A stretch of DNA of 64,000 nucleotides from Nostoc sp. 'Lobaria pulmonaria (5183) cyanobiont' (GTDB lineage: Bacteria; Cyanobacteriota; Cyanobacteriia; Cyanobacteriales; Nostocaceae), in the NCBI RefSeq assembly GCF_002949795.1, contig NZ_CP026692.1, forward strand, positions 4,324,545 through 4,388,544. Direction: 5' to 3'. The position numbers and the translations under genes were made by a program. Below, piece after piece: positions 1 to 64,000 of the stretch. The stretch's first letter is position 1. Every line of letters starts with the position of its first letter. The notes beneath the pieces were generated by a model, which saw nothing but the letters and a program-made list of their open reading frames with translations, was not told the origin of the DNA and made no database searches.

Positions 1-920
1 GAGATATTAGCGAGCGCAAACAAGCTGAACTTGCCTTGCAGCAAAAATCATTTGACTTAGAACAAGCGCTAACCGATCTACAAAACGCCCAATTACAAAT
101 GGTGCAAAGTGAGAAAATGTCTGCACTAGGCAACTTAGTTGCTGGTGTCGCTCACGAAATGAATAATCCTCTCGGTTTTATTGCTGCCAGTCTAAAACTT
201 GCTAAACCTACCCTTATTGATGTAGTTGAACACTTAAAACTTTATCAATCAAGCTTGCCCAATGTGAATGATGAAATCAAAGACCATGCCGAAGAAATTG
301 ACTTGGATTATAGCTTAGAAGATTTGCCCAAGATGATTGATGCCATGTCGATGGCGTGCGATCGCCTGAAAAATATCAGCACCAGTTTACGAACTTTCTC
401 GCGTGCCGATAAAGATTATAAAGTACCGTTTAATATTCACCAAGGTATCGACAGCACGATTTTAATTTTGAAACATCGTCTCAAGGCTAACGAGCAACGT
501 CCAGCAATTGAAGTGATAACTGAATACAGCATTTTACCTCAAGTTGAGTGTTTCCCTGGACAATTAAATCAAGTATTTATGAATATCTTAGCAAATGCTA
601 TTGATGCCTTGGAAGAATCAAATATTGGCCGAAGTTTTGACGAAATTAAAGCAAATCCAAACTGTATTACAATTACCACTACAGTAGAAAATAATCTAGT
701 TAGAATTACAATTGCCGATAATGCAAAGGGTATAGATGAGCTGCTAAAACAAAAAATATTTGACCATTTATTTACGACAAAAGCTGTCGGTAAAGGCACA
801 GGATTAGGATTGGCGATCGCTCGTCAAATCATTGTAGAAAAACATGGCGGAGCGATCGCGGTGAATTCTCAACTTGGCGAAGGAACTGAATTTGTGATTC
901 AGCTACCGTTATCGCCATAA
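1..920 (+). CDS. Sensor histidine kinase, 3' part (cut by window start)
   Basis: The reading frame is open from base 3, so the gene begins outside the window. The first visible residues (DISERKQAE) look like the end of a PAS/PAC domain. A short coiled coil follows, then a HisKA domain with the phospho-acceptor His in VAGVAHEMNNPLGF and an HATPase domain with N-box (FMNILANAIDALEE), G1 box (IADNAKGID) and G2 box (GKGTGLGLAI). It would autophosphorylate and pass phosphate to a response regulator; no regulator gene is adjacent. The G1 box reads DNAKG rather than the usual DNGPG. The kinase core closely resembles that of the large kinase at 59724-63107, so the two are paralogs. The sensory input part is not visible. 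Confidence 0.93.
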   Translation, partial: DISERKQAELALQQKSFDLEQALTDLQNAQLQMVQSEKMSALGNLVAGVAHEMNNPLGFIAASLKLAKPTLIDVVEHLKLYQSSLPNVNDEIKDHAEEIDLDYSLEDLPKMIDAMSMACDRLKNISTSLRTFSRADKDYKVPFNIHQGIDSTILILKHRLKANEQRPAIEVITEYSILPQVECFPGQLNQVFMNILANAIDALEESNIGRSFDEIKANPNCITITTTVENNLVRITIADNAKGIDELLKQKIFDHLFTTKAVGKGTGLGLAIARQIIVEKHGGAIAVNSQLGEGTEFVIQLPLSP

Positions 921-994
921 CTAAATCTTATTTGTTAGTTCTGGTATCAGATGGAGTCTGAATCCCCATCTGATTTGTCTCCTTGTCCCCTTCT

Positions 995-2239
995 TCAAGC
1001 TTTCCCCACTACCACCGAGTTTTTCGCCAAAAGTTCGACTGCTGCTTGATATTGCAGATCCGCTTCGGTGCCAATCTGTTCGCGGTTAATGGCTGGTTGG
1101 AAAATAACTTTATCCGGCTTAATACCTAGTTTGTGAATATCTCGGTGTTCAGGAGTTTCATACTTAGCAATTGTCACTGCCAAGCCCGAACCATCTGATA
1201 ATTCAAACAAGGATTGAATTAATCCCTTGCCAAAGGTGGTTTCGCCTACCAACTGGGCGCGATGGTTATCTTGGAGTGCACCAGCGAGAATTTCACTGGC
1301 ACTAGCAGTTCCTTGATTCACCAAAATCACCAGAGGATCTTTGGTCAGGGCTGGCCCAAGGGCTTCAAAACTACCCTGAATGCCTTGTCGGTTAACAGTG
1401 TAGACGATAATCCCAGAATCTAACCACAGACGGGCGATTTCAATTCCTGATTGCAATAACCCCCCAGGATTATTTCGTAAATCTAGAATGTAGGCAGCAG
1501 CGCCTTTTTTTTCTAGACTAGAAATAGCGTGTGCCAATTCCATTGAAGCGTTGGCATTAAATTGTGTCAGACTTAGGTAGCCGATGGGTGTACCCTCAGC
1601 AGAAACACGCAAATCTGAAACCACAGGGTTAAGGGCAATGCGATCGCGTGTCAGTCTAATTTCCGTTTCTGCCTCTCCATCCCGTTCGATCGAGAGAGTC
1701 ACAAGGCTGCCACTCGGCCCGCGCATTCTGGTTGCAGCTTCATCAAGGGTGAGATTTTCTGTGGAAACGCCTTCAATTTTGAGAATGCGATCGCGTGGTC
1801 GAATCCCCGCTTTATCTGCTGGGGAACCAGCGATAGGAGCCACTACTTCCAACTTCCCATTCTCAGGATTCAAGGCAATTTGCAATCCCACCCCAGTTAG
1901 TTCCCCAGAAGTATTGACCTGCAAGCTGCGGTACTGTTCTGGATCTAAAAAACGGGTAAAAGGATCGTCGAGGCTCTTGAGCATCTTCCCAATTGCCGCA
2001 TAAGTGGCATTTGAGTCTGCCAGTGGCTTCTCCAGAACCTTTTGCCGCACAGCTGCCCAATTTTGATCGTTAAAGGTCTCATCTAGATAAGTGCGATTAA
2101 CAATTCGCCAAACTTCCGAAACCAGCTTTTGTTCCCCCGTCAAAGCCACCGCCGACTGAGTAAGCGTACCCAACACCAAGCAAAACGCCATTAACAGTGA
2201 AAATCCAACCCGAAAGACTTGTTTGTTCATGAACCCCAT
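995..2239 (-). CDS. ctpA: C-terminal processing peptidase (CtpA type)
   Basis: Periplasmic/lumenal serine protease of the tail-specific family, which in cyanobacteria removes the C-terminal extension of photosystem II D1. Residues 1-35 form a signal peptide ending near TQSAVA. A PDZ domain (about 115-190, GVGLQIALNPENGKLEVV) precedes the S41 catalytic domain with Ser in GTASASEILAGAL and the base Lys in GETTFGKGLIQS. Start: the reading frame could begin at a GTG at 2251, but that GTG lies inside the ribosome binding site GAGGTGG, so ATG at 2239 (8 nt spacer) is preferred, giving 414 aa. It is divergent from petB, an arrangement I recall from other cyanobacteria. CtpB/CtpC paralogs cannot be excluded by sequence alone. 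Confidence 0.9.
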   Translation of the reverse strand: MGFMNKQVFRVGFSLLMAFCLVLGTLTQSAVALTGEQKLVSEVWRIVNRTYLDETFNDQNWAAVRQKVLEKPLADSNATYAAIGKMLKSLDDPFTRFLDPEQYRSLQVNTSGELTGVGLQIALNPENGKLEVVAPIAGSPADKAGIRPRDRILKIEGVSTENLTLDEAATRMRGPSGSLVTLSIERDGEAETEIRLTRDRIALNPVVSDLRVSAEGTPIGYLSLTQFNANASMELAHAISSLEKKGAAAYILDLRNNPGGLLQSGIEIARLWLDSGIIVYTVNRQGIQGSFEALGPALTKDPLVILVNQGTASASEILAGALQDNHRAQLVGETTFGKGLIQSLFELSDGSGLAVTIAKYETPEHRDIHKLGIKPDKVIFQPAINREQIGTEADLQYQAAVELLAKNSVVVGKA

Positions 2240-2646
2240 TATCAATTCCACCTCAACCCAAATTGTCTAGATAATGCCCACTTCCCCTGTTGTTGATGAA
2301 ATCTATCTCTCGATTATGTTACTTTTTTTATAGAAGTGGTGCATTTTTCTCATCAAGTTGTTCAGTCAACTGATGCATCGTATCCACTCACCAAAGGATA
2401 AAATCTACTTTGTGTCCACCATTTTGTGTGTAGGGGCGTAAAGAGATCGCAATATATTCCATCTTTACAGAGTGTAAAGTTTCTGAAGTCTCTTAGCACG
2501 CCAAAAGGCCAAAAGCAAACAAAAAAACTCCCCTTTACTAAAATCCCAAAATTGCTATTTGGGAGAGAAGTCTGAGCGAAGGCTTCTGCCGATTCAGAAC
2601 TTCGGGATTTATCAACCGCAACCGATTCTTAGGAACTTGAGATTGT
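2240..2646. promoter_or_regulatory. Divergent ctpA / petB intergenic region
   Basis: This 407-bp region must hold the promoters of both ctpA (minus) and petB (plus). I see no confident -35/-10 pair. The petB-proximal part holds a palindromic interspersed repeat (2565-2605) only about 40 bp from the petB start, so it probably lies in the petB 5' UTR. AGGAA at 2631-2635 is the likely petB ribosome binding site. Confidence 0.5.
2565..2605. repeat. Interspersed palindromic repeat, petB leader copy
   Basis: Begins GAGAAGTCTGAGCGAAGG and ends CAGAACTTCGG. It can fold into an imperfect hairpin. A close relative lies at 62756-62795 inside the coding sequence of the large histidine kinase. Repeats of this type are scattered in Nostoc genomes. 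Confidence 0.75.
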
Positions 2647-3294
2647 ATGGCCAACGTTTCCGACTGGTTTGAGGAACGCCTGGAGATTCAGGCACTCGCT
2701 GAAGACGTTACTAGCAAGTACGTCCCTCCCCACGTCAATATCTTTTACTGCCTGGGTGGAATTACCCTGGTTTGCTTTCTCATCCAGTTTGCCACTGGAT
2801 TTGCCATGACGTTCTACTACAGGCCAACAGTCACTGAAGCTTTCTCCTCAGTGGAGTACATCATGAATGAAGTAAACTTCGGTTGGCTAATTCGCTCCAT
2901 CCATCGCTGGTCTGCCAGCATGATGGTATTGATGATGATTTTGCACACTTTCCGGGTTTATCTCACTGGTGGTTTCAAAAAGCCCCGCGAACTGACCTGG
3001 ATAAGTGGTGTGATCCTGGCTGTGATTACCGTTTCCTTCGGAGTCACCGGCTATTCTCTACCTTGGGATCAAGTTGGCTACTGGGCTGTGAAAATCGTTA
3101 GCGGCGTACCAGAAGCAATTCCCGTGGTTGGAGTGCTGATTTCCGACCTGCTGCGCGGCGGTTCTAGTGTTGGTCAAGCAACACTAACTCGTTACTACAG
3201 CGCACACACATTTGTACTGCCTTGGTTGATTGCAGTATTCATGCTGTTTCACTTCTTGATGATCCGCAAGCAAGGCATTTCCGGGCCTTTGTAA
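2647..3294 (+). CDS. petB: Cytochrome b6 of the cytochrome b6f complex
   Basis: Integral thylakoid subunit that carries hemes bH, bL and c(i) and moves electrons across the membrane between plastoquinol oxidation and reduction sites. At 215 aa it has exactly the family length. Four transmembrane helices are visible; His ligands lie in [20 protein letters not shown] and in [20 protein letters not shown], and Cys35 (IFYCLGG) is the covalent heme c(i) attachment residue typical of b6 proteins. ATG follows AGGAA with a suitable spacer. petD lies 255 bp downstream on the same strand, the usual petBD unit. Confidence 0.99.
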
Positions 3295-3549
3295 TCTCAG
3301 CTATTAGCGAAAGGCAACATTTGTTAGTTTTCAGATCGAGTTGTTTGTTTTAAACTTATGAAACACAATAAATTAATTGCACATAAGTTACAAAAAATAA
3401 ATACTTGTATCTGAAGCTGAAAGCGATAGAAAACCTTCAGGCGGATGACTGAAGATATAGAAAAGCTGTTTCTTGCCTGTTGGTTGCCTAGTCGCTGATA
3501 GCTTTCACAAATGCTTTAATTTAACTTAAGCAGGAGAGCACATTTCAAA

Positions 3550-4032
3550 ATGTCAACACAAAAAAAACCTGACCTGAGCGATCCTCAGTTAAGAGCCAAA
3601 CTCGCTAAAGGCATGGGTCACAACTACTATGGTGAACCCGCTTGGCCTAATGACTTACTTTACGTCTTTCCAATTGTGATCATGGGTTCCTTCGCTGCGA
3701 TTGTAGCTCTAGCTGTGCTAGATCCTGCAATGACGGGTGAACCAGCAAATCCTTTCGCCACACCATTGGAAATTTTGCCAGAGTGGTACTTGTATCCAGT
3801 CTTTCAAATTTTGCGATCGCTTCCTAACAAACTTTTAGGAGTGTTAGCAATGGGTTCCGTACCAGTAGGTCTAATCCTCATTCCCTTTATTGAGAACGTC
3901 AATAAGTTCCAAAACCCCTTCCGCCGTCCAGTTGCAACCACAGTATTCCTCGTTGGTACTCTTGTCACCTTGTGGCTGGGTATTGGTGCTGCTTTGCCAT
4001 TGGATAAATCTTTGACCTTGGGACTATTCTAA
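3550..4032 (+). CDS. petD: Cytochrome b6f complex subunit IV
   Basis: The 160-residue subunit IV corresponds to the C-terminal part of cytochrome b and helps form the plastoquinol oxidation site. The PEWY motif of the Qo site is present ([14 protein letters not shown]), with three hydrophobic helices. It has the usual length and start ([15 protein letters not shown]), with AGGAG at 3531-3535 upstream of the ATG at 3550. It follows petB with a 255-bp gap that contains no gene, and the two are probably co-transcribed. Confidence 0.99.
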
Positions 4033-4177
4033 ATTAGTCACCAGAAAGTGCTTTGACGCCTGTGAGTTTCAAGAGTAGATGCAGATGTGCTTTTGAAAAC
4101 AATCAACAGGCGTCAATTTTAACAAAAGAGCCAGAAGCCAGAATTCAGAATTAAATTCTGAAAGCAAAAGCTAATAG

Positions 4178-4204
4178 GGCTACGCGAACTCGTTTTGCGT
4201 AGCC
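4178..4204. repeat. Palindromic element GGCTACGC / GCGTAGCC
   Basis: Perfect 8-bp arms (4178-4185 and 4197-4204) around an 11-nt loop. The arms are extended by AATAG upstream and CTATT downstream. GCGTAGCC is a building block of interspersed repeats in Nostoc; CGGCGTAGCCC occurs again near 63393. There is no T-run, so a terminator is less likely than a mobile palindrome. Confidence 0.7.
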
Positions 4205-4254
4205 TACTATTAAGCAAGCTAGCAAGAGCATCTGAATAAAAGGGTTTAAGTCCC

Positions 4255-4295
4255 CCACTAAATATGCTTTTATTAGTGGTCAATAATATAGTGGG
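4255..4295 (+). repeat. Overlapping alternative hairpins CCACTA / TAGTGG
   Basis: CCACTA (4255-4260) can pair with TAGTGG at 4274-4279. One base longer, CCCACTA can pair with TAGTGGG at 4289-4295. Only one pairing can form at a time. It could be a remnant of a palindromic repeat or an RNA switch in the downstream leader; nothing else supports the latter. Confidence 0.45.
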
Positions 4296-4607
4296 AGATG
4301 TGAATACCCCGCTGATTGCATTCTGAATTCTTCTTTAATAGTTTCAGACTGCATCTGGGATCTGAAGTTTTGGATAGAAAATCTATTCCAAAATCTCCAA
4401 TCAGCAAAAGTCAACAAATACAAAGATTTCTTACTTACTTAACTTAAGTTGCTAGTTACAACCCTCAGAATGCCAAAATCGTTCATGTTTTGTATTTTGG
4501 TACATAGAAGATGTCAATTTAGATTTTTTTATATCAGAGAAATTTTGCGAACAACGCAGAATTTAATAACTAGCAACTTGGGTTTACTTATATTCAACTC
4601 ACAGTTA

Positions 4608-5051
4608 ATGCTTAGTATAGTGCAGCAAGACCATCTGACGGTTAAGAGCGAACTCAGGCTCTTAAACCAGGTGCAAGAATGGTTTGAGCAATTTTGTCTG
4701 CAACACTTGTCTCAACTTGGCTGGTCAAAAACCCAACTCGATCGCCTCAATTTAGCATTAGCAGAAGGTTTTACCAACGCTGTTCGTCACGCTCATCATG
4801 CTTTACCCCCGGAAACAAGCATTGAGATTAACGTTTATCTGTGGATTGACCGACTAGAAATTAGAATTTGGGATTATGGAAAACCTTTCAATCCTGATGC
4901 GATCGCAGAGCCAGCCCCAGGTACTCTGCAAGTAGGTGGGTATGGATGGTTTCTCCTTCGGCGGTTGGCTGACCGGGTTGTATACGAACGTGGTGCGGAT
5001 GGTAGAAATTGCCTGCTCATTGTCAAATACTCTGTAGAAGCACAAAAATAA
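4608..5051 (+). CDS. RsbW/SpoIIAB-like anti-sigma serine kinase
   Basis: Small GHKL ATPase of the RsbW class, predicted to bind a partner (sigma factor or STAS antagonist) and phosphorylate the STAS protein on serine. Motifs: N-box LALAEGFTNAVRHAH, G1-like IWDYGKPFNP and G2-like GGYGWFLLRRLADRV. Start: ATG at 4608 (MLSIVQQDHLT) gives 147 aa, the family length; an in-frame start at 4449 would add 53 unrelated residues. A STAS-domain protein is encoded at 41601-41963 but is not linked. Expected to be cytoplasmic. Confidence 0.85.
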   Translation: MLSIVQQDHLTVKSELRLLNQVQEWFEQFCLQHLSQLGWSKTQLDRLNLALAEGFTNAVRHAHHALPPETSIEINVYLWIDRLEIRIWDYGKPFNPDAIAEPAPGTLQVGGYGWFLLRRLADRVVYERGADGRNCLLIVKYSVEAQK

Positions 5052-5582
5052 CAGTGAAATAGTCAAGGATAAAGGAAGGTAAGAATACTTCTGATGTCAA
5101 TTTTGGCTTGTGAGCGCAGCCAGAGTGTAGGGAAGAAGGAGTATCGACAAAATACGAGGACTTGTCTTCTCTACAACACTCTCTTGCTAGCTCGATCGTA
5201 CTTAGGAGTCAGAAAATAAAACTTCTCCTATAGTCGTCACCAAGCTAATAAAAACTTTGCTCAAAATTGAGCGACTCACTTTAAAATAGAGCCGTTACTA
5301 TTGAAATACATAGTTATTTGATTGATAAAAGTATACTCCTCTTTGAATATTATTTGACTAAGAGTAATATGTTTTTTCCGTGAAATTGCTTATTCATTAT
5401 GATTTTTTTGTAAAATCTTAAATAATATTTTTGTATAAAAAAAATTAGTGAATATAGTAAAAATAGCATTCGAGTTACACAAGCTCCCTTGTTAAGATTT
5501 GTCAGCAGTGTTGAGAGTCTTAATTTTTGTTCTCCAACAAGTGCCATTTAGTGCTTAAAGAGATAGACAGAATAGGGGACAT
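5052..5582. other. AT-rich intergenic region, no gene seen
   Basis: About 530 bp separate the anti-sigma kinase from the dehydratase gene. A 41-codon frame at 5094-5219 has a poorly spaced AAGGAAGG upstream and no recognisable product. A 65-codon minus-strand frame at 5350-5547 is low-complexity and AT-rich. No clear promoter or terminator was identified. Confidence 0.4.
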
Positions 5583-6572
5583 ATGACTAAGACAGCCCTA
5601 ATTACAGGAATTACTGGTCAAGATGGCTACTATCTCAGCCATTTGCTCCTCAACCGTGGTTATCGAGTTGTTGGATTAGTACCCCCACATCGACAACCTA
5701 ATTTGACAAAACTGGGAATACTGGCAAATCAGGTAGAAATTTTTACGGTTGATTTGAGGGATAATGCGGCGTTGTTGACCGCAGTTGAACAACTGCGTCC
5801 CCAAGAAATTTACAATTTGGCAGCTCCCAGTTTTGTACCCGACTCCTGGAACGACCCATTGGGAACCCTTGATTTAATAACTGGTACAGCTACTAGGCTC
5901 TTGGAAGCAGTACGAAAAGTTGGTTTGTCTACCAGATTTTATCAAGCCAGCAGTTCAGAAATGTTTGGCGATGTATTCCTCTCGCCTCAAGATGAGGAAA
6001 CCGCTTTTCGCCCCAAAAATCCTTATGCTGCGGCTAAAATGCACGCCCATTGGACGATGGTGCATCACAGACAGCGCTATGGACTATTTGCCTGTAGCGG
6101 CATTTTATATAATCACGAGTCTCCTCTACGTGCACCTCAGTTTGTCACACGCAAAGTTTCTTTGGCAGCTGCATCAATTAAATTGGGTTTAACTGACACT
6201 TTAGAAATCGGTAATCTCGATGCCCAACGTGATTGGGGCTTTGCAGGTGATTATGTAGAGGCTATGTGGCTGATGTTGCAAATTGATGAACCAGAAGAAT
6301 ATGTGATTGGCACTGGTAAACTACATAGTGTTAGAGATTTAGTTGCCACAGCCTTTGAGTCAGTGGGATTAGATTGGACGAACCATGTAGTATTAAATAC
6401 TAGCTTGTTGCGGCAAGATGAGCATTTTCAACTAGTAGCCAACCCCAGCAAAGCTAAAAGAAATCTCGGCTGGGAACCCCAAGTAAGCTTTGAGGAACTT
6501 TTAGAAAAAATGGTAAAAACAGATTTAGAACGGTTACAAAGCGGCGTGATCGCACCCTTCTCGCGAGTATAA
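5583..6572 (+). CDS. gmd: GDP-mannose 4,6-dehydratase-like SDR enzyme
   Basis: Extended SDR family. The NADP-binding motif GITGQDGYYLSHLLL is at residues 8-22, the catalytic Ser/Glu region at QASSSEMFG and the Tyr-Lys pair in NPYAAAKMHAHW. The segments YNLAAPSFV, FACSGILYNHESPLR and GNLDAQRDWGFAGDYVEAMW are typical of GDP-mannose 4,6-dehydratase, which makes GDP-4-keto-6-deoxymannose for fucose, rhamnose or perosamine donors. At 329 aa it is slightly shorter than the usual 345-370. It is followed after 10 bp by a glycosyltransferase, so both likely act in exopolysaccharide or glycolipid synthesis. Exact substrate is inferred. Confidence 0.88.
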   Translation: MTKTALITGITGQDGYYLSHLLLNRGYRVVGLVPPHRQPNLTKLGILANQVEIFTVDLRDNAALLTAVEQLRPQEIYNLAAPSFVPDSWNDPLGTLDLITGTATRLLEAVRKVGLSTRFYQASSSEMFGDVFLSPQDEETAFRPKNPYAAAKMHAHWTMVHHRQRYGLFACSGILYNHESPLRAPQFVTRKVSLAAASIKLGLTDTLEIGNLDAQRDWGFAGDYVEAMWLMLQIDEPEEYVIGTGKLHSVRDLVATAFESVGLDWTNHVVLNTSLLRQDEHFQLVANPSKAKRNLGWEPQVSFEELLEKMVKTDLERLQSGVIAPFSRV

Positions 6573-6582
6573 ATAATCTAAG

Positions 6583-7764
6583 ATGCACATCACTACAGTG
6601 ATAAAAAAACTGAATTTAGGTGGTAAAGTTAACAAAAAAACTAACCATGTCTTCGTCTTTTTAGAAATTTTTGCTCACGAAGGTGGTATTCAATCGTATA
6701 TAAAAGATATTTTTCGCGCCTATCTGGGATTGAGCCAAGATTATAAAGCAGAAGTTTTTTTACTGCGAGATAGTGCTGATAGCTTAAATCCGTTTGAAGA
6801 CGAGAACTTAAAATTTCATTACTTTAAAAATCAGTCTCCCTATTTGGGGAGATTGCAAATGGCAGCAGCTTTACTGAAGTGTCTGTTGCAAAGCCGTCCG
6901 CAGCAAGTTTTCTGCGGTCACATTAACTTAGCAGTATTAATCCAAACACTTTGCCAGCCCTTGGGGATTCCTTACACCGTGCTAACTTACGGTAAAGAAG
7001 TCTGGGAACCGTTGAAAAATCAGGAACGTCGCGCCCTGACATCAGCAGCAGGAATTTGGACAATTAGTCGCTACAGCCGCGATCGCGCTTGTGTTGCTAA
7101 TAGTCTAAACCCGAAAATGGTACAAATGATACCTTGTGCAATTGATGGGGATAAATTTACTCCTGGTTCCAAACAACCAGAATTAGTCCAGAAGTATGGC
7201 TTAACTGGTGCGAAAGTGTTAATGACAGTAGCGCGGTTATGGTCAGGAGATATTTACAAAGGTGTAGATGTCACCATTCGGGCAGTACCACAAATCGCTC
7301 AGGTTTTTCCAGAAGTGAAATATTTAGTAATTGGTCGCGGTGATGACCAACCGCGATTAGCTGAACTTGCAGAAAATTTAGGTGTGAGCGATCGCGTTGT
7401 GTTTGCTGGTTTTGTTGCCACAGAAGAATTAATGGAACATTACCGCCTTGCTGATGCCTATATTATGCCTTCGCAAGAAGGCTTTGGCATAGTTTATCTA
7501 GAAGCAATGGCTTGTGGAGTACCTGTATTATCCGGTGACAACGATGGTTCTGCTGATCCCTTGCAGGATGGTAAACTGGGATGGCGAGTACCACACCGCA
7601 GTCCTGATGCTGTAGCAGCAGCTTGTATAGAAATGCTTCAAGGGGATGACCAGCGATGTGATGGAGAGTGGCTACGAAAACAGGCGATCGCTTTGTTTGG
7701 CATAAATGCCTTCCAACAACACTTGCAAAAAATGCTGCTATCCTCAGTAATGAAGCGCATTTGA
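6583..7764 (+). CDS. Glycosyltransferase family 4
   Basis: GT-B fold sugar transferase. The N-terminal half contains the acceptor-side loop (EIFAHEGGIQSYIKDIF, about residues 29-45). The C-terminal donor-binding half has TVARLWSGDIYKGVDVTI and the GT4 E-x7-E motif in PSQEGFGIVYLEAMACG followed by GVPVLSGDNDGSADPL. Its start lies 10 bp after the dehydratase stop, so the two form an operon. The first about 20 residues (lysine-rich) fit the family poorly and the true start may be further in. Donor and acceptor cannot be assigned from sequence. Confidence 0.88.
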   Translation: MHITTVIKKLNLGGKVNKKTNHVFVFLEIFAHEGGIQSYIKDIFRAYLGLSQDYKAEVFLLRDSADSLNPFEDENLKFHYFKNQSPYLGRLQMAAALLKCLLQSRPQQVFCGHINLAVLIQTLCQPLGIPYTVLTYGKEVWEPLKNQERRALTSAAGIWTISRYSRDRACVANSLNPKMVQMIPCAIDGDKFTPGSKQPELVQKYGLTGAKVLMTVARLWSGDIYKGVDVTIRAVPQIAQVFPEVKYLVIGRGDDQPRLAELAENLGVSDRVVFAGFVATEELMEHYRLADAYIMPSQEGFGIVYLEAMACGVPVLSGDNDGSADPLQDGKLGWRVPHRSPDAVAAACIEMLQGDDQRCDGEWLRKQAIALFGINAFQQHLQKMLLSSVMKRI

Positions 7765-7859
7765 GTCCAAATAACAAATAAAAAATGACTCATAGACTGA
7801 GTCATAAACTAATGACTAAAATCGCTATCCTAGAAGGAAAGCAGGACGATATTTAAAAA

Positions 7860-8231
7860 ATGAGCTTTAAGTCATTTCAATTGAATCTTTTAAATCTCCG
7901 CCCTTGGCTCACCCTGCTGGCAGTTATTTTGTTGCTGGCATCAGTGGGCTTGGGTTGGTTGGTTAATTCATTGCTAATTATTTTCGGGTTGCTGTTGTTG
8001 GCACCTATTGCGGCTTTTTTTGGCTTTCGCTGGTGGCTGCAACGCAACTTGGTTGCCGATGGCTGTCCCGTCTGTGGATATGAATTTACAGGTTTAAATA
8101 ACAGTCAGTTGCAATGTCCTAACTGTAAGGAGTTACTGTTAGTACAAAATAGTCATTTTCAGCGCTTCACACCAGAAGGCACAATTGATGTCACAGCTGT
8201 CGAAGTTCCAGCCAAATCACTGGAAGAATAG
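7860..8231 (+). CDS. Membrane protein with C-terminal zinc ribbon
   Basis: A 123-residue protein of unknown function. Two hydrophobic helices lie at about residues 15-32 and 34-55 (LLLASVGLGWLVNSLLIIF). A cytoplasmic zinc ribbon follows, with CPVCGYEF and CPNCKELL knuckles at about 75-100. It is on the same strand as the two glycosylation genes upstream, 95 bp after the glycosyltransferase, and may be in the same unit, but a functional link is only positional. Confidence 0.75.
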   Translation: MSFKSFQLNLLNLRPWLTLLAVILLLASVGLGWLVNSLLIIFGLLLLAPIAAFFGFRWWLQRNLVADGCPVCGYEFTGLNNSQLQCPNCKELLLVQNSHFQRFTPEGTIDVTAVEVPAKSLEE

Positions 8232-8269
8232 TCATTAGTCATTTATCCTTTGCTAATGACTAATGACGA
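8232..8269. repeat. STRR-type heptamer cluster
   Basis: Inverted copies of the TAATGAC heptamer (TCATTAGTCATTT and GCTAATGACTAATGAC) fill the gap between the convergent genes ending at 8231 and 8270. They may fold as a hairpin and could act as a bidirectional terminator. Confidence 0.65.
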
Positions 8270-8701
8270 CTATTTATTTTTTTGCGAGATTGAGAGGGTG
8301 TAAGTATACTGTTGCGGGGATAGTTCGCCTACATACAGTGAGTATTTTCCTGGCTGCCAATAACCAGAAAGTTCTGACTTACCTCCAGAATAACTATCTG
8401 CTAGTACACAAAAGCGCCCCCCAGGCCCATCGATCAACAGTGTTGGCTTCCCTTTACTTTCTACTGCTAATCGCAAATAAGGCAGTGACTCTGTAACTTG
8501 GATAACTTGATTAGGTTCACTGGTAATATTACCACAATTACTTTTGACAGTTCCCCCAGACTTTCCGTTCAAAATCAATGGATCTGGTTGGGAATTCCGA
8601 TTAATTTGGATTGTTGGTGTCTGTGCCAAATTAGCCTCAGTGAAAACCAAACTCATCGCCAAAGCTGTGGGAATAATTGCAAGTAGCCTAAGCGTCTTCA
8701 T
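8270..8701 (-). CDS. Secreted protein of unknown function
   Basis: A 143-residue exported protein. The signal peptide covers residues 1-27 (basic start MKTLR, hydrophobic core, cleavage near ANLAQ). The mature part is rich in Gly, Ser and beta-prone residues and has two cysteines (SNCGN and GRFCVL) that may form a disulfide. I do not recognise a family. The ATG at 8701 is the only start that includes the signal peptide. Confidence 0.7.
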   Translation of the reverse strand: MKTLRLLAIIPTALAMSLVFTEANLAQTPTIQINRNSQPDPLILNGKSGGTVKSNCGNITSEPNQVIQVTESLPYLRLAVESKGKPTLLIDGPGGRFCVLADSYSGGKSELSGYWQPGKYSLYVGELSPQQYTYTLSISQKNK

Positions 8702-8854
8702 TTTAATTAATGCTCCAGATTTTTTTAGAGCAATATTGTTATACAGTCTGATCTATATAGACGACAGCAATCCGTCTTAGTTCCAAAAGCTGCCGTATAA
8801 AGCAATACCAGTCCGTTAATAATTATTTGTGAAGATTTAATAGGTGTATATCTG

Positions 8855-8881
8855 TAGAGATGTTGCATTGCAACGTCTCTA
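8855..8881. repeat. GTAGAGA-type palindrome, copy 1
   Basis: Arms TAGAGATGTTGCA and TGCAACGTCTCTA around one T, with a single G-U type mismatch. The same outer arm (TAGAGA/TCTCTA) occurs in palindromes at 63140-63170, and partly at 27908-27935, with different inner sequences. Confidence 0.8.
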
Positions 8882-8914
8882 TAATTGATGTCTGGAAGGC
8901 AACAAAAAAACATT

Positions 8915-9005
8915 AGGACTTACGCAATAACTCTCTGAAACTCTTATTCTTTTGTGTCCTTTGCGTCCTTTGCGGTTCGTTTTTTCATTATTTTGCGTAA
9001 GTCCT
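8915..9005. repeat. MITE-like element with 13-bp inverted ends
   Basis: Perfect inverted repeats AGGACTTACGCAA (8915-8927) and TTGCGTAAGTCCT (8993-9005) flank 65 bp that include the direct repeat TCCTTTGCG (TGTCCTTTGCGTCCTTTGCG). It has no coding capacity. Elements with such ends are common in Nostoc genomes, so a small non-autonomous element is the best reading. Confidence 0.75.
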
Positions 9006-9137
9006 GAACATAATTTTTCCCTGTCCAGAAAGGTCTGGCACTCACAGACATTAGCTAAAATCACTAAGACAACCACCAAAAATAGAATTTGGTTGGTCTA
9101 TTGTTGAATAAGTATGCTAATGAGGTAGGAAAGATTG

Positions 9138-9476
9138 ATGAATCCTCAACCAGAAGAAGACTTACAGCGTCGCCTCAGTCAGCTAGAGGCAGAGATTAAT
9201 TCCCCGCCTGGGGTAGTTTCACAAGAACAAAAACAAACGCCTCAGTCTGTTTTTGCCAGCTTCAACTTGCAACGGGAGCGATTTCAGATTTGGTTCAACA
9301 GCTTATCTAATGTGAAAAAGCTGGTAGTTTCGGGTGTGACGGTACTAGTAGGCTTGGCGATACTGCAAGCAGTGTTTAAACTAGTTGCATCTGTAATCAG
9401 TCTGGCACTTTTGGCAGTGTTAGTGTATGTTGGATACAAATTTTTTGTGTCTGGTAGCTTTCAACGCAAGCAATAA
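9138..9476 (+). CDS. Small membrane protein, unknown function
   Basis: A 112-residue protein with a charged, possibly coiled-coil N-terminus (QPEEDLQRRLSQLEAEIN) and one or two membrane helices at about residues 55-105 (LVVSGVTVLVGLAILQAV and VISLALLAVLVYVGYKFF). Start: ATG at 9138 lies 7 nt after GAGGTAGGA; an in-frame TTG directly before it is unlikely to be used. Only generic features are visible and no function can be proposed. Confidence 0.7.
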   Translation: MNPQPEEDLQRRLSQLEAEINSPPGVVSQEQKQTPQSVFASFNLQRERFQIWFNSLSNVKKLVVSGVTVLVGLAILQAVFKLVASVISLALLAVLVYVGYKFFVSGSFQRKQ

Positions 9477-9502
9477 GTTGATATGCATTTACTTTGCATG
9501 CC

Positions 9503-9556
9503 TGGAGTTATGAGAGTCAGGAGCCAGAATACAAAGGCTTCTGACTTATAACTCCT
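9503..9556 (+). terminator. Imperfect hairpin after small membrane gene
   Basis: GGAGTTATGAGAGTCAGGAGCC pairs imperfectly with GGCTTCTGACTTATAACTCC, 26 bp after the stop. No strong T-run follows. It could be a terminator or an STRR-derived hairpin. Confidence 0.4.
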
Positions 9557-9654
9557 AAATCCTATTTCAATATGCTTTTCTTCTTGCTGATTAGCTGAGT
9601 CTATTTTAATTGTGCCGATCGCGGCGTAGAAATAATATCAAAGGAACCTATACG

Positions 9655-11793
9655 ATGACCTCACCAATTGTCAGGAGAACTAGTAATCAATCTGGTCAGT
9701 CAAAAAAATCGGAAAGAGCCAATTCGCTACTGCTAGCAAGTAGACGTTTTGCTGCTTGGGCGGCTGAAATTACACTAGTGGTTACTAGTGGGTTGATTCC
9801 CTTCGGCATTGGTGTCTATGCCAATTCTAGAAGCGATCTGAACCGAGTGCCGCTTAACCCCGTGCTGGTAGTTACAGAAAGAGCGATCGCCAGACCCCTA
9901 GCTCTACCTGTGAGCTATGGCATCCGTAACGTCGCATGGCCGACTAATATTTTGTGGACAATCGCCTTGTTAGCGCCTGTAACTCTCTCGTGGTGGCAAT
10001 TGTATTTATTAGCGAAGACTGGTAGCACAATTGGGAAACGTTGGTTAAAAGTGCGGGTTGTCAACGAGCAAGAAAAGCCACCTGGATTGGGGGCAGTTGT
10101 GATTAGAGAAGGCGTTGGGCGTTGGACTGTACCCATTTCCATCGCCTATCTGCTGTGGCGCTACAGCTTTGCTTTTCCGAATTTAGGATTATTCACATTT
10201 TTGTCTTTATTAATGATTGTGGGTGAAGGGATAGGCTTACCGTCGCGTCGGGGGCGTCGCGCATTCCACGATCAACTTGCAGGTACTTATACAATCGATG
10301 CAGTTTTAGCTAGCAACAGACAAGCTCAGTCGGCTGGCGATAAGGATCAAGTAGAAGAAGGGCAAGAGGGAGAAGAATTAGCGGCAGATCGAACCAACCA
10401 ATCGCCTAATTTGTGGCGGCGGATACAGCAAAATCCCAATCTGGCTTTGTTTGGGATAGGGCTAACGAGTATGACTGCTGTGCTGGCAACTTTAATCGGC
10501 ACTCAAGTTTATATCCAAATTCAACAATCCCAGCGAGCAACCAAGCAAATCAACAGCCAACAATTCCTCGAACTCGTCAAACAATTGACTCCCGACTCTG
10601 GGGCGACTAATGAGCAACGTCAAAGTGCAATTCTGGCTATGGGTGGTCTTAACGACCCACAATCCATTAAATTTCTTGCGGATTTATTAGTTAAGGAAAC
10701 TAACCCCAGCGTCCTGGATACGATTCAACAAGCTTTGACAACTGTCGGGCCCCAAGCCATCCCGGAACTCAAAAATAAGAATCAGTTTTTGGTCAGCGAA
10801 CTGGAATCTGTAGGTAGTACTGCAACCAAAGAGCGGGAATTACGGCAAGGGCGGCTACAAAGAAACCAGCGGACGATCAACAAGATTCTCTCTGTTTACA
10901 GCGGTAAAATCGAGGGTGTTGACCTTAGTAGAACCCAATTAGGTCAAAGCGGTACTTCAGGAAGTTCCTCCTTCAACTTGGTACTGGACAATCTTGATTT
11001 ATCAGGAGTTAAGTTTAAATCTGCGAATCTTAACCAAGCCAGCTTTAAGGGTAGCCGCTTCCGGGGTGTAGGTGAAGATGGACGCTGGGATACCTACGAC
11101 GATGTAATGGCTGATTTAAGCCAAGCTCAGTTGCAGCAAGCCAATCTTACTGATGCTAACCTCAGTCGCGTCTTGATGAACCGGATCGATTTGAGTCGCG
11201 CCACTCTTAACAGAGCCAACTTATCCAACGCGCGTCTATATGATGCTAAACTCAACAGCACCCAACTAGTAGGAGCCGATCTGCGAAACGCAGTTTTGGA
11301 AAAAGCCAGCTTGACTGGGGCAGATTTAGGCGATGCCAAATTGAACGAAGCCAATCTGTATGCAGCGCGTTTAGGTCGCGCCACTGCTATCGGAACGCAA
11401 TTATCTTTTGCCAACTTAACTAACACTGATTGGCAAGGGGCAGATTTATCAGGAGCTTATTTGGATCGTGCTAATCTCAGCAATGCGAACCTGAGTGCTA
11501 CTCGTTTAACTGGTGCTGTTTTACGTTCTGCCCAAATGGAAAACGTTAACTTGCAAAATGCCGACCTAAGTCTTGCAGATTTACGGGGGGCGAATGTCGC
11601 TGGAGCAGATTTTAAAGGAGCAATTCTCGCTCCTAGCAAACAAGATCCAGCAGATCAATTTGTCCAAACCCCAGATTTAGGCTCAGTATCTGCCGTAGTT
11701 CAAGGCGTTGATTTTTCTCAAGCCAAAAATTTAGATGCCAAGCAATTAGCGTACATTTGTACTCAAGGAGGTATTCATCCCCGTTGCCCGTAG
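9655..11793 (+). CDS. RDD membrane domain - HEAT-like - pentapeptide repeat protein
   Basis: A 712-residue three-part fusion. Residues about 15-215 form an RDD-type membrane domain with several helices, starting RRFAAWAAEITLV and ending RRGRRAFHDQLAGTYTIDA. After a charged linker and another membrane helix (about 265-290) comes a short HEAT-like segment (SAILAMGGLNDPQSIKFLAD). From about residue 425 to the end lie many A(D/N)LXX pentapeptide repeats (LSQAQLQQANLTDANLSRVL), which form a right-handed beta helix. Start: ATG at 9655 follows AAGGAACC; an upstream in-frame start at 9610 would add 15 basic residues. The role is unknown; a membrane scaffold or sensor is speculation. Confidence 0.85.
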   Translation: MTSPIVRRTSNQSGQSKKSERANSLLLASRRFAAWAAEITLVVTSGLIPFGIGVYANSRSDLNRVPLNPVLVVTERAIARPLALPVSYGIRNVAWPTNILWTIALLAPVTLSWWQLYLLAKTGSTIGKRWLKVRVVNEQEKPPGLGAVVIREGVGRWTVPISIAYLLWRYSFAFPNLGLFTFLSLLMIVGEGIGLPSRRGRRAFHDQLAGTYTIDAVLASNRQAQSAGDKDQVEEGQEGEELAADRTNQSPNLWRRIQQNPNLALFGIGLTSMTAVLATLIGTQVYIQIQQSQRATKQINSQQFLELVKQLTPDSGATNEQRQSAILAMGGLNDPQSIKFLADLLVKETNPSVLDTIQQALTTVGPQAIPELKNKNQFLVSELESVGSTATKERELRQGRLQRNQRTINKILSVYSGKIEGVDLSRTQLGQSGTSGSSSFNLVLDNLDLSGVKFKSANLNQASFKGSRFRGVGEDGRWDTYDDVMADLSQAQLQQANLTDANLSRVLMNRIDLSRATLNRANLSNARLYDAKLNSTQLVGADLRNAVLEKASLTGADLGDAKLNEANLYAARLGRATAIGTQLSFANLTNTDWQGADLSGAYLDRANLSNANLSATRLTGAVLRSAQMENVNLQNADLSLADLRGANVAGADFKGAILAPSKQDPADQFVQTPDLGSVSAVVQGVDFSQAKNLDAKQLAYICTQGGIHPRCP

Positions 11794-11860
11794 AATGAGA
11801 GGGAGAGCAGGGAGCAGGGGAGGATGAGGAGACAAGGGGACAAGGGAAAAGGAGAATAAC

Positions 11861-11920
11861 CAATGCCCAATGCCCAATCCCCCATGCCTAATGACTAATG
11901 ACTAATGACTAATGACTAAT
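11861..11920. repeat. STRR heptamer array (CCCAATG and TAATGAC types)
   Basis: Two heptamer families stand side by side: CAATGCC-type units, then at least four tandem TAATGAC/AATGACT units up to 11920. The array ends 20 bp before the start codon of the next gene. Confidence 0.85.
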
Positions 11921-11939
11921 TGGTGTGAGGAAGTCGGTT

Positions 11940-12431
11940 ATGAAGTATATTCCATCTTTGGTTTCAGTTTTAGGGGCTGGTTTGGTCTTGAGTTTGGCGA
12001 GTACTAGACCAGCACAAGCTCAAGTAGCTTATGGTAGTTATATCGGTATCGGCCCCACTATTGGTATTACCGATGGTATCCAATTTGGGGGGGTGATAGC
12101 AGGGCGCTACAAGCTTTTGGAAGCACCAATTTCACTGCGTGCCCAAGTGCTAATTGGTAATAATACGGCAGTTGTACCAACGGTTTCTTACGATTTACCC
12201 CTCAACTGGCAAGCTGATGCCTACCTGGGCGCAGGATTAGTTTTGGCTGGTGGTGGTGGTTCTTCTCCTGTGGGTGACAAAATTAGTTTTGCCTTACAAC
12301 CGGGCATTGATTATATGATCCCAAATAGCAATACTGTCCTTTTTGGCAATGCCATTATTGCTTTTGATGCCTACCGAGATAGTAGTGGTACAGCTATCTC
12401 AGTACAAGGTGGTGTTGGTTTGAGATTTTAA
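11940..12431 (+). CDS. Exported outer-membrane-type beta-barrel protein
   Basis: A 163-residue protein with a signal peptide (MKYIPSLVSVLGAGLVLSLA, cleavage after RPAQA). The mature part alternates glycine-rich beta strands (YGSYIGIGPTIGITDG, ISLRAQVLIGNN) and ends in VQGGVGLRF; a terminal Phe is characteristic of outer-membrane barrels. Its specific function is unknown. Start: ATG at 11940 with GAGG at 11927-11930; an in-frame GTG at 11925 lies within the binding site region. Immediately downstream of an STRR array. Confidence 0.75.
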   Translation: MKYIPSLVSVLGAGLVLSLASTRPAQAQVAYGSYIGIGPTIGITDGIQFGGVIAGRYKLLEAPISLRAQVLIGNNTAVVPTVSYDLPLNWQADAYLGAGLVLAGGGGSSPVGDKISFALQPGIDYMIPNSNTVLFGNAIIAFDAYRDSSGTAISVQGGVGLRF

Positions 12432-12568
12432 TAGCCGAGAAAAACTCTACTGCGATCGCTATCCCTAAGAAGCGTTAAACTTCATTGCAAATAAAGAAGT
12501 TAGTCCAAACAATGTGATAATTTTTGGTCATGAAGAGAGACAGCACAGGATTAACACAGGAGAACACA

Positions 12569-12781
12569 GTGGCAATGGAATCAAATTTATTAACGGATGC
12601 CGGCGCAGATGAAATGAATCAAGATTTCAGTGAATATGTCGCCAACCTGCAACTTCACATGACTCTACAAGCTCGCAATCTTGTTCCAACGCTGAAGCAA
12701 ACACTAGTAGATAGTCGCCACCAATTACTCCATCAAACCCAAGCCCACTTTGAAAAGCTAGTTTCTCGGCAAGGGTTATAA
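12569..12781 (+). CDS. Small conserved-looking protein, unknown function
   Basis: About 70 residues, acidic at the start and helical after (EYVANLQLHMTLQARNLVP, QLLHQTQAHFEKLVS). No family recognised. AGGAGA at 12558-12563 supports initiation at GTG 12569 or ATG 12575 rather than at the in-frame ATG 12530. No strong neighbour link. Confidence 0.55.
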   Translation: MAMESNLLTDAGADEMNQDFSEYVANLQLHMTLQARNLVPTLKQTLVDSRHQLLHQTQAHFEKLVSRQGL

Positions 12782-12989
12782 AATATATACAAATTTTAAT
12801 CAAAATTCAAATAAAATAAGGGCAGATGTTGTTGGGTCAATGCCAATGGTGTTCTCACAAGGTCTGCTTTTTCTGTTTTTTAAGTATTAAGTTACTAAAA
12901 TCACCCTTTTGGCACAATAGTAGAGAACAGAAACTAGTTAAGATTATTGCAGCAGTTCCTTGCTTTGAAGAGCAGTTAGTTAAGGCTAA

Positions 12990-14246
12990 ATGGCGGCTCG
13001 AATTAAAATGACTTCATTACTTCCCAGAAACCTCAGCGTTGTTATTCGACCAGTCCAATACCGGGATCTGGATGGAATCGAGCGCATAACTCAAGAGTCA
13101 TTCGCAGCCCTCACTCCCAAGGGAGCAGGTTTTGCCATCAGCCAGATGCAAAGGCTGCGTCGCTGGTATGGATTACTCAAATTTTTAAGTTGGTTTCCTA
13201 ACCCGCTACAGTATCGCCTCTGTGCCTATGTCGCGGAGCAAGGGCGGATACTTTTAGGGATGGTTCAAGTGTCACCTTTTAACCGCACACGCAGTACTTG
13301 GCGGATCGATCAAGTGCTACTAGAACGTGGTGTCGATAAACAAGGAATTGGTTCGCAACTTTTGCGTCATTGTTTTGAGTCGATTTTAGAAGCTCGCACT
13401 TGGCTACTGGAAGTTAATATCAATGACATAGAGGCGCTGGCACTATATCGGCAAAATGGATTCCAGCGTCTGGCAGAAATGACATACTGGGAAATTGGGC
13501 CAGAATTACTGGCTGAATTGGCACAAGCAGAGCCAGACTTGCCCAACCTCTTGCCTGTGAGTAATGCTGATGCCCAGTTGCTATATCAATTAGATACGGC
13601 ATCGATGCCACCTCTGGTGCGTCAGGTTTTTGACCGCAATACCCGCGACTTTAAAACCAGTTTGTTCGGCGCTTTAACTGATGCAGTAATGCAATGGCTA
13701 ACCAAAACAGAAGTAGTCAGTGGTTACGTATTTGAACCGCAACGCAAAGCTGCGATCGGCTATTTTCAGGTGCAACTCGATCGCAAGGGTGAAGTTCCCC
13801 ATGCTGCAACGCTGACAGTTCATCCTGCTTACACCTGGCTTTATCCAGAATTATTATCTCAACTGGCTCGTATTGCCCAAGATTTTCCCCAGCAAGGGTT
13901 ACAACTAGCATCCTCAGACTATCAGGCAGAGCGAGAAGAATATTTGGAGCGAATTGGGGCAAAACGCATAGAACATACATTAGTGATGTCGCGCTCTGTG
14001 TGGCACAAGCTACGAGAGTCGAAATTCGTCTCCTTAGAAGGAATCCAGTGGACTGATATGCTGCAAGGTTTACAACCTACTCGTAAACCTATACCAGGTG
14101 GGATGTCATGGATACAACCAGGAAAGTTACCATCGTCAGATAAACCTCTGCCAAGCAAGCCAGAACCGATTAACTTTTCGGTAAAAAACCCTAGCATAGA
14201 AACATCGCCGATTGCTGAATCAGCAGATGGACAGCAGGAGAATTAG
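12990..14246 (+). CDS. GNAT-family N-acetyltransferase
   Basis: 418 residues. The N-terminal about 170 residues form a GNAT domain (VVIRPVQYRDLDGIERITQ) with the acetyl-CoA motif A (GVDKQGIGSQLLRHCFE) and motif B (NINDIEALALYRQNGFQ). The second half (about 190-330) resembles a second, degenerate GNAT-like fold, and the last 70 residues are a Pro/Ser-rich tail. The substrate is unknown. The stop at 14246 precedes the next gene's GTG (14248) by 1 bp, so the two are probably translationally coupled. Confidence 0.8.
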   Translation: MAARIKMTSLLPRNLSVVIRPVQYRDLDGIERITQESFAALTPKGAGFAISQMQRLRRWYGLLKFLSWFPNPLQYRLCAYVAEQGRILLGMVQVSPFNRTRSTWRIDQVLLERGVDKQGIGSQLLRHCFESILEARTWLLEVNINDIEALALYRQNGFQRLAEMTYWEIGPELLAELAQAEPDLPNLLPVSNADAQLLYQLDTASMPPLVRQVFDRNTRDFKTSLFGALTDAVMQWLTKTEVVSGYVFEPQRKAAIGYFQVQLDRKGEVPHAATLTVHPAYTWLYPELLSQLARIAQDFPQQGLQLASSDYQAEREEYLERIGAKRIEHTLVMSRSVWHKLRESKFVSLEGIQWTDMLQGLQPTRKPIPGGMSWIQPGKLPSSDKPLPSKPEPINFSVKNPSIETSPIAESADGQQEN

Positions 14247-14247
14247 T

Positions 14248-14724
14248 GTGATATCCCAAGAGCAACCAAAACCGTTTATTTCCGCGTTGGGACTAGATTT
14301 TGGCAGCAAGCGGATTGGTGTGGCTGGATGCGATCGCACGGGTTTAATTGCCACGGGAATCACCACAATTGAGCGCACATCTTTTGAGCAGGATGTCGAG
14401 CAAATCCGACAAATAGTTGATGAACGTGAGGTGCAAGTTCTAGTTATGGGCTTACCTTATTCAATGGATGGCTCACTAGGATTTCAGGCACATCAAGTTC
14501 AGAAATTTACTAAAAGACTTGCTAAAGCACTGAACCTACCTGTGGAATATATGGATGAGCGATTAACTTCATTTCAAGCAGAGCAACTGCTGATAGCTGA
14601 AAACCGCTCCCCATCACGCCATAAAGGTTTGATTGACCGCAAGGCAGCCGCTTTGATTTTGCAACAATGGCTGGATGTGAAGCGTGCCAACTCCCGCAGT
14701 TCAGTTGCAGCTATTGAATATTGA
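14248..14724 (+). CDS. ruvX: Holliday junction resolvase-like RuvX/YqgF
   Basis: RNase H-fold protein of the YqgF/RuvX family, linked in other bacteria to 16S rRNA 5'-end maturation and to Holliday junction resolution. Motifs: ALGLDFGSKRIGVAGCD near the start, VLVMGLPYSMDG in the middle and MDERLTSFQAE. Start: GTG at 14248 lies 8 nt after AGGAGA and gives about 158 aa; an upstream in-frame TTG would overlap the GNAT gene. A DUF3727 gene follows. Confidence 0.87.
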   Translation: MISQEQPKPFISALGLDFGSKRIGVAGCDRTGLIATGITTIERTSFEQDVEQIRQIVDEREVQVLVMGLPYSMDGSLGFQAHQVQKFTKRLAKALNLPVEYMDERLTSFQAEQLLIAENRSPSRHKGLIDRKAAALILQQWLDVKRANSRSSVAAIEY

Positions 14725-14867
14725 TACCTTTTAACATGATATTCTGAAAACGATTAGCCAGCAGTTGTATCTACGTATAAAGCTATTTGTTTGACATAAT
14801 ATGTCATTAACTATAGTTAAACGATTTTCAAACTTGCTGGTATTTATTAAATTTCTACATTTCGGCT

Positions 14868-15440
14868 ATGTTTTCCTCTCCATTTCCTGAAGAAAATGAT
14901 AACGCTCATGCGGGTTCCATCACTTTAACCGATGACAAAGGGCGATCGCTCGATTGTTACATAGAGCATTCCCTGGAGGTAGATGGACAAGAATACGTTT
15001 TGCTTCTTCCTGTTGACTCACCTGTAGAAATTTTTTCTTGGGAAGGTGACGGTGAGGAAGAAGAAGCAGTTCTGGTAGAAGATGACACGATAATTGAGCA
15101 AATTTTTGCTAATGCCCAAGCTGTACTATCTGAGCAGAACTTGATATTAAAGAACACAGCTTATGCTCTGACTGTTGCAGGTGATTTACCGCCAGTGGAA
15201 GAATCAGAACTCTTCACCTTAGAAATCGAAGACGAAGAGGCAGATTTAGAGCCTGAGCAATTACAGTTACTCGCTAGCTTTTATGAAGAAGATCAGGAGT
15301 ATGCAATTTATACACCCCTAGATCCTCTGTTGTTTTTTGCACGGATAACAAAAACAGGTGAACCCGAATTACTCTCTCCAGAGGAGTTCCGCAAAGTGCA
15401 GCCTCTGTTAGAAGAACATCTTTTTAATGAAGTTGAATAA
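14868..15440 (+). CDS. DUF3727 domain protein
   Basis: 190 residues, strongly acidic (runs of Glu/Asp at about 60-70 and 118-128). The opening ITLTDDKGRSLDCYIEHSLE and the second segment LASFYEEDQEYAIYTPLDPLL are typical of the cyanobacterial/plastid DUF3727 family with its DUF1292-like half. No enzymatic motif is visible. It follows ruvX on the same strand after 143 bp. The 3' flank has an AT-rich inverted repeat that may terminate transcription. Confidence 0.8.
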   Translation: MFSSPFPEENDNAHAGSITLTDDKGRSLDCYIEHSLEVDGQEYVLLLPVDSPVEIFSWEGDGEEEEAVLVEDDTIIEQIFANAQAVLSEQNLILKNTAYALTVAGDLPPVEESELFTLEIEDEEADLEPEQLQLLASFYEEDQEYAIYTPLDPLLFFARITKTGEPELLSPEEFRKVQPLLEEHLFNEVE

Positions 15441-15441
15441 G

Positions 15442-15485
15442 ATTAAAAATTCAAAATGTAATATTTTCATTTTGAATTTTTTAAT
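15442..15485 (+). terminator. AT-rich stem-loop after DUF3727 gene
   Basis: ATTAAAAATTCAAAATG (15442-15458) pairs with CATTTTGAATTTTTTAAT (15468-15485) with one bulged base, starting 2 bp after the stop codon. The right arm contains a T-run. A related sequence occurs downstream of carA (about 42190-42238). Confidence 0.6.
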
Positions 15486-15671
15486 TGGTAGTTTTTGATT
15501 GAAATCACAATTTACTTAAATCTTTTACTTTGTTCCATTAAATGTTGGAAGCAATGAAACATTAACATTACATTGGGGCAACTAGTATTGTTTAAAATCC
15601 TGGAAAAAGCATTTTTGTAGGGATTTTGAATTCCACGATCTAAAATCTCAAATTAGTATGAGGTGCTGAAA

Positions 15672-16298
15672 ATGGCTTATAGCGATTTTACATTAAGTAA
15701 ATTTAAAAAGTCATTCAGTATCCGCATTGATGAAGAAACTGATTTATGTGCCGACATAGAACCTTTACAGGCAAGTGAGAAACTCAAAAATTCTTTAGAA
15801 GAAACTACAGAATTAGCTTTAGCGATTAATACTGAAAAAGCTCGTTCAGAAATGATTATCACTCCGATATTGTTGGAGGTAAGACGCAGAGCTAATTATC
15901 CAATTAGCTTATTTTCGGGAACAGATTTTAATGTAGATGCAGAAAAAGGTCTGAATGGATACTGTGACTTTCTTATCAGTCGTTCTAGAGAGCAGCTAAC
16001 GATTAATGTGCCAGTGGTGGTTATTATTGAAGCCAAAAATGAAAATATTAAAGGTGGATTAGGTCAATGTGCAGCCGCAATGTTGGCAGCACATTTGTTT
16101 AATCAACAAGAAGGAAATGAAATCAGAAAAATTTACGGTGCGGTAACAACAGGGGAGATTTGGAAGTTTTTAAAGTTAGAAGAAAACGATATATTTATTG
16201 ATTTGAATAATTATTATATTAAAGAGATAGATAAGATTTTAGGGATTTTATCTCAAAATGTTCAGGGAGACATTCCAGGATGGAGTTCGACTAACTAA
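15672..16298 (+). CDS. Orphan PD-(D/E)XK nuclease-like protein
   Basis: 208 residues, not assigned to a named family. Residues around 63-75 (KARSEMIITPILLEVRR) supply an N-terminal Glu. YCDFLISRSRE gives the Asp, and VVVIIEAKNENIKGGLGQC gives the E-x-K with a trailing Gln, which together match the PD-(D/E)XK nuclease core. There is no adjacent methyltransferase or toxin partner. Start: ATG at 15672 after GAGGTG; an upstream GTG lies in that site. It could be a restriction-like or repair nuclease. Confidence 0.7.
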   Translation: MAYSDFTLSKFKKSFSIRIDEETDLCADIEPLQASEKLKNSLEETTELALAINTEKARSEMIITPILLEVRRRANYPISLFSGTDFNVDAEKGLNGYCDFLISRSREQLTINVPVVVIIEAKNENIKGGLGQCAAAMLAAHLFNQQEGNEIRKIYGAVTTGEIWKFLKLEENDIFIDLNNYYIKEIDKILGILSQNVQGDIPGWSSTN

Positions 16299-16351
16299 AC
16301 TATATTGGGTTATGCTCATTTGTCTTAGCTATCTACATTTGACTGTTGATT

Positions 16352-16891
16352 ATGGTCTGGAACAATTTTTTACAGCCTGATTTGATTTTAGAGGGTTCAG
16401 TGTTGAACCTAACACCAGATATTATCCAAAAATACGGGCTTAAAGGGCTGGTATTGGATGTAGATGAAACTTTAGTACCCTTTACAGTCGGGATAGCTTC
16501 CCCAGAACTACGAGAGTGGGTAGAGCAAATCCGCACCTGTACTGCACTGTGTTTAGTGAGTAACAACCTCAGTGAAGCCCGAATTGGTGGAATTGCGCGA
16601 TCGCTCAACTTACCTTACTACTTAGGTGCGGCCAAGCCTTCCCGACGCAAAATTAGAGCAGCACTTAGGGGAATGGATCTACCAGTACATCAAGTAGGAA
16701 TGGTAGGCGATCGCTTGTTTACCGATGTTTTAGCAGGTAATCGTTTGGGAATGTTTACCATTTTAGTCGAACCAATTGTTCATGCCGATGCGGCTCTCCG
16801 CTCTCATCCCGTCCGCAACTTTGAAGTTTGGATATCTGAAATTTTGGGAGCCTCTATTACCCCCAAGAAAAAGAAGATTCACAAAAGTTGA
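16352..16891 (+). CDS. YqeG-family HAD IIIA phosphatase
   Basis: 179 residues, HAD superfamily. Motif I is GLVLDVDETLVPF, motif II is CLVSNN, the catalytic Lys lies in AAKPSRRKIR and motif III is MVGDRLFTDVLAGNRLG. YqeG homologs are predicted phosphatases, related to mitochondrial phosphatidylglycerophosphatase Gep4; the substrate here is not known. Start: ATG at 16352 is preferred over the TTG two codons upstream. Confidence 0.87.
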   Translation: MVWNNFLQPDLILEGSVLNLTPDIIQKYGLKGLVLDVDETLVPFTVGIASPELREWVEQIRTCTALCLVSNNLSEARIGGIARSLNLPYYLGAAKPSRRKIRAALRGMDLPVHQVGMVGDRLFTDVLAGNRLGMFTILVEPIVHADAALRSHPVRNFEVWISEILGASITPKKKKIHKS

Positions 16892-17025
16892 GAAATCGTC
16901 AGGAAAGTAAATCTAAAGAAATAATTAAGGAATCTTACTGGAACCAAAAAATCGGGGATCATAAGTATTAATAACATGGGGTCAGCCAAAAAAGACTCTA
17001 ACTCATACTAAGTAAATATACTTCC

Positions 17026-17066
17026 GTAAAGCGTCAACCTTCACTATAGAGGGATTGGCGCTTTAC
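17026..17066 (+). terminator. Stem-loop between YqeG gene and proB
   Basis: GTAAAGCGTCAACC and GGATTGGCGCTTTAC pair with one wobble and one bulge. A weak T-rich stretch follows (AATTTCTTTAG). It could terminate the upstream gene or act in the proB leader. Confidence 0.45.
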
Positions 17067-17084
17067 AATTTCTTTAGTCATTTG

Positions 17085-17181
17085 TCCTTTGTCATTTGTC
17101 CGTTGTCATTCGTCAGTTACTAATGATTAATGACCAATGACTAATGACCAATAACTAATGACCAATGACTAATGACTAATG
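17085..17181. repeat. STRR heptamer array running into the proB start codon
   Basis: Units of the type TTTGTCA/TTTGTCC are followed by many AATGACT/AATGACC/AATAACT heptamers. The last ATG of the array (17179-17181) is the proB start. Upstream ATGs at 7-bp steps each open a four-codon frame (ATG ACT AAT GAC TAA) ending at or over the next ATG. Confidence 0.85.
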
Positions 17182-18288
17182 ACTAAAACAATTGTTGTGA
17201 AAATCGGCACTTCTAGCCTAACTCAATCAGAAACGGGACAATTAGCACTTTCTACCATTGCCACTTTGGCAGAGACACTCTGCGATTTAAGACGCCAAGG
17301 ACATCGGGTGATTTTGGTTTCTTCTGGCGCTGTAGGCGTGGGTTGTGCGCGGTTGGGTTTAACTGAACGTCCCAAGGCGATCGCACTCAAACAAGCTGTA
17401 GCAGCAGTTGGACAAGGCAGGTTAATTCGTATATATGATGATTTATTTACTACCTTGCAACAAGCGATCGCTCAAGTATTACTGACTCGCAGTGACTTAG
17501 TACAGCGCAGCCGCTATCTCAATGTCTACAACACTTTTCAAGAACTATTGGGACTTGGAGTGATTCCCATAGTAAATGAAAATGATACCGTAGCAATAGA
17601 CGAACTAAAATTTGGTGATAATGACACTCTTTCAGCATTGGTTGCCAGCTTAGTAAAAGCAGATTGGCTATTTTTACTTACCGATGTCGATCGGCTGTAC
17701 TCAGCCGATCCGCGTTCTGTACCAGATGCGCGGCCGATCGCTCTAGTTAGTAGCATTAAAGAATTAGCTCAATTACAAATACAAACAGGTTCCCAAGGTT
17801 CTCGGTGGGGTACTGGCGGTATGGTGACAAAAATTTCGGCTGCGAGGATTGCCATTGCGGCGGGAGTGCGTACCGTAATTACCCAAGGGCGATTTCCCCG
17901 GAATATTGAAAAAATTATTCAAGGTGAACTTATTGGGACACATTTTGAACCGCAACCGGAACCAACTTCGGCGCGTAAACGTTGGATAGCTTACGGACTT
18001 GTACCTGCGGGTAAATTGTATTTAGATGAAGGTGCGATCGCGGCAATTTCTCTAGCAGGAAGATCCTTATTAGCGGCTGGAATTAAGGCGGTAGAAGGAG
18101 AGTTTGACACACAAGATGCTGTGCAATTATGTGACACCAACGGTAACGAAATTGCTAGAGGACTTGTAAATTACAACAGCAATGAACTGCAAAAGATTTC
18201 TGGGCGTCATTCACGAGAAATTTCCACAATTTTAGGATATGCCGGTGCAGAAACCGTGATTCATCGGGATAATTTGGTTTTGACTTAA
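17179..18288 (+). CDS. proB: Glutamate 5-kinase
   Basis: First enzyme of proline synthesis: ATP-dependent phosphorylation of glutamate to glutamyl-5-phosphate. 369 aa, the usual length. The amino acid kinase domain (about 1-255) shows [33 protein letters not shown] and [20 protein letters not shown]; the C-terminal about 100 residues are a PUA domain ([20 protein letters not shown]). The ATG is the last unit of a heptamer array and no Shine-Dalgarno sequence is visible. proA is not in the window. Confidence 0.97.
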
Positions 18289-18339
18289 AATGGAAATGAG
18301 ATAAACTTTGTAACTACTAACTGAGAGAGTAAAAATATT

Positions 18340-18927
18340 ATGACTCAAACGTTAGAAAATGTTGTTAACTTACCAGAAGAACAACGCTTCTTTCGACATG
18401 GGTTAAGTTGGGAACAGTTTAAAGCGATTCAAGCTAGCTTTGAAAATGTACCAGGAGTGCGCTTATTTTATTGTGATGGAGTCTGAGAAATAGTGACTAT
18501 TGGTAAGCCTCATGAGGCGATCAAGCGTTTAATTCCTGCACTGCTGATTACTTATTTTGAAATTAAGGGTATTGAGTTTTTTCGTAGTGGGAGTTTTAGC
18601 CAGGTTCTTCCCAAGATAGTAGAATATCAAGCTGACTTATCTTATTGCTTTGAAAACGACAAACCGATACCAGACCTCTGTATTGAAGTAGTCAGTACTA
18701 GCGGTAGTCCCATAAAGTTACAGAAGTACAAATTAATGGGAGTCTCGGAAGTTTGGTTTTGGGAAGATGGCACATTTGAGGTTTACTGCTTACGAGAACA
18801 AGAATATGAGAAAGTTGTTAAAAGTAAGTTATTCCCAGAATTAGATTTATCCATACTCAATCGTTGTGTTTTATTATCGTCTCCCTTGGAAGCAATTAGA
18901 GAGTTTCGTCAAAATATTCAACGGTAG
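18340..18927 (+). pseudogene. Uma2-family (DUF820) nuclease gene with nonsense codon
   Basis: The gene begins at ATG 18340 (MTQTLENVVNLPEEQRFF) and reads as a Uma2/DUF820 protein of about 195 residues, a PD-(D/E)XK-fold family hugely expanded in cyanobacteria. At codon 49 the conserved segment FYCDGVLEIMTIG reads FYCDGV-stop-EIVTIG (TGA at 18484-18486), so one base change has interrupted it. The rest is intact, with PDLCIEVVSTSGS, KLQKYKLMGVSEVWFWED and a normal C-terminus. A 144-residue fragment could start at GTG 18493 but would lack the N-terminal strand. It seems recently inactivated. Confidence 0.85.
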
Positions 18928-19111
18928 TAATAATAGGTTTAAATGAAAAAAAATATTTTAATATCGCTCAGAGTGTTAATTTTTACATTAGAATTATAAG
19001 TTTAATGGTGGGACAACAAAGAAGGCAGTTGGTGCATAGAGTAAAAAACACGCGCTCCATCACAATCAAAAATAACTAATTCTGTTTGCACACGCTCCAC
19101 GCCTCACTCAT

Positions 19112-20113
19112 TTACAAATTTGGGATTGTCATAGAAGCGATCGCTACACCGCCCCATAAAGGCGCATCATCCCCCAAAACCGCCGGCACAATTTCAAAAT
19201 CAACTTCTGGCAAAGCCGTCTCCCGTGCCACCTGACGCACCACCCGCCAGAAATCCTCCCCCGCTTTCGTCACCCCGCCTCCCAACACAAAGCGCTGCGG
19301 ATTCATCAAATTCGCTACATTGCCAATACCCACACCCAGCGCCCAAGCAGCCTTGTGCAAAACTTCCTTCGCCAATTCATCCCCAGCCGCCGCCGCCTCA
19401 CTTACCAACTGTCCCGTCAGCAACCTTAAATCATCCCCCACCAAACCCCTCAAAATCTCTCCATCTCTGAGTCCTCCGCGCTTCTGTAGTACCCTTCGGG
19501 AAGCCGCTAGCGCGTCTACGTTTTCCAAAATTTCCCTAGCATTTTGCGCCATATAAGGTCCCGAAGCCAAACGTTCCACACATCCCCGCTTACCACACAA
19601 ACACACTGGCCCAGCAGGATCTACAACGATATGTCCAATTTCGCCAGCCATCCCACCAGCACCCCGCCAAGGATGGCCGTTGAGTATCCAACCACCACCC
19701 ACGCCAGTGCTGACAGTTATGTAAAGCAGACTATCGTATCCCTGTCCCGCACCAAAACGGTGTTCACCCAAAGCAGCAACATTGGCATCATTATCTACAC
19801 CAACAGGAATACCAAACTCCTCCTCCAACAACCCTTTGAGAGGAATATTTTCCCATCCAGCGACATGATGAGATAGTCGCACCGTCCCTGTGGAAGCATC
19901 AACTGGGCCGCCAAAGCTGACACCGATCGCAGCAGGTTTTGTGTCTTGCAACAGAGAGTAAATTAGCGATCGCATAATTTCCAAGTCAGTATTAGCATCT
20001 GCACCTACTGGCGAGAGACGACGTTCATAACGCAACCACTTTCTAGAACCGATATTTACTGTTGCTGCTGCCTGCTTAGTTCCGCCAAAATCGAGAGCTA
20101 AAATTAATGTCAT
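19112..20113 (-). CDS. ROK-family sugar kinase (glucokinase-like)
   Basis: 333 residues. The N-terminal ATP-binding motif is ALDFGGTKQAAATV, the ROK signature is YITVSTGVGGGWILNG, the catalytic Asp lies in GVDNDANVAALG, and the zinc site is CLCGKRGCVE. ROK enzymes phosphorylate glucose, N-acetylglucosamine or N-acetylmannosamine; no HTH is present, so it is a kinase rather than a repressor. Residues around 198-218 (VDALAASRRVLQKRGG) are encoded by an inserted palindromic repeat at 19486-19520 and adjoining bases. GC content is higher than in neighbouring genes. Confidence 0.88.
   Translation of the reverse strand: MTLILALDFGGTKQAAATVNIGSRKWLRYERRLSPVGADANTDLEIMRSLIYSLLQDTKPAAIGVSFGGPVDASTGTVRLSHHVAGWENIPLKGLLEEEFGIPVGVDNDANVAALGEHRFGAGQGYDSLLYITVSTGVGGGWILNGHPWRGAGGMAGEIGHIVVDPAGPVCLCGKRGCVERLASGPYMAQNAREILENVDALAASRRVLQKRGGLRDGEILRGLVGDDLRLLTGQLVSEAAAAGDELAKEVLHKAAWALGVGIGNVANLMNPQRFVLGGGVTKAGEDFWRVVRQVARETALPEVDFEIVPAVLGDDAPLWGGVAIASMTIPNL
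19486..19520. repeat. Palindromic interspersed repeat inside the ROK gene
   Basis: GTAGTACCCTTCGGGAAGCC followed by GCTAGCGCGTCTACG. This is recognisable as a member of the repeats with GCTAGCG and CTTCGGGAAGCC blocks found between genes in Nostoc. Here it is translated in frame on the minus strand. Confidence 0.75.
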
Positions 20114-20209
20114 AGTTTTTTATACCTACGTGGTTTCTTTCTCAAGAAAGATGTTTGCAAGCAAAATAAATTCAACACTAAAGAAAATCCCATACTAATT
20201 TAGTAAATT

Positions 20210-20431
20210 ATGACTCCCGATCAACCCAATCCACTCATTGATTTTTCTCAGGCCAAAGAACCTCCTATTTCCCTTGATGTCGATAAAGCTCAAGAGGCAG
20301 ATCCCATTGAACCAGAAGAAGTTAGTGGACAAAGAAAGCAAAACCCCACTCTTGATGATTTTAATCGCGAAGATGAAGATCCAAGAATCGGGGGTAGTCA
20401 AATAATTAGTGGCAATATTTCAGGTGGTTAA
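20210..20431 (+). CDS. Small acidic protein, unknown function
   Basis: 73 residues, hydrophilic and rich in Asp, Glu and Pro (DVDKAQEADPIEPEEVSG, DDFNREDEDPRIGG), probably disordered, ending GNISGG. No family recognised. The strand is not shared with a better frame, and the composition looks like a real cyanobacterial coding sequence, but evidence is limited. It converges with the Mut7-C gene, 18 bp away. Confidence 0.5.
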   Translation: MTPDQPNPLIDFSQAKEPPISLDVDKAQEADPIEPEEVSGQRKQNPTLDDFNREDEDPRIGGSQIISGNISGG

Positions 20432-20449
20432 ATAATTGGCATGACTAAG

Positions 20450-21202
20450 CTACTCACCTTTTTGTGAGTTAAGTACTCCATCAATAAACTGTTGTAATCG
20501 TTCATAATGTGAACCTTTCCAATAAATGCGATCGCAGTCTTGACAGCGCTGGAATTGATCAATCTGCGATCGCACCTTTTCTGGCACTTGTTCAATAATG
20601 GATTGCTTATCTACAAGTTCTAATAATCCATTACAACGCAAACACCGTTTAAATGGTGAGATTAAATTAAATAAGTCGAAACGTTGCAGTACTTCTACAA
20701 TTTGTTGTTGAGGGTTAGTGTTTCTAACATAATACCCATACGTTACCAAACTACGCATCAATAGACCTTTATCACGAGTCAAGAGAATCCGCCCTTGGCT
20801 GGAGGATATTTGGGCTAATTCTTCATCCTCGTAGTCATTGCGGTATAAAGTATCAAAACCTAAAAGTCGTAAAGATGTCGCAAGCTTCCCCAAATGAATA
20901 TCTAAAACAAAGCGGATAATACTGAGTGGTTTTGGCAGAACAGAAACGCTTGGTATAATAACATTCTTCGCTGAAATTGGATAAACATTGATAGTGTCTC
21001 CATCGGAAACTATGTAAGAAAAATTTACACATTCACCATTAACATTTATAAAATCCACCTCTGGATGAGGGACGCCCAACGACTCAATCATGTCCTTAAT
21101 TGAGGCTTTTTCCTCAAAAAAATGAGAGATTCTCACCTGTTTGTGATGCCGTGGTAAAAAATGATTCAATTCTGCATGAAAGTAGAAATATGCGATCGCC
21201 AT
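20450..21202 (-). CDS. Mut7-C RNase domain protein with ubiquitin-like N-terminus
   Basis: About 250 residues. The N-terminal 80 residues are the ubiquitin-like domain that often precedes Mut7-C (MAIAYFYFHAELNHFLP, followed by GECVNFSYIVSDGDTINVYP). The Mut7-C domain follows (LDIHLGKLATSLRLLGFDT, LLTRDKGLLMRS), a PIN-like RNase fold, with a zinc ribbon (CLRCNGLLELV, CQDCDRIYWKG). Predicted RNA-processing nuclease of unknown target. Start: the frame is open to 21247, but ATG at 21202 matches the family N-terminus. Confidence 0.85.
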   Translation of the reverse strand: MAIAYFYFHAELNHFLPRHHKQVRISHFFEEKASIKDMIESLGVPHPEVDFINVNGECVNFSYIVSDGDTINVYPISAKNVIIPSVSVLPKPLSIIRFVLDIHLGKLATSLRLLGFDTLYRNDYEDEELAQISSSQGRILLTRDKGLLMRSLVTYGYYVRNTNPQQQIVEVLQRFDLFNLISPFKRCLRCNGLLELVDKQSIIEQVPEKVRSQIDQFQRCQDCDRIYWKGSHYERLQQFIDGVLNSQKGE

Positions 21203-22305
21203 AGCTACAGATATTTGGATTAGTAAGTGCGCCTTTACTAGCAACAATTCGTCATAATTGTAAAACTTTCTCTATTAAATTGAAGCTATCAATGCTTGTT
21301 ATAGTAAGATATCTCTACTAAATGCCTGTTTACCTTGATTTAACCAATGTCCTAGAGGCAACAAATTGTAAAGAAGTCATAAAGATTCTTAAATACTTGC
21401 ATTTATTATTGACTTCAGTTACAGTCAAAGCAGATGCTTATCATCAAACCCTGACAGTATCTTCGAGAAGTTAAATTAGGTAAAACGCTAAATACCAAAT
21501 TTGTTAATGTTAATGTCAATGACACTGCTAATAATTAGTCACTACTTTTGATTATTAACTTATCGCAGATGGAGTACGGGGAAGTAAAGCATTTACCCCT
21601 AATTTGACTTTTTTTATTTTTCTCAGCCTATTGAGAAAAATTTGCAATAAGGATAGATTGATAGATATATTAGAAAGCAGATAGCGTGGAAGAAGTCTTA
21701 AAACAGTATTGGCTTACTTAAGCGTTTGCTGTTAATTAAATGCTTCTGCATCTACCTTTAGGAATATATTTCTCAGAAGATCAGCACAGAATTATATCTT
21801 TATGTGTAAAAGCAGGATATGTAACTAGCTATGTAGATAATTTCAGCAAAACTTTAAACAACTAGGTTGCTGCGAGGAATATTTTTGATTGTAGTATCAG
21901 CTACATCGATATTGTAAGCAAGTTAATCGTCGGTAACTCTCCAAGTCGCTTTGCGTCTGTGTACCAGATTTAATATATTTGATTTTGCCAAAGAAACCAA
22001 GTTTAGAAAAACTGAGTTTCCGCAAATTAAAATTTATTAAATACCAAATAACAATAAAACTAGATACAAAATTAACGCCACTCATACGGAAAAATATCTC
22101 TTGACACTGTTTATCTTTATTATGGAGAATTTATTAACCGGAAAGACCTCAATCAATAATGATGTTATAAAGTGGCTACCTAGTTTGAACTGAGAAATGA
22201 ATATTGTTCTTTTTTATCTCCTTTAGTCAAGGATATTGTAGCTAAGAACACAATTGTATTTGGGAATACCTTTTGTCCATTAAATATGCTAATGAGTACA
22301 GCGAA
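21203..22305. other. 1.1-kb AT-rich region without a recognised gene
   Basis: A 50-codon frame at 21322-21474 (starts MPVYLDLTNVLEATNCKE) has no recognised product. A 62-codon minus-strand frame at 21897-22085 includes translated repeat-like sequence (GTQTQSDLESYRRLT). The rest has stops in all frames. It may be decayed DNA. No tRNA or clear promoter seen. Confidence 0.5.
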
Positions 22306-23283
22306 ATGAATACTTTTTTTTGTTCTGATGATTCACTGCAAGTAGGAGAAGATGTTATTGGTAGTGCCACTAATTATCAAACTTATATTTTAGTTGAGTG
22401 TCCTTTACCTTGGACATCCGAAGCCTTTAATTCCAAATGGGTGCCTCAGAATTTGAGGATTTTGGTAGAAGAAGTGAAGCGTGCTAAACTGCCGATTAGA
22501 TTCCTCTTAATTGCTAATGATCTATCACACAAGGTAAATCATACTACGCTTTTGATTTATCAAAAACAAGAGGGGCTAAGTAATGGATACCATAAGCAAG
22601 AGTTTAAGCTAGCAAATATTGAGGAAGTAGCAGGAGTTGTCCAAAAATGGATATGGGGTATCAATTCTAATTCTGAAGTGGAAACTACTACAACTAGAGA
22701 TATTTTAGTTTGTACCCACGGTAGCCATGACAAGTGTTGTGCGAGATATGGCGCTCCTTTTTACTTCCATATTACAGCGAGTAATGCTGATTTGTGCTTA
22801 GATAATGTGCGAATTTGGAAATCATCGCATTTTGGTGGACATCGGTTTGCACCAACAGTTATAGACTTGCCAGAAGGAAGATACTACGGTCGTCTCGATC
22901 AAGATTCATTTAGATCGATTTTGACTCGTACCGGCGATATTCAATGCTTACATAAAGTCTATCGAGGTTGGGGAATTCTGCCTGCTGTACTTCAAGTTTT
23001 GGAAAGAGAGTTAATCCTCTGTAAAGGATGGGATTGGTTTAACTACAAAGTTGCAGGCAAAATTTTGGAGCAAAGTTTAGACAATAATACTATCTTAGCT
23101 GAACTTAGTTTTGAACAACCTTGTGGTTCTCTCTACACTTACCAGGCTAAACTTGTGAAAGATGAAACCAAGACTCAACAACTGAAGAGTTCATGCAATG
23201 CTACACGAGAGTTGGTAGTTACTAAATATGCTGTCGGTAGTTTTTGGATTACCTCTAGTAAGGTAATGAGTTATAGTACATAG
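22306..23283 (+). CDS. Sucrase/ferredoxin-like family protein
   Basis: 325 residues. The family signature is visible in two halves: VECPLPWTSEAFNSKW near the start, and the thioredoxin-like [2Fe-2S]-type segment DILVCTHGSHDKCCARYG followed by WKSSHFGGHRFAPTVIDLPE and GRYYGRLD. The cysteines and the HxGGH segment could hold a metal or Fe-S cluster. Biological role not established; a redox protein is likely. Start: ATG at 22306 (MNTFFCSDDS) matches the family better than TTG at 22273. Confidence 0.82.
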   Translation: MNTFFCSDDSLQVGEDVIGSATNYQTYILVECPLPWTSEAFNSKWVPQNLRILVEEVKRAKLPIRFLLIANDLSHKVNHTTLLIYQKQEGLSNGYHKQEFKLANIEEVAGVVQKWIWGINSNSEVETTTTRDILVCTHGSHDKCCARYGAPFYFHITASNADLCLDNVRIWKSSHFGGHRFAPTVIDLPEGRYYGRLDQDSFRSILTRTGDIQCLHKVYRGWGILPAVLQVLERELILCKGWDWFNYKVAGKILEQSLDNNTILAELSFEQPCGSLYTYQAKLVKDETKTQQLKSSCNATRELVVTKYAVGSFWITSSKVMSYST

Positions 23284-23298
23284 AAGTGGAGAGTGTTT

Positions 23299-23440
23299 TA
23301 AACGCAGAGGGACGCAAAGGTAAGCGCAGAGGGACGCAGAGTATTACTAAATTTAGTTCGCTCGGAATTAATTAAATACTGTATTTAGTATAACGGTGTA
23401 AAAATTCGTAATAAAATCTCTGTGTCTCTCTGTGTTTAAA
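23299..23440. repeat. CGCAGAGGGACGCA repeat cluster
   Basis: CGCAGAGGGACGCA occurs twice in direct orientation (23303-23316 and 23326-23339). A degenerate inverted partner (CTCTGTGTCTCTCTGTGTTT) lies at 23419-23438. It sits between convergent genes. Related sequence CAACGCAGAGAAACGCAAAG occurs near 51838. Confidence 0.7.
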
Positions 23441-23454
23441 TTCCAAATATTGAA

Positions 23455-25050
23455 TCAAGATGAAGCCATATTTAAGACTTTTCGTAACAGTATTTGGTCT
23501 TCTAATTTGGCTTTTAAACGACCATTTTCGATATCTCGAATCCAGCTTTGGCTTTTACCTGTGAGTTTTGCCAACTCTCTTTGGGAGAGATTCAAATTTT
23601 TTCGCGCCTGCAAAATCTGTTCACCTAGCAAATCGTTTGTAGCTTTGGGCTTCCTTTTGGCTTTAGCAGTTCTTGTTTTCTTTTTTTCTGATTCTGAAAT
23701 TTGCTGTTCCCATTCTGGTGGGAGTTCAAAAGCCAAAATCCGCGCATTCATGAGCAGATTCCATTTACCACGGGGGCCTGTGTCTGTGAGGCGAGTTTCA
23801 GCACCACCGTCGTTAGTCCAAAATTCTAATGCTTCATCTGGATCTTCGGGAAGATCAATTAACTTCGCCCACAAAGGTTGAATTTCTGGTGGGTATGTAA
23901 CTGGATCGAAAAGTGCCTTCATTCCATAGTGATTGAGAATTTCCAAGTCGCTTTCAAAGGTTCGCAGCAGACGTTTGCGTTCTTCCCGTTGTCTAGATGC
24001 AAGGGCGACTTTTTCTTCACCGTAAGCAATACGCAGCAGGGTAGGAATGGTGATGCGTTGTTCTTTGCCCATTTTGGTTTTAAACAGCAACCACAGCATT
24101 AGTCGGACTGCACCTTCATGTTGCTGCCAAATGCTCATAACTGTGGTTAGCAGCGTTTTGGGGAGACTACCGTATTGATAGAATGCGGTTCGCTCTTTAC
24201 ATGCTTGTTTGTTTAAGAAATATTGTGCCCATAAGCCTGCTTTGACTTTAAAAGTTAGCCCAATCAGATATTTGCATCCAAGATTGTCTTCTTGAAAGTG
24301 ATGTTGAATATCTACCAAGTGCCATAAGCGGCTTCCGACAACAGAAAATCCGTTAATTCGACCTTGTTGGGGCCAGTCAATGGAGATAATCAAGGAGCAA
24401 GCTTGCTGCACGATATTTTTCATTAAAGCTAGCTTGGCAGCTTTGCTCAAGTCTTTGCGTTTCTCCATCCCCAAATATTTCTCGATTTGTCGCTCATCGA
24501 TCGCAAATTCTTGCTCCCAAGGTTGCTCTAAAGCTGTAGCATAAGCTGCAAAAATCAGATGTATGCAAGCGGCTCTAATGTCAAGCCCCTCAATTGCTGC
24601 TATATCTGTGGCCTTGTCGTTAACTTTCAAGGGATCTTGGATGTGAAAAGCGATCGCACCTCGCCCTTGATTGACTTGTCGGCTGTAACTGATGTAGCCC
24701 TCTTCATCGGTTTCCCAGTGTAGGGATGTACGCTGCGCTAATACATTACAAGCTTCCCAAATTGCGATCGCTGAAGCAAATGGATTATTCTTGCCATTAG
24801 AAAACAAGTCTAAGCTGGTAGCATCTCTTGGTTCAACTTTGCATCTTCCCTTTTTCGCCTGCCAAGGAATGGGAGAATTAGTTGGACAAGCTATTACACA
24901 TTGCGGTTCTGAATAATAGCCCTCGCAATTATTACAAAGACCAGGATCAACCCAGTATTCATTGTCCTCTATTCTGATTGCACCCGTAGGACATTGGGGG
25001 CGGCAGTTGTCACATCCAACGCAACTGTTGTTAGGAATTGTATAAGGCAT
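23455..25050 (-). CDS. cnfR: PatB/CnfR, ferredoxin-HTH activator of nif genes
   Basis: 531 residues. The N-terminus carries two 4Fe-4S clusters (CVGCDNCRPQCPTGA, then CNNCEGYYSEPQCVIACP). A long central domain follows, and the C-terminus is a Cro/CI-type HTH (LSQRELAKLTGKSQSWIRDI). This architecture is that of PatB of Anabaena and CnfR of Leptolyngbya, the oxygen-labile activator of nitrogenase genes under low oxygen. Start: ATG at 25050 (MPYTIPNNS) gives the family length as I recall it; an in-frame ATG at 25122 would add 24 residues. It is divergent from fdxB, as in Anabaena. Confidence 0.93.
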   Translation of the reverse strand: MPYTIPNNSCVGCDNCRPQCPTGAIRIEDNEYWVDPGLCNNCEGYYSEPQCVIACPTNSPIPWQAKKGRCKVEPRDATSLDLFSNGKNNPFASAIAIWEACNVLAQRTSLHWETDEEGYISYSRQVNQGRGAIAFHIQDPLKVNDKATDIAAIEGLDIRAACIHLIFAAYATALEQPWEQEFAIDERQIEKYLGMEKRKDLSKAAKLALMKNIVQQACSLIISIDWPQQGRINGFSVVGSRLWHLVDIQHHFQEDNLGCKYLIGLTFKVKAGLWAQYFLNKQACKERTAFYQYGSLPKTLLTTVMSIWQQHEGAVRLMLWLLFKTKMGKEQRITIPTLLRIAYGEEKVALASRQREERKRLLRTFESDLEILNHYGMKALFDPVTYPPEIQPLWAKLIDLPEDPDEALEFWTNDGGAETRLTDTGPRGKWNLLMNARILAFELPPEWEQQISESEKKKTRTAKAKRKPKATNDLLGEQILQARKNLNLSQRELAKLTGKSQSWIRDIENGRLKAKLEDQILLRKVLNMASS

Positions 25051-25637
25051 TTGGCTCTTTTCCCACTCTAATCGTTGAGATGTCTGGCTCAGGTCTCCCC
25101 TGGATGAGTCCTGTTTATTCATGACTCGCTACACATTATCTTTATGGTGAGAATAGTCTTTTCTCACCACATTCAATCACCACATCTACTTGTTAACTTC
25201 GCATCCACTTGAAAGCTATTTAAGGCTTTCAAATTGAGCCTGACAAAACTTCTTATTAACTATACATTTCATGAGCAAAATAATTAATTTGTTCGTATTG
25301 AGCTTTAAAAAAGTTTTAACATTTATTTAATTAACTACTTAATGAACATTTTCACTTTGACCAGAAAACCTTACACAAAATATTTTTAGGAAATGTTTAA
25401 GCCTCTTACAATTAGACCTCATCTGATTTGTTAATAATTTTAATATTTAAGACATGATAATATTCTGCCATAAAGTTTACAGTTCCTTCATAAATTAATT
25501 CTGTTGATTCCGACGAAAGAATAATATTCATTTTGTCATCATTTATCTAAATATTTAAATCAAACTAAATTGAAAATTGTTGCTTTCTCCAATACATATT
25601 GCATATATCAAAATGTAACTGGCGAACATTTATTCTG

Positions 25638-25651
25638 GTATATATGTATAC
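25638..25651. promoter_or_regulatory. NtcA-type site GTA-N8-TAC
   Basis: Reads GTATATATGTATAC, an exact match to the NtcA consensus GTAN8TAC. A TA-rich stretch lies about 22 bp downstream on the plus strand, though not an exact TAN3T. It is about 470 bp from fdxB and 590 bp from cnfR. One such match is expected by chance every few kb, so support is contextual. Confidence 0.45.
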
Positions 25652-25921
25652 TGTTTATATAAATTTGTTTGCTTAGGTCTAAAAATATTTGAAAAAGAAT
25701 ATCATTACTCTTATAGATATAGTTGCATTTGCTGGAAACAATAGTTAAATCGGCAGTTATAAACTACATATACACGAGGCTTTACTCACCTGCATAGATT
25801 TTAAATCCTCAACTTTTTATTTATGCTCTGTATGAAAATGGCCGATTGTGGGCTGCTATCTCCAGTCAGATATTGAGTCAGAGACCCGGTGAATCCATTT
25901 CCATGTAGAGCAGGGGAAAAA

Positions 25922-25936
25922 GGAATACTAAATATT
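25922..25936 (+). promoter_or_regulatory. 15-bp motif shared with the coxB leader, copy 1
   Basis: GGAATACTAAATATT, preceded by GGGGAAAAA, 185 bp upstream of the fdxB start. Identical 15 bases recur at 26503-26517 upstream of coxB. Possibly a common heterocyst regulatory element or a transcript start region. Confidence 0.5.
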
Positions 25937-26121
25937 CATAAGAATTATTTGCAAGAAACTTTATCTATAACTTGAAATAAAAAACAATTTGCTATTGTGT
26001 TCAAAGTTATCGAAAATTGATGCTGTAAAAGTAATTTTTGAGTACAAAACAATAAAAAATTAGGATAATATGATGGTTAATGCACAAACAGATGACAGGC
26101 AAAAATGCCGAGGATTTATTC

Positions 26122-26415
26122 ATGGCACAACTAACAGGTTTGACATTTGGCGGTAAGGCTTGGACACCAAAATTCGCTCAGGAAATCGACAAGGAAAAAT
26201 GTATCGGCTGTGGCAGATGCGTTAAAGTATGCGGGTACAATGTGCTAGGTTTGAAGGCACTCAACGAAGAAGGCGAATTTGTAGAAGATGAAGATGAGGA
26301 AGAAGTTGAACGGAAAGTAATGGCAGTTACTTCTCCAGATAACTGTATTGGTTGTGAAGCTTGTTCACGGATTTGCCCCAAGAATTGCTACACGCATGTT
26401 GAATTAAACAATTAA
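26122..26415 (+). CDS. fdxB: FdxB, nif-associated 2[4Fe-4S] ferredoxin
   Basis: 97 residues. Two cluster motifs, [14 protein letters not shown] and [15 protein letters not shown], are separated by a long acidic insert ([10 protein letters not shown]), a hallmark of the nif-specific ferredoxin III/FdxB family. It may pass electrons in nitrogenase maturation or to nitrogenase. Start: ATG at 26122 follows GAGGA by 7 nt; the frame is open to 26080, but those residues are not family-like. It lies between cnfR and the coxBAC operon, the order known for the Anabaena cox2 locus. Confidence 0.95.
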
Positions 26416-26502
26416 GGTTTTTGAAGTTAGTCAAAATTGTTGTTAATTCAATGAGGCACTGTTTGTAGAAAGCGCAAATACGCTAGGCAAGGTAACTTGA
26501 GG

Positions 26503-26517
26503 GGAATACTAAATATT
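26503..26517 (+). promoter_or_regulatory. 15-bp motif shared with the fdxB leader, copy 2
   Basis: GGAATACTAAATATT preceded by GAGG, identical to 25922-25936. TTACCGGAAC follows directly; ACCGGA differs by one base from TCCGGA, the motif I recall for heterocyst-specific (DIF) promoters. Confidence 0.5.
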
Positions 26518-26711
26518 TACCGGAACTAATAAATAGTTCACAGTAAACAAATCCGTAAATCACAAAATGTGAGCTATTAACAAATTTAAACTTGCTGCTA
26601 ATATAGCCTAATCAATATTAGGTCTAACAGTGCCCTCTTGGAACAACTAGCTTTTATGAAAGCAGGGGGCTAACTTTTTCATAGGAGTTGAAATATAATT
26701 TGTAATTTTCT

Positions 26712-26755
26712 GGGGGAAAGATATGGAAAAAATCTGGAAGTTTCCCCCTTTTTTT
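26712..26755 (+). terminator. Rho-independent terminator
   Basis: GGGGGAAA (26712-26719) and TTTCCCCC (26741-26748) form a perfect 8-bp stem over a 21-nt loop, followed by seven T (26749-26755). It would end plus-strand transcripts from fdxB before coxB. Confidence 0.85.
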
Positions 26756-26785
26756 ATGGCTGCACGTTAGAAAGTTAATAAGTGA

Positions 26786-26881
26786 AAAGGAAATGGGAAA
26801 TGGGGAATGGGGAATGGGGAATAGATAACAATTCCCAATGCCCAATACCCAATTCCCAATGTCCAATGTCTAATGCCCAAA
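26786..26881. repeat. STRR array of CCCAATG / GGGGAAT units, inverted halves
   Basis: Plus-strand GGGAATG-type heptamers (26789-26822) are followed by their complements (CCCAATG, CCCAATA, CCCAATT, to about 26880), so the array can fold on itself. It ends about 45 bp before coxB. Confidence 0.8.
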
Positions 26882-26927
26882 ACCTAGAAAATCACACCTT
26901 TAAAGACTGTTTACACAGGTAGCATGT

Positions 26928-27911
26928 ATGGAACAAGTTCCTGTTTCACTATGGACTCTGGTTGCTGGGATAGTAGTTACAGCAATCAGTATTTGGATTG
27001 GTCAGAATCACACTCTGATGCCAGTGCAAGCATCGCTACAAGCGCCTTTGGTAGACGGTTTTTTCAACATCATGTTTACCATTGCGATCGCACTCTTCTT
27101 GGTGGTAGAAGGAACAATTGTAGTTTTTTTGATTCAGTTTCGTCGCCGTCCGGGTGACGATACCGATGGCGTGCCAATAGAAGGTAACTTGCCCTTAGAA
27201 GTCTTTTGGACAGCAATTCCAACAGTGATTGTCCTCCTCTTGGGCATCTACAGTGTAGATGTTTTTAACCGAATGGGAGGCTTTGATCCTGCGGGTCATC
27301 CTCATTCAGCAGCTCATGTTGCTCAGATGCCGGGAACTGCTCTTGCTGCCACATTAAGCGATACTTCCCAAGCAACAACTGCCCCATCAATTGCCCCAAC
27401 AATTGGCATTGGTGCGTCTCCTCAAACCCTAAACAAACCAGCCGATTTAGTTGTTGATGTCAAAGGGATACAATACGCCTGGTTATTTAACTACCCTGAT
27501 AGTGGCATTACCTCTGGGGAATTGCACATACCCGTCGGTGCTGATGTGCAACTCAACCTTTCTGCACAAGATGTAATTCACTCATTTTGGGTGCCAAACT
27601 TCCGCCTGAAACAAGATGCGCTTCCTGGTATACCTACCGAACTACGATTTGTCGCCACCAAACCAGGTACATATCCCGTAGTTTGTGCTGAGTTGTGCGG
27701 TGGTTATCACGGTTCAATGCGGACAGAGGTAATTGTCCACACACCAGAAGACTATAAAACCTGGCGGACAGAAAACCAGATTGCTCAACAGCAAAACCTC
27801 AATCAAGTCGTTGCAGTTAATCCAGCCGACTTATCAACATCAGAGTTTCTCGCACCCCACACCCATGATATGGGAATTAGTGCAGCAACTCTAGAGTCAG
27901 TAGTCAAGTAG
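26928..27911 (+). CDS. coxB: Cytochrome c oxidase subunit II (cox2-type locus)
   Basis: 327 residues. Two N-terminal membrane helices (about 8-25 and 45-75) anchor a periplasmic/lumenal cupredoxin domain with the complete CuA site: His in VIHSFWVPNF and CAELCGGYHGSM. It accepts electrons from cytochrome c6 or plastocyanin. A Pro/Ala/Thr-rich insert at about 125-165 lengthens the domain linker. First gene of coxBAC; with cnfR and fdxB upstream this corresponds to the heterocyst cox2 operon, which consumes oxygen to protect nitrogenase. The TAG stop lies within a palindromic repeat. Confidence 0.95.
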   Translation: MEQVPVSLWTLVAGIVVTAISIWIGQNHTLMPVQASLQAPLVDGFFNIMFTIAIALFLVVEGTIVVFLIQFRRRPGDDTDGVPIEGNLPLEVFWTAIPTVIVLLLGIYSVDVFNRMGGFDPAGHPHSAAHVAQMPGTALAATLSDTSQATTAPSIAPTIGIGASPQTLNKPADLVVDVKGIQYAWLFNYPDSGITSGELHIPVGADVQLNLSAQDVIHSFWVPNFRLKQDALPGIPTELRFVATKPGTYPVVCAELCGGYHGSMRTEVIVHTPEDYKTWRTENQIAQQQNLNQVVAVNPADLSTSEFLAPHTHDMGISAATLESVVK

Positions 27912-27935
27912 AGACGCGATTAATCGCGTCTGTAC
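27908..27935. repeat. GTAGAGA-type palindrome, copy 2, overlapping the coxB stop
   Basis: AGACGCGATTAATCGCGTCT (27912-27931) is a perfect palindrome, with GTA/TAC extension outside a mismatch. The coxB TAG (27909-27911) is in its left arm. A partial copy (ACGCGTCTGTACAAGAGTCA) follows at 27943-27962. Confidence 0.8.
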
Positions 27936-28016
27936 AAGAGTCACGCGTCTGTACAAGAGTCACATTTAATTAACTTTGGACGTTTGACCCTGAACTCCGC
28001 ATAGTGGTACAAAAAT

Positions 28017-29705
28017 ATGACGCAGGTAGAATTTCCACGGAATACTCCACCAGAAGGAAAGAAACCGGAAATGGTGGCTGGCCACACCTCTCATCCGAAG
28101 GCGTGGAAATGGCAAGACTATTTTACATTTAATGTTGACCACAAAGTTATTGGTCTTCAATACCTAGTAACAGCGTTCGTGTTCTATCTGATCGGCGGAC
28201 TGATGGCGATCGCTCTGCGGGTCGAATTAGCAACACCAGAATCAGACGTACTCGACCCCAATCTGTATAACGCTTTCATGACCAATCACGGGACGATTAT
28301 GATCTTCCTGTGGATTGTCCCTAGCGCCATTGGGGGATTTGGTAACTTTTTGGTGCCCTTGATGGTCGGTGCTAGGGATATGGCTTTCCCGAAGCTGAAT
28401 GCGATCGCCTTTTGGTTAAATCCACCAGCAGGTGCGCTCATATTAGGTAGTTTCATTTTTGGCGGATCGCAATCTGGTTGGACAGCTTATCCACCTTTGA
28501 GCTTGGTAACAGCACCAATCGCTCAAACTATGTGGATACTTGCGATCGTTTTGGTGGGAACTTCCTCAATTTTGGGTTCACTGAACTTTGTGATCACCAT
28601 TTTGATGATGAAGGTTCCTAGCATGAAATGGGATCAAGTGCCCCTATTTTGCTGGGCAATCTTGGCAACCTCCCTGCTAGCACTTCTCTCCACACCTGTA
28701 TTAGCAGCCGGTTTAATTCTGCTGTTGTTTGACCTCAACTTTGGTACTTCCTTCTTTAAACCAGATGCGGGCGGTAACGTTGTAATTTATCAACACTTAT
28801 TCTGGTTTTATTCTCACCCGGCAGTATATTTAATGATTCTGCCCATCTTCGGCATCATGTCGGAGGTAATTCCAGTTCACTCCCGCAAGCCAATCTTTGG
28901 CTATAAAGCGATCGCTTATTCTAGTGTAGCAATCTGCGCTGTCGGTCTGTTCGTCTGGGTACACCACATGTTTACCAGTGGCACACCCGGTTGGATGCGG
29001 ATGTTCTTCACTATCTCCACGCTCATAGTTGCAGTTCCTACTGGCGTGAAGATTTTTGCCTGGGTTGCTACTCTTTGGGGTGGTAAAATCCGCTTCACCA
29101 GTGCGATGCTTTTCGCCATTGGCTTATTGTCCATGTTTGTCATGGGCGGCTTAAGCGGTGTGACGATGGGAACAGCCCCTTTTGATATTCACATCCACGA
29201 CACATATTATGTTGTCGGACATTTCCACTACGTTCTGTTTGGCGGTTCCGTGTTTGGCATTTACGCCGGCATTTATCACTGGTTCCCCAAAATGACCGGA
29301 CGAATGCTGAATGAAACCTGGGGACGGATTCATTTCGCCCTCACCTTCATCGGCACTAATCTGACCTTTTTACCCATGCACGAGTTGGGTTTGCAAGGAA
29401 TGCCGCGACGAGTGGCAATGTATGACCCCCAATTTATCGACCTCAATAAAATTTGTACCTATGGTTCAATTGTTTTGGGGATATCGGTAATTCCCTTTGC
29501 GATCAATATTATCTATAGTTGGCTGAAGGGACCTTTGGCTGGTGATAATCCTTGGCAAGCTTTGACCTTAGAATGGACAACTAGCTCACCACCTGCAATT
29601 GAAAACTGGGAAGTGTTGCCGGTTGTGACTCATGGCCCTTATGACTACGGTCATGGTCATAGTACTGAAGTACAGCCATCTGCAACGCCGGAAGCTACTG
29701 CTTAG
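28017..29705 (+). CDS. coxA: Cytochrome c oxidase subunit I (cox2-type locus)
   Basis: 562 residues, 12 membrane helices. Heme a ligands lie in FMTNHGTIMIF and the last helix group (VVGHFHYVLFGG); the heme a3-CuB centre uses FWFYSHPAVYLMILP, VWVHHMFTSG and GHFHYV. The segment reads YSHPAVY instead of the HPEVY of mitochondrial-type enzymes, so the D-channel glutamate is absent; this is the A2-type signature of heme-copper oxidases. It reduces O2 to water and pumps protons. Second gene of coxBAC. Confidence 0.97.
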   Translation: MTQVEFPRNTPPEGKKPEMVAGHTSHPKAWKWQDYFTFNVDHKVIGLQYLVTAFVFYLIGGLMAIALRVELATPESDVLDPNLYNAFMTNHGTIMIFLWIVPSAIGGFGNFLVPLMVGARDMAFPKLNAIAFWLNPPAGALILGSFIFGGSQSGWTAYPPLSLVTAPIAQTMWILAIVLVGTSSILGSLNFVITILMMKVPSMKWDQVPLFCWAILATSLLALLSTPVLAAGLILLLFDLNFGTSFFKPDAGGNVVIYQHLFWFYSHPAVYLMILPIFGIMSEVIPVHSRKPIFGYKAIAYSSVAICAVGLFVWVHHMFTSGTPGWMRMFFTISTLIVAVPTGVKIFAWVATLWGGKIRFTSAMLFAIGLLSMFVMGGLSGVTMGTAPFDIHIHDTYYVVGHFHYVLFGGSVFGIYAGIYHWFPKMTGRMLNETWGRIHFALTFIGTNLTFLPMHELGLQGMPRRVAMYDPQFIDLNKICTYGSIVLGISVIPFAINIIYSWLKGPLAGDNPWQALTLEWTTSSPPAIENWEVLPVVTHGPYDYGHGHSTEVQPSATPEATA

Positions 29706-30065
29706 TTAGTAGAGTGAGTAGTGCGATCGCACTCAAGGTGACTGCAATTTCTAGTCATTTAATTTGAGAACTCGAAACTCCAAGCTTGGAACTCGGAACT
29801 TGAGCATTATTACTCGGAACTCCAAGCTTAGAACTTGGAACTTCAAGCTTGGAACTCGAAACTCCGAGCTTGCAACTCGAAACTCCGAGCTTGCAACTCG
29901 AAACTTGAGCATTATTACTCGGAACTCCAAGCTTGGAACTCGAAACTTGAGCATTATTACTCGAAACTCCGAGATTAGAACTCGGAACTCCGAGCTTGGA
30001 ACTTGAAACTCGGAATTTTGATCATTCCTGAACAAGTGAAGAGTTTGGTTAAATAAGGATTTTGG
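29706..30065. other. coxA-coxC spacer made largely of a minisatellite
   Basis: 360 bp between coxA and coxC, of which 231 bp are a 21-bp tandem array. The remaining sequence holds the coxC ribosome binding site AAGGA at 30055-30059. Frames through the array are open on both strands only because the unit length is a multiple of three. Confidence 0.8.
29778..30008. repeat. 21-bp minisatellite, 11 units, in the cox operon
   Basis: Eleven contiguous 21-bp units with no spacers. Type A units are CTCCRAGCTTGSAACTCGRAA with small variation. Type B units are CTTGAGCATTATTACTCGRA plus a final A. The order is A B A A A A B A B A A. Type A contains a palindrome around AAGCTT. It is flanked by the coxA stop region and the coxC leader. 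Confidence 0.9.
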
Positions 30066-30752
30066 ATGAAGAATGAAAATTTGCCGCTTCAGACTTCATT
30101 CTTTATTCAAGCTTCCACAACAGACAGAGTAGATAATATTGTCAAAAAATCTATGACTATAGGTACAACCACGAGCGAAGATCACAGTGTCGGACACGAA
30201 GAACATCCAGATTTAAGAGTTTGGGGACTGTTGACGTTCCTCGCCTCTGAATCCCTGATGTTTGGAGGATTTTTTGCCACTTATTTGTTTTTTCGAGGTA
30301 CTACAGCCGTTTGGCCTCCAGAAGGAAGTGAAGTAGAACTACTTGTACCGACGATTAACACCATTATTTTGGTGTCTAGTAGTTTCGTCATTCACTTTGG
30401 TGATTCGGCGATTAAAAAGAATGATGTCAAGGGAATGCAACTGTGGTATGGAATTACTGCAATCATGGGGGCAATTTTCTTGGGTGGTCAGGTTTATGAG
30501 TACTCGACTTTAGCATACGGACTGACTACCAACGTCTTCGCCAACTGCTTTTATATCATGACTGGGTTCCACGGTTTGCACGTTTTTGTGGGACTGTTAT
30601 TGATATTACGTGTATTGTGGCGATCGCGCCGTCCCGGTGAATATTCTGCAACCAATCATACTTTCATCGAAATGACAGAAATTTACTGGCACTTCGTAGA
30701 TATTATCTGGATTGTCTTATTCACCTTAGTGTACGTTCTCACATTGTTTTAA
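30066..30752 (+). CDS. coxC: Cytochrome c oxidase subunit III (cox2-type locus)
   Basis: 228 residues from ATG 30066, which has AAGGA 6 nt upstream; an internal ATG at 30153 would give 199 residues, nearer the usual bacterial length but without a binding site. Five membrane helices of subunit III are visible, with WGLLTFLASESLMFGGFF, YIMTGFHGLHVFVGL and YWHFVDIIWIVLFTLVYV. It stabilises the catalytic core. The first 29 residues are not typical of the family and deserve checking. Confidence 0.93.
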   Translation: MKNENLPLQTSFFIQASTTDRVDNIVKKSMTIGTTTSEDHSVGHEEHPDLRVWGLLTFLASESLMFGGFFATYLFFRGTTAVWPPEGSEVELLVPTINTIILVSSSFVIHFGDSAIKKNDVKGMQLWYGITAIMGAIFLGGQVYEYSTLAYGLTTNVFANCFYIMTGFHGLHVFVGLLLILRVLWRSRRPGEYSATNHTFIEMTEIYWHFVDIIWIVLFTLVYVLTLF

Positions 30753-30758
30753 CACAAG

Positions 30759-30817
30759 TGAGGAGTTAGAAATTCTTAACTTCTAACTCCTCACTCCTAA
30801 CTCCTAACTCCTAACTC
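30759..30817 (+). repeat. Hairpin plus CTCCTAA heptamer repeats after coxC
   Basis: TGAGGAGTTAGAA (30759-30771) pairs perfectly with TTCTAACTCCTCA (30781-30793) over a 9-nt loop, 6 bp after the coxC stop. CTCCTAA heptamers follow. It may attenuate transcription into the next gene. Related sequence lies at 35395-35468. Confidence 0.75.
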
Positions 30818-30831
30818 TCAAAGAGATTATT

Positions 30832-31317
30832 ATGCAACTTGATGCAAACAAATTATCATGGTTTCAGGTTCCAGAGGACATCAAAAATTTATTAATTCTA
30901 GCTGCACAAAAGTGGGAGAATACATCAGAATCGGAAAAGTATATTCAACAAGCTTTAGCCGAAACTGGTGAAAATACAGATGTCTTGGTAGCAGCATATA
31001 GATTTTTCTATTATAAAAATAATTATTCTCTCGCTTTGCAAACAACAGTCAAATTATTAGATAAAATTAAAGAACGAGAGAAACTTCCTGATGACTGGGA
31101 GCAACTTAAGCCTATATTAGTCAATCGCAAAGAAGACCCACAAATCCGATTGTACTTAAATGCTTATGCTGCTTCTGGACTAGTACTAGCGAATTTAGGT
31201 GAAATTGAGCAAGCAAAAGAAATCAGCACCAAAGTCAAAGAAATAGACGAGAAGAATGATTTCGGAGCCGGAATTCTCCTGGATATTTTGACACGTCCAG
31301 CAGAAGAAGATGATTAA
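30832..31317 (+). CDS. TPR-like helical protein downstream of coxC
   Basis: 161 residues, all alpha, with TPR-like helix pairs (ALAETGENTDVLVAAYRFF, YLNAYAASGLVLANLGE). No signal or membrane segment is seen. It is the fourth gene on this strand after coxB-A-C, 79 bp after coxC, so it may be co-expressed in heterocysts. A role in oxidase assembly is only a guess from position. AAAGAG 6-11 nt before the ATG may be its binding site. Confidence 0.7.
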   Translation: MQLDANKLSWFQVPEDIKNLLILAAQKWENTSESEKYIQQALAETGENTDVLVAAYRFFYYKNNYSLALQTTVKLLDKIKEREKLPDDWEQLKPILVNRKEDPQIRLYLNAYAASGLVLANLGEIEQAKEISTKVKEIDEKNDFGAGILLDILTRPAEEDD

Positions 31318-31639
31318 TTAGTCAATAGAAGAAAGAGTGGGGAGTGAGAGAGACAAGGAAACAAGAGGAATAAGCAATGCCCAATTCCCAATACTTCGAC
31401 TGCGCTCAGTACAAGTTCCCAATTCCCAATTCCCAATTCCCAATTCCCTTTCGGTGAACAATCATGAACAATTGGTTATCTACTACATCGTATTCTTCTT
31501 ACTCCCTCTTGGGAGCAGGTACTAATAGTAACTCTATCATTCCTCCTATTAACGTACCTACTAAACTTGATGTAGGTAGTCTTCCTAATGTCTCTCCGAT
31601 CTTTGTCCTCCAATCTTATCACCTATCAATCTAAAAGTT
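31318..31639. repeat. STRR array with embedded CTTCGACTGCGCTCAGTACAAG repeat
   Basis: CCCAATT heptamers run from about 31379 to 31447, interrupted by a segment reading ACTTCGACTGCGCTCAGTACA. The same interrupter occurs inverted at 43434-43456 inside another heptamer array (upstream of carA). A 56-residue frame lies at 31464-31634. Confidence 0.7.
31464..31634 (+). CDS. Possible 56-residue small protein
   Basis: ATG at 31464 opens a 56-codon frame (MNNWLSTTSYSSYSLLGAG) rich in Ser, Thr, Asn, Ile and Pro and ending HLSI. It stops 5 bp before the dioxygenase-like gene. No Shine-Dalgarno sequence is seen and no family is recognised. It could be an uORF in the leader of the next gene or chance. 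Confidence 0.25.
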   Translation: MNNWLSTTSYSSYSLLGAGTNSNSIIPPINVPTKLDVGSLPNVSPIFVLQSYHLSI

Positions 31640-32251
31640 ATGAAAGGTAAGGATTGGCTGCTAAGGGGGGACGGTCAGTATCAAGCCTGTAGATCTGTGA
31701 GAGCATGGGATTTATTGAGAGAAAATTACCGCCTTTATCGGTTTTTAACTGAGGTGGAAGATGTTCTCAATAGCGTTGACGATGAAGCCAGTCGTCTACC
31801 AGAACTTCAGATGCTCGTAAGGCGCTTGATAGTAAATTCTTACTGGGTGCAAAGTCAATATTTAGAGCCTTCGCCCAAAACGGGAACCTCTGTTTCACTC
31901 CTATACGATGAATTGGGTTTTCCGTTGACAGTGCAAACAGTAACATTTGCGCCGGGAACCCGTTCAACCATTCATAATCATGGGACATGGGGAATAGTAG
32001 CGGTGTTAAAAGGTCAGGAAAAAAACACTTTTTGGCAACGCACCAATAGCCCAGAATTTCAGGACAAAATTGAACAGACGGGAGAGTTAACTCTATTTCC
32101 AGGAGACATTATTAGCTTTACTCCCGATGCAATTCACTGTGTAGAAGCAATGGGTGATGAACCAACCGTAACTTTTAATGTCTACGGCGAAACCGATCCG
32201 AATGAAAGATTTGAGTTTGATCCGGTTAAATATAGTGCTAAAAACTTTTAG
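31640..32251 (+). CDS. Cysteine dioxygenase-type cupin
   Basis: 203 residues with a cupin metal site: two His in TRSTIHNHGTWGIVAVLKG and a third in FTPDAIHCVEAMGDE. The spacing and the flanking segments resemble bacterial cysteine dioxygenase (PF05995-type) proteins, which oxidise cysteine or a related thiol to the sulfinic acid with Fe(II) and O2. The Glu of the first cupin motif is not obvious. Its start is preceded by a 56-codon frame and an STRR array. Exact thiol substrate unknown. Confidence 0.75.
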   Translation: MKGKDWLLRGDGQYQACRSVRAWDLLRENYRLYRFLTEVEDVLNSVDDEASRLPELQMLVRRLIVNSYWVQSQYLEPSPKTGTSVSLLYDELGFPLTVQTVTFAPGTRSTIHNHGTWGIVAVLKGQEKNTFWQRTNSPEFQDKIEQTGELTLFPGDIISFTPDAIHCVEAMGDEPTVTFNVYGETDPNERFEFDPVKYSAKNF

Positions 32252-32321
32252 CACCATCTGATAGGGGCGCATAGCTATGTGCCCCCAAAAACGAGTTGTA
32301 TTCCACTAAGAGGTAGTTAAA

Positions 32322-32774
32322 ATGGCAAGAGTAATTTTCTATAGCAAACCAGGCTGTAAAGGTGGTACTAAGCAAAAAGTTTTACTAACAGCTGCCGGAC
32401 ATGAGGTGATACCATACAATATGTTAACAGAACCTTGGACAGTTGAGCGGTTGCGTTCATTTTTTGGCGATCGCCCCGTTGCCGAATGGTTTAATCTTTC
32501 CTCCCCCAAGATAAAATCTGGTGAAATAGTTCCTGAAAAAACTGATGCCCAAACCGCTTTGCAGTTGATGCTGAAAGAACCACTGTTAATTCGCCGTCCT
32601 TTGTTAGAAATAGGCGATCGCCGTGAGGTAGGATTTGATGTCCAAAAGATTGATACTTGGATTGGCTTACAAGCTGTGGATGAATCCTTGCAAGAAATCA
32701 GCGACAAGCTTATGAACCAAGATTTGCAAAACTGCTCCCACGGTAAAGAGCATAGTCATCATCATAGTCATTAA
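32322..32774 (+). CDS. Nitrogenase-associated ArsC/Spx-like protein
   Basis: 150 residues with a thioredoxin-like ArsC fold. It starts MARVIFYSKPGCKGGTKQ with the active-site-type Cys12 and continues PWTVERLRSFFGDRPVAEWF and EPLLIRRPLLEIGDRREVGF, the pattern of the nitrogenase-associated protein family of ArsC-like proteins. The C-terminus is His-rich (HGKEHSHHHSH) and may bind metal. It lies 1.6 kb after the cox operon in a locus otherwise devoted to heterocyst functions. No enzymatic activity has been assigned to the family to my knowledge. Confidence 0.8.
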   Translation: MARVIFYSKPGCKGGTKQKVLLTAAGHEVIPYNMLTEPWTVERLRSFFGDRPVAEWFNLSSPKIKSGEIVPEKTDAQTALQLMLKEPLLIRRPLLEIGDRREVGFDVQKIDTWIGLQAVDESLQEISDKLMNQDLQNCSHGKEHSHHHSH

Positions 32775-32867
32775 GGTGGCTGTAAGCAGCGTAGCGAACA
32801 ACATCAAAAGCAAGGCAGCTTGTAGTCATTAGACTTCTTGGATGAATTAAATAGCTCTCACCCTAAA

Positions 32868-32893
32868 TCCCTTTCCCAAGCTTGGGAGAGGGA
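32868..32893. terminator. Palindrome between convergent genes
   Basis: TCCCTTTCCCAAG (32868-32880) pairs with CTTGGGAGAGGGA (32881-32893) with one wobble. It lies between the ArsC-like gene (plus) and desB (minus) and could end transcription both ways. It is also recognisable as an interspersed Nostoc repeat (CCCTAAATCCCTTTCCCAAG). Confidence 0.6.
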
Positions 32894-32907
32894 CTTTGAA
32901 ATTGGCT

Positions 32908-33987
32908 CTAGCCTTTAGCTAACTTGTTGTTGGATGTGTAGTAAACTTTACTACCAGTATCAGGTACAAAATGGCAGCTGACACATGAATGCCATAATGA
33001 CTTCCAAATAGGTTCTTCCGATTTGTGGAAATACTCACCCATCACTGGTTTTATTGCCTCAGTTGCCTTTAGCAAATTGTAGTGAGGGATGTTAAGGAAT
33101 ATATGGTGAGCAACATGAGTACCGATATCGTGATGGATGTGATTAACCAAACCATAATCACGGTCAATACTAGAAATTGCGCCTTTTAGGAAAGTCCAAT
33201 CTTCTCCACGATACCAGGGAAGCTCTGGCTCAGTGTGGTGTAAGAATGTCACCAAATCTAACCAAACTATGAACACAAGGTAGGGTACAGCGTAATATTT
33301 CAGCAACCACATCCAACCCCATTGGTAGGTGAGGAAACCGAGCAAACCTATCATGCCAATCAAAAGTACAGTGCTAGTAAGAACATCCCATTTTTCTGAT
33401 GCTTTGAAAAGTGGACTGCCGGGCAAAAAGTGGGAGCCTTCTTTATTAGGAGAACGCTTAAACAGATATACAGGATAAGCCAATAGAAAAACATAATATC
33501 GGCCTATTTTTTGTGCTAAAGGCATATCCTTATATTGTGATTCTGTCACAGGATACCAGCTTTCATCGTTATCGATATTACCAGTATTTTTGTGATGAGT
33601 TCTGTGACTAATCCGCCAACCATGATAAGGAACAAGTATTGGTGTGTGAGAAAGATGTCCAATCAAATCATTGAGCCATTTATGCTTAGAAAAAGATTGG
33701 TGTCCGCAGTCATGTCCTACTACAAACAAAGCCCAAAACATCGTTCCTTGCATTAACCAGAAAATCGGGAAGAAAAGCCAAGAATCCAGGTAATAAGCAA
33801 CTGCATAAAGCAGACCGATAATCAGGATGTCACGAAAAAAGTAAAAAAGTGATTTTGTCACATTGGGGTGAAAGCATTCAGCAGGAATTGCAGCTTTTAA
33901 ATCCTGAAGAGTGAAAGGTAATTTAGTTGTATCCTCAGACGTTTCACTGCTAAGAGGATTGTTGAAACTGATGATATTTGATGGCAC
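32908..33987 (-). CDS. desB: Acyl-lipid omega-3 (delta-15) desaturase
   Basis: 359 residues. Three histidine boxes: HDCGHQSF, HRTHHKNTGN and HVAHHIF preceded by HHDIGT. Hydrophobic pairs form the membrane part. It introduces the third double bond into membrane lipid acyl chains, using ferredoxin, and is usually cold-induced. DesB and DesA are similar; assignment to omega-3 rests on DESWYPVTESQYKD and WYRGEDWTFLKGAISSIDRD, typical of the omega-3 branch, and on the desC-desA-desB gene order. Confidence 0.9.
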   Translation of the reverse strand: MPSNIISFNNPLSSETSEDTTKLPFTLQDLKAAIPAECFHPNVTKSLFYFFRDILIIGLLYAVAYYLDSWLFFPIFWLMQGTMFWALFVVGHDCGHQSFSKHKWLNDLIGHLSHTPILVPYHGWRISHRTHHKNTGNIDNDESWYPVTESQYKDMPLAQKIGRYYVFLLAYPVYLFKRSPNKEGSHFLPGSPLFKASEKWDVLTSTVLLIGMIGLLGFLTYQWGWMWLLKYYAVPYLVFIVWLDLVTFLHHTEPELPWYRGEDWTFLKGAISSIDRDYGLVNHIHHDIGTHVAHHIFLNIPHYNLLKATEAIKPVMGEYFHKSEEPIWKSLWHSCVSCHFVPDTGSKVYYTSNNKLAKG

Positions 33988-34205
33988 TGGATTCTTTTGT
34001 TGGATATAAATCGGAACTTTATTTGAGACAAAATCATCTCACCTCTAGGATGCCCACGAAACTAGCGATCGCTAACACCAAAGAAGATAATTTCTGGCAA
34101 TTTCCCTAACAATTTTAGTCATTAAAAAATTGCCAGATTCTATTTAAACACAGCATGATAAACGCTCTCGTTGGTTCAAGAGCGTGAGTGTAGTCACAGT
34201 GCTAT

Positions 34206-35258
34206 TTATCGCTCTGTATAATGTTCGTTGAAAGTCTTATAGCCAACATCAGTTGTGTATAGTTGACATTGATCTGTAATCTGCTTCATTAAAGGCCAAG
34301 AAAACTGATACTCATCATGCAGATAAGGCTCCCAATTTTCTTTGATGCTGCTGTAAGCTAGCCGCAAATTATAAGAAGGAATAGCAGTGGAGATATGATG
34401 AGGGACATGAACATTGATATCGTGGCACAAGACTTCTACCCAGCGCGGATAATCGCAATGAATAGTTCCAGATAGCTGTGCTAGAGCCTCGTTCCACTTG
34501 TTCGCTGTCGCAAAAGGAACATCTGCGGCAGTATGGTGAACAATGGTAAAAGTGCTCATCCAAAAATGGTAAATCATCCAGGGCACTAGCCAGAACTTGA
34601 CAAATCCCCAGATACCAGTTGTGGCGATGAGAGTCGGGAAAGCGATCGCAGCAAACACCACTACTACAGCCACAGAAAGCTTGATACTCGATTGGTCTTT
34701 AGTTTTGAAGTTCCGCCAATCAAAATGCACCACAGCCCAATGTCCAATGGAACCTACCCACCAAAGGCGTTTACGCATGAACAGCTTAAAAGCAGATTGC
34801 CGGGTTGTATCCCAATTTTCAAACACTTCTGGTCTGATTGGATGCCAAGCGTTGTCCTCATCCAGCTTGTTGGTATGAGTATGGTGATAATTATGCTTAA
34901 TGCGCCAACTGTGAAAAGGGTAAATTAACGGCATCATGAAGAAATGCCCCACCAAATCATTTACCCAACGACGTTTGGCAAAAGACCTGTGACCACAATC
35001 ATGGCCAATTACAAAAAAACCTGTTAAAGCAGTGCCCGTAAAAATCCAAGCTAGGGGCAAGAGAAACCAAGGAGTGATAATCAGGCTGTAATAGCCCAAG
35101 GCGACTGCCAAGACACTCAGCAGGACTTGTGTCCAAGCTTTGCGACGGTTCTGCTGAAAACATTCCCGTGGCAGGGTTTTGACAATATCTTTGAGCCGGA
35201 AGTCGGAATTACCAGGCTCGTCACTTAGTTTCTGGCTATTAATTATTGATGTAGTCAT
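34206..35258 (-). CDS. desA: Acyl-lipid delta-12 desaturase
   Basis: 350 residues, close to the DesA length. Histidine boxes [27 protein letters not shown] and [16 protein letters not shown]. It makes linoleate from oleate in membrane lipids with ferredoxin as donor. Start: ATG at 35258 with TAGGTG just upstream; an in-frame GTG two codons earlier is part of that site. It lies between desC (upstream) and desB (downstream) on the same strand with gaps of about 240 and 220 bp, so each may have its own promoter. Confidence 0.92.
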
Positions 35259-35394
35259 GGACACCTAAAAAACAACAAACTCCTCCACCAAGTCACCAAA
35301 AAGCAACTTGCCGCAAAATTTCTTAATATTAGCGCTTTGGATTATAGCAATCTAACCGACACAAGCGCACCCGTAAGTAAATAGCTTTTTGAAA

Positions 35395-35468
35395 AGTTAG
35401 GAGTTAGAGGTGATGAGTTATGAGTTAAAAAAGCTACACATGTTAACTTTTAACTCCTAACTCCTAAC
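35395..35468. repeat. STRR-type inverted repeat between desA and desC
   Basis: AGTTAGGAGTTAGAGG and TTTTAACTCCTAACTCCTAA face each other with a short unrelated middle (TACACATGTTAAC). The CTCCTAA heptamer is the same as after coxC. It lies in the desA upstream region. Confidence 0.7.
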
Positions 35469-35499
35469 CGGAGCAAGGGAAACGTCTCCAGCTTTGCTC

Positions 35500-36321
35500 C
35501 TAAATAATTTTTGTTGGGGCCAACTTCACATTAGTCGCCAGACCAAGTGCTTGCAGCAATTGAACTGTCATCCAAGTGAAATCGATTTCCCACCATTCCA
35601 GCCCATGACGAGCTGAGTATTGAAAAGCATGATGGTTATTATGCCAGCCTTCGCCGAAAACTAGTACGGCTACCCACCAGCAATTAGTCGATCTATCACC
35701 AGAATCATAGCTCTGATAGCCAAATTTATGAGTAGCGCTGTTCACCAACCAAGTGCAGTGGTAAACCCAGACAATGCGAACAAAAATTCCCCAAATAACA
35801 AACGGCCAGCCACCTAGAAGCAAAAGCAATACACCTAGAGCTACCTGGATCAAAATGAAATATTTTTCTAAAAACTGATAAACTGGGTCTTCGGCAATGT
35901 CTTTGGTGAAACGAGGAACATCAGCGTGAGCGGGACAGTAGTGAATCAGCCAATCCATGTGGCTCCACCAGAAGCCTTTATTAGAATCATGGGGATCAGC
36001 GTCAGTATCAGAGTTTAAATGATGAATGCGATGTGTCCCGATCCACTCAATTGGGCCTCCTTGACAGGAGAGTGTCCCAAAGAAAACCAGGAGATACTCT
36101 AGCCACTTGGGAGTTTGAAAACTGCGGTGGGTGACAAGGCGGTGAAATCCTAGAGTCACGCCTAAACCACCAGTCACCCAGTACAGCAAGAAACCCACAC
36201 CAACTGCCGTCCAGCTAAAGTTACCAGGAAGAAAGGCAAACAAAGCGCCGATGTGCAGTCCAATGAAAAATAGGGTATTAACCCAGTTGATTTGAGGTTT
36301 AGTTAAGGTAGCAATTGTCAT
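35500..36321 (-). CDS. desC: Acyl-lipid delta-9 desaturase
   Basis: 273 residues, the normal length. Histidine boxes HRLVTHRSF, HRIHHLNSDTD and HNNHHAFQ. It introduces the first double bond at carbon 9 of stearoyl lipids, before DesA and DesB act. Hydrophobic helices lie at about 17-50 and 150-190. First gene of the des series on this strand. It is divergent from the PLP-dependent gene at 36407. Confidence 0.94.
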   Translation of the reverse strand: MTIATLTKPQINWVNTLFFIGLHIGALFAFLPGNFSWTAVGVGFLLYWVTGGLGVTLGFHRLVTHRSFQTPKWLEYLLVFFGTLSCQGGPIEWIGTHRIHHLNSDTDADPHDSNKGFWWSHMDWLIHYCPAHADVPRFTKDIAEDPVYQFLEKYFILIQVALGVLLLLLGGWPFVIWGIFVRIVWVYHCTWLVNSATHKFGYQSYDSGDRSTNCWWVAVLVFGEGWHNNHHAFQYSARHGLEWWEIDFTWMTVQLLQALGLATNVKLAPTKII

Positions 36322-36406
36322 GCAGTAACCTGAATTTGATTTTTCCAGCCTAGTCTGCGCGATCTGAAAATCCGCATATCTATAATTTTTTTTGAAAGAG
36401 GAACTG

Positions 36407-37639
36407 ATGAACAGCTTGGAACAGCTGCGGCAAGCAGAACAGGCACTATTAGAAATTTTTTCTGGTATTGACGCTCAGGTCAAGCATAATCTAAAACGAG
36501 TGCTGGATGCCTTTCGTAATCACCGTGTAGGGGCACACCACTTCGCTGGTGTAAGTGGCTATGGTCACGATGATTTAGGACGAGAAACTTTAGATAAAGT
36601 TTTTGCCGAAGTTATGGGTGCGGAGGCGGCGGCGGTGCGAGTGCAGTTCGTTTCGGGAACTCATGCGATCGCCTGTGCTTTATTTGGTGTGCTTCGTCCT
36701 GAAGATGAAATGTTAGCAGTGGTCGGTTCTCCCTACGATACGCTTGAAGAAGTCATTGGTTTACGGGGTCAGGGTCAAGGCTCCCTTATTGAGTTTGGCA
36801 TAAATTACCGCCAATTAGAGCTAACCCCAGAAGGAACTATAGATTGGCAAGCTTTAACTACTACTGTGGCTGAAAACACTCGTTTAGTCTTAATTCAGCG
36901 TTCTTGTGGCTATTCTTGGCGTCCTAGTTTGTCAATTGCCGATATTGAAAAAATCGTCCACTTAGTTAAACAGCAAAACCCAAACACCGTTTGCTTTGTA
37001 GATAACTGCTACGGCGAATTTATTGAAACCAGGGAACCTACAGCCGTAGGTGCTGATTTAATCGCTGGGTCATTGATTAAAAATCCTGGTGGCACTATTG
37101 TCAGCGCTGGGGGTTATGTCGCTGGTCGCGCCGACTTAGTGGAAGCAGCCGCCTGTCGCCTTACTGCTCCTGGTATTGGTAGTTATGGTGGTGCTACCTT
37201 TGACCAAAATCGCCTGCTGTTCCAAGGTTTGTTTCTAGCGCCGCAAATGGTAGGAGAGGCGATCAAAGGGACTTATCTTAGTGGTTATGTATTTGATAAA
37301 CTCGGTTATCCAGTGAATCCTGCACCCCTGGCTCCCCGTGGGGATGTAATTCAAGCAATTAAACTCGGTTCTGCCGAAAAGCTAATTGCTTTCTGTAAAG
37401 CCATACAACAGCATTCTCCGATCGGTTCCTATCTTGACCCTGTTCCAGATGAAATGCCGGGGTATGAGAGCCAGGTAGTCATGGCTGGGGGGACATTTAT
37501 TGAAGGGAGTACTTTGGAATTATCAGCGGATGGGCCAATGCGTGAGCCGTATGTCGTTTATTGCCAGGGGGGGACTCATTGGACTCATGTGGCGATCGCA
37601 CTGGAGGCTGCGATCGATGCAGTTGGCAGTAATGCATAG
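36407..37639 (+). CDS. Methionine gamma-lyase family PLP enzyme
   Basis: 410 residues, fold-type I PLP enzyme of the Met_gamma_lyase (PF06838-type) family found in cyanobacteria and Firmicutes. Visible features: VSGYGHDDLGRETLDKVFA, VQFVSGTHAIACALFGVL, the Asp in VCFVDNCYGEF and the PLP Lys in AGSLIKNPGGTIV. The true substrate is uncertain despite the family name. Start: ATG at 36407 after AGAGGA; an in-frame TTG lies upstream at 36392. Confidence 0.85.
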   Translation: MNSLEQLRQAEQALLEIFSGIDAQVKHNLKRVLDAFRNHRVGAHHFAGVSGYGHDDLGRETLDKVFAEVMGAEAAAVRVQFVSGTHAIACALFGVLRPEDEMLAVVGSPYDTLEEVIGLRGQGQGSLIEFGINYRQLELTPEGTIDWQALTTTVAENTRLVLIQRSCGYSWRPSLSIADIEKIVHLVKQQNPNTVCFVDNCYGEFIETREPTAVGADLIAGSLIKNPGGTIVSAGGYVAGRADLVEAAACRLTAPGIGSYGGATFDQNRLLFQGLFLAPQMVGEAIKGTYLSGYVFDKLGYPVNPAPLAPRGDVIQAIKLGSAEKLIAFCKAIQQHSPIGSYLDPVPDEMPGYESQVVMAGGTFIEGSTLELSADGPMREPYVVYCQGGTHWTHVAIALEAAIDAVGSNA

Positions 37640-37718
37640 CACATATTCTTTTAGGATATAGTGGCCAAACTGGATTGAAGCAATCCTATAAAAGACAGCA
37701 CAAAAGGCTGAAGCGAAT

Positions 37719-37910
37719 ATGGTAGCGATGGAAGCGGATAGATGCGCGATTGCCCAACTACGCTCAACTGTAAATTCCTTGTTGCAGGTACGTAACTTTG
37801 CAGCGATTGTCACTGAACTTAAAGAAATCAGATCGGAAATTAGAGGCTTGAGAACCGAAAGTCAACACATTTTAGAACATTTGTTCGGTAGACAGGAGAA
37901 CGGCAAGTAA
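37719..37910 (+). CDS. Small helical protein coupled to a hydrolase gene
   Basis: 63 residues, helical and probably coiled coil (IVTELKEIRSEIRGLRTES). Its TAA stop overlaps the ATG of the downstream hydrolase by one base (TAATG at 37908-37912), indicating translational coupling and supporting reality of this small gene. No family recognised. Start could be 37719 or the ATG at 37728. Confidence 0.65.
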   Translation: MVAMEADRCAIAQLRSTVNSLLQVRNFAAIVTELKEIRSEIRGLRTESQHILEHLFGRQENGK

Positions 37911-38758
37911 TGAGCGATCGCCACACCACAACTGCTGCACGTCTCAATGTTTACATCCAAGGTCAAGGATTTCCAATTTTGGGTTTACATGGTCATCCTG
38001 GTACTGGTCGTAGTCTTTCTGTCTTTACCAATCATTTATCAAAACGCTACAAAACTTTTGCCCCCGATTTACGCGGATACGGTAAAAGTCGCTACAACGG
38101 CAATTTTGACATGAATGACCATTTGACTGATTTAGAAGCGCTGCTAGACCGTTTAAAAATTGAAAAATGCCTACTATTGGGATGGTCACTTGGAGGCATT
38201 TTAGCAATGGAGATGGCATTACGTTTGCCAGAGCGCATTACTGGGCTGATTTTGGTGGCAACAGCCGCAAAACCCCGTGGCAGTCATCCTCCTATCACTT
38301 GGCAAGATAATTTATATACTGGCGTTGCTGCCCTATTGAACTATATAAAACCGAGTTGGCAATGGAATATTGAAACTTTTGGTAAGCGATCGCTTTTGGG
38401 CTACCTAATCCAACAACATACATCTATTACTTACAATTACATCGCCAAGGAAGCAGTACCAGCTTATTTGCAAACCTCTCCTGCTGCTACTCGCGCTCTT
38501 TATAGTGCAATTCAATCAGGATACAATCGGCTTCTAGATTTGCAACAAATACAATGTCCTAGTTTAGTACTTGCTGGCGAACAAGACCGCCACATCACAT
38601 CTGATTCCAGCTTAGAAACTGCTCGACATCTCCCAAATTCTCAGTGGCAGTGCTATCGCAACACTGCCCATCTTTTCCCGTGGGAAGTTCCCCAGTTGGT
38701 GCTGAATGATATTGACAATTGGCTCGAAGTTCATCCGCAAGTAATTGGTAGTCAATAG
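37910..38758 (+). CDS. Alpha/beta-fold hydrolase
   Basis: 282 residues. Oxyanion region LHGHPGTGRS, nucleophile elbow GWSLGG, catalytic Asp in LAGEQDRHI and His in NTAHLFPWE complete the triad, and DLRGYGKSRYNG is typical of the epoxide hydrolase/haloperoxidase-like branch. No signal peptide, so cytoplasmic. Substrate unknown. It overlaps the preceding small gene by one base. Confidence 0.87.
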   Translation: MSDRHTTTAARLNVYIQGQGFPILGLHGHPGTGRSLSVFTNHLSKRYKTFAPDLRGYGKSRYNGNFDMNDHLTDLEALLDRLKIEKCLLLGWSLGGILAMEMALRLPERITGLILVATAAKPRGSHPPITWQDNLYTGVAALLNYIKPSWQWNIETFGKRSLLGYLIQQHTSITYNYIAKEAVPAYLQTSPAATRALYSAIQSGYNRLLDLQQIQCPSLVLAGEQDRHITSDSSLETARHLPNSQWQCYRNTAHLFPWEVPQLVLNDIDNWLEVHPQVIGSQ

Positions 38759-38930
38759 TCTAAATATTTAATATTTAAAAAAATTTTGACTATTGACGAA
38801 GAAATGGAGACGGAAAATGTGGTGACGCAATGAGTGAAAAAGACGCAATAACCCCCAATAAAAGGATTTCCTGTGTCTTCATGTCTTTACATCCTCGCAT
38901 CAGAGCATCTTTTTCATTCTCTGGCCTAAC

Positions 38931-39233
38931 TTAAATTTGACCGCCAAAGGCAGGCTGTACTTTGCGGTCAAATCTTTCCCCCAAGTCGTCAGCAATTGTT
39001 AAAGTATTAGGTTTGCAGCGCTTGACATTCACAATAATTCCCTGCGCTCCTTCGAGTTCCAAATCTTCTATGTATCCTTTGCTTGCTAATGTTGCATCAG
39101 AAGAACTTAGAAATGGCCCGAAGTAATACGTGCAACGAGGATTTTGCGTCACAATCTCTACCCACCAAGCCAAGCCGAGGTAGTCGAATGTGTTAATTAA
39201 CACTTCCTTGAGGTTATGCCAAATGGTTTTCAT
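38931..39233 (-). CDS. DUF1816 domain protein
   Basis: 100 residues of the cyanobacterial DUF1816 family (MKTIWHNLKEVLINTFDYLG, WWVEIVTQNPRCTYYFGPF, then GYIEDLELEGAQGIIV). The middle resembles the small CpcD-type linker fold, so a phycobilisome or pigment-protein link has been suggested by analogy; no direct evidence is visible here. Expected to be cytoplasmic. Single gene with no obvious operon partner. Confidence 0.8.
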   Translation of the reverse strand: MKTIWHNLKEVLINTFDYLGLAWWVEIVTQNPRCTYYFGPFLSSSDATLASKGYIEDLELEGAQGIIVNVKRCKPNTLTIADDLGERFDRKVQPAFGGQI

Positions 39234-39313
39234 GGTTTTCGCCGATTTATAAACGTCTATAGGGTGTTAAACGATATGCTGCCTGATTATCTGTTACATT
39301 TCTTTATACTCTG

Positions 39314-40450
39314 TTACTGATATTTTTTCAAAGAGATTTTTTGTAATTTATCTAAGTGCAGCGTATTTAGCGATCGCTGGCGATAAATCTCATAAAGCGC
39401 CATACCCGCTGCTACAGAAGCATTCAGGCTGGGAGTCTTACCTTGTAGAGGAATCGATACTAAAAAATCACAGGAACGTTGAGTTAACATACTCAGACCT
39501 TCACCTTCTGAGCCGATTACCAAAACGATTGGGCCGGTAAAATTGACTGTATGCAAAGGTTCGCTGCCACTTGCAGCAGTACCGTAAATCCAAAAGCCAG
39601 CTTCCTTTAATTCTTCTAAGGAACGGCTGAGGTTGACAACTCTAGCTACAGCAAAATTTTCTAAAGCCCCTGCTGCGACTTTCATAACAGTGGAAGTGAT
39701 CCCAGATGCCCTTCTTTGAGGAATTACCAATCCTTGAGCGCCTATTGCTTCGGCAGTGCGGATAATTGCTCCCAAGTTGTGGGGATCGGTAAGTCCGTCA
39801 GCCACAACAATTACAGCATCGGTTACAGATTTGCACTGCTCAATTAGATCGGGCAATTCGATGTAAGCGTAGGGAGCAATTTGTGCTGCCACTCCTTGGT
39901 GATTAGCCCCATTAGTCAGATGGTCTAAACGCTTGGGTTCAACCTCATCAATAACTGTGCCATTTTCCTTTGCTTGCAAGAGAAAATGGTGAAAGCTGGG
40001 ATCGTACCGCAGACGGGTAGTAATCCAGAGACGGTTGAGATTGCGCTGATTTTGCAATGCACTCAATACTGGATGACGACCGTAGATGAGATCGTTATCT
40101 TCTTCTGTCAGTTGTGTAGATACAGACGGCTGGGAGAAGTTGCTATTTCGTTGTCGGGAGTTGCTATAACTGGGGTTGCTATCTATTTTCCGGGGATTGC
40201 GATTCGGATTAACAACAGAGATGGTGTTGCCATCTACTTTTTTGGGATTGTGATTCGGATTCGCAACAGAGATGGGGTTGCTATCTACTTTCCTGGGATT
40301 GCGAGTTGGATTTGCAACAGAGATAGGGTTGCTATCTACTTTTCTGGGATTGCGAGTCGGATTAGTAACAACACGCTTACCTTTAATTTTTACGGGTTGT
40401 CCCCGATTTGGTTCGCTAGAAGTCTTGACTTTTCTGGGTTTATCCTGCAT
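39314..40450 (-). CDS. rlmB: 23S rRNA 2'-O-ribose methyltransferase RlmB (SpoU family)
   Basis: 378 residues. The C-terminal about 265 residues form the SpoU methyltransferase: substrate-binding domain starting [14 protein letters not shown], then the knot motifs [28 protein letters not shown] and [20 protein letters not shown]. The family methylates G2251 of 23S rRNA. The first 110 residues are an extra, basic and low-complexity extension containing four 17-residue repeats ([17 protein letters not shown] type), probably disordered RNA-binding sequence. Confidence 0.92.
40160..40363 (-). repeat. 51-bp coding repeats in the rlmB 5' region
   Basis: Four units of 17 codons (consensus [17 protein letters not shown]) run from residue 30 to 97. 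Units 1 and 2 are almost identical, while 3 and 4 have diverged. Since the unit is a multiple of three, copy changes keep the frame. Confidence 0.85.
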
Positions 40451-40542
40451 TTGAGTTATGGATATAGCGTATGGTTGATCGTTCCGATTACCTCAATTTT
40501 TTGAATTTAATCTAGTGTTGTGGCTACTGCGAAATTGAGTTT

Positions 40543-41070
40543 TCACTCTTTTTCTAGATGAAGTATTTGCAACAGTTCGGTTAGACGTTGGTAATCGGTG
40601 ATATATAAGTAGCCTATTAAAGTTTCTAGACTAGTTGCCTGTTGATAAATTTCGGGATTAAGTCGCTTAGGGCGTCCTGTTGCGGCGTTTCTACCCCGTC
40701 GGACAATTTCTAATTCGGTATCCCTGAGATGAGGAATTAGCGATCGCAAATGTAGCGCTTGTGTTTCTGCTCTGACCTGCTCCACTACCAGACGATGGTA
40801 AATTCCTGACCGCTGCAACGGCAGCAGATAGAACATTCTAACATACAACTCATAAATTGCATCCCCCAAATATGCTAAAGCACTAGGAGAAATTTGTTGC
40901 ACTTGTGAGAGGGAAATCTGTTGGAATGGCCCTGTGGTTGCCAAGAGTGCTTGAGTCCAAGATAAACTCTGTTTGGGAGTTTCATCTTGTCCATCTAATA
41001 GCTCTTCCTCCTGTGACTTCACAAATAAATCATTCCTTGACGGGCTACATTTGGCAAGCATTCTTCGCAA
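40543..41070 (-). CDS. mrnC: Mini-ribonuclease III
   Basis: About 175 residues with an RNase III catalytic domain but no dsRNA-binding domain. The signature is SALAYLGDAIYELYVRMF, with RRGRNAATGRPKRL and the second acidic residue in SLETLIGYLYI. In Bacillus Mini-III matures 23S rRNA; cyanobacterial forms act in rRNA or intron processing. It lies just upstream (same strand, 92 bp) of rlmB, so both may form an rRNA-maturation unit. The first 45 residues vary between species and the start is uncertain. Confidence 0.9.
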   Translation of the reverse strand: MRRMLAKCSPSRNDLFVKSQEEELLDGQDETPKQSLSWTQALLATTGPFQQISLSQVQQISPSALAYLGDAIYELYVRMFYLLPLQRSGIYHRLVVEQVRAETQALHLRSLIPHLRDTELEIVRRGRNAATGRPKRLNPEIYQQATSLETLIGYLYITDYQRLTELLQILHLEKE

Positions 41071-41600
41071 AGACTGATTTTTCTGAAGTATGCCATGATA
41101 GTATACTTAGCAGAATCAATACTATCAAAATTACTTCCTAATTTCATCTTTTTGATTAATAGTTGGCATTTTAAATCACCCTGATGTCAACATCTATAAA
41201 CCAAATTTCGCCTATTTCTTGTGGTCTGTGCCTAAGAGCGGGTAAAATTTTAGCATCAAATTCACCCTTTTACTTAGTAGCATTGCCATGCTTACTGAGT
41301 AAACGACAACTTTTAACTATACAGCATCGAGTCAAGTCTATTTATAAACAAATCTGCTGGCTTTGTATTTCTTACAAATATCTCAGACTTGATTATTTAT
41401 CCAATATTCTAGCTAACGCTTACACACCCAATTTTGGCTGTGTATATCTTTAGTTATTACTCAACTTTAAACATAATAGCTTAACTGGCTTTATGCCTCT
41501 CCCACAAGGAGAGAGGTTTTCTGCCAGAAGTTTTAAAAATTAAGCTATCCGATATTGAATCTGGATAGCTAAATTTAACTCTCAGGTCGAGCAATCAAGA
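41071..41600. other. Intergenic region, no gene seen
   Basis: 530 bp between mrnC and the STAS gene. An 89-codon plus-strand frame at 41184-41453 (MSTSINQISPISCGLCLRAG) has no family features and is rated spurious. A small hairpin with arms CTCTCC (41497-41502) and GGAGAG (41508-41513) lies near the STAS 3' end, in the antisense sense of a terminator. Confidence 0.45.
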
Positions 41601-41963
41601 CTACTTGACGTTTTCTAGAGCGTCTTCAACTGATTTTTGCAGGGAGAGAAACTTCTCTAGGCGAACAAGCTTGACCGTTTGAGTTACGCGGGCATTTGTA
41701 ACAATTTGCAAAGTGCCATCGGCAGTTTGAGCCTGCTTGGCTAGCTGCACCAGAGCACCCAAGCCAGAGCTATCAACAAAGTCAATTTGTGAGAGATCCA
41801 AAATAATGTGCTTAGGACCCTCGTCTATCTTGCTGCCAAGTGTCTTGCGAAATGTCGGCTCAGAAAAAGCATCTAACAAACCTGTGAGGCGGAATAGCTG
41901 ACAGTTATCCCGGACTTCACGAGTGCCCCTCAGGCTAACGGTTAGATTCAGTGGCTCAGCAAT
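41601..41963 (-). CDS. STAS-domain anti-sigma factor antagonist, probable AUU start
   Basis: STAS protein of the SpoIIAA/RsbV type; the conserved phosphorylatable Ser lies in IDFVDSSGLGALVQ. It would bind or release an anti-sigma kinase such as an RsbW-like protein. From the in-frame TTG at 41879 the product would be 92 aa and lack the first beta strand, but the frame continues upstream with STAS-like sequence (REVRDNCQLFRLTGLLDAF). Between the upstream in-frame stop and that segment there is no ATG, GTG or TTG. AGGAGG (41969-41974) lies 5 nt before an ATT codon at 41963-41961, giving 120 aa. Confidence 0.82.
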   Translation of the reverse strand: MAEPLNLTVSLRGTREVRDNCQLFRLTGLLDAFSEPTFRKTLGSKIDEGPKHIILDLSQIDFVDSSGLGALVQLAKQAQTADGTLQIVTNARVTQTVKLVRLEKFLSLQKSVEDALENVK

Positions 41964-42227
41964 AATTCCCTCCTCATGAGTTAAAGTGAACGCTCAAGTA
42001 TAGATGGTTTTTGAGCAAATTGTCTACAATCTGTTGGAATAGGGGATTGGCTACTGGATAATAGTCATTGGAAAACTTTTCCCAGTCCCTAGTCCCCGAT
42101 CCCCCATTTGCATTTTGCTATTTTTATTTAATCTCAGATGCGGCAACTTGACTCTTGCTTTTTGCTCCAATTCCAAATTAAAAATGCATAGTTCAAAAAG
42201 AAATCTTTCATTTTGAATTTTTTATTT

Positions 42228-43394
42228 TTAATTTGGAATTCCCTGGAGGGGTTGACGTGCTGTTCGCATGGCTTGAACAAATTGCTTAAACAAGTAATCA
42301 GCATCGTGAGGGCCAGGACTAGCTTCTGGGTGATACTGTACGGAGAACACAGGTAGAGATTTGTGACGTACCCCGGCAATGGTGCGATCGTTTAAGTTTA
42401 GGTGGCTGATTTCTACAACTGCTGTCGGTAAAGAATCTGGGTCAATAGCAAAACTATGATTTTGGCTGGTGATTTCTACCCGTTGTTGTAAGCCGGCAGG
42501 CTGATTCAAACCGCGATGACCAAATTTGAGTTTATAGGTTTCTGCCCCTAGTGCATGACCTAAAATTTGGTGTCCCATACAAATACCAAAGATGGGTTTT
42601 TCACTTAACAGGAGTGCTTTGGCAGTTGCAATCCCTTCGGTGACGGTAGCAGGGTCGCCAGGCCCATTAGAAAGAAACACACCATCTGGATTGTATTTGA
42701 GAATTTCCTCTGGTGGTGTATCAGCGGGTACAACAATTACCCGGCAACCATAACTTACTAAGCGACGTAAGATATTACGTTTAACGCCAAAGTCAAGGGC
42801 AACAACGGTAAAGGCTTCCTCAAGATTTTCTCTAGCCTCAGAGTTAAATTCCCAAGCTGGAATTGTGGGATCAGACCATTCATAAGCCGTTGAGGTGGTA
42901 ACTTCACGAACCAGATTCAATCCTGCCATGTTCGGGGCTGCCTGTACCTGTTCTAACAACTCCCCTTCATCGAGAATGGTTGTAGAAATGCCACCGTTCA
43001 TCGCTCCGAACATCCGAATTTTGCGGGTGAGGGCACGGGTATCAATGCCGTAGATCCCTGGTATTTGGTTTTGTTTGAAGTAGTCAGGTAAAGATTGTGT
43101 CGATCGCCAGTTACTTGGATGGTGACAAATATTGCGAGCGATCGCACCCCGGACTTGGGGCCCATCTGATTCTTCATCTTCGGGATTGACGCCAGTATTC
43201 CCCAATTCAGGATAGGTAAAAATCACAATCTGACCGCGGTAACTAGGATCGGTCAGGACTTCTTGATAGCCGGTCATGCCAGTGTTGAACACCACTTCTC
43301 CGATCGCGGTACCCGTCGCACCAAAAGACCAACCGCGATAAGTGGTTCCATCTGCTAGGACAAGTAAAGCTGGTATTGAGTCAGTCAGGGGCAT
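42228..43394 (-). CDS. carA: Carbamoyl-phosphate synthase small subunit
   Basis: 388 residues. The glutaminase half of carbamoyl-phosphate synthase, which supplies ammonia to CarB for arginine and pyrimidine synthesis. The N-terminal domain is [18 protein letters not shown]...[14 protein letters not shown]. The class I amidotransferase domain has the nucleophile in [15 protein letters not shown] and His/Glu in [13 protein letters not shown]. Start: ATG at 43394 matches the family; the frame remains open to 43427 through a heptamer array. No clear Shine-Dalgarno sequence. carB is not in the window. Confidence 0.96.
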
Positions 43395-43397
43395 AGG

Positions 43398-43475
43398 TGA
43401 TAGGATTGGGGATTGGGCATGGGGCATGGGGCACTTGTACTGAGCGAAGTCGAAGTTTTGGGCATTGGGAAAACT
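43398..43475. repeat. STRR array with embedded repeat upstream of carA
   Basis: GGGGATT/GGGCATG-type heptamers run from about 43405 to 43431. They are followed by CTTGTACTGAGCGAAGTCGA (43433-43452), the inverse of the interrupter in the array at 31391-31414, and then more heptamers. It directly abuts the carA start. Confidence 0.8.
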
Positions 43476-43633
43476 CTTATCGCCTATTCCCTATTCCCCA
43501 TTGCTTAATACTGCGATTGTTAATTATCCCATGAGTTGAGCAATTGGGAGTTTTTAAGATAGTTAATTAAAATTAAAAGGGAATTAAAGTAGCGGGAGTG
43601 GATTTGACAAAGCTTGGGCAGTTAAAATTAATT

Positions 43634-44674
43634 ATGCTTCAGTCTTTTTTATCCCGTGCAACCCTAATTTTTGTATCAAGCACTCTAGCGGTTTTGTGCG
43701 TTGCCTGTAGTGAAGACAAACTGAACACCGCTACTGGTGGCGATGAGCAACCTACGCCAATTGGGGATCTAGCACCAGTCAAGCCTAGCGTTGAATCAGT
43801 AAGACCAGCAGCTACCCCAGAAGCGCAGCCGCTAGATCCGTTTGAAACTGAACCAAGTCTTTTTGAGATCGGACGAGACAAAGCTGTTGGCGCTTGGAGT
43901 ATCAGCCAATCGGCTCAATCCCCAGATGATTGGAAATTGGTGGCGAGTCAGTACCAAGATGCGATCGCCCTGATGCAAAGAGTACGGCGACAAAGCCCAG
44001 AATTTGCGATCGCTCAAACCAAAATCACGGAATATCGCCGCCAAGTTAGATATGCCCAACAGCTAGCTAATCCTCGCCCTATTGCTGTTAGAGTACCTCA
44101 TAAAATAGTAGTTGTTGCTCCCCACAGAGAAACTATACCAAAGTTCACCTTACCTCCACGAGAAACAAAACCGTTATCACCAGAGCCAAGTTTGCCCTCA
44201 TCAGCAGTGGTGATTCCCGATGAAGCAGTATTTGCAGCCCCGATAAAAAGGCGAATTGGTGGTACGCCGATTGTGGAAGTTACCTTCAATGGCCAGCAAC
44301 AATTTGAGATGATTGTGGATACGGGAGCAAGTGGTACTGTAATTACCCAACAGATGGCTAATGCTTTGGGAATCGTCACAGTGGGAAAAGCTAAGGCAAA
44401 CACCGCAAGTTCTAGAGCTGTAGAATTTCCTGTGGGCTATGTTAATTCGATGGCAGTTGGCGGGGTAATAGTGAAAAAAATACCAGTAGCGATCGCAGGT
44501 GCGGAATTAGAAACTGGACTTCTAGGACATGACTTTTTTGGCAACTACGATGTCACCATTAAGCGTAATGTCATAGAATTTCGCCCGCAATTGCGATCGC
44601 AAATCAATTCCCCAGAAACTCAACTAACTGCTCCAACTTCGTCCAAGCTGCCCCACTTTGTAGGATATCCTTAG
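43634..44674 (+). CDS. Retropepsin-like aspartic protease, exported
   Basis: 346 residues. The N-terminal 25 residues are a signal sequence with possible lipobox ([14 protein letters not shown]). A Pro-rich linker and a helical segment follow (about 80-160). The C-terminal 120 residues form a single retropepsin-like domain with the catalytic [17 protein letters not shown] and a matching [13 protein letters not shown] loop. As a one-domain enzyme it should work as a dimer. Function unknown. Its last 71 bp overlap the 3' end of trpD on the other strand. ATG 43634 is preferred over an in-frame GTG at 43598. Confidence 0.82.
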
Positions 44675-45671
44675 CGATTTTAATACCCTCGGCGTGATCA
44701 AGGAAGGCGATCTTACTCGCTACTTGCAGCGCCAACGAAGCATTTAAGGCAACTGCATCCTGTTGTGCCTGAGTTCCCTTACCTTGGAGTACCGCCTTGA
44801 GAATTAGTGCATTCTCTTGGACATCTCCACCCCGAAGCATACCTATGGAAGCAGGCGTTAAATCCAAATCTAGGGGATTAATGGTAGTTAACTGCACTTC
44901 TCCCTCTGATAACACCGCTAAGTCAGTTTCATCTCCTAACCCAGCCTCATCAAGTTTTTCTCGCCCATGCAGCACAATCGCCTTTTCCTTGCCCAAATTC
45001 TGTAAAGCTTCAGCAACAGTTGCCAAAAGTTTGGGAGTAAATAAGCCCACCACTTGCCCAGTTGGACGCAAAGGATTTACTAACGGCCCGAGCAAATTAA
45101 AAATTGTTCGCACTTTCAAAGTCCGCCGTAATGACGCAACCGCCTTGAGTGCTGGATGCCAACCAGGGGCAAACAAGAAAGTGATCCCGACTTCTTGTAG
45201 TGCTGCTTCTACTTTTTCACTAGAGGCACTTAAGTTTACACCCAAGGCTTCCAATACGTCTGCACTTCCTGTAAGACTTGACGCGGAACGATTACCGTGT
45301 TTGGCGACAGGTACACCAGATGCAGCAGCAACAAAAGCAACTGCTGTAGAAATATTAAAGGTTGATGACCCATCTCCACCAGTGCCACAGGTATCTATTA
45401 CAGTGGTGAGTGGTGAGTGGTGAGTGCTGAGTGGCGAACATTGTGATTGTAATACTTCAGCCATGCCGGTCAACTCGTCGGCAGAAATGCCTCTAAAGTT
45501 CAGCGCTGTTAATATAGCCCCTGATAACTCTGGGGGAACCGCTTCACTGAGCCAACCTTGCATCAATTCAGCAGATTGAGTACGGGATAAAGATTGGCCA
45601 TCTATTAATTGTTGCAGCAGGACATACCAGCCAGCAGAGGATTCTTGAGCAGGGATTGGGGAAGTTGTCAT
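44604..45671 (-). CDS. trpD: Anthranilate phosphoribosyltransferase
   Basis: 355 residues. Catalyses transfer of phosphoribose to anthranilate in tryptophan synthesis. Motifs: [38 protein letters not shown] and [19 protein letters not shown]. An extra stretch just before the CGTGGD motif ([14 protein letters not shown]) is encoded by heptamer repeats (45402-45436). Its 3' end overlaps the protease gene by 71 bp (convergent). The upstream dam gene ends 80 bp before its start. Confidence 0.96.
45402..45436. repeat. GTGAGTG heptamers inside trpD
   Basis: AGTGGTGAGTGGTGAGTGG continues TGAGTGCTGAGTGGC, about five degenerate 7-bp units. On the coding strand they give [13 protein letters not shown]. 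They resemble STRR arrays but lie within a gene. Confidence 0.7.
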
Positions 45672-45751
45672 AGCTAAGATTTGTATGTTGTAGCTATATT
45701 GAGAGCTATGGGGTTATCCTACCGGAAAATTGGAAGCTATCAAAGTTAGGT

Positions 45752-46636
45752 TTAAATCTCAAGGCTTAATTGCAAAGCTGGATTAGCAAGATTCTGAACT
45801 TGTAATTTTTTTTCCAAATAAAGTTTAACTTCGTAGTTAGTAATGAATAACTCTTTTCCTTTAGCCGCACCACTCTGCTTATAGTTATTCATCCCATACT
45901 GTAATTCCCACTCTGAAATATTAGCCCATTGAAAATTTTCTCGAATTTGCTGTGAGTTGTCGTAGGTAATTAACCAGCGATGATGACATTGTTGCAAAAT
46001 TTGAGCAAATCTATGATCTTCAAAAGAGGTGTGCAAATCACCATCTTTACCATATAGCTTTGATTTTTTAGCGCTAAAATATGGTGGATCTAAAAACAAA
46101 AATACATCTTCTCCTTCTGGTTTTAATAGATGGCTGTAATCTAAATTAGTAATTTGGACGTTTTTTGATAAGATATTTTCTAACTTTTCAAGTCGTTCTA
46201 TTGAAGAATCAGTAAATCTTTTATGAAAAGCTTCTTGGGAAAAACCACCTGATTCTACAGTTCCAGAAAAAGTAATTCTATTCAGTACGAAAAAGCGAAT
46301 GGCTCTTTCTAGATCAGATAAATTATTGACATCTATACTAGTCAATTCTGAAAACAATAATTTCCCATCTGTATACTTTACTTTAATATATCGAATTTCT
46401 TTAACTAACTGAACTAGATCAGATTGGGCAAACTTCCAGAATAAGAAGAGTTCGCGGTTTAAATCGTTAATCCAAATTTTTAGATCGGGAAACTTTTGTC
46501 TTAAATAAATGAATACAGAACCACCACCCACAAAAGGTTCTCGAAATTCCGAAAAGCTCTCTGGCAAGTATTCAACTATTTCATTTATTGCTTTTGACTT
46601 ACCACCAGGATATCGTAGAGGGCTTTTGATAATCAT
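45752..46636 (-). CDS. D12-class DNA adenine-N6 methyltransferase (Dam-like)
   Basis: 294 residues. Methyltransferase of the Dam/D12 class: substrate/SAM motif LRYPGGKSKAINEIVEYL at the N-terminus, SAM motif I EPFVGGGSVFIYL and the catalytic DPPY in LFLDPPYFSAKKSK. It methylates adenine at N6, probably GATC-like but the site cannot be read from sequence. Third gene of a tight cassette: it starts 12 bp after the DUF5131 gene. No cognate restriction enzyme is obvious. Codon use is AT-richer than the flanking trpD. Confidence 0.9.
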   Translation of the reverse strand: MIIKSPLRYPGGKSKAINEIVEYLPESFSEFREPFVGGGSVFIYLRQKFPDLKIWINDLNRELFLFWKFAQSDLVQLVKEIRYIKVKYTDGKLLFSELTSIDVNNLSDLERAIRFFVLNRITFSGTVESGGFSQEAFHKRFTDSSIERLEKLENILSKNVQITNLDYSHLLKPEGEDVFLFLDPPYFSAKKSKLYGKDGDLHTSFEDHRFAQILQQCHHRWLITYDNSQQIRENFQWANISEWELQYGMNNYKQSGAAKGKELFITNYEVKLYLEKKLQVQNLANPALQLSLEI

Positions 46637-46648
46637 TTACGGACACAT

Positions 46649-47398
46649 TTATTTTAAAACTGATACTTGTTTAGTGCTTGTATCAGCTACATTTTCTGGA
46701 AAACTATCCCAAGTTCTTCCATCAAGTTCTCTGCCATATTTTTTCTTTTGAACGCCTCCCCATTGTTTAAAGAAAAATGGCACATTAGCTTGGATACACT
46801 GCTCTCTAATATCTCTTACCCATTCAATGTTCATAGGACGAGCACCTACACCAGATTCTCCACCAACAATAATCCAATGTAGATCATCTAAACACAGCGT
46901 TAAAGAACCTAAAAGAGGCTCACAAGATAAAAATCTAGTTTTTGCAGGAATCTCTTTTAAAATTTCACTTCTCCATAGCCAAGCTTGAGATTCAATACTT
47001 ACTCCAGCCCAAACATTAGGAGGCCACTCTTTTATGCAGTTAGCTATTTTAAGCATCCTTTGTGGACGTTTAGTTAATACCTGAAACTGATGCCAACTAG
47101 CTTCTTTCATAACATGAAAGACATCCTTAATAAATTCTTCTGAAATATCATCAAGGAATAAATCACTCATAGAATTAACAAAAATTAGCCGAGGTTTTTT
47201 CCATGAAAGAGGCATTCTTAGTCTTTCATTCCAAGTTTTTACATCAAAACCTTGTTCGTAGGGATGACCAGCAACACCTCGCCACCGTTCTGCAAAACGT
47301 TCTGCATAACAATTGTGACAACCAGGACTAATTTTATGACAGCCAGTGGTAGGATTCCATGTAGCTTCTGTCCATTCTATTGTTGAAGATACTGACAT
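46649..47398 (-). CDS. DUF5131 (phage Gp37/Gp68) three-Cys protein
   Basis: 249 residues of the Gp37/Gp68 family. Cys20, Cys27 and Cys30 form a C-x6-C-x2-C cluster (TTGCHKISPGCHNCYAE), which gives the three-Cys name and recalls Fe-S or radical-SAM sites without matching C-x3-C-x2-C. Further conserved blocks are FVNSMSDLFLDD, VLTKRPQRM, WAGVSIESQ, FLSCEPLLG and WIIVGGESGVGARPM. Biochemical role unknown. It lies between the TcmP gene (42 bp upstream) and the Dam gene (12 bp downstream), on the same strand. Confidence 0.88.
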   Translation of the reverse strand: MSVSSTIEWTEATWNPTTGCHKISPGCHNCYAERFAERWRGVAGHPYEQGFDVKTWNERLRMPLSWKKPRLIFVNSMSDLFLDDISEEFIKDVFHVMKEASWHQFQVLTKRPQRMLKIANCIKEWPPNVWAGVSIESQAWLWRSEILKEIPAKTRFLSCEPLLGSLTLCLDDLHWIIVGGESGVGARPMNIEWVRDIREQCIQANVPFFFKQWGGVQKKKYGRELDGRTWDSFPENVADTSTKQVSVLK

Positions 47399-47440
47399 AG
47401 AATTTTACTTTTCAATTAAACTAGCTTTACTATATTAGTA

Positions 47441-48736
47441 TTATTGTACTGCTCTGACGTAATTATCCAAAGTTAAATTACCTTTTGCGCCCAATTCTTT
47501 AGCTTCTATGATATTTTTTTTATGAAACTCCAGTAAAATTTCTCTATACTTAGGTCTACTTAAATAACCTAGTTTACCAATTTTAAGAATAATAAGACTT
47601 ATTAAGTCTTTCAAAGTTATCCAATCTTGATTATTCCTTCGTAAAATTTCAATAATTTCAGGTCTAATTATTTCAACTCGCTCATCATTTTCGCGCTTCC
47701 ATGATTGAGTCATAAATTTATGATTTTTTCCAGTTTTGTCATCTTCAAAGAAAAGTAACCTATTTTCTTCACAAAAAAATTCGTTTAAAAATTCACCAAA
47801 AGCTTTCCTTGGATGGTTGCTACCAACTACAATATTGTACTGCGGTCTAGAATCATTGTATGTCTCCTTTATTTCAAAACTAGCCACTCCTTTAAAACTA
47901 CTTTCTTTTTGAAGCCTAGACTTAAAGTAATCAAGCGCCCACCTTTCAAATTTTTGTTTTTGCTCTTGATCTTGGCATTCTAGCCACTTGCGTTTCCAGT
48001 CTAAATCAGAATTATGACCTAATAAGTTAGTTAAATTTTGTGTATATGTTTCGGCAGTTTTCTGATCTTTGTAATTTTTATAGCTTGTTTTATATAAACC
48101 TGCATGACGGGCTACTGCGCGGTTATGAAACAGTAAAAATAATTCTCCTTTATATTTACTGACGTAATCGGCAATAGAACATATTTGCTCAAAAGTTACT
48201 CCCTTAACTCCAAAGGCATCTAGAAAAAATAACGTTGGGTATTTGTCCAATTCATTCATGATTTGAGTCAACGCTTTGTCAAATCTTTGAGGGTCATAAA
48301 CTTTATAGGACAATCCTTCACCTATTAAATTACAATTACTCTTAAGTTCTTGGTTAAGGTCTTTATCTTCCTCAGTAAAAAAACATCTTAAAGTAACACG
48401 TTCTTCAAGACCGAATATCTTAGCACATTTAAGAGCTATCAAAGGCGAACCGTCAGTATCCAAAAGTTCAGTGTTATATCTCTGCCAAAACTTCGATTGA
48501 TCTACAAAGTTTTCAATACCAATACCTTCATCATATTTGCCTGCTCCTGCAAAACCATCAACATAGTTAATATACATAGATTGATAGGATTTGCTGCCGC
48601 CCAAATTATAGCAATGAGCCTGTATATATTTCAGCATTATCCTATGTTTTGCTGCTGACCAGGGTCTTTTACGAGCAAAAAATTTATTTAAATCTTCTGG
48701 TTGCTGATCAAATAGAGATAATTGTTTTACTGACAT
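47441..48736 (-). CDS. tcmP: Three-Cys-motif partner protein TcmP
   Basis: 431 residues. TcmP proteins are defined by co-occurrence with three-Cys (Gp37/Gp68) proteins, which here are encoded directly downstream. The N-terminal half is class-I-methyltransferase-like: YVDGFAGAGKYDEG (motif I, residues 58-71), GSPLIALKCAKIFG, and LFFLDAFGVKG (motif IV position). The rest is helical with a C-terminal winged-helix-like segment. AAGG 7 nt before the ATG serves as binding site. An IS lies 33 bp upstream of the start codon, so its promoter is probably displaced. Function unknown. Confidence 0.87.
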   Translation of the reverse strand: MSVKQLSLFDQQPEDLNKFFARKRPWSAAKHRIMLKYIQAHCYNLGGSKSYQSMYINYVDGFAGAGKYDEGIGIENFVDQSKFWQRYNTELLDTDGSPLIALKCAKIFGLEERVTLRCFFTEEDKDLNQELKSNCNLIGEGLSYKVYDPQRFDKALTQIMNELDKYPTLFFLDAFGVKGVTFEQICSIADYVSKYKGELFLLFHNRAVARHAGLYKTSYKNYKDQKTAETYTQNLTNLLGHNSDLDWKRKWLECQDQEQKQKFERWALDYFKSRLQKESSFKGVASFEIKETYNDSRPQYNIVVGSNHPRKAFGEFLNEFFCEENRLLFFEDDKTGKNHKFMTQSWKRENDERVEIIRPEIIEILRRNNQDWITLKDLISLIILKIGKLGYLSRPKYREILLEFHKKNIIEAKELGAKGNLTLDNYVRAVQ

Positions 48737-48862
48737 TGCTGAACCTTATGAAGTAACAAAATATCTAATCTCATATCTTGCACCTGATAAAAACTCTCAG
48801 TATTAGTCAATAACAAGAAAATAAAAGTAACATCTAAAAATTGAGCTTCTACGTTTTGCATT

Positions 48863-48889
48863 AGTATAATAAACTACATTTAGTATCAA
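48863..48889 (-). promoter_or_regulatory. Outward promoter-like sequence in the IS left end
   Basis: On the minus strand TTGATA (48889-48884) and TATACT (48868-48863) are separated by 15 bp and point out of the IS toward tcmP, about 125 bp from its start. The spacer is shorter than optimal, so activity is uncertain. Confidence 0.3.
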
Positions 48890-49007
48890 AATATATACAA
48901 ATGACATATACAAAGATGGGAATAATGTCATCTGCATAAAGATATTTTTATATGTTCGTAAAAAATGAGAGAAAAGGGCGTAGATAACATAAATAACAGC
49001 AAGAAAT

Positions 49008-50123
49008 ATGGAAACCATTCTTGCCCACGCCCATACCCTAATGTATACGATTCTGGCATTGATGCCTAGCCGTTATCAATGAGACAACTTGGAAGCAATG
49101 TTAGGGCTGTTTCTAGCAGCAGACGGAAAACCTTTGCCACACTACAGTAAATCCAAATCTGAAAGTGCTTTAAGTAGATTTTTGAATACCTATAAATGGC
49201 CTACTCGCAAGCTAATTCGCCATCTTCGCCAACAGGCAATTGAGCAAGTTAACAGTCATTGTCCATTGGGAAGAAAAGCGTTTCTACAAGTAATAATTGA
49301 CCTGACAACTTTAGAGAAATGTGGTCAATTTAAAGCATTTAAAAATCTAATAACCGTTTACAACGGGAAACGAGGCTTGCATATAGTAGTTTTATATTTG
49401 GTAGTTGGACAATGGCGTATACCCTGGAATTTTCGTGTCTGGAGAGGTAAAGGGACGGCTAGTCCGTCTCAAATAGCATTACGAATGGTACGTCATTTAC
49501 CCAAAGATTTAACCAAACGATTTCGGGTAAAAATTCTCGCTGATACTGCTTTTGGTACTAAGGATTTTATCAACAATCTTCGGAAACTAAAATATCATGC
49601 TGTTATTGGTATTGGTTGTAATCGCAAGTTGGTTAATGGTTATCCAGTTAAACTTCTACATCGTCGAGGACAACAAGTCCGACTTGTTGGATTAGATTTC
49701 CCTGTTACTCTTTCTTGGTATTACTTCAAACGCGATAATGGTCAGTTTGTTAAAAGATATGTTATCTCTACACAACCTCTTAAAGCCAGTACTATTTCCT
49801 GGTGGGGTAAACGCCGTTGGAAAATTGAAGGTTGGTTTAAAACTGCTAAATATCGCTTTGGTTTAGATAGATTTGGACAAGGTACTCTTTTAGGAATTTA
49901 TCGTTGGTTAGTCTTGTCTATTACTGCCTATTTATTAGCATATTGGACGTATCTTTCATCCTGTTTCCCTGATTCTTTAGACTGGGGTCAAGCTGCTTTC
50001 CTTGCACTATCTACTTTTTTACCTCATTTAGTCTTGTCTTTATTGCTACTAGACATTGAACGGCTTCGGCCCTTAGCACTTAGTCATGGAATTGACATTA
50101 CTATTTCCAGGTGCAAGATATGA
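49008..50123 (+). pseudogene. IS4/IS701-type DDE transposase with in-frame TGA
   Basis: From ATG 49008 the protein begins METILAHAHTLMYTILAL and would be about 371 residues, but codon 25 is TGA (49080-49082) where PSRYQ-stop-DNLEAM suggests an original TGG (Trp). Catalytic residues remain: Asp in VIIDLTTLEKCGQF, Asp in ILADTAFGTKDF and Glu in RRWKIEGWFKTAKYRFGL. A shorter protein could start at an ATG near 49095 and lacks only the N-terminus, so residual function cannot be excluded. The final RCKI-stop is read from the right inverted repeat. Confidence 0.85.
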
Positions 50124-50124
50124 G

Positions 50125-50369
50125 TAATGGCTTTGCACTAGGTTAGCAAATACAGGCAACGTTGGTAAAAATTGCAACAACTCTCCAAAAATTACTGTAC
50201 CAATCTGCTGAATGGTGCGAGCGCAAACCTATTAAGAAACTACGTAACCGTAATATATAGTCACTAACTAAATTTTCTCTTGAGTTTATGTTGCATTTTC
50301 GTAAAAGTCTGTTACATTACTTGACAGGCAGTTATAACTGTTACAACACAAAAGCTCAGAGTATTATTT
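50125..50369. promoter_or_regulatory. Upstream region of the hli gene
   Basis: 245 bp between the IS end and the hli start. It begins with the TAAT duplication. An HLR1-like element (50311-50328) and TATAAC (50333-50338) lie close to the hli start. Before the IS arrived this was one 274-bp intergenic region shared with divergent tcmP. Confidence 0.55.
50311..50328 (+). promoter_or_regulatory. HLR1-like RpaB site before hli
   Basis: GTTACATT, two bases, TTGACAGG. This fits the RpaB HLR1 pattern of two octamers (G/T)TTACA(T/A)(T/A) separated by 2 bp, with the first octamer perfect and the second imperfect. hli genes are classic RpaB targets under light stress. Confidence 0.5.
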
Positions 50370-50549
50370 ATGGCAAATGTTAAGAAGACTACGCCTTCGG
50401 TTTCAGAAGATCCTAATGCTTTGCGCTGGGGCTTCACTCCTCAGAGCGAAAACTGGAATGGTCGTTTTGCAATGATTGGTTTTTTATCTGCTGTTGCGCT
50501 TGAAGTGTTTTCTGGTCAAGGGATTTTACACTTCTGGGGCATCCTTTAG
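50370..50549 (+). CDS. hli: High light-inducible protein (Hli/SCP)
   Basis: 59 residues, one membrane helix with the chlorophyll-binding ExxNGR motif ([20 protein letters not shown]) near residues 32-50. Family members bind chlorophyll and carotenoid in photosystem II assembly and protect from excess light. The sequence after the helix ([11 protein letters not shown]) is typical. It sits alone in the accessory region, convergent with the gene that ends at 50652. Light-stress control through the HLR1-like box is inferred. Confidence 0.93.
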
Positions 50550-50651
50550 ATTTAAACGTTTTTACCTTCATTAGATTATGAGGCAAGGCGGAGATTAGTA
50601 AAATTGTCTGTTTTGCCTCGTAATCTCAAGAATTAAAAAACTTGCCAGCAA

Positions 50652-51743
50652 CTACCTTGATGAACGAAATATTACACGACCTGGAGATTCTTCTTGATTA
50701 ATTCGCGCATATACTCGAAGACAAGTTAAGACTTCGCCAGGAATACCACCACAGTCTAGTTGTAAGTCATCCTTGGATAAAGCACAGATATCTGCATAAA
50801 GTCCCGATAATTGACGAATTCGCACTTCATTACCTGCATTAATAGCTTCATCAGCGATTTTCTTCAGGATACGCCGTGATTCATGTTGTAGCTTTCCCCA
50901 CCAAGAATAGCGTTCAGCAGGTGGTACAAAGATTAGGGAATGTATTGCTTCGTCCATGTCAATCCAGGCACGCAGAATTGACAGAGTATCAGTATTTTTC
51001 TCAGCTTTTTGAATGCGTTGGAAGCGATCGCTTAAAGCATCAATATATTGATCGCGCTGTTCTGGTTTGGAGTGTAAGGAAATAACATCGAAGCTAAAAA
51101 CGCTCTTTAAAGCATGATGTAAATCTGGGTCTATTTCGATAAAATTCATATATAAAAATAGGAATGCCGCTGGTAAATCAGATGCATTCCCTTGAGTAAC
51201 TAAATGATTTGAAAGTGGTTGTTGATACAAGCTCAATCCTTGAGTTTGAACAGTACCACTAAGACCGGGGTAGATAATTTCATTACGAATAAAGGGAAGC
51301 TGAAAGAGGTTAGAATGATCTGCGATCGCACCAACCTCTTGAGCTAAATCTAAGGTGCGCGATCGCCAAGTTGCAGCTAAATCCTCTGGTACCCGTAGCA
51401 GTTTACGTTGAATTTCATTCCATAAATCTGAGTCTGTTTGGCTTTGCAGTTGGGAATTACCCAGATAATAACTGAGTTCTGAGTCAGAATCGAAAGCTTC
51501 TCGGAGGTGACTTAGTTTTAACTCATCTAGCGCATCTTCCCAACCAGTATTTTGCTGTGGCGGTGTAGGTTGCAACAGGCTATGAAGTTCTTGCAGCACC
51601 TGATCGCATATTTTAGATCCTGGATCTAGTGGTAATTCTGTGCGAGCCTGATTTAAAGTAGCCTTTATTCCATACAAACTAAACCGCAGTAATTGGGCTA
51701 ACTCTGAGTTTTCTATCTCTAATAATTGACGCAAGTGCTGCAT
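50652..51743 (-). CDS. Helical protein, partner of the Hsp70-like/dynamin-like set
   Basis: 363 residues of unknown family. The protein looks all-alpha and soluble, with heptad-like helices (QHLRQLLEIENSELAQLLRF, LHSLLQPTPPQQNTGWED) and no signal peptide. Conserved-looking blocks are SELSYYLGNSQLQ, NEIIYPGLSGTVQ and WWGKLQHESRRILKKIADEA. It lies 129 bp after the 991-residue Hsp70-like gene on the same strand. Start: ATG 51743 is preferred over a TTG five codons upstream. No catalytic motif is evident; an adaptor role is a guess from context. Confidence 0.65.
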   Translation of the reverse strand: MQHLRQLLEIENSELAQLLRFSLYGIKATLNQARTELPLDPGSKICDQVLQELHSLLQPTPPQQNTGWEDALDELKLSHLREAFDSDSELSYYLGNSQLQSQTDSDLWNEIQRKLLRVPEDLAATWRSRTLDLAQEVGAIADHSNLFQLPFIRNEIIYPGLSGTVQTQGLSLYQQPLSNHLVTQGNASDLPAAFLFLYMNFIEIDPDLHHALKSVFSFDVISLHSKPEQRDQYIDALSDRFQRIQKAEKNTDTLSILRAWIDMDEAIHSLIFVPPAERYSWWGKLQHESRRILKKIADEAINAGNEVRIRQLSGLYADICALSKDDLQLDCGGIPGEVLTCLRVYARINQEESPGRVIFRSSR

Positions 51744-51872
51744 GAATATCACTTCCAAATATTACCTGTATGTGATTCGTAGCAAATTAAGCTTGGCAAA
51801 CCTCTGCGCCACTTTTTGTTTAAAAATATTAATTTTTTCAACGCAGAGAAACGCAAAGGTTTAATGCAAGAG

Positions 51873-54848
51873 TTAATGTATGCCGCAAAAGGGATCACGT
51901 TCTTTATCAACTTCATTAGGTTGCAACTCTAATTCAGCACGATAAACGCATCCTTCTTGCATCAAGCATTCTTGATTTTGTGATGTCCAGTAAGGCACTT
52001 CGCCAGCGTGCATCCTTAGAATACCTCGATCGTCGAGAGTTACACGATATTGGCAAGGGTAATCTGTGGTTACATCTGGTTTACTGAGTGCGCCAATTCG
52101 TATCCATTTTTTGCTGTTGGTTTCAGCATCTGTTTGATAAACATAGAAAGTGTGCTGTCCAGTTTGCGGAAAGGGAGGTAAAGGATTACTAATTAAGCCA
52201 ATTCCTGGTTGCGTCACCCCATCGCGTAAATAGTGAAATTTATGAAACGTTTTACTACCATCATTTCCGACTTCAAATACAAGATGATAGGCATCTGGTT
52301 GATCGACAGTTGCTGACTCAATAACATTAACGGCAATATCACCATCATTTAAATCTTTATTGAAGCCTTCTACAGCAATATTCCAGTTTAATTGACCATC
52401 AGCAAATAGCGCTGAAGTTTCTGAAACTACCGATTCTAAATCGATACCAGAAATATCAATCAAATAATGGGGATTTCCTTGACAAAGCAATACGTTAAAT
52501 TCGAGGGTTTGGTCAATCTCAAACTGGACTTTGATTTTTTTCAGAAATTCTACTTCTGGTATTTCCAGTTGATTCATCAGGTTTTTACCGTCAAAGCTTC
52601 CCCAAAGTCGTAAATCTCCTTCTTCGTAATCCTGACGGTAGATAATATTAGTCAATTGTATGCCTTGCCAGTGAGTACGAACTTTAGCAACAGTTTCCCC
52701 AGGTGCGAGTTGATAGAGTTCTTGTCCAGCTTTGAATATAGTTAGTAAATCGTTGCTTTGGGTTTTGCGTTTGAAGTTGCAGGGTAAATAATAAAACAGG
52801 TTTTTAACATCAATTTCTAGCTGGTTGGCTCCCTTACGCAGCAAGCTTTTAGACTCTTCTGGATCGAATCTCAATCTTCGTAGCTTTTCGGCATAGCAAG
52901 CACCGGCGGAGGTGGCTAGCTTGGTAAATTCCAACACAAAGGTAATCCGTTCTGGATTCCAGACAAAATATGGAGACTTACTAAATTCTTGATAAATTTG
53001 GCGCTGCACTATGTCTAAATTACAAGTTTTACCAGACAAAATTAACCAATCAACTTTTTGGGAATTCCAAGAATCTTTGGTGAGATCATCGCGACGCAAA
53101 CGACTTTCCATTAATCCTTTGGCAATCCCGATCGCTTCTTTAATTCCCGAAGCGGCGGCTCGTTCAAATTGCTGGTTATCTAAGGTGACGCAGATGTTAT
53201 TTGGATCTTTGACTTGCAATTTAATGGCGCTTTGGGTGAGCAATTCGGAAATTTGCTGCTCAGAAAGTGTGAAGGTTAATAGAGAATTATCTGCTGTTGA
53301 CTTTTGCCCCAGTTTAAGTTTAGCTGCTTCTGCATGTTCCCAGAGAATATAAAAAGATTGCAGACGTTGAGGTGCTTGTTGCCAACGAGTCGGCAATACT
53401 TTCTCGGCAGTATCTAGGGCATCTTTGTAAGCAATATCGCCTTCTGGATTCTCTCTATCCAGACATTTTAAAAGACTGCCAGTTTTAAATTTGCCTTGTT
53501 CTAAAAAGCGCTCGTTTAATTCTGAGTTAATTAAATCTTCTAGCTTTTCGTTTTCTAGATCGCCGATTGTTACTGCTGTCAACAAAAAGTCTGCGATCGC
53601 AACTTTTAATAATCTCAATATTCGCAGTGTAATTAACTCCCCGCCTAACTGTAAATGACCAGATGAACCTAAGAGTTTGGGGGTAAGTTTATAATAACGT
53701 CCTCCTAAACCACGTTCTTCATAATCAGCAAAAGCTGGGGTTTTGTCTTCCAAAGTCAGTTCAATTAAAGCTAAGTCTGTGGTTCCGCCGCCAATATCCA
53801 AGACGAGGACATTTTGTGACCATTTGTTTCCTACTTGGCGACAACGGGTTTTGAATGACTCAATCCCAATGTTGAGATTACCGCCAAATTCTCGCCATAA
53901 AAAGAATATTGCCACAGAAACGGCTTCATCATAAGCAGTTTGCACATCATCGATTCCTAACTGCTCAACCAATTCTCTAACTTCCTTGCGAACAACTGGT
54001 GGGGCGACTGTTGGGTAGGTGACAACTGCTGTTAAAAAATCTCCTTCAGAAAACCTGCGTCGTGCGTGTTGGCGGTAGTCTTCAGTTAACTCGATTAAAT
54101 GCGCCCAAGCAGATTGGATCAGTTGGTTGGCGGTAATTGTTTCTTCTTCGCCATCCAAAATAATAGAAAACGATCGCTCCTGACCAAAATAGCGTTTAGG
54201 TGAATGGTGAAACCTGCTGATAATTTCCTTTAAAGAACCGCTTGTACCTTGAGCGATCGCTTTTTTTCTGTTATCTCTAGCTTCCCTTCCCATCCGCAGT
54301 TTTAAATCCCCTAAGTGGGAAATTTCCGACTCGCTGGGAATTTCCGTATCGCGGCGATCGATATCCAGCACAACTGGGATCAGATTTTGCGACTCTAGGG
54401 TAGGGACGCGGAACACCTCATGATAAATTTGGTAAAGTTTTTTGCTGACAGCCCGGCGGAATCTCTCGCTGTTTCCTAAAGAAAGTTCAATTTGGCGAAT
54501 TGCTTCTAAAAATCGCTCTTTATTATCACTTTCAAATACTTCACTCAATCTTCTTGGTTCTATCTCCAGATTTTTGCTAATTTCTACGATGAACTTTTCC
54601 CAATCATCAGCGCTGACATCTGGTAAAGCGACTGAGGCGGGAGAACTTAACCATTGTGATAAGCGATCGCGCAACCGCATTTCTTGTTCTTTGGGTAAAA
54701 TTTCTGCGATCGGTACTTCAATTGGATCGAAGAGTGTAACTGTAGAGTTCGACGTGCCAAAATCTAAAGCAAACCATCCCGGAAATCTTTTTTGTTGTTT
54801 CTCACTTGGTTCTCGATCGCTATATTTGTTGAGTTGAAAAGGGTTCAT
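51873..54848 (-). CDS. Large Hsp70/actin-fold ATPase
   Basis: 991 residues, 350 more than DnaK. Phosphate-1 loop LDFGTSNSTVTLF (residues 29-41), phosphate-2 loop VLVLDIGGGTTDLALI (about 348-363), adenosine motif LILSGKTCNLDI (about 602-613). The nucleotide-binding core is interrupted by large insertions (about 50-200 and 370-560) and the C-terminal 300 residues are beta-rich without a DnaK substrate-binding domain. The layout recalls SrfB-type proteins, but sequence relation was not tested. It is in line with a dynamin-like GTPase gene and a helical protein gene. Confidence 0.85.
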   Translation of the reverse strand: MNPFQLNKYSDREPSEKQQKRFPGWFALDFGTSNSTVTLFDPIEVPIAEILPKEQEMRLRDRLSQWLSSPASVALPDVSADDWEKFIVEISKNLEIEPRRLSEVFESDNKERFLEAIRQIELSLGNSERFRRAVSKKLYQIYHEVFRVPTLESQNLIPVVLDIDRRDTEIPSESEISHLGDLKLRMGREARDNRKKAIAQGTSGSLKEIISRFHHSPKRYFGQERSFSIILDGEEETITANQLIQSAWAHLIELTEDYRQHARRRFSEGDFLTAVVTYPTVAPPVVRKEVRELVEQLGIDDVQTAYDEAVSVAIFFLWREFGGNLNIGIESFKTRCRQVGNKWSQNVLVLDIGGGTTDLALIELTLEDKTPAFADYEERGLGGRYYKLTPKLLGSSGHLQLGGELITLRILRLLKVAIADFLLTAVTIGDLENEKLEDLINSELNERFLEQGKFKTGSLLKCLDRENPEGDIAYKDALDTAEKVLPTRWQQAPQRLQSFYILWEHAEAAKLKLGQKSTADNSLLTFTLSEQQISELLTQSAIKLQVKDPNNICVTLDNQQFERAAASGIKEAIGIAKGLMESRLRRDDLTKDSWNSQKVDWLILSGKTCNLDIVQRQIYQEFSKSPYFVWNPERITFVLEFTKLATSAGACYAEKLRRLRFDPEESKSLLRKGANQLEIDVKNLFYYLPCNFKRKTQSNDLLTIFKAGQELYQLAPGETVAKVRTHWQGIQLTNIIYRQDYEEGDLRLWGSFDGKNLMNQLEIPEVEFLKKIKVQFEIDQTLEFNVLLCQGNPHYLIDISGIDLESVVSETSALFADGQLNWNIAVEGFNKDLNDGDIAVNVIESATVDQPDAYHLVFEVGNDGSKTFHKFHYLRDGVTQPGIGLISNPLPPFPQTGQHTFYVYQTDAETNSKKWIRIGALSKPDVTTDYPCQYRVTLDDRGILRMHAGEVPYWTSQNQECLMQEGCVYRAELELQPNEVDKERDPFCGIH

Positions 54849-55090
54849 TATAGTATCACTTTCTATTGTTTGTCTTACAGCTGGCTAAAAACTGTAATGT
54901 TGTATCATAAAATTACAAATTTAGAGAATCCTTGTGGTAAAGACTTTTCATCTTTGGTCTTGTACCACTGATTCTCTTTAGCACTAGCTTTTTTATTTGG
55001 TGCGATATCTACGGCTGGCTATACCTACGCTTTTATATAGAAAGGACGTAGGTATAGCCCAAACTAGGCATCGCTATGAAAATTACGGTA
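54849..55090. other. Spacer upstream of the Hsp70-like gene with 13-bp inverted repeat
   Basis: No gene. GGCTATACCTACG (55017-55029) pairs perfectly with CGTAGGTATAGCC (55047-55059) over 17 nt. It could be a repeat element or regulatory hairpin in the leader of the Hsp70-like gene. Confidence 0.6.
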
Positions 55091-55390
55091 GTTATTGAGT
55101 TGATGTTAAAGATTCTTGCTCAGTTGCAAGTCTTACTTGTTCGACTTGTTTGATAGTTAAATCAAGTTACTGGGCAACCTCTTCTATAGAAATACCATAA
55201 GCTAAGAATCAAGGTATAAGTTCAAGTTTTGCTTGTTCTCGTCCTTTTTCTCGTATTTCTTCTAGTGCTTGTTTTAGTCCTTCTTCTTTAGCTTCTTGAT
55301 AAACCCTAGTTTCTTGTAACTTAATTTCAAACATCGCCTCTACCTCTTCACTATTTAAGTTTGCAAATTTATAATCAGTAATTGTTGTGA
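55091..55390 (-). pseudogene. Decayed duplicate of the Rpn nuclease C-terminus
   Basis: Read on the minus strand, this segment repeats about 100 C-terminal residues of the intact gene immediately upstream: TDYKFANLNSEEVEAMFEIK, LQETRVYQEAKEEGLKQALE, KLELIP-stop-FLAYGISIEEVA, then another stop and LDLTIKQVEQVRLA. Two in-frame stops and a changed repeat linker show decay. It follows directly after the stop of the intact gene, so a partial tandem duplication is the simplest origin. Confidence 0.85.
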
Positions 55391-56227
55391 TTACTCAGCT
55401 GCAAGCCTTATTTGTTCTATGGTTAAATTAAGTAATTGGGCAACATCTCCCATCGACATACCACTAGCTAATAACTGAGGTACAAGTTCAAGTTTTGCTA
55501 GTTCTCGTCCTTGTTGTAGTCCTTGCTGTAGCCCTTGTTGTAGCCCTTGTTGTAGTCCTAGTTCTAATCCCTCTTGTTTAGCTTCTTGATAAACCCTAGT
55601 TTCTTCTAACTTAACTCCTAACATTGCCTCTACCTCTTCACGACTTAAGTTTGCAAATTTATAAACTGCGATTGTTGTGATTACATCTATTATCTCCTTC
55701 TTAGCCAAGACAGTTATCTGTTCTAGTTGCACCCGCTCAATTAAACGTTTCGCTTCTTGAACCATTTGAGTCTCTGAGGCAATAGTCAACTGCATCAAAC
55801 TGATACCTACTTTTTGCTCATCAGGACTACCTAACTCATCTAAATAAATCCGTTGTACTTGGGAACTATTCAGTAACGATCTATGAATAGTGGTGTTTTC
55901 TGGTTCCAAGCTGCGAGATTGTAAAATAATTACCCCGTACCAGTCATCGTAAAGCAACGGATTACGATACATATACAGCATGGATTCGGAGAAAAAGCGA
56001 TGGTACAGTAACTCATCTCTTTGGAATTGTACCTCAGCAAAAAAGATCGTCTGAGATGTTGCATCCGGTGGAGGTAAAAATACCCCATCAATCCGAAATG
56101 TTGGTTCTTTAACTTCAACTGATTCAAAGCGATAACTAGCAGCTTCTGTTGGTGGCTGTTCTACTAACTCGAAAAACAATCCTGGGACACGCTTGAAAAT
56201 TGTATAAAAAATCGCATCACGTCTCAC
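55391..56227 (-). CDS. Rpn/DUF2887-type PD-(D/E)XK nuclease
   Basis: 278 residues. The N-terminal half is a PD-(D/E)XK domain of the recombination-promoting nuclease/transposase-like group: start RRDAIFYTIFKRVPGLFFEL, catalytic Asp in FRIDGVFLPP and FFAEVQFQRDE (E-x-Q variant). The C-terminal part has KFANLSREEVEAMLGVKLEE, four GLQQ repeats (about 225-242) and a terminal MSMGDVAQLLNLTIEQIR segment. It starts at GTG. It sits between the GTPase and the Hsp70-like genes, as if inserted into that set. Such genes spread horizontally; its role here is unknown. Confidence 0.82.
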   Translation of the reverse strand: MRRDAIFYTIFKRVPGLFFELVEQPPTEAASYRFESVEVKEPTFRIDGVFLPPPDATSQTIFFAEVQFQRDELLYHRFFSESMLYMYRNPLLYDDWYGVIILQSRSLEPENTTIHRSLLNSSQVQRIYLDELGSPDEQKVGISLMQLTIASETQMVQEAKRLIERVQLEQITVLAKKEIIDVITTIAVYKFANLSREEVEAMLGVKLEETRVYQEAKQEGLELGLQQGLQQGLQQGLQQGRELAKLELVPQLLASGMSMGDVAQLLNLTIEQIRLAAE

Positions 56228-56258
56228 AAATACATCCTCATATCTCTACGCGATCGCG

Positions 56259-58808
56259 TCATCTCAAATCAAAATCATCTGAGTGAGAAACTGCGGCGAT
56301 TTCTGAAATAATTTGCAACCAAGTAGGAATTTGGATCTCAGATGGCAATTCTCCAGCTGCCAAATATCTTAGCAACGTTTCTTTTTTTGAAAGGTTTTGC
56401 AGACTAGGAATAATTTGATCCAAAATGCCTTTTAGTTCGGAATTAATTTGCTGATTAACTTCACTAACATACTGCACAAGATGGAGACTGGCGCTAGCAG
56501 TAATTTCATCTCGCAGTCGCAGTACTAAAAGTTGGTGATTAGTCGATCTGGGTAAGCCTTGGCTTTTCTCTGGTGCCCAATCAAATATTTGACCAACGTT
56601 GTGTTTTTCGTCTTGACGTGCTAAAGGAAAAATAATTTCAGGTGCAACAGTTTTGTCTTTACTAGTAATTTCCGAGATAATTGCTTCTTTCCATTCGTTA
56701 GGGTCGCATCCTAATAATAATTTGTAAAATAGATCGGCATCTTCAAAACCAAATTTTTCTTCGATTTCTTGTTCCATTTCTGGGTGGAAAAATGCCTGCA
56801 ATTGTTCGCGTTCTGGGGCGATATAATTTGATAATTGGTTCAATAAATCTACTACTGCTTGCTGAATGCGATCGCGGGCAAAATCTTCTACTTCTTTAAC
56901 GGTTTTCTCAAATACTGGATAAAAATCATCACTCTTAGTTGGAAGGGAAGTATTTACGCGGTTTCCTCGATCGAATAATTTTCCAGCTGCACCTTTAGAT
57001 TCTGCCAGAGCGATCGCTCCATTATTGGCTTTGTTGAAGAGTAAAGTCCACTGGTTCCAATTAAGGATTCTAAAGGTGAGTTCGTCTTTAACTACATCGC
57101 TGACAACAACACCGCGTCGGTCTTTGAGTGGTTCTTTCCCGATATCTTTTTGAAAATTTCTGTAGATTTTATCTAAGCTTTCGACCACAAAACGCAATTC
57201 GATAAAAGCGGGACTATCGCCTGTGGGGATACCTTGCTCGTGAATTTCATCTATAATGTCTTTTAAGTGATCTTGTTGCTGACTCACCACATCAGCAGCT
57301 CTTTTGGTATCTTCATGCAGTTGCTTCAAACCATGAGTAGCTACGTGAGTTTGAATCACTTCCCGCAGCTTACTAAGTCCCCCATCTTGAACAAAGTAAC
57401 CCAACTGTCTGCCCAAATAGCTACGGGTATCAGATTCTAGCAGATGTTTACTTAATAGCTCCCATTTATCTTGTAGCCGTTTAGACCGATCTAGGTAATC
57501 AGGATAGTCTAAGTTAGCCAAAAACTCTGGTGAACCGGCTTTCACGCTACTAGAACGTTTTGCTAATTCAGCCAATCCCAACAGTGGCGACAGTAAAACG
57601 ATGCGGTCTTTTTGGGTTGTAAACGCTTGTGCACCATCAATGGTAGTTTGCAGAACTTTGAGTTTTTGAAGAACCGTTTCTTCCTGCAAATATGAGCTAT
57701 CTTCAATCAATTGGTCAAGTTCTCTTTCGCCACCCTCGCTATCTAGAGGTAGTTGATCGAAACGACCCACACCGACGAGAATTAAATCTTTCAGGTCTTG
57801 TCCCGGTCGCTGCTGCTGCATCATGGTGAAGATTTTATTGGCGCGATCGCTTCCAGGAGATTTACCATTTAGCAATACCAAAATTGTCTGTACTTCTGCC
57901 AATTCTTGCAGTGACAAAAAGGTATCTCTAGCCCCCGAATTAGCAGCCCCCAATCCCGGAAAGTCGATGAGAATAAATTTAGCTGCATCTGCAAAATCCC
58001 AAATTTCCCGTGAGATTTTTACATCGATATCTACGCGGCGGATCAGTGGGAAACTGTTTTGCAATAACTTTGTTGGTAGCCGCTGGGGTGGACTTGGTAA
58101 TCGGATATGCGCTGGAGGTAAATCCTCAAATTTCAGAGTTTGGATTGCCATTGGCTGTTCGACTAGCTGTAATCCCTCACGAGCGGTGGTAGCATCAATC
58201 TGGTAGTGCCCACCACACATAACTTCCCCATAAGCTTGATAAGCCCGTAGGAATAGTACCAACTCCCTCAGTAAATAACGTAGCTCTAAATTGTTACTGC
58301 TATTCCATGCTTCTTCACACCAGCTAATAATATCTGTGCCAGAATTGAGTTTCGATACTGGTATAGGAGGAAGCCCTGCTGCTGTTGTTCGTTTATTGGC
58401 TTCCCCCAGCATGAAGCGTAGACACTCATGTACTCCTTCATGAGAAAGATAATTGACCGTAAAATTACTTAACTGAGTAGTTACAAACTCGTTTTGTGGG
58501 AGAATATGTATGGCGGTAACATTACCTGTAGTGGGGTTTTCACTGACTGGCAAAGCATCTGCATATCCAATTAGACTGCCTAAAAGTAAGGTTTTTCCAC
58601 TACTAAATTCCCCCATTACACCAATTTTGACAGGCGAAGTTGCCAGGTCTACAGTTTTCTGGGCAGCCGAGCGCAAACGAAGAAGACAGTCATCAAGACT
58701 AGCTGGAACCCAATCTTCTTGTTTAGAAGGGTAGTGGGGCACAGAATCTATCTTTCGGAGGATGAATTCGCCGTACTCCTTAAAACGGCCCAGTTTATCT
58801 GGTTCCAT
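56259..58808 (-). CDS. Large dynamin-like GTPase
   Basis: 849 residues. P-loop VMGEFSSGKTLLLGSL (G66-T73), switch-I Thr region NPTTGNVTAIHI, G3 LIDFPGLGAANSG and a G4-position VGVGRFDQLP in place of the usual N/TKxD. The remainder is predicted helical and would form stalk and assembly domains. Dynamin-like proteins remodel membranes, and some act in phage defence. Start: ATG 58808 (MEPDKLGRFK) has GGCGGA 10 nt upstream; ATG 58829 is an alternative. It heads the set with the Hsp70-like ATPase and the helical protein. Confidence 0.85.
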   Translation of the reverse strand: MEPDKLGRFKEYGEFILRKIDSVPHYPSKQEDWVPASLDDCLLRLRSAAQKTVDLATSPVKIGVMGEFSSGKTLLLGSLIGYADALPVSENPTTGNVTAIHILPQNEFVTTQLSNFTVNYLSHEGVHECLRFMLGEANKRTTAAGLPPIPVSKLNSGTDIISWCEEAWNSSNNLELRYLLRELVLFLRAYQAYGEVMCGGHYQIDATTAREGLQLVEQPMAIQTLKFEDLPPAHIRLPSPPQRLPTKLLQNSFPLIRRVDIDVKISREIWDFADAAKFILIDFPGLGAANSGARDTFLSLQELAEVQTILVLLNGKSPGSDRANKIFTMMQQQRPGQDLKDLILVGVGRFDQLPLDSEGGERELDQLIEDSSYLQEETVLQKLKVLQTTIDGAQAFTTQKDRIVLLSPLLGLAELAKRSSSVKAGSPEFLANLDYPDYLDRSKRLQDKWELLSKHLLESDTRSYLGRQLGYFVQDGGLSKLREVIQTHVATHGLKQLHEDTKRAADVVSQQQDHLKDIIDEIHEQGIPTGDSPAFIELRFVVESLDKIYRNFQKDIGKEPLKDRRGVVVSDVVKDELTFRILNWNQWTLLFNKANNGAIALAESKGAAGKLFDRGNRVNTSLPTKSDDFYPVFEKTVKEVEDFARDRIQQAVVDLLNQLSNYIAPEREQLQAFFHPEMEQEIEEKFGFEDADLFYKLLLGCDPNEWKEAIISEITSKDKTVAPEIIFPLARQDEKHNVGQIFDWAPEKSQGLPRSTNHQLLVLRLRDEITASASLHLVQYVSEVNQQINSELKGILDQIIPSLQNLSKKETLLRYLAAGELPSEIQIPTWLQIISEIAAVSHSDDFDLR

Positions 58809-59723
58809 AAAGTAGTTTCCGCCTAACATTAATTTCTGTGAGCTTTATAACATATAAAATGCGATTATCAGCCATTGTTGCAACGTGTTGATATCACATT
58901 TAGCATTTCTCTCATTTAATTTGCGATTTTGTTATTGCAATCCTAAATCATTGGTGAGATTTGTTCTCTTTTTGGCGTACTTTTATATGAGATGCTGCGC
59001 GTACACTTAGTATCTCCTATAGAAGACAGTTCGTCATCACCTAGATTTCTCATAACTCAGATAGGATTATTGCTATATAAGGCATTTTGACTAGTCAAGA
59101 CAATTTGAATAAATTGGGTTTTGTTGGAAACAATAAAAAAGAATACATCCATCATCATCCAGGATTAAAAATAAATAAAGTTGGCTTTTATACCACTAAT
59201 TGGTTGGAAACTGCTTAATACAGATGTGGCGCTCAAACTCTTTTATACCCCTGATTTTAAGCAAGTTAGATCCATCAGCCAGATTCTAATTCATGCTGAA
59301 TTCTTCTTGATAAAAAATCAATATTTATTTGGGATGAAAATCTTGATTATTGTGAATTTATGATAAAGATGTAAACGCCTTGTAGAGAATCATATAGTTT
59401 ACGTAAACCTAAATCAGGTTTTTAAGGAATGCAATTACATAGCTAAAATGAATTTCTCAGTGATTCCAAAAAGAAACAAAGTCAAACAAGATGACTGATA
59501 TCTAGATAGTTTAAATTTCACAAAAAATGTTGGAGTTAATCTTAATGATAACTTCAGCATTTTTTCAATTTATTTACACTAAAAGAGGAATTGCTGCATA
59601 TATAAAAATAAATAAAGTATTAAGATCGTTAGCAGGTTGGCATAAACAAGATTATATCCATGTATTAAGAATTATATTTTCAGCAAGTTACTTTTATAAT
59701 TTAGGCAGAGCAGGCAGGCAAAA
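58809..59723. other. AT-rich intergenic region with one small hairpin repeat
   Basis: 915 bp between the divergent GTPase and kinase genes. A 13-mer GAGATGCTGCGCG at 58989-59001 also occurs in the kinase gene at 62802-62814; here it starts an 8-bp stem with AGTATCTC. Short frames at 59181-59363 and 59527-59766 are AT-rich, lack family features and are not called. Confidence 0.5.
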
Positions 59724-62700
59724 GTGTTTTCTAAAAAGGTGCATAGCTACGTTAACCAAATCATAGTTGAAGAGGAAGAAATACAACAGGATGAAAAAGT
59801 ATTTTGTCAGCAGGCGGATATTGCTCCTCTGATGATTTGGATGTCTGGATACAATGCACTTTACTGTTACTTCAATTCTAATTGGCTGAAATTTACTGGA
59901 ACACACTTAACAACAGCCGCATCTGCATCTGCACAAGAAGAGGAAATAGGCAATATTTGGACTAGCAGCGTCCATCCAGAAGATAGACAGCGAGGCGAAG
60001 ATATATACCTAAGAGCATTTGCGACGCATGATTCCTTCCAGAGACAATATCGCCTGCGTCGAGCTGATGGTGAATATCGCTGGATTTTAGATACAGCCGC
60101 GCCACGATTTGCAGCAGATGGTAGCTTTGTCGGTTACATCGGTTATTGTATCGATCTAACAGAAGTGCCGATAGAGATAAGTCAACCTTCCCTAACAGAA
60201 AGCTGTTCGCCATCGATAAATTCCTCTCCTCGCTTACGTAAAATTACAGGTAGAGAGCGGGCAACAGAATTAGCAAAAGCATTAGAGCAACTGCAAGCTG
60301 AAATTACCAAACGCCAAGCAGTTGAAGCACAGTTACGCCAAAAAACATCAGAATTTGCAACGATTTTGCAAGTGCTTCCTGATTTGTACTTTCGTCTTGA
60401 TGTTGATGGAAGTATTCTGGATTACAATCCAGGGAAGATGCCGAGTCTGGATATTCTACCAGGAGATTGTCAGGGCAAGAGTTTACGAGAATGCTTACCG
60501 ACTGCTGTAGGCGATCGCTTCCATCAAGCAATAAATCAAGTACTTGAAATTCAATATGAAGTCAGTTTTGAATATACCTTACCGATCTTAGAAAAAAATA
60601 ATAATTTTGAAGCTAGATTATTACCATTACCAGACCAGCAAATCATAGTTCTGATCCGCGACACCAGCGACAACATCCAAGCAGCCTTAATAGAAAGTGA
60701 TGCCAAGTTTCGCAGCATTGTAGAAAATGCCAACAACGTTATTTTTTCGCTAACACTTGAAGGGATATTTTCCTACATTTCTCCTAACTGGACTGAGATT
60801 TTTGGGCATGAGGTTGCAGAGGTTGAAGGCAAATCCTTTATTCCCTTTATACATCCTGATGATGTGCATATCTGTGCCGATTATTTCCAAAGAATTTTGA
60901 CAACAGGCAAGAAACAAGAGGCAATTGAATATCGAGTCAAACACAAAAATGGTAGTTGGCGATGGCATACAAGCAACTCATCTGCGATTAAAGACGCTAA
61001 TGGCAATGTTTTATACTTCGTTGGTATTTGCTATGACACCACTGACCGTAAAGAAGCAGAAGTCGCTCTAGCAGAACGAGCGCGTTTAGCAAATTTTCGT
61101 GCCGATGTAGACGCGGCGTTGACCCAGAGTGACAGCTTACAGAACATGATGCGCCGCTGCACTGAGGCTTTAGTTGAACATATTGATGCAGCTTTTGCTC
61201 GCATCTGGACGCTGAACAAACAAGACAACGTATTGGAATTGCAAGTCAGTTCTGGGATGTACACCCATATCAATGGGCCCCATAAATCTGTGCCAGTCGG
61301 TCAATTCAAAATTGGTTTGATTGCCGAAGAAGGCAAACCCCATTTAACTAATTCTGTGCAGACAGATCCCCGCGTTGGTAACAAAGAGTGGGCACAGCGA
61401 GAGGGTATGGTCGCCTTCGCGGGCTATCCCTTAATTGTTGAAGATGAAACTGTAGGGGTGATAGCCATGTTTGCCCGCCAAACACTGACAGAATCAGCTT
61501 TCACAGCATTGGAATTTGCTGCCCAAGAGATTGCCATTGGCATCAAGCGCAAACAAGCAGAAATTGCACTCAGAGAAAGTGTTCAGCGAGAAGCACTACT
61601 CAATCGTCTTTCTAATCAGATTCGAGCTTCTTTGGATCTCAATCACATTGTGGAAACCGCAGTGCAGGAGATTCATAACTTATTCCAGATCGATCGCTGT
61701 GTCTTCTTTTGGTATCGGCAAGACGCTGATGTACCCTACTGGGAAAAAGTATATGAAACGAAAAGTTCCTTTTTACCCTGTCTGCTTAATCAACAAGAAG
61801 TAACTAATGGAGAAATCGAACTAATCGCAGCCAAAACCTTAAACGGAGAAATCATCCGCATTGATGATCCTGAGACTGTAGACGATTCCATAGCCCGGCA
61901 GTTTTTGCAGGATTTTGGTTTCACTGCCTTTATGTCGCTGCCTGTACACACCCAATCTGGCGAAATTGGTGCATTTAGCTGTGGTTATTGTAGTGGCTTT
62001 CGTCCTTGGCTGAACAACGAAGTAGAGTTACTACAAGCAGTTACAGTTCAACTAGCGATCGCTATTGACCAAGCTAAACTTTACACCCAAAGTCGCATCA
62101 CTGCCCAAACTGCCCAAGACAAAGCCCAGCAACTAGAAGCAGCACTGCTAGAACTTCAACAAACCCAAGCGCAACTGATTCAAACTGAAAAAATGTCCAG
62201 TTTAGGACAATTAGTTGCAGGTATTGCCCACGAAATCAATAATCCCGTTAATTTCATCTACGGCAACATTAGCCACGCCCGTGAATATACTAAGGATTTG
62301 CTGCACTTAGTAGAACTTTATCAACAAAACTACTACCCACCAATACCTGAGATTGATCAACAAATCAATACCATTGATTTAGACTTTCTCAAGCAAGATT
62401 TACCCAAAATCCTGGAGTCTATGAAGATGGGAGCCGAACGCATTCGCCAGATTGTCCTATCTTTACGCAATTTTTCTCGCCTTGATGAAGACGGTACAAA
62501 GGCAGTGGATATTCATGAAGGTATGGATAGCACTTTGCTGCTATTGCAAAATCGCCTAAAAGCCAAACCAGGACATCCTGAAATCCAAGTAATCCGAGAC
62601 TACGGCGACCTACCACCAGTAGTCTGTGACGCTGGACAGATGAATCAAGTGTTTATGAATCTATTGACAAATGCGATCGATGTCTTGGAAGAGTCATTTG

Positions 62701-63107
62701 TCAATAGTCATTTGTCATTAGTAAACAAAACTGAACAAAGGACAAATGACCAACAGAGAAGTCTGAGCGGAGGCTTCCGGCGATCAGAACTTCTCCCAAA
62801 GGAGATGCTGCGCGAACAAAGACAAATGACTTTTCCACAAATTCGCATTCGCAGCCTCATTCAAGAAGACCATGTAATCATTAGAATTGCTGACAATGGC
62901 CCAGGCATGAGTGAGGAAGTACGCAAACGCTTATTTGACCCTTTCTTCACGACAAAACCTGTGGGTAAAGGCACGGGTATGGGATTATCAATTAGCTACC
63001 AAATTATAGTCCAAAAACACGGTGGAAAAATCCAGTGTATTTCAGAACCAGGAGAAGGTGCCGAGTTTGTTGTGATGATTCCACTAAAGCAAAAACCCTC
63101 AAAGTAG
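59724..63107 (+). CDS. Multi-domain PAS-GAF sensor histidine kinase
   Basis: 1127 residues from GTG 59724. Domains in order: PAS (about 25-150, with IGYCIDLTEV at its end), coiled coil (about 170-205), PAS (205-320), PAS/PAC (325-450, SLTLEGIFSYISPNWTEIFG), two GAF (about 455-620 and 630-790), coiled coil, HisKA with His836 (LVAGIAHEINNPVNFI) and HATPase with N-box VFMNLLTNAIDVLEE, G1 IADNGPGMSEE and G2 GKGTGMGLSIS. No membrane helix is seen, so cytoplasmic. Residues about 993-1036 between N-box and G1 are encoded by inserted repeat DNA. Ligand unknown. Confidence 0.92.
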   Translation: MFSKKVHSYVNQIIVEEEEIQQDEKVFCQQADIAPLMIWMSGYNALYCYFNSNWLKFTGTHLTTAASASAQEEEIGNIWTSSVHPEDRQRGEDIYLRAFATHDSFQRQYRLRRADGEYRWILDTAAPRFAADGSFVGYIGYCIDLTEVPIEISQPSLTESCSPSINSSPRLRKITGRERATELAKALEQLQAEITKRQAVEAQLRQKTSEFATILQVLPDLYFRLDVDGSILDYNPGKMPSLDILPGDCQGKSLRECLPTAVGDRFHQAINQVLEIQYEVSFEYTLPILEKNNNFEARLLPLPDQQIIVLIRDTSDNIQAALIESDAKFRSIVENANNVIFSLTLEGIFSYISPNWTEIFGHEVAEVEGKSFIPFIHPDDVHICADYFQRILTTGKKQEAIEYRVKHKNGSWRWHTSNSSAIKDANGNVLYFVGICYDTTDRKEAEVALAERARLANFRADVDAALTQSDSLQNMMRRCTEALVEHIDAAFARIWTLNKQDNVLELQVSSGMYTHINGPHKSVPVGQFKIGLIAEEGKPHLTNSVQTDPRVGNKEWAQREGMVAFAGYPLIVEDETVGVIAMFARQTLTESAFTALEFAAQEIAIGIKRKQAEIALRESVQREALLNRLSNQIRASLDLNHIVETAVQEIHNLFQIDRCVFFWYRQDADVPYWEKVYETKSSFLPCLLNQQEVTNGEIELIAAKTLNGEIIRIDDPETVDDSIARQFLQDFGFTAFMSLPVHTQSGEIGAFSCGYCSGFRPWLNNEVELLQAVTVQLAIAIDQAKLYTQSRITAQTAQDKAQQLEAALLELQQTQAQLIQTEKMSSLGQLVAGIAHEINNPVNFIYGNISHAREYTKDLLHLVELYQQNYYPPIPEIDQQINTIDLDFLKQDLPKILESMKMGAERIRQIVLSLRNFSRLDEDGTKAVDIHEGMDSTLLLLQNRLKAKPGHPEIQVIRDYGDLPPVVCDAGQMNQVFMNLLTNAIDVLEESFVNSHLSLVNKTEQRTNDQQRSLSGGFRRSELLPKEMLREQRQMTFPQIRIRSLIQEDHVIIRIADNGPGMSEEVRKRLFDPFFTTKPVGKGTGMGLSISYQIIVQKHGGKIQCISEPGEGAEFVVMIPLKQKPSK
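62700..62830. repeat. Composite repeat inserted in the kinase ATPase domain
   Basis: Three parts: STRR-like AGTCATTTGTCATTAGT with its inverse GGACAAATGACC; then a palindromic repeat (62756-62795, from GAGAAGTCTGAGCGGAGG to CAGAACTTCTC) related to 2565-2605; then GGAGATGCTGCGCGAAC (62801-62817), followed by ACAAATGAC. The whole adds about 44 codons in frame. Confidence 0.8.
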
Positions 63108-63483
63108 ATATCACACAATAGAGATATGAGTGAAAAAAATGTAGAGATGTAGCACTGCTACATCTCTACAGGGGTTCTGGATAACACATATTTAATTTCT
63201 GGAGATATCTAATCTTAATCTAAGCTTAATCAAAAATTAACCTAATAGTTGTTAACTAAGATCAACTCACTTTTTGCTGCAACATTTGAACCCCCTCAAT
63301 AACCTAAAACTTACAGGAATTGGGGGGATTATTTCTTATAGTATAGGGAATTAGGTTTAGAAAACGTTGTAATGGTAGTACTAGCTTTGCTTCGGCGTAG
63401 CCCAACCCAGAGGATGTACACAACTATCTGCACCTACGTATTTTATAAAAAATCACTGAGTACAAATAAAATAGAAGGCTGGG
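63108..63483. other. Intergenic region with palindrome and repeat fragment
   Basis: No gene in 376 bp. It holds the 31-bp palindrome at 63140-63170 and, near 63383-63410, GCTTTGCTTCGGCGTAGCCC, another interspersed-repeat fragment. The upstream part may end kinase transcripts. Confidence 0.55.
63140..63170 (+). repeat. GTAGAGA-type palindrome, copy 3
   Basis: Perfect 15-bp arms TGTAGAGATGTAGCA and TGCTACATCTCTACA around one C, 32 bp after the kinase stop. It shares the outer arm with 8855-8881. It could work as a terminator hairpin but lacks a T-run. Confidence 0.85.
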
Positions 63484-64000
63484 ATGATACAACCCCAAAG
63501 TCAAAATAGTATCACCTACACACGCGTTATCCATCTAAGTCATGTAATTGACGTAGATATTCCCCAATGGTCTGGAGATCCCATAGTAGAATTTGAAACT
63601 GTGGCTGAACTAAATAATGATGGCTATTACCTGCGGCGTTTCTCTTTGGGGGAACATAGTGCTACCCATATCAACGCTCCTAATAGTTTTCATAGTTATG
63701 CTGTGGGAATTGACCAATACCCAGCCCAGTCTTTAGTTGTACCTGCGGTGGTCATAAATATTTGCCAAGCCACAGCAGTTAATCCTGATTATGCGCTGAC
63801 TATTGCTGATGTTTTGGCTTGGGAAGCAGAATACGGTGAAATTTCTGGTGGCTGCGTAGTTATATTAAATACTGGTTGGCAAAAAAAGTGGTTGGATAAA
63901 AGTGCATTCCTCAATCATGATGGTCAAGGGATTCCCCACTTTCCTGGATTTGGCAGCGATGCAACTCAATTTTTACTCGATGAACGGCAAATAGTTGGGG
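63484..64000 (+). CDS. Cyclase-family (kynurenine formamidase-like) hydrolase, 5' part
   Basis: The gene starts at ATG 63484 (MIQPQSQNSITYTRVIHLSH) and runs off the window after 172 codons. The metal-binding motif of the cyclase family (HxGTHxDAPxHF) appears as GEHSATHINAPNSFH, with the earlier segment DIPQWSGDP. Family members are metal-dependent amidohydrolases including bacterial kynurenine formamidase. His-Ser-Ala-Thr-His instead of His-x-Gly-Thr-His and Asn for Asp (INAP) are small deviations, so the substrate may differ. The C-terminus is not visible. Confidence 0.85.
   Translation, partial: MIQPQSQNSITYTRVIHLSHVIDVDIPQWSGDPIVEFETVAELNNDGYYLRRFSLGEHSATHINAPNSFHSYAVGIDQYPAQSLVVPAVVINICQATAVNPDYALTIADVLAWEAEYGEISGGCVVILNTGWQKKWLDKSAFLNHDGQGIPHFPGFGSDATQFLLDERQIVG

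What the first reader, a model, noticed from the sequence alone, without database searches (positions are those of the whole stretch)
50652..58808. Candidate undescribed system: dynamin-like GTPase, 991-aa Hsp70/actin-fold ATPase and helical partner
Seen: three large minus-strand genes encode a GTPase with P-loop and DFPG switch, an ATPase with the three Hsp70/actin loops but no DnaK substrate domain, and an all-helical 363-aa protein. Known: dynamin-like proteins remodel membranes and some bacterial ones act against phage. Srf-type operons pair an about 990-aa Hsp70-like protein (SrfB) with a GTPase-like protein (SrfC) and a smaller SrfA; the sizes here (363, 991, 849) match that layout. Inference: the set forms one nucleotide-driven complex working on membranes or envelope attack. 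No characterised cyanobacterial counterpart comes to mind.
Basis: partly seen in the sequence, partly recalled or inferred. Interest (0 to 1): 0.8.

Follow-up and report, generated by a model that had tools for sequence, protein, structure and literature searches.

The report
Nostoc-clade dynamin and Hsp70-like operon
Three neighbouring genes, for a dynamin-like GTPase, a large Hsp70-like ATPase and a partner of unknown fold, are kept together in one family of filamentous nitrogen-fixing cyanobacteria and were found in no other cyanobacteria examined, so they probably form one unstudied cellular machine that may serve cell specialisation.

Summary
Three minus-strand genes are confirmed: C, dynamin-like GTPase (56259-58808); B, SrfB/Hsp70-like ATPase (51873-54848); A, unknown fold (50652-51743). 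They are one unit: all occur in the same 42 of 386 cyanobacterial genomes, all of the window's family, with no match in the other 344; in one member all three are broken, at two loci. Order C-B-A holds in 77 of 80 named loci; the Rpn gene between C and B is a passenger (28 of 80). Family-wide presence and purifying selection speak against a mobile defence or toxin system. B is a remote SrfB relative below the curated cut-off; C is dynamin-like, not demonstrably SrfC; A is unlike SrfA. The unit very probably equals alr1146-alr1148 of Nostoc PCC 7120, printed as heterocyst-specific genes of unknown function that rise 9.1/2.5/8.7-fold 12 h after nitrogen step-down; not checked by sequence. Best reading: an NTP-driven membrane-remodelling or assembly complex of differentiating filaments; mechanism inferred, both structure models too poor to use. 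B orthologues in 34 of 80 loci carry an extra N-terminal domain that the window lacks.

The parts
56259..58808 (-). C: dynamin-like GTPase, 849 aa (mechanical ORF reaches 58829, 856 aa); P-loop GEFSSGKT, NPTTG, DFPG, GRFD
   Evidence: consensus start MEPEKL
51873..54848 (-). B: SrfB/Hsp70-like (ASKHA) ATPase, 991 aa; lacks the N-terminal domain found in 34 of 80 orthologous loci
50652..51743 (-). A: mostly helical protein of unknown family, 363 aa, C-terminal tail PGRVIFRSSR largely conserved
58831..58858 (-). Conserved promoter-like element upstream of C, extended -10-like; only copy in the genome at up to 3 mismatches
   Evidence: core motif within 2 mismatches in 61 of 75 orthologous upstream regions against 43 of 1980 random stretches; genome scan; alignment
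55391..56227 (-). Rpn-family gene (DUF2887) inserted between C and B: passenger, not part of the unit
   Evidence: between C and B in 28 of 80 loci, near full length in 19

Best explanation
C, B and A are the parts of one NTP-driven machine that arose in, or was acquired by, the ancestor of the heterocyst-forming cyanobacteria and is used in filament differentiation under nitrogen deprivation. Most likely C, a dynamin-like GTPase without a transmembrane-like stretch, assembles on an internal or cell membrane and remodels or scaffolds it (heterocyst thylakoid rearrangement and narrowing of the cell poles are candidate sites). B, a SrfB-like Hsp70-fold ATPase without a recognisable DnaK substrate domain, would use its ATP cycle to load, clamp or take apart C. 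A would be the adaptor that couples B to C or to the site. Shown here: the families of C and B, co-occurrence, joint decay, synteny, purifying selection. Taken from print, through an identity that I infer: induction by nitrogen step-down. Inferred only: physical complex, membrane as substrate, division of labour.
For: Same 42 of 386 genomes for B, C and A, repeated for B and A with profiles at looser limits; all 42 carry the window's family label and the other 344 have no match. By the coordinates, C and B lie within 2 kb of each other in 42 of 42; A lies within 2 kb of B in 39 and elsewhere in the genome in 3 (G051, G172, G332). G332 has all three genes broken, at two places over 1 Mb apart, though it has an uninterrupted nifH and a HetR match, as joint loss of one function predicts. 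No other sense-strand neighbour is found in more than 46 of 88 loci. dN/dS 0.05-0.25. Dynamin_N in 31 of 31 C members; SrfB in 29 of 29 B members. [quoted passage not shown] PMC2823733 Table 4d (passages): alr1146 is a Nostocales-specific protein of 847 aa, the only one over 447 aa in that table; C is 847 aa in L054. Thylakoids are extensively remodelled in heterocyst differentiation (PMC11500504, start of abstract in a listing).
Against: Identity with alr1146-1148 rests on length, order, strand letter and distribution, not on sequence. G332 keeps an uninterrupted nifH and a HetR match yet lost the unit, so the unit can be dispensed with. By the paper's table alr1147 was not found in one heterocyst former (Nos2) that keeps the other two. 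Presence across one family fits any trait of that family, not only heterocysts. NtcA-like sites were found upstream of C in only 5 of 26 loci and the TCCGGA motif in 1 of 26. No structure, complex or activity was shown: models of A and B have mean pLDDT 59 and 36.5. B, not C, has a stretch above the hydropathy threshold (around 405-413). Vertical inheritance is inferred from distribution; no tree was built.
Confidence: 0.45

Rival explanations
1. The trio is an assembly or chaperone system for filament cell-cell structures (septal junctions, septal peptidoglycan, polar neck) rather than a membrane-remodelling machine: B is the chaperone, C a GTP-driven scaffold, A the client adaptor.
For: A known septal junction part, SepN (all4109), stands in the same published signature list as alr1146. 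B is Hsp70-like.
Confidence: 0.22
2. Anti-phage or other conflict system: C acts on membranes of infected cells (as proposed for some bacterial dynamins), B and A sense or regulate.
For: Weak LeoA-type match of C (E 6.5e-5) and a weak candidate-defence match of B (E 0.022) in PADLOC; the window also holds a TcmP/DUF5131/Dam cluster with candidate-defence matches.
Against: Present in 42 of 42 listed genomes of the family and in none of 344 others, low dN/dS, constant order; B not in phage records at E<=0.01, B and C not in viral contigs, B not on plasmids at E<=1e-5, C on plasmids only as a 5% partial hit at E 0.5. Defence systems are usually patchy (general knowledge).
Confidence: 0.13
3. A true cyanobacterial SrfABC system with the still unclear function of the proteobacterial one.
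For: With a SrfB profile 4 of 4 B orthologues tested score 17-22 bits against at most 7.9 bits for 9 Hsp70-type controls; hhalign E 7.4e-9; similar sizes of B and SrfB.
Against: The match is confined to about 100 residues; the reverse profile ranks one non-Srf Hsp70-like protein above all SrfBs and two of six SrfBs among the low-scoring controls; C is not separable from other GTPases with a SrfC profile; A is unrelated to SrfA and to the protein after SrfC.
Confidence: 0.12
4. Three unrelated housekeeping genes that happen to be neighbours.
For: Gaps between the annotated starts are often tens to hundreds of bases, so one transcript is not certain.
Against: Identical presence in 42 genomes and absence in 344, joint decay at two loci in G332, A kept where it is unlinked. 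Where B has its N-terminal extension the C-B gap shrinks, to 50 bases in L054.
Confidence: 0.03

Closest known systems
alr1146-alr1147-alr1148 of Nostoc/Anabaena sp. PCC 7120 (genes of unknown function, PMC4365693 Table 6; alr1146 also PMC2823733 Table 4d)
   Same: Three consecutive same-strand genes by their tags, first product 847 aa, restricted to heterocyst formers among cyanobacteria; very probably the same unit
   Different: Sequence identity not checked; in the parts I read the papers list the genes without domains and not as one system
SrfABC operon (PF07520 SrfB, PF10139 Virul_Fac/SrfC, SrfA) of Proteobacteria
   Same: A ~1000-aa Hsp70-fold protein next to a 793-890-aa P-loop protein, with DFPG in 4 of 6 yardsticks, and a smaller third protein; B is a remote SrfB relative
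   Different: Order C-B-A with gaps; third protein unrelated; C matches Dynamin_N, the Rahnella SrfC does not; B below the SrfB cut-off
Bacterial dynamin-like proteins (Nostoc BDLP1, SynDLP, LeoA)
   Same: C carries a Dynamin_N G domain with P-loop, NPTTG and DFPG
   Different: The profile of C finds no dynamin among solved structures at E<=1 and a single-sequence search finds no second match in its own genome at E<=1e-5 (2 of 6 candidates scored); constant partners B and A
GTPase-centric conflict systems with HSP70 (Kaur et al. 2020, PMC7159879)
   Same: GTPase and HSP70-type genes in one neighbourhood; associated with multicellular bacteria
   Different: Described as mobile and nearly absent from cyanobacteria (passages read); this unit is a constant family-wide set

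Membership tests
SrfABC operon | SrfB component reaching the PF07520 cut-off (27.1 bits) | tested here: not met
   Window B 23.3 bits; long form in L054 25.3 bits; all 29 members match at E<=0.01, best E 3.1e-6 (bits of the others not shown)
SrfABC operon | SrfC component (PF10139) | tested here: not met
   No PF10139 match at E<=1; Rahnella SrfC scores 565.8 bits; profile test does not separate C from other GTPases; hhalign only around the P-loop, E 3.1e-5, probability 73
SrfABC operon | SrfA component | tested here: not met
   A against SrfA: probability 0.1, E 0.54
SrfABC operon | Gene order A-B-C, genes abutting | tested here: not met
   C-B-A with gaps against A-B-C abutting or overlapping
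Dynamin-like proteins | Dynamin_N G domain above cut-off | tested here: met
   29.9 against 27 bits; 31 of 31 members match at E<=0.01
Dynamin-like proteins | GTP hydrolysis, membrane binding, oligomerisation | not testable with these tools
   -
Hsp70/actin (ASKHA) ATPases | Phosphate-1, phosphate-2 and adenosine loops in order | tested here: met
   29, 351, 603; the fold itself was not confirmed, the model failed
Hsp70 proper (PF00012, DnaK with substrate domain) | Pfam HSP70 above cut-off and substrate-binding domain | tested here: not met
   No PF00012 match for window B at E<=1; genome search with PF00012 does not list it at 1e-5; 6 of 29 members match weakly
Known or candidate anti-phage systems (PADLOC) | Whole-protein match to a defence model | tested here: not met
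   Only weak, partial matches for C and B, none for A
alr1146-alr1148 of Nostoc PCC 7120 | Same length, order, strand and distribution; same sequence | tested here: inconclusive
   Length (of C), order, strand letter and distribution agree; sequence not available here

The most novel reading that the evidence does not exclude
A dedicated dynamin/Hsp70-fold machine, unlike any described system in composition, arose with heterocyst-forming multicellularity and drives a membrane or septum rearrangement that makes a vegetative cell into a nitrogen-fixing cell; relatives of its two NTPases in mycelial Actinobacteria (Streptomyces aurantiacus, Frankia, per PMC4365693) would make it a shared tool of bacterial multicellular development.
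Probability: 0.3. Interest if true: 0.85.

Novelty: new variant of a known kind. Interest (0 to 1): 0.62.

Why it matters
Heterocyst differentiation is a classic model of bacterial multicellularity, yet the proteins that reshape heterocyst membranes and septa are largely unknown (general knowledge). A family-defining, co-inherited set of a dynamin-like GTPase, an Hsp70-fold ATPase and a partner would turn three entries in 'unknown function' lists into one testable machine, and the remote tie of B to SrfB gives a second handle on the unexplained Srf systems.

Tried and rejected
Structure: the AlphaFold models of A (pLDDT 59, pTM 0.32) and B (36.5, 0.26) are too poor; Foldseek of A in the PDB gave 36 matches at E<=10 and none at E<=0.001.

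Profiles against solved structures gave no significant match for B, C or A (best E 0.017, B to Hsp70).

Caballeronia L118 was first taken as a possible Srf relative; it holds a pair of HSP70-type proteins, one with DUF3731, and served as a control.

A neighbour survey found nothing conserved throughout beyond the trio. Checks for NtcA- and DIF-type motifs were mostly negative; the first motif scan was loose and is superseded.

An early dN/dS script stopped on a badly called ORF; the repeat compares the window with 7 close relatives of the genus Nostoc.

G332 could not be named; a small contig of it shares only a short stretch with Calothrix plasmids.

An earlier count said that 13 of 16 plasmid hits lie in SrfB genes, 11 annotated so; the recount is 11 annotated as SrfB, 1 unannotated in Rahnella, 4 others.
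Full report
OBSERVATION. The minus strand at 50652-58808 holds three long genes: A (363 aa from an ATG at 51743), B (991 aa) and C (849 aa from an ATG at 58808), read in the order C, B, A, with an Rpn-family gene (55391-56227; DUF2887, Rpn family) between C and B. C matches Dynamin_N above cut-off; B matches SrfB at E 1.9e-5, below cut-off; A has no significant match. Scanning whole alignments at E<=0.01, 31 of 31 C members match Dynamin_N, 29 of 29 B members match SrfB and 6 of 29 HSP70, 0 of 47 A members match any Pfam family.

ONE UNIT. A scan of named genome contigs with B found 167 relatives, of which the best 80 were kept; the records bear Nostocales-type names or are unnamed cyanobacterial bins. 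C, B and A stand in that order on one strand in 77 of 80; the exceptions are a 3.2-kb contig (L012), a contig that ends before C (L072) and one bin (L017) where A was not found within the 10 kb downstream. In 386 genomes drawn from the phylum, B, C and A each match in 42, the same 42, all with the family label of the window. The listings run by kinship and show no family member without a match before the other families begin, so I read this as 42 of 42 in the family and 0 of 344 outside (324 of the 344 are not listed one by one). Profile searches at looser limits gave the same 42 for B and A. A caveat: for B and C only the best two candidates per genome were scored, so far relatives may be missed. 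Calothrix sp. PCC 6303 (G091, by a 100% plasmid match) and Cylindrospermopsis curvispora (G231) are among the 42; these and the named genera are mostly heterocyst formers (general knowledge). Of the 42 I gave 21 to marker searches: HetR_C matched above cut-off in 21 of 21; the nifH model matched in 21 of 21 at E<=1e-20 but above its cut-off in 9, many of the others showing nifH in pieces.

JOINT DECAY. In G332 all three genes are in pieces: B lacks most of its middle, C lacks a middle stretch, A is split over frames; A lies over 1 Mb from C and B. Two separate places decayed in one genome, which is what loss of one shared function predicts. In G051 and G172 A is also unlinked but has an open frame. 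Two more family genomes have one gene split (B in G068, C in G019), from assembly error or young decay.

SELECTION AND CONTEXT. dN/dS of the window genes against seven Nostoc relatives is 0.054-0.099 (C), 0.054-0.129 (B), 0.139-0.248 (A). Among ORF families near the unit, B, C and A were found in 86, 84 and 83 of 88 loci; the best neighbour that is not an antisense ORF inside the trio reaches 46 (many loci are cut by contig ends). The Rpn gene is between C and B in 28 of 80 loci, near full length in 19, so it is a passenger. A core promoter-like motif before C (TGTTATAAAnCTCA, up to 2 mismatches) is present in 61 of 75 loci against 43 of 1980 random stretches; the full 28-base element occurs once in the genome at up to 3 mismatches, at 58831-58858.

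A HIDDEN DOMAIN. In 34 of 80 named loci, and in the three most diverged intact orthologues (L125-L127, 52-54% identical in B), the B frame runs on upstream by 60 codons or more, commonly 140-150, and encodes a conserved domain that typically begins MPVEI and holds VEYFDSD. The other 46 loci lack it by frame length, and tblastn with four such domains listed none of those 46 nor the window. No Pfam family matches it. In L054 the extension brings the B frame to 50 bases after C. The long form is probably ancestral, since the most diverged orthologues have it, and the window's clade lost it.

RELATION TO SRF. Yardsticks came from plasmids of environmental bacteria. A SrfB profile from 6 sequences gives 4 of 4 B orthologues tested 17.3-22.1 bits and 9 of 9 Hsp70-type controls at most 7.9 bits. 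hhalign aligns B and SrfB over 98 columns around the phosphate-2 loop (probability 95.8, E 7.4e-9). B keeps SPKRY in 29 of 29 members within a G-x-EA...SPKRY segment that 3 of 6 SrfBs share exactly; DnaK has a weaker counterpart there (recalled). Against this, the reverse profile (B) ranks a non-Srf Hsp70-like protein first and two SrfBs among the low-scoring controls, and a plain BLASTP aligns B to that same protein (E 7e-7 for the single pair). At a limit of E 10, 11 of the 16 plasmid records hit by B are annotated SrfB at the match, all in Rahnella and none significant (E 1-3). C and SrfC align only around the P-loop (E 3.1e-5), and a SrfC profile scores C orthologues 4.0-6.2 bits, no better than other GTPases of the same genome (up to 8.6). 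A is unrelated to SrfA and to the protein that follows SrfC. So B is a distant cousin of SrfB; the unit is not shown to be a Srf system.

PRINTED RECORD. PMC4365693 (section on heterocyst-specific proteins read in full) lists alr1146, alr1147 and alr1148 among genes of unknown function in clusters limited to heterocyst formers, with fold changes after nitrogen step-down of 9.1/5.3, 2.5/1.8 and 8.7/7.7 at 12/21 h (data of Flaherty et al. 2011, not read), homologues in the plants and bacteria it analysed only in Streptomyces aurantiacus (alr1146, alr1147) and Frankia sp. EUN1f (alr1147), and alr1147 missing from one heterocyst former (Nos2). PMC2823733 (passages) lists alr1146 as a Nostocales-specific protein of 847 aa. 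C is 842-861 aa in 76 of 77 ORFs called and 847 aa in L054. I put the identity of the trio with alr1146-alr1148 at about 90%, but no PCC 7120 sequence was at hand. A search for the three tags found only these two papers. Searches for SrfB/SrfC/Hsp70 (no paper), Hsp70/dynamin-like/SrfB, heterocyst/dynamin/SrfB/Hsp70-like and heterocyst/dynamin-like/Nostocales/Hsp70/GTPase/nitrogen step-down showed no study of such a system in the rows listed. Most subscription papers are not in that library.

MECHANISM. Shown: families, co-inheritance, joint decay, selection. From print, through an inferred identity: induction on nitrogen step-down. Inferred: a complex in which C does GTP-driven membrane work, B cycles its assembly with ATP, and A adapts. 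The site could be heterocyst membranes, the polar neck or the septum. A defence role is less likely because the unit is family-wide and single-copy. G332, with a HetR match and nifH but no working trio, shows that the unit can be dispensed with in at least one lineage.

VERDICT. A real, conserved, uncharacterised three-gene machine, found only in the window's family among the cyanobacteria examined; its genes are very probably listed in print one by one, but I found no account of the system or its anatomy.

Noticed in passing
L054:9593-12979 and 33 other loci; L125-L127: B orthologues in 34 of 80 loci carry an extra N-terminal domain (MPVEI...VEYFDSD) with no Pfam match; absent in the window.
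   Followed up: partly
window 55110-55390, minus strand: Between Rpn and B lies what reads by eye as a decayed second copy of the Rpn C-terminus, with internal stops (no tool run on it).
   Followed up: no
window 45752-48736, minus strand: Cluster of a TcmP-like protein, a DUF5131 protein and a Dam-type methyltransferase with candidate-defence matches; TcmP near the trio in 5 of 80 loci, Dam in 47 of 80.
   Followed up: partly
window 49089-50123, plus strand: IS701-like transposase beside the trio.
   Followed up: no
window 59724-63107, plus strand: Large sensor-kinase-like gene (by eye) divergent from C; near C with high identity mainly in close relatives.
   Followed up: no
family genomes, e.g. 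G091 (Calothrix sp. PCC 6303): nifH is split or interrupted in many of the 21 family genomes searched; in G091 the two halves lie about 190 kb apart, which may mean a large excision element.
   Followed up: no
L118 (Caballeronia plasmid) 4545-9193: Adjacent pair of HSP70-type proteins of 618 and 929 aa, the second with DUF3731.
   Followed up: no
[quoted passage not shown] in L119 a trypsin-like protease lies upstream.
   Followed up: no
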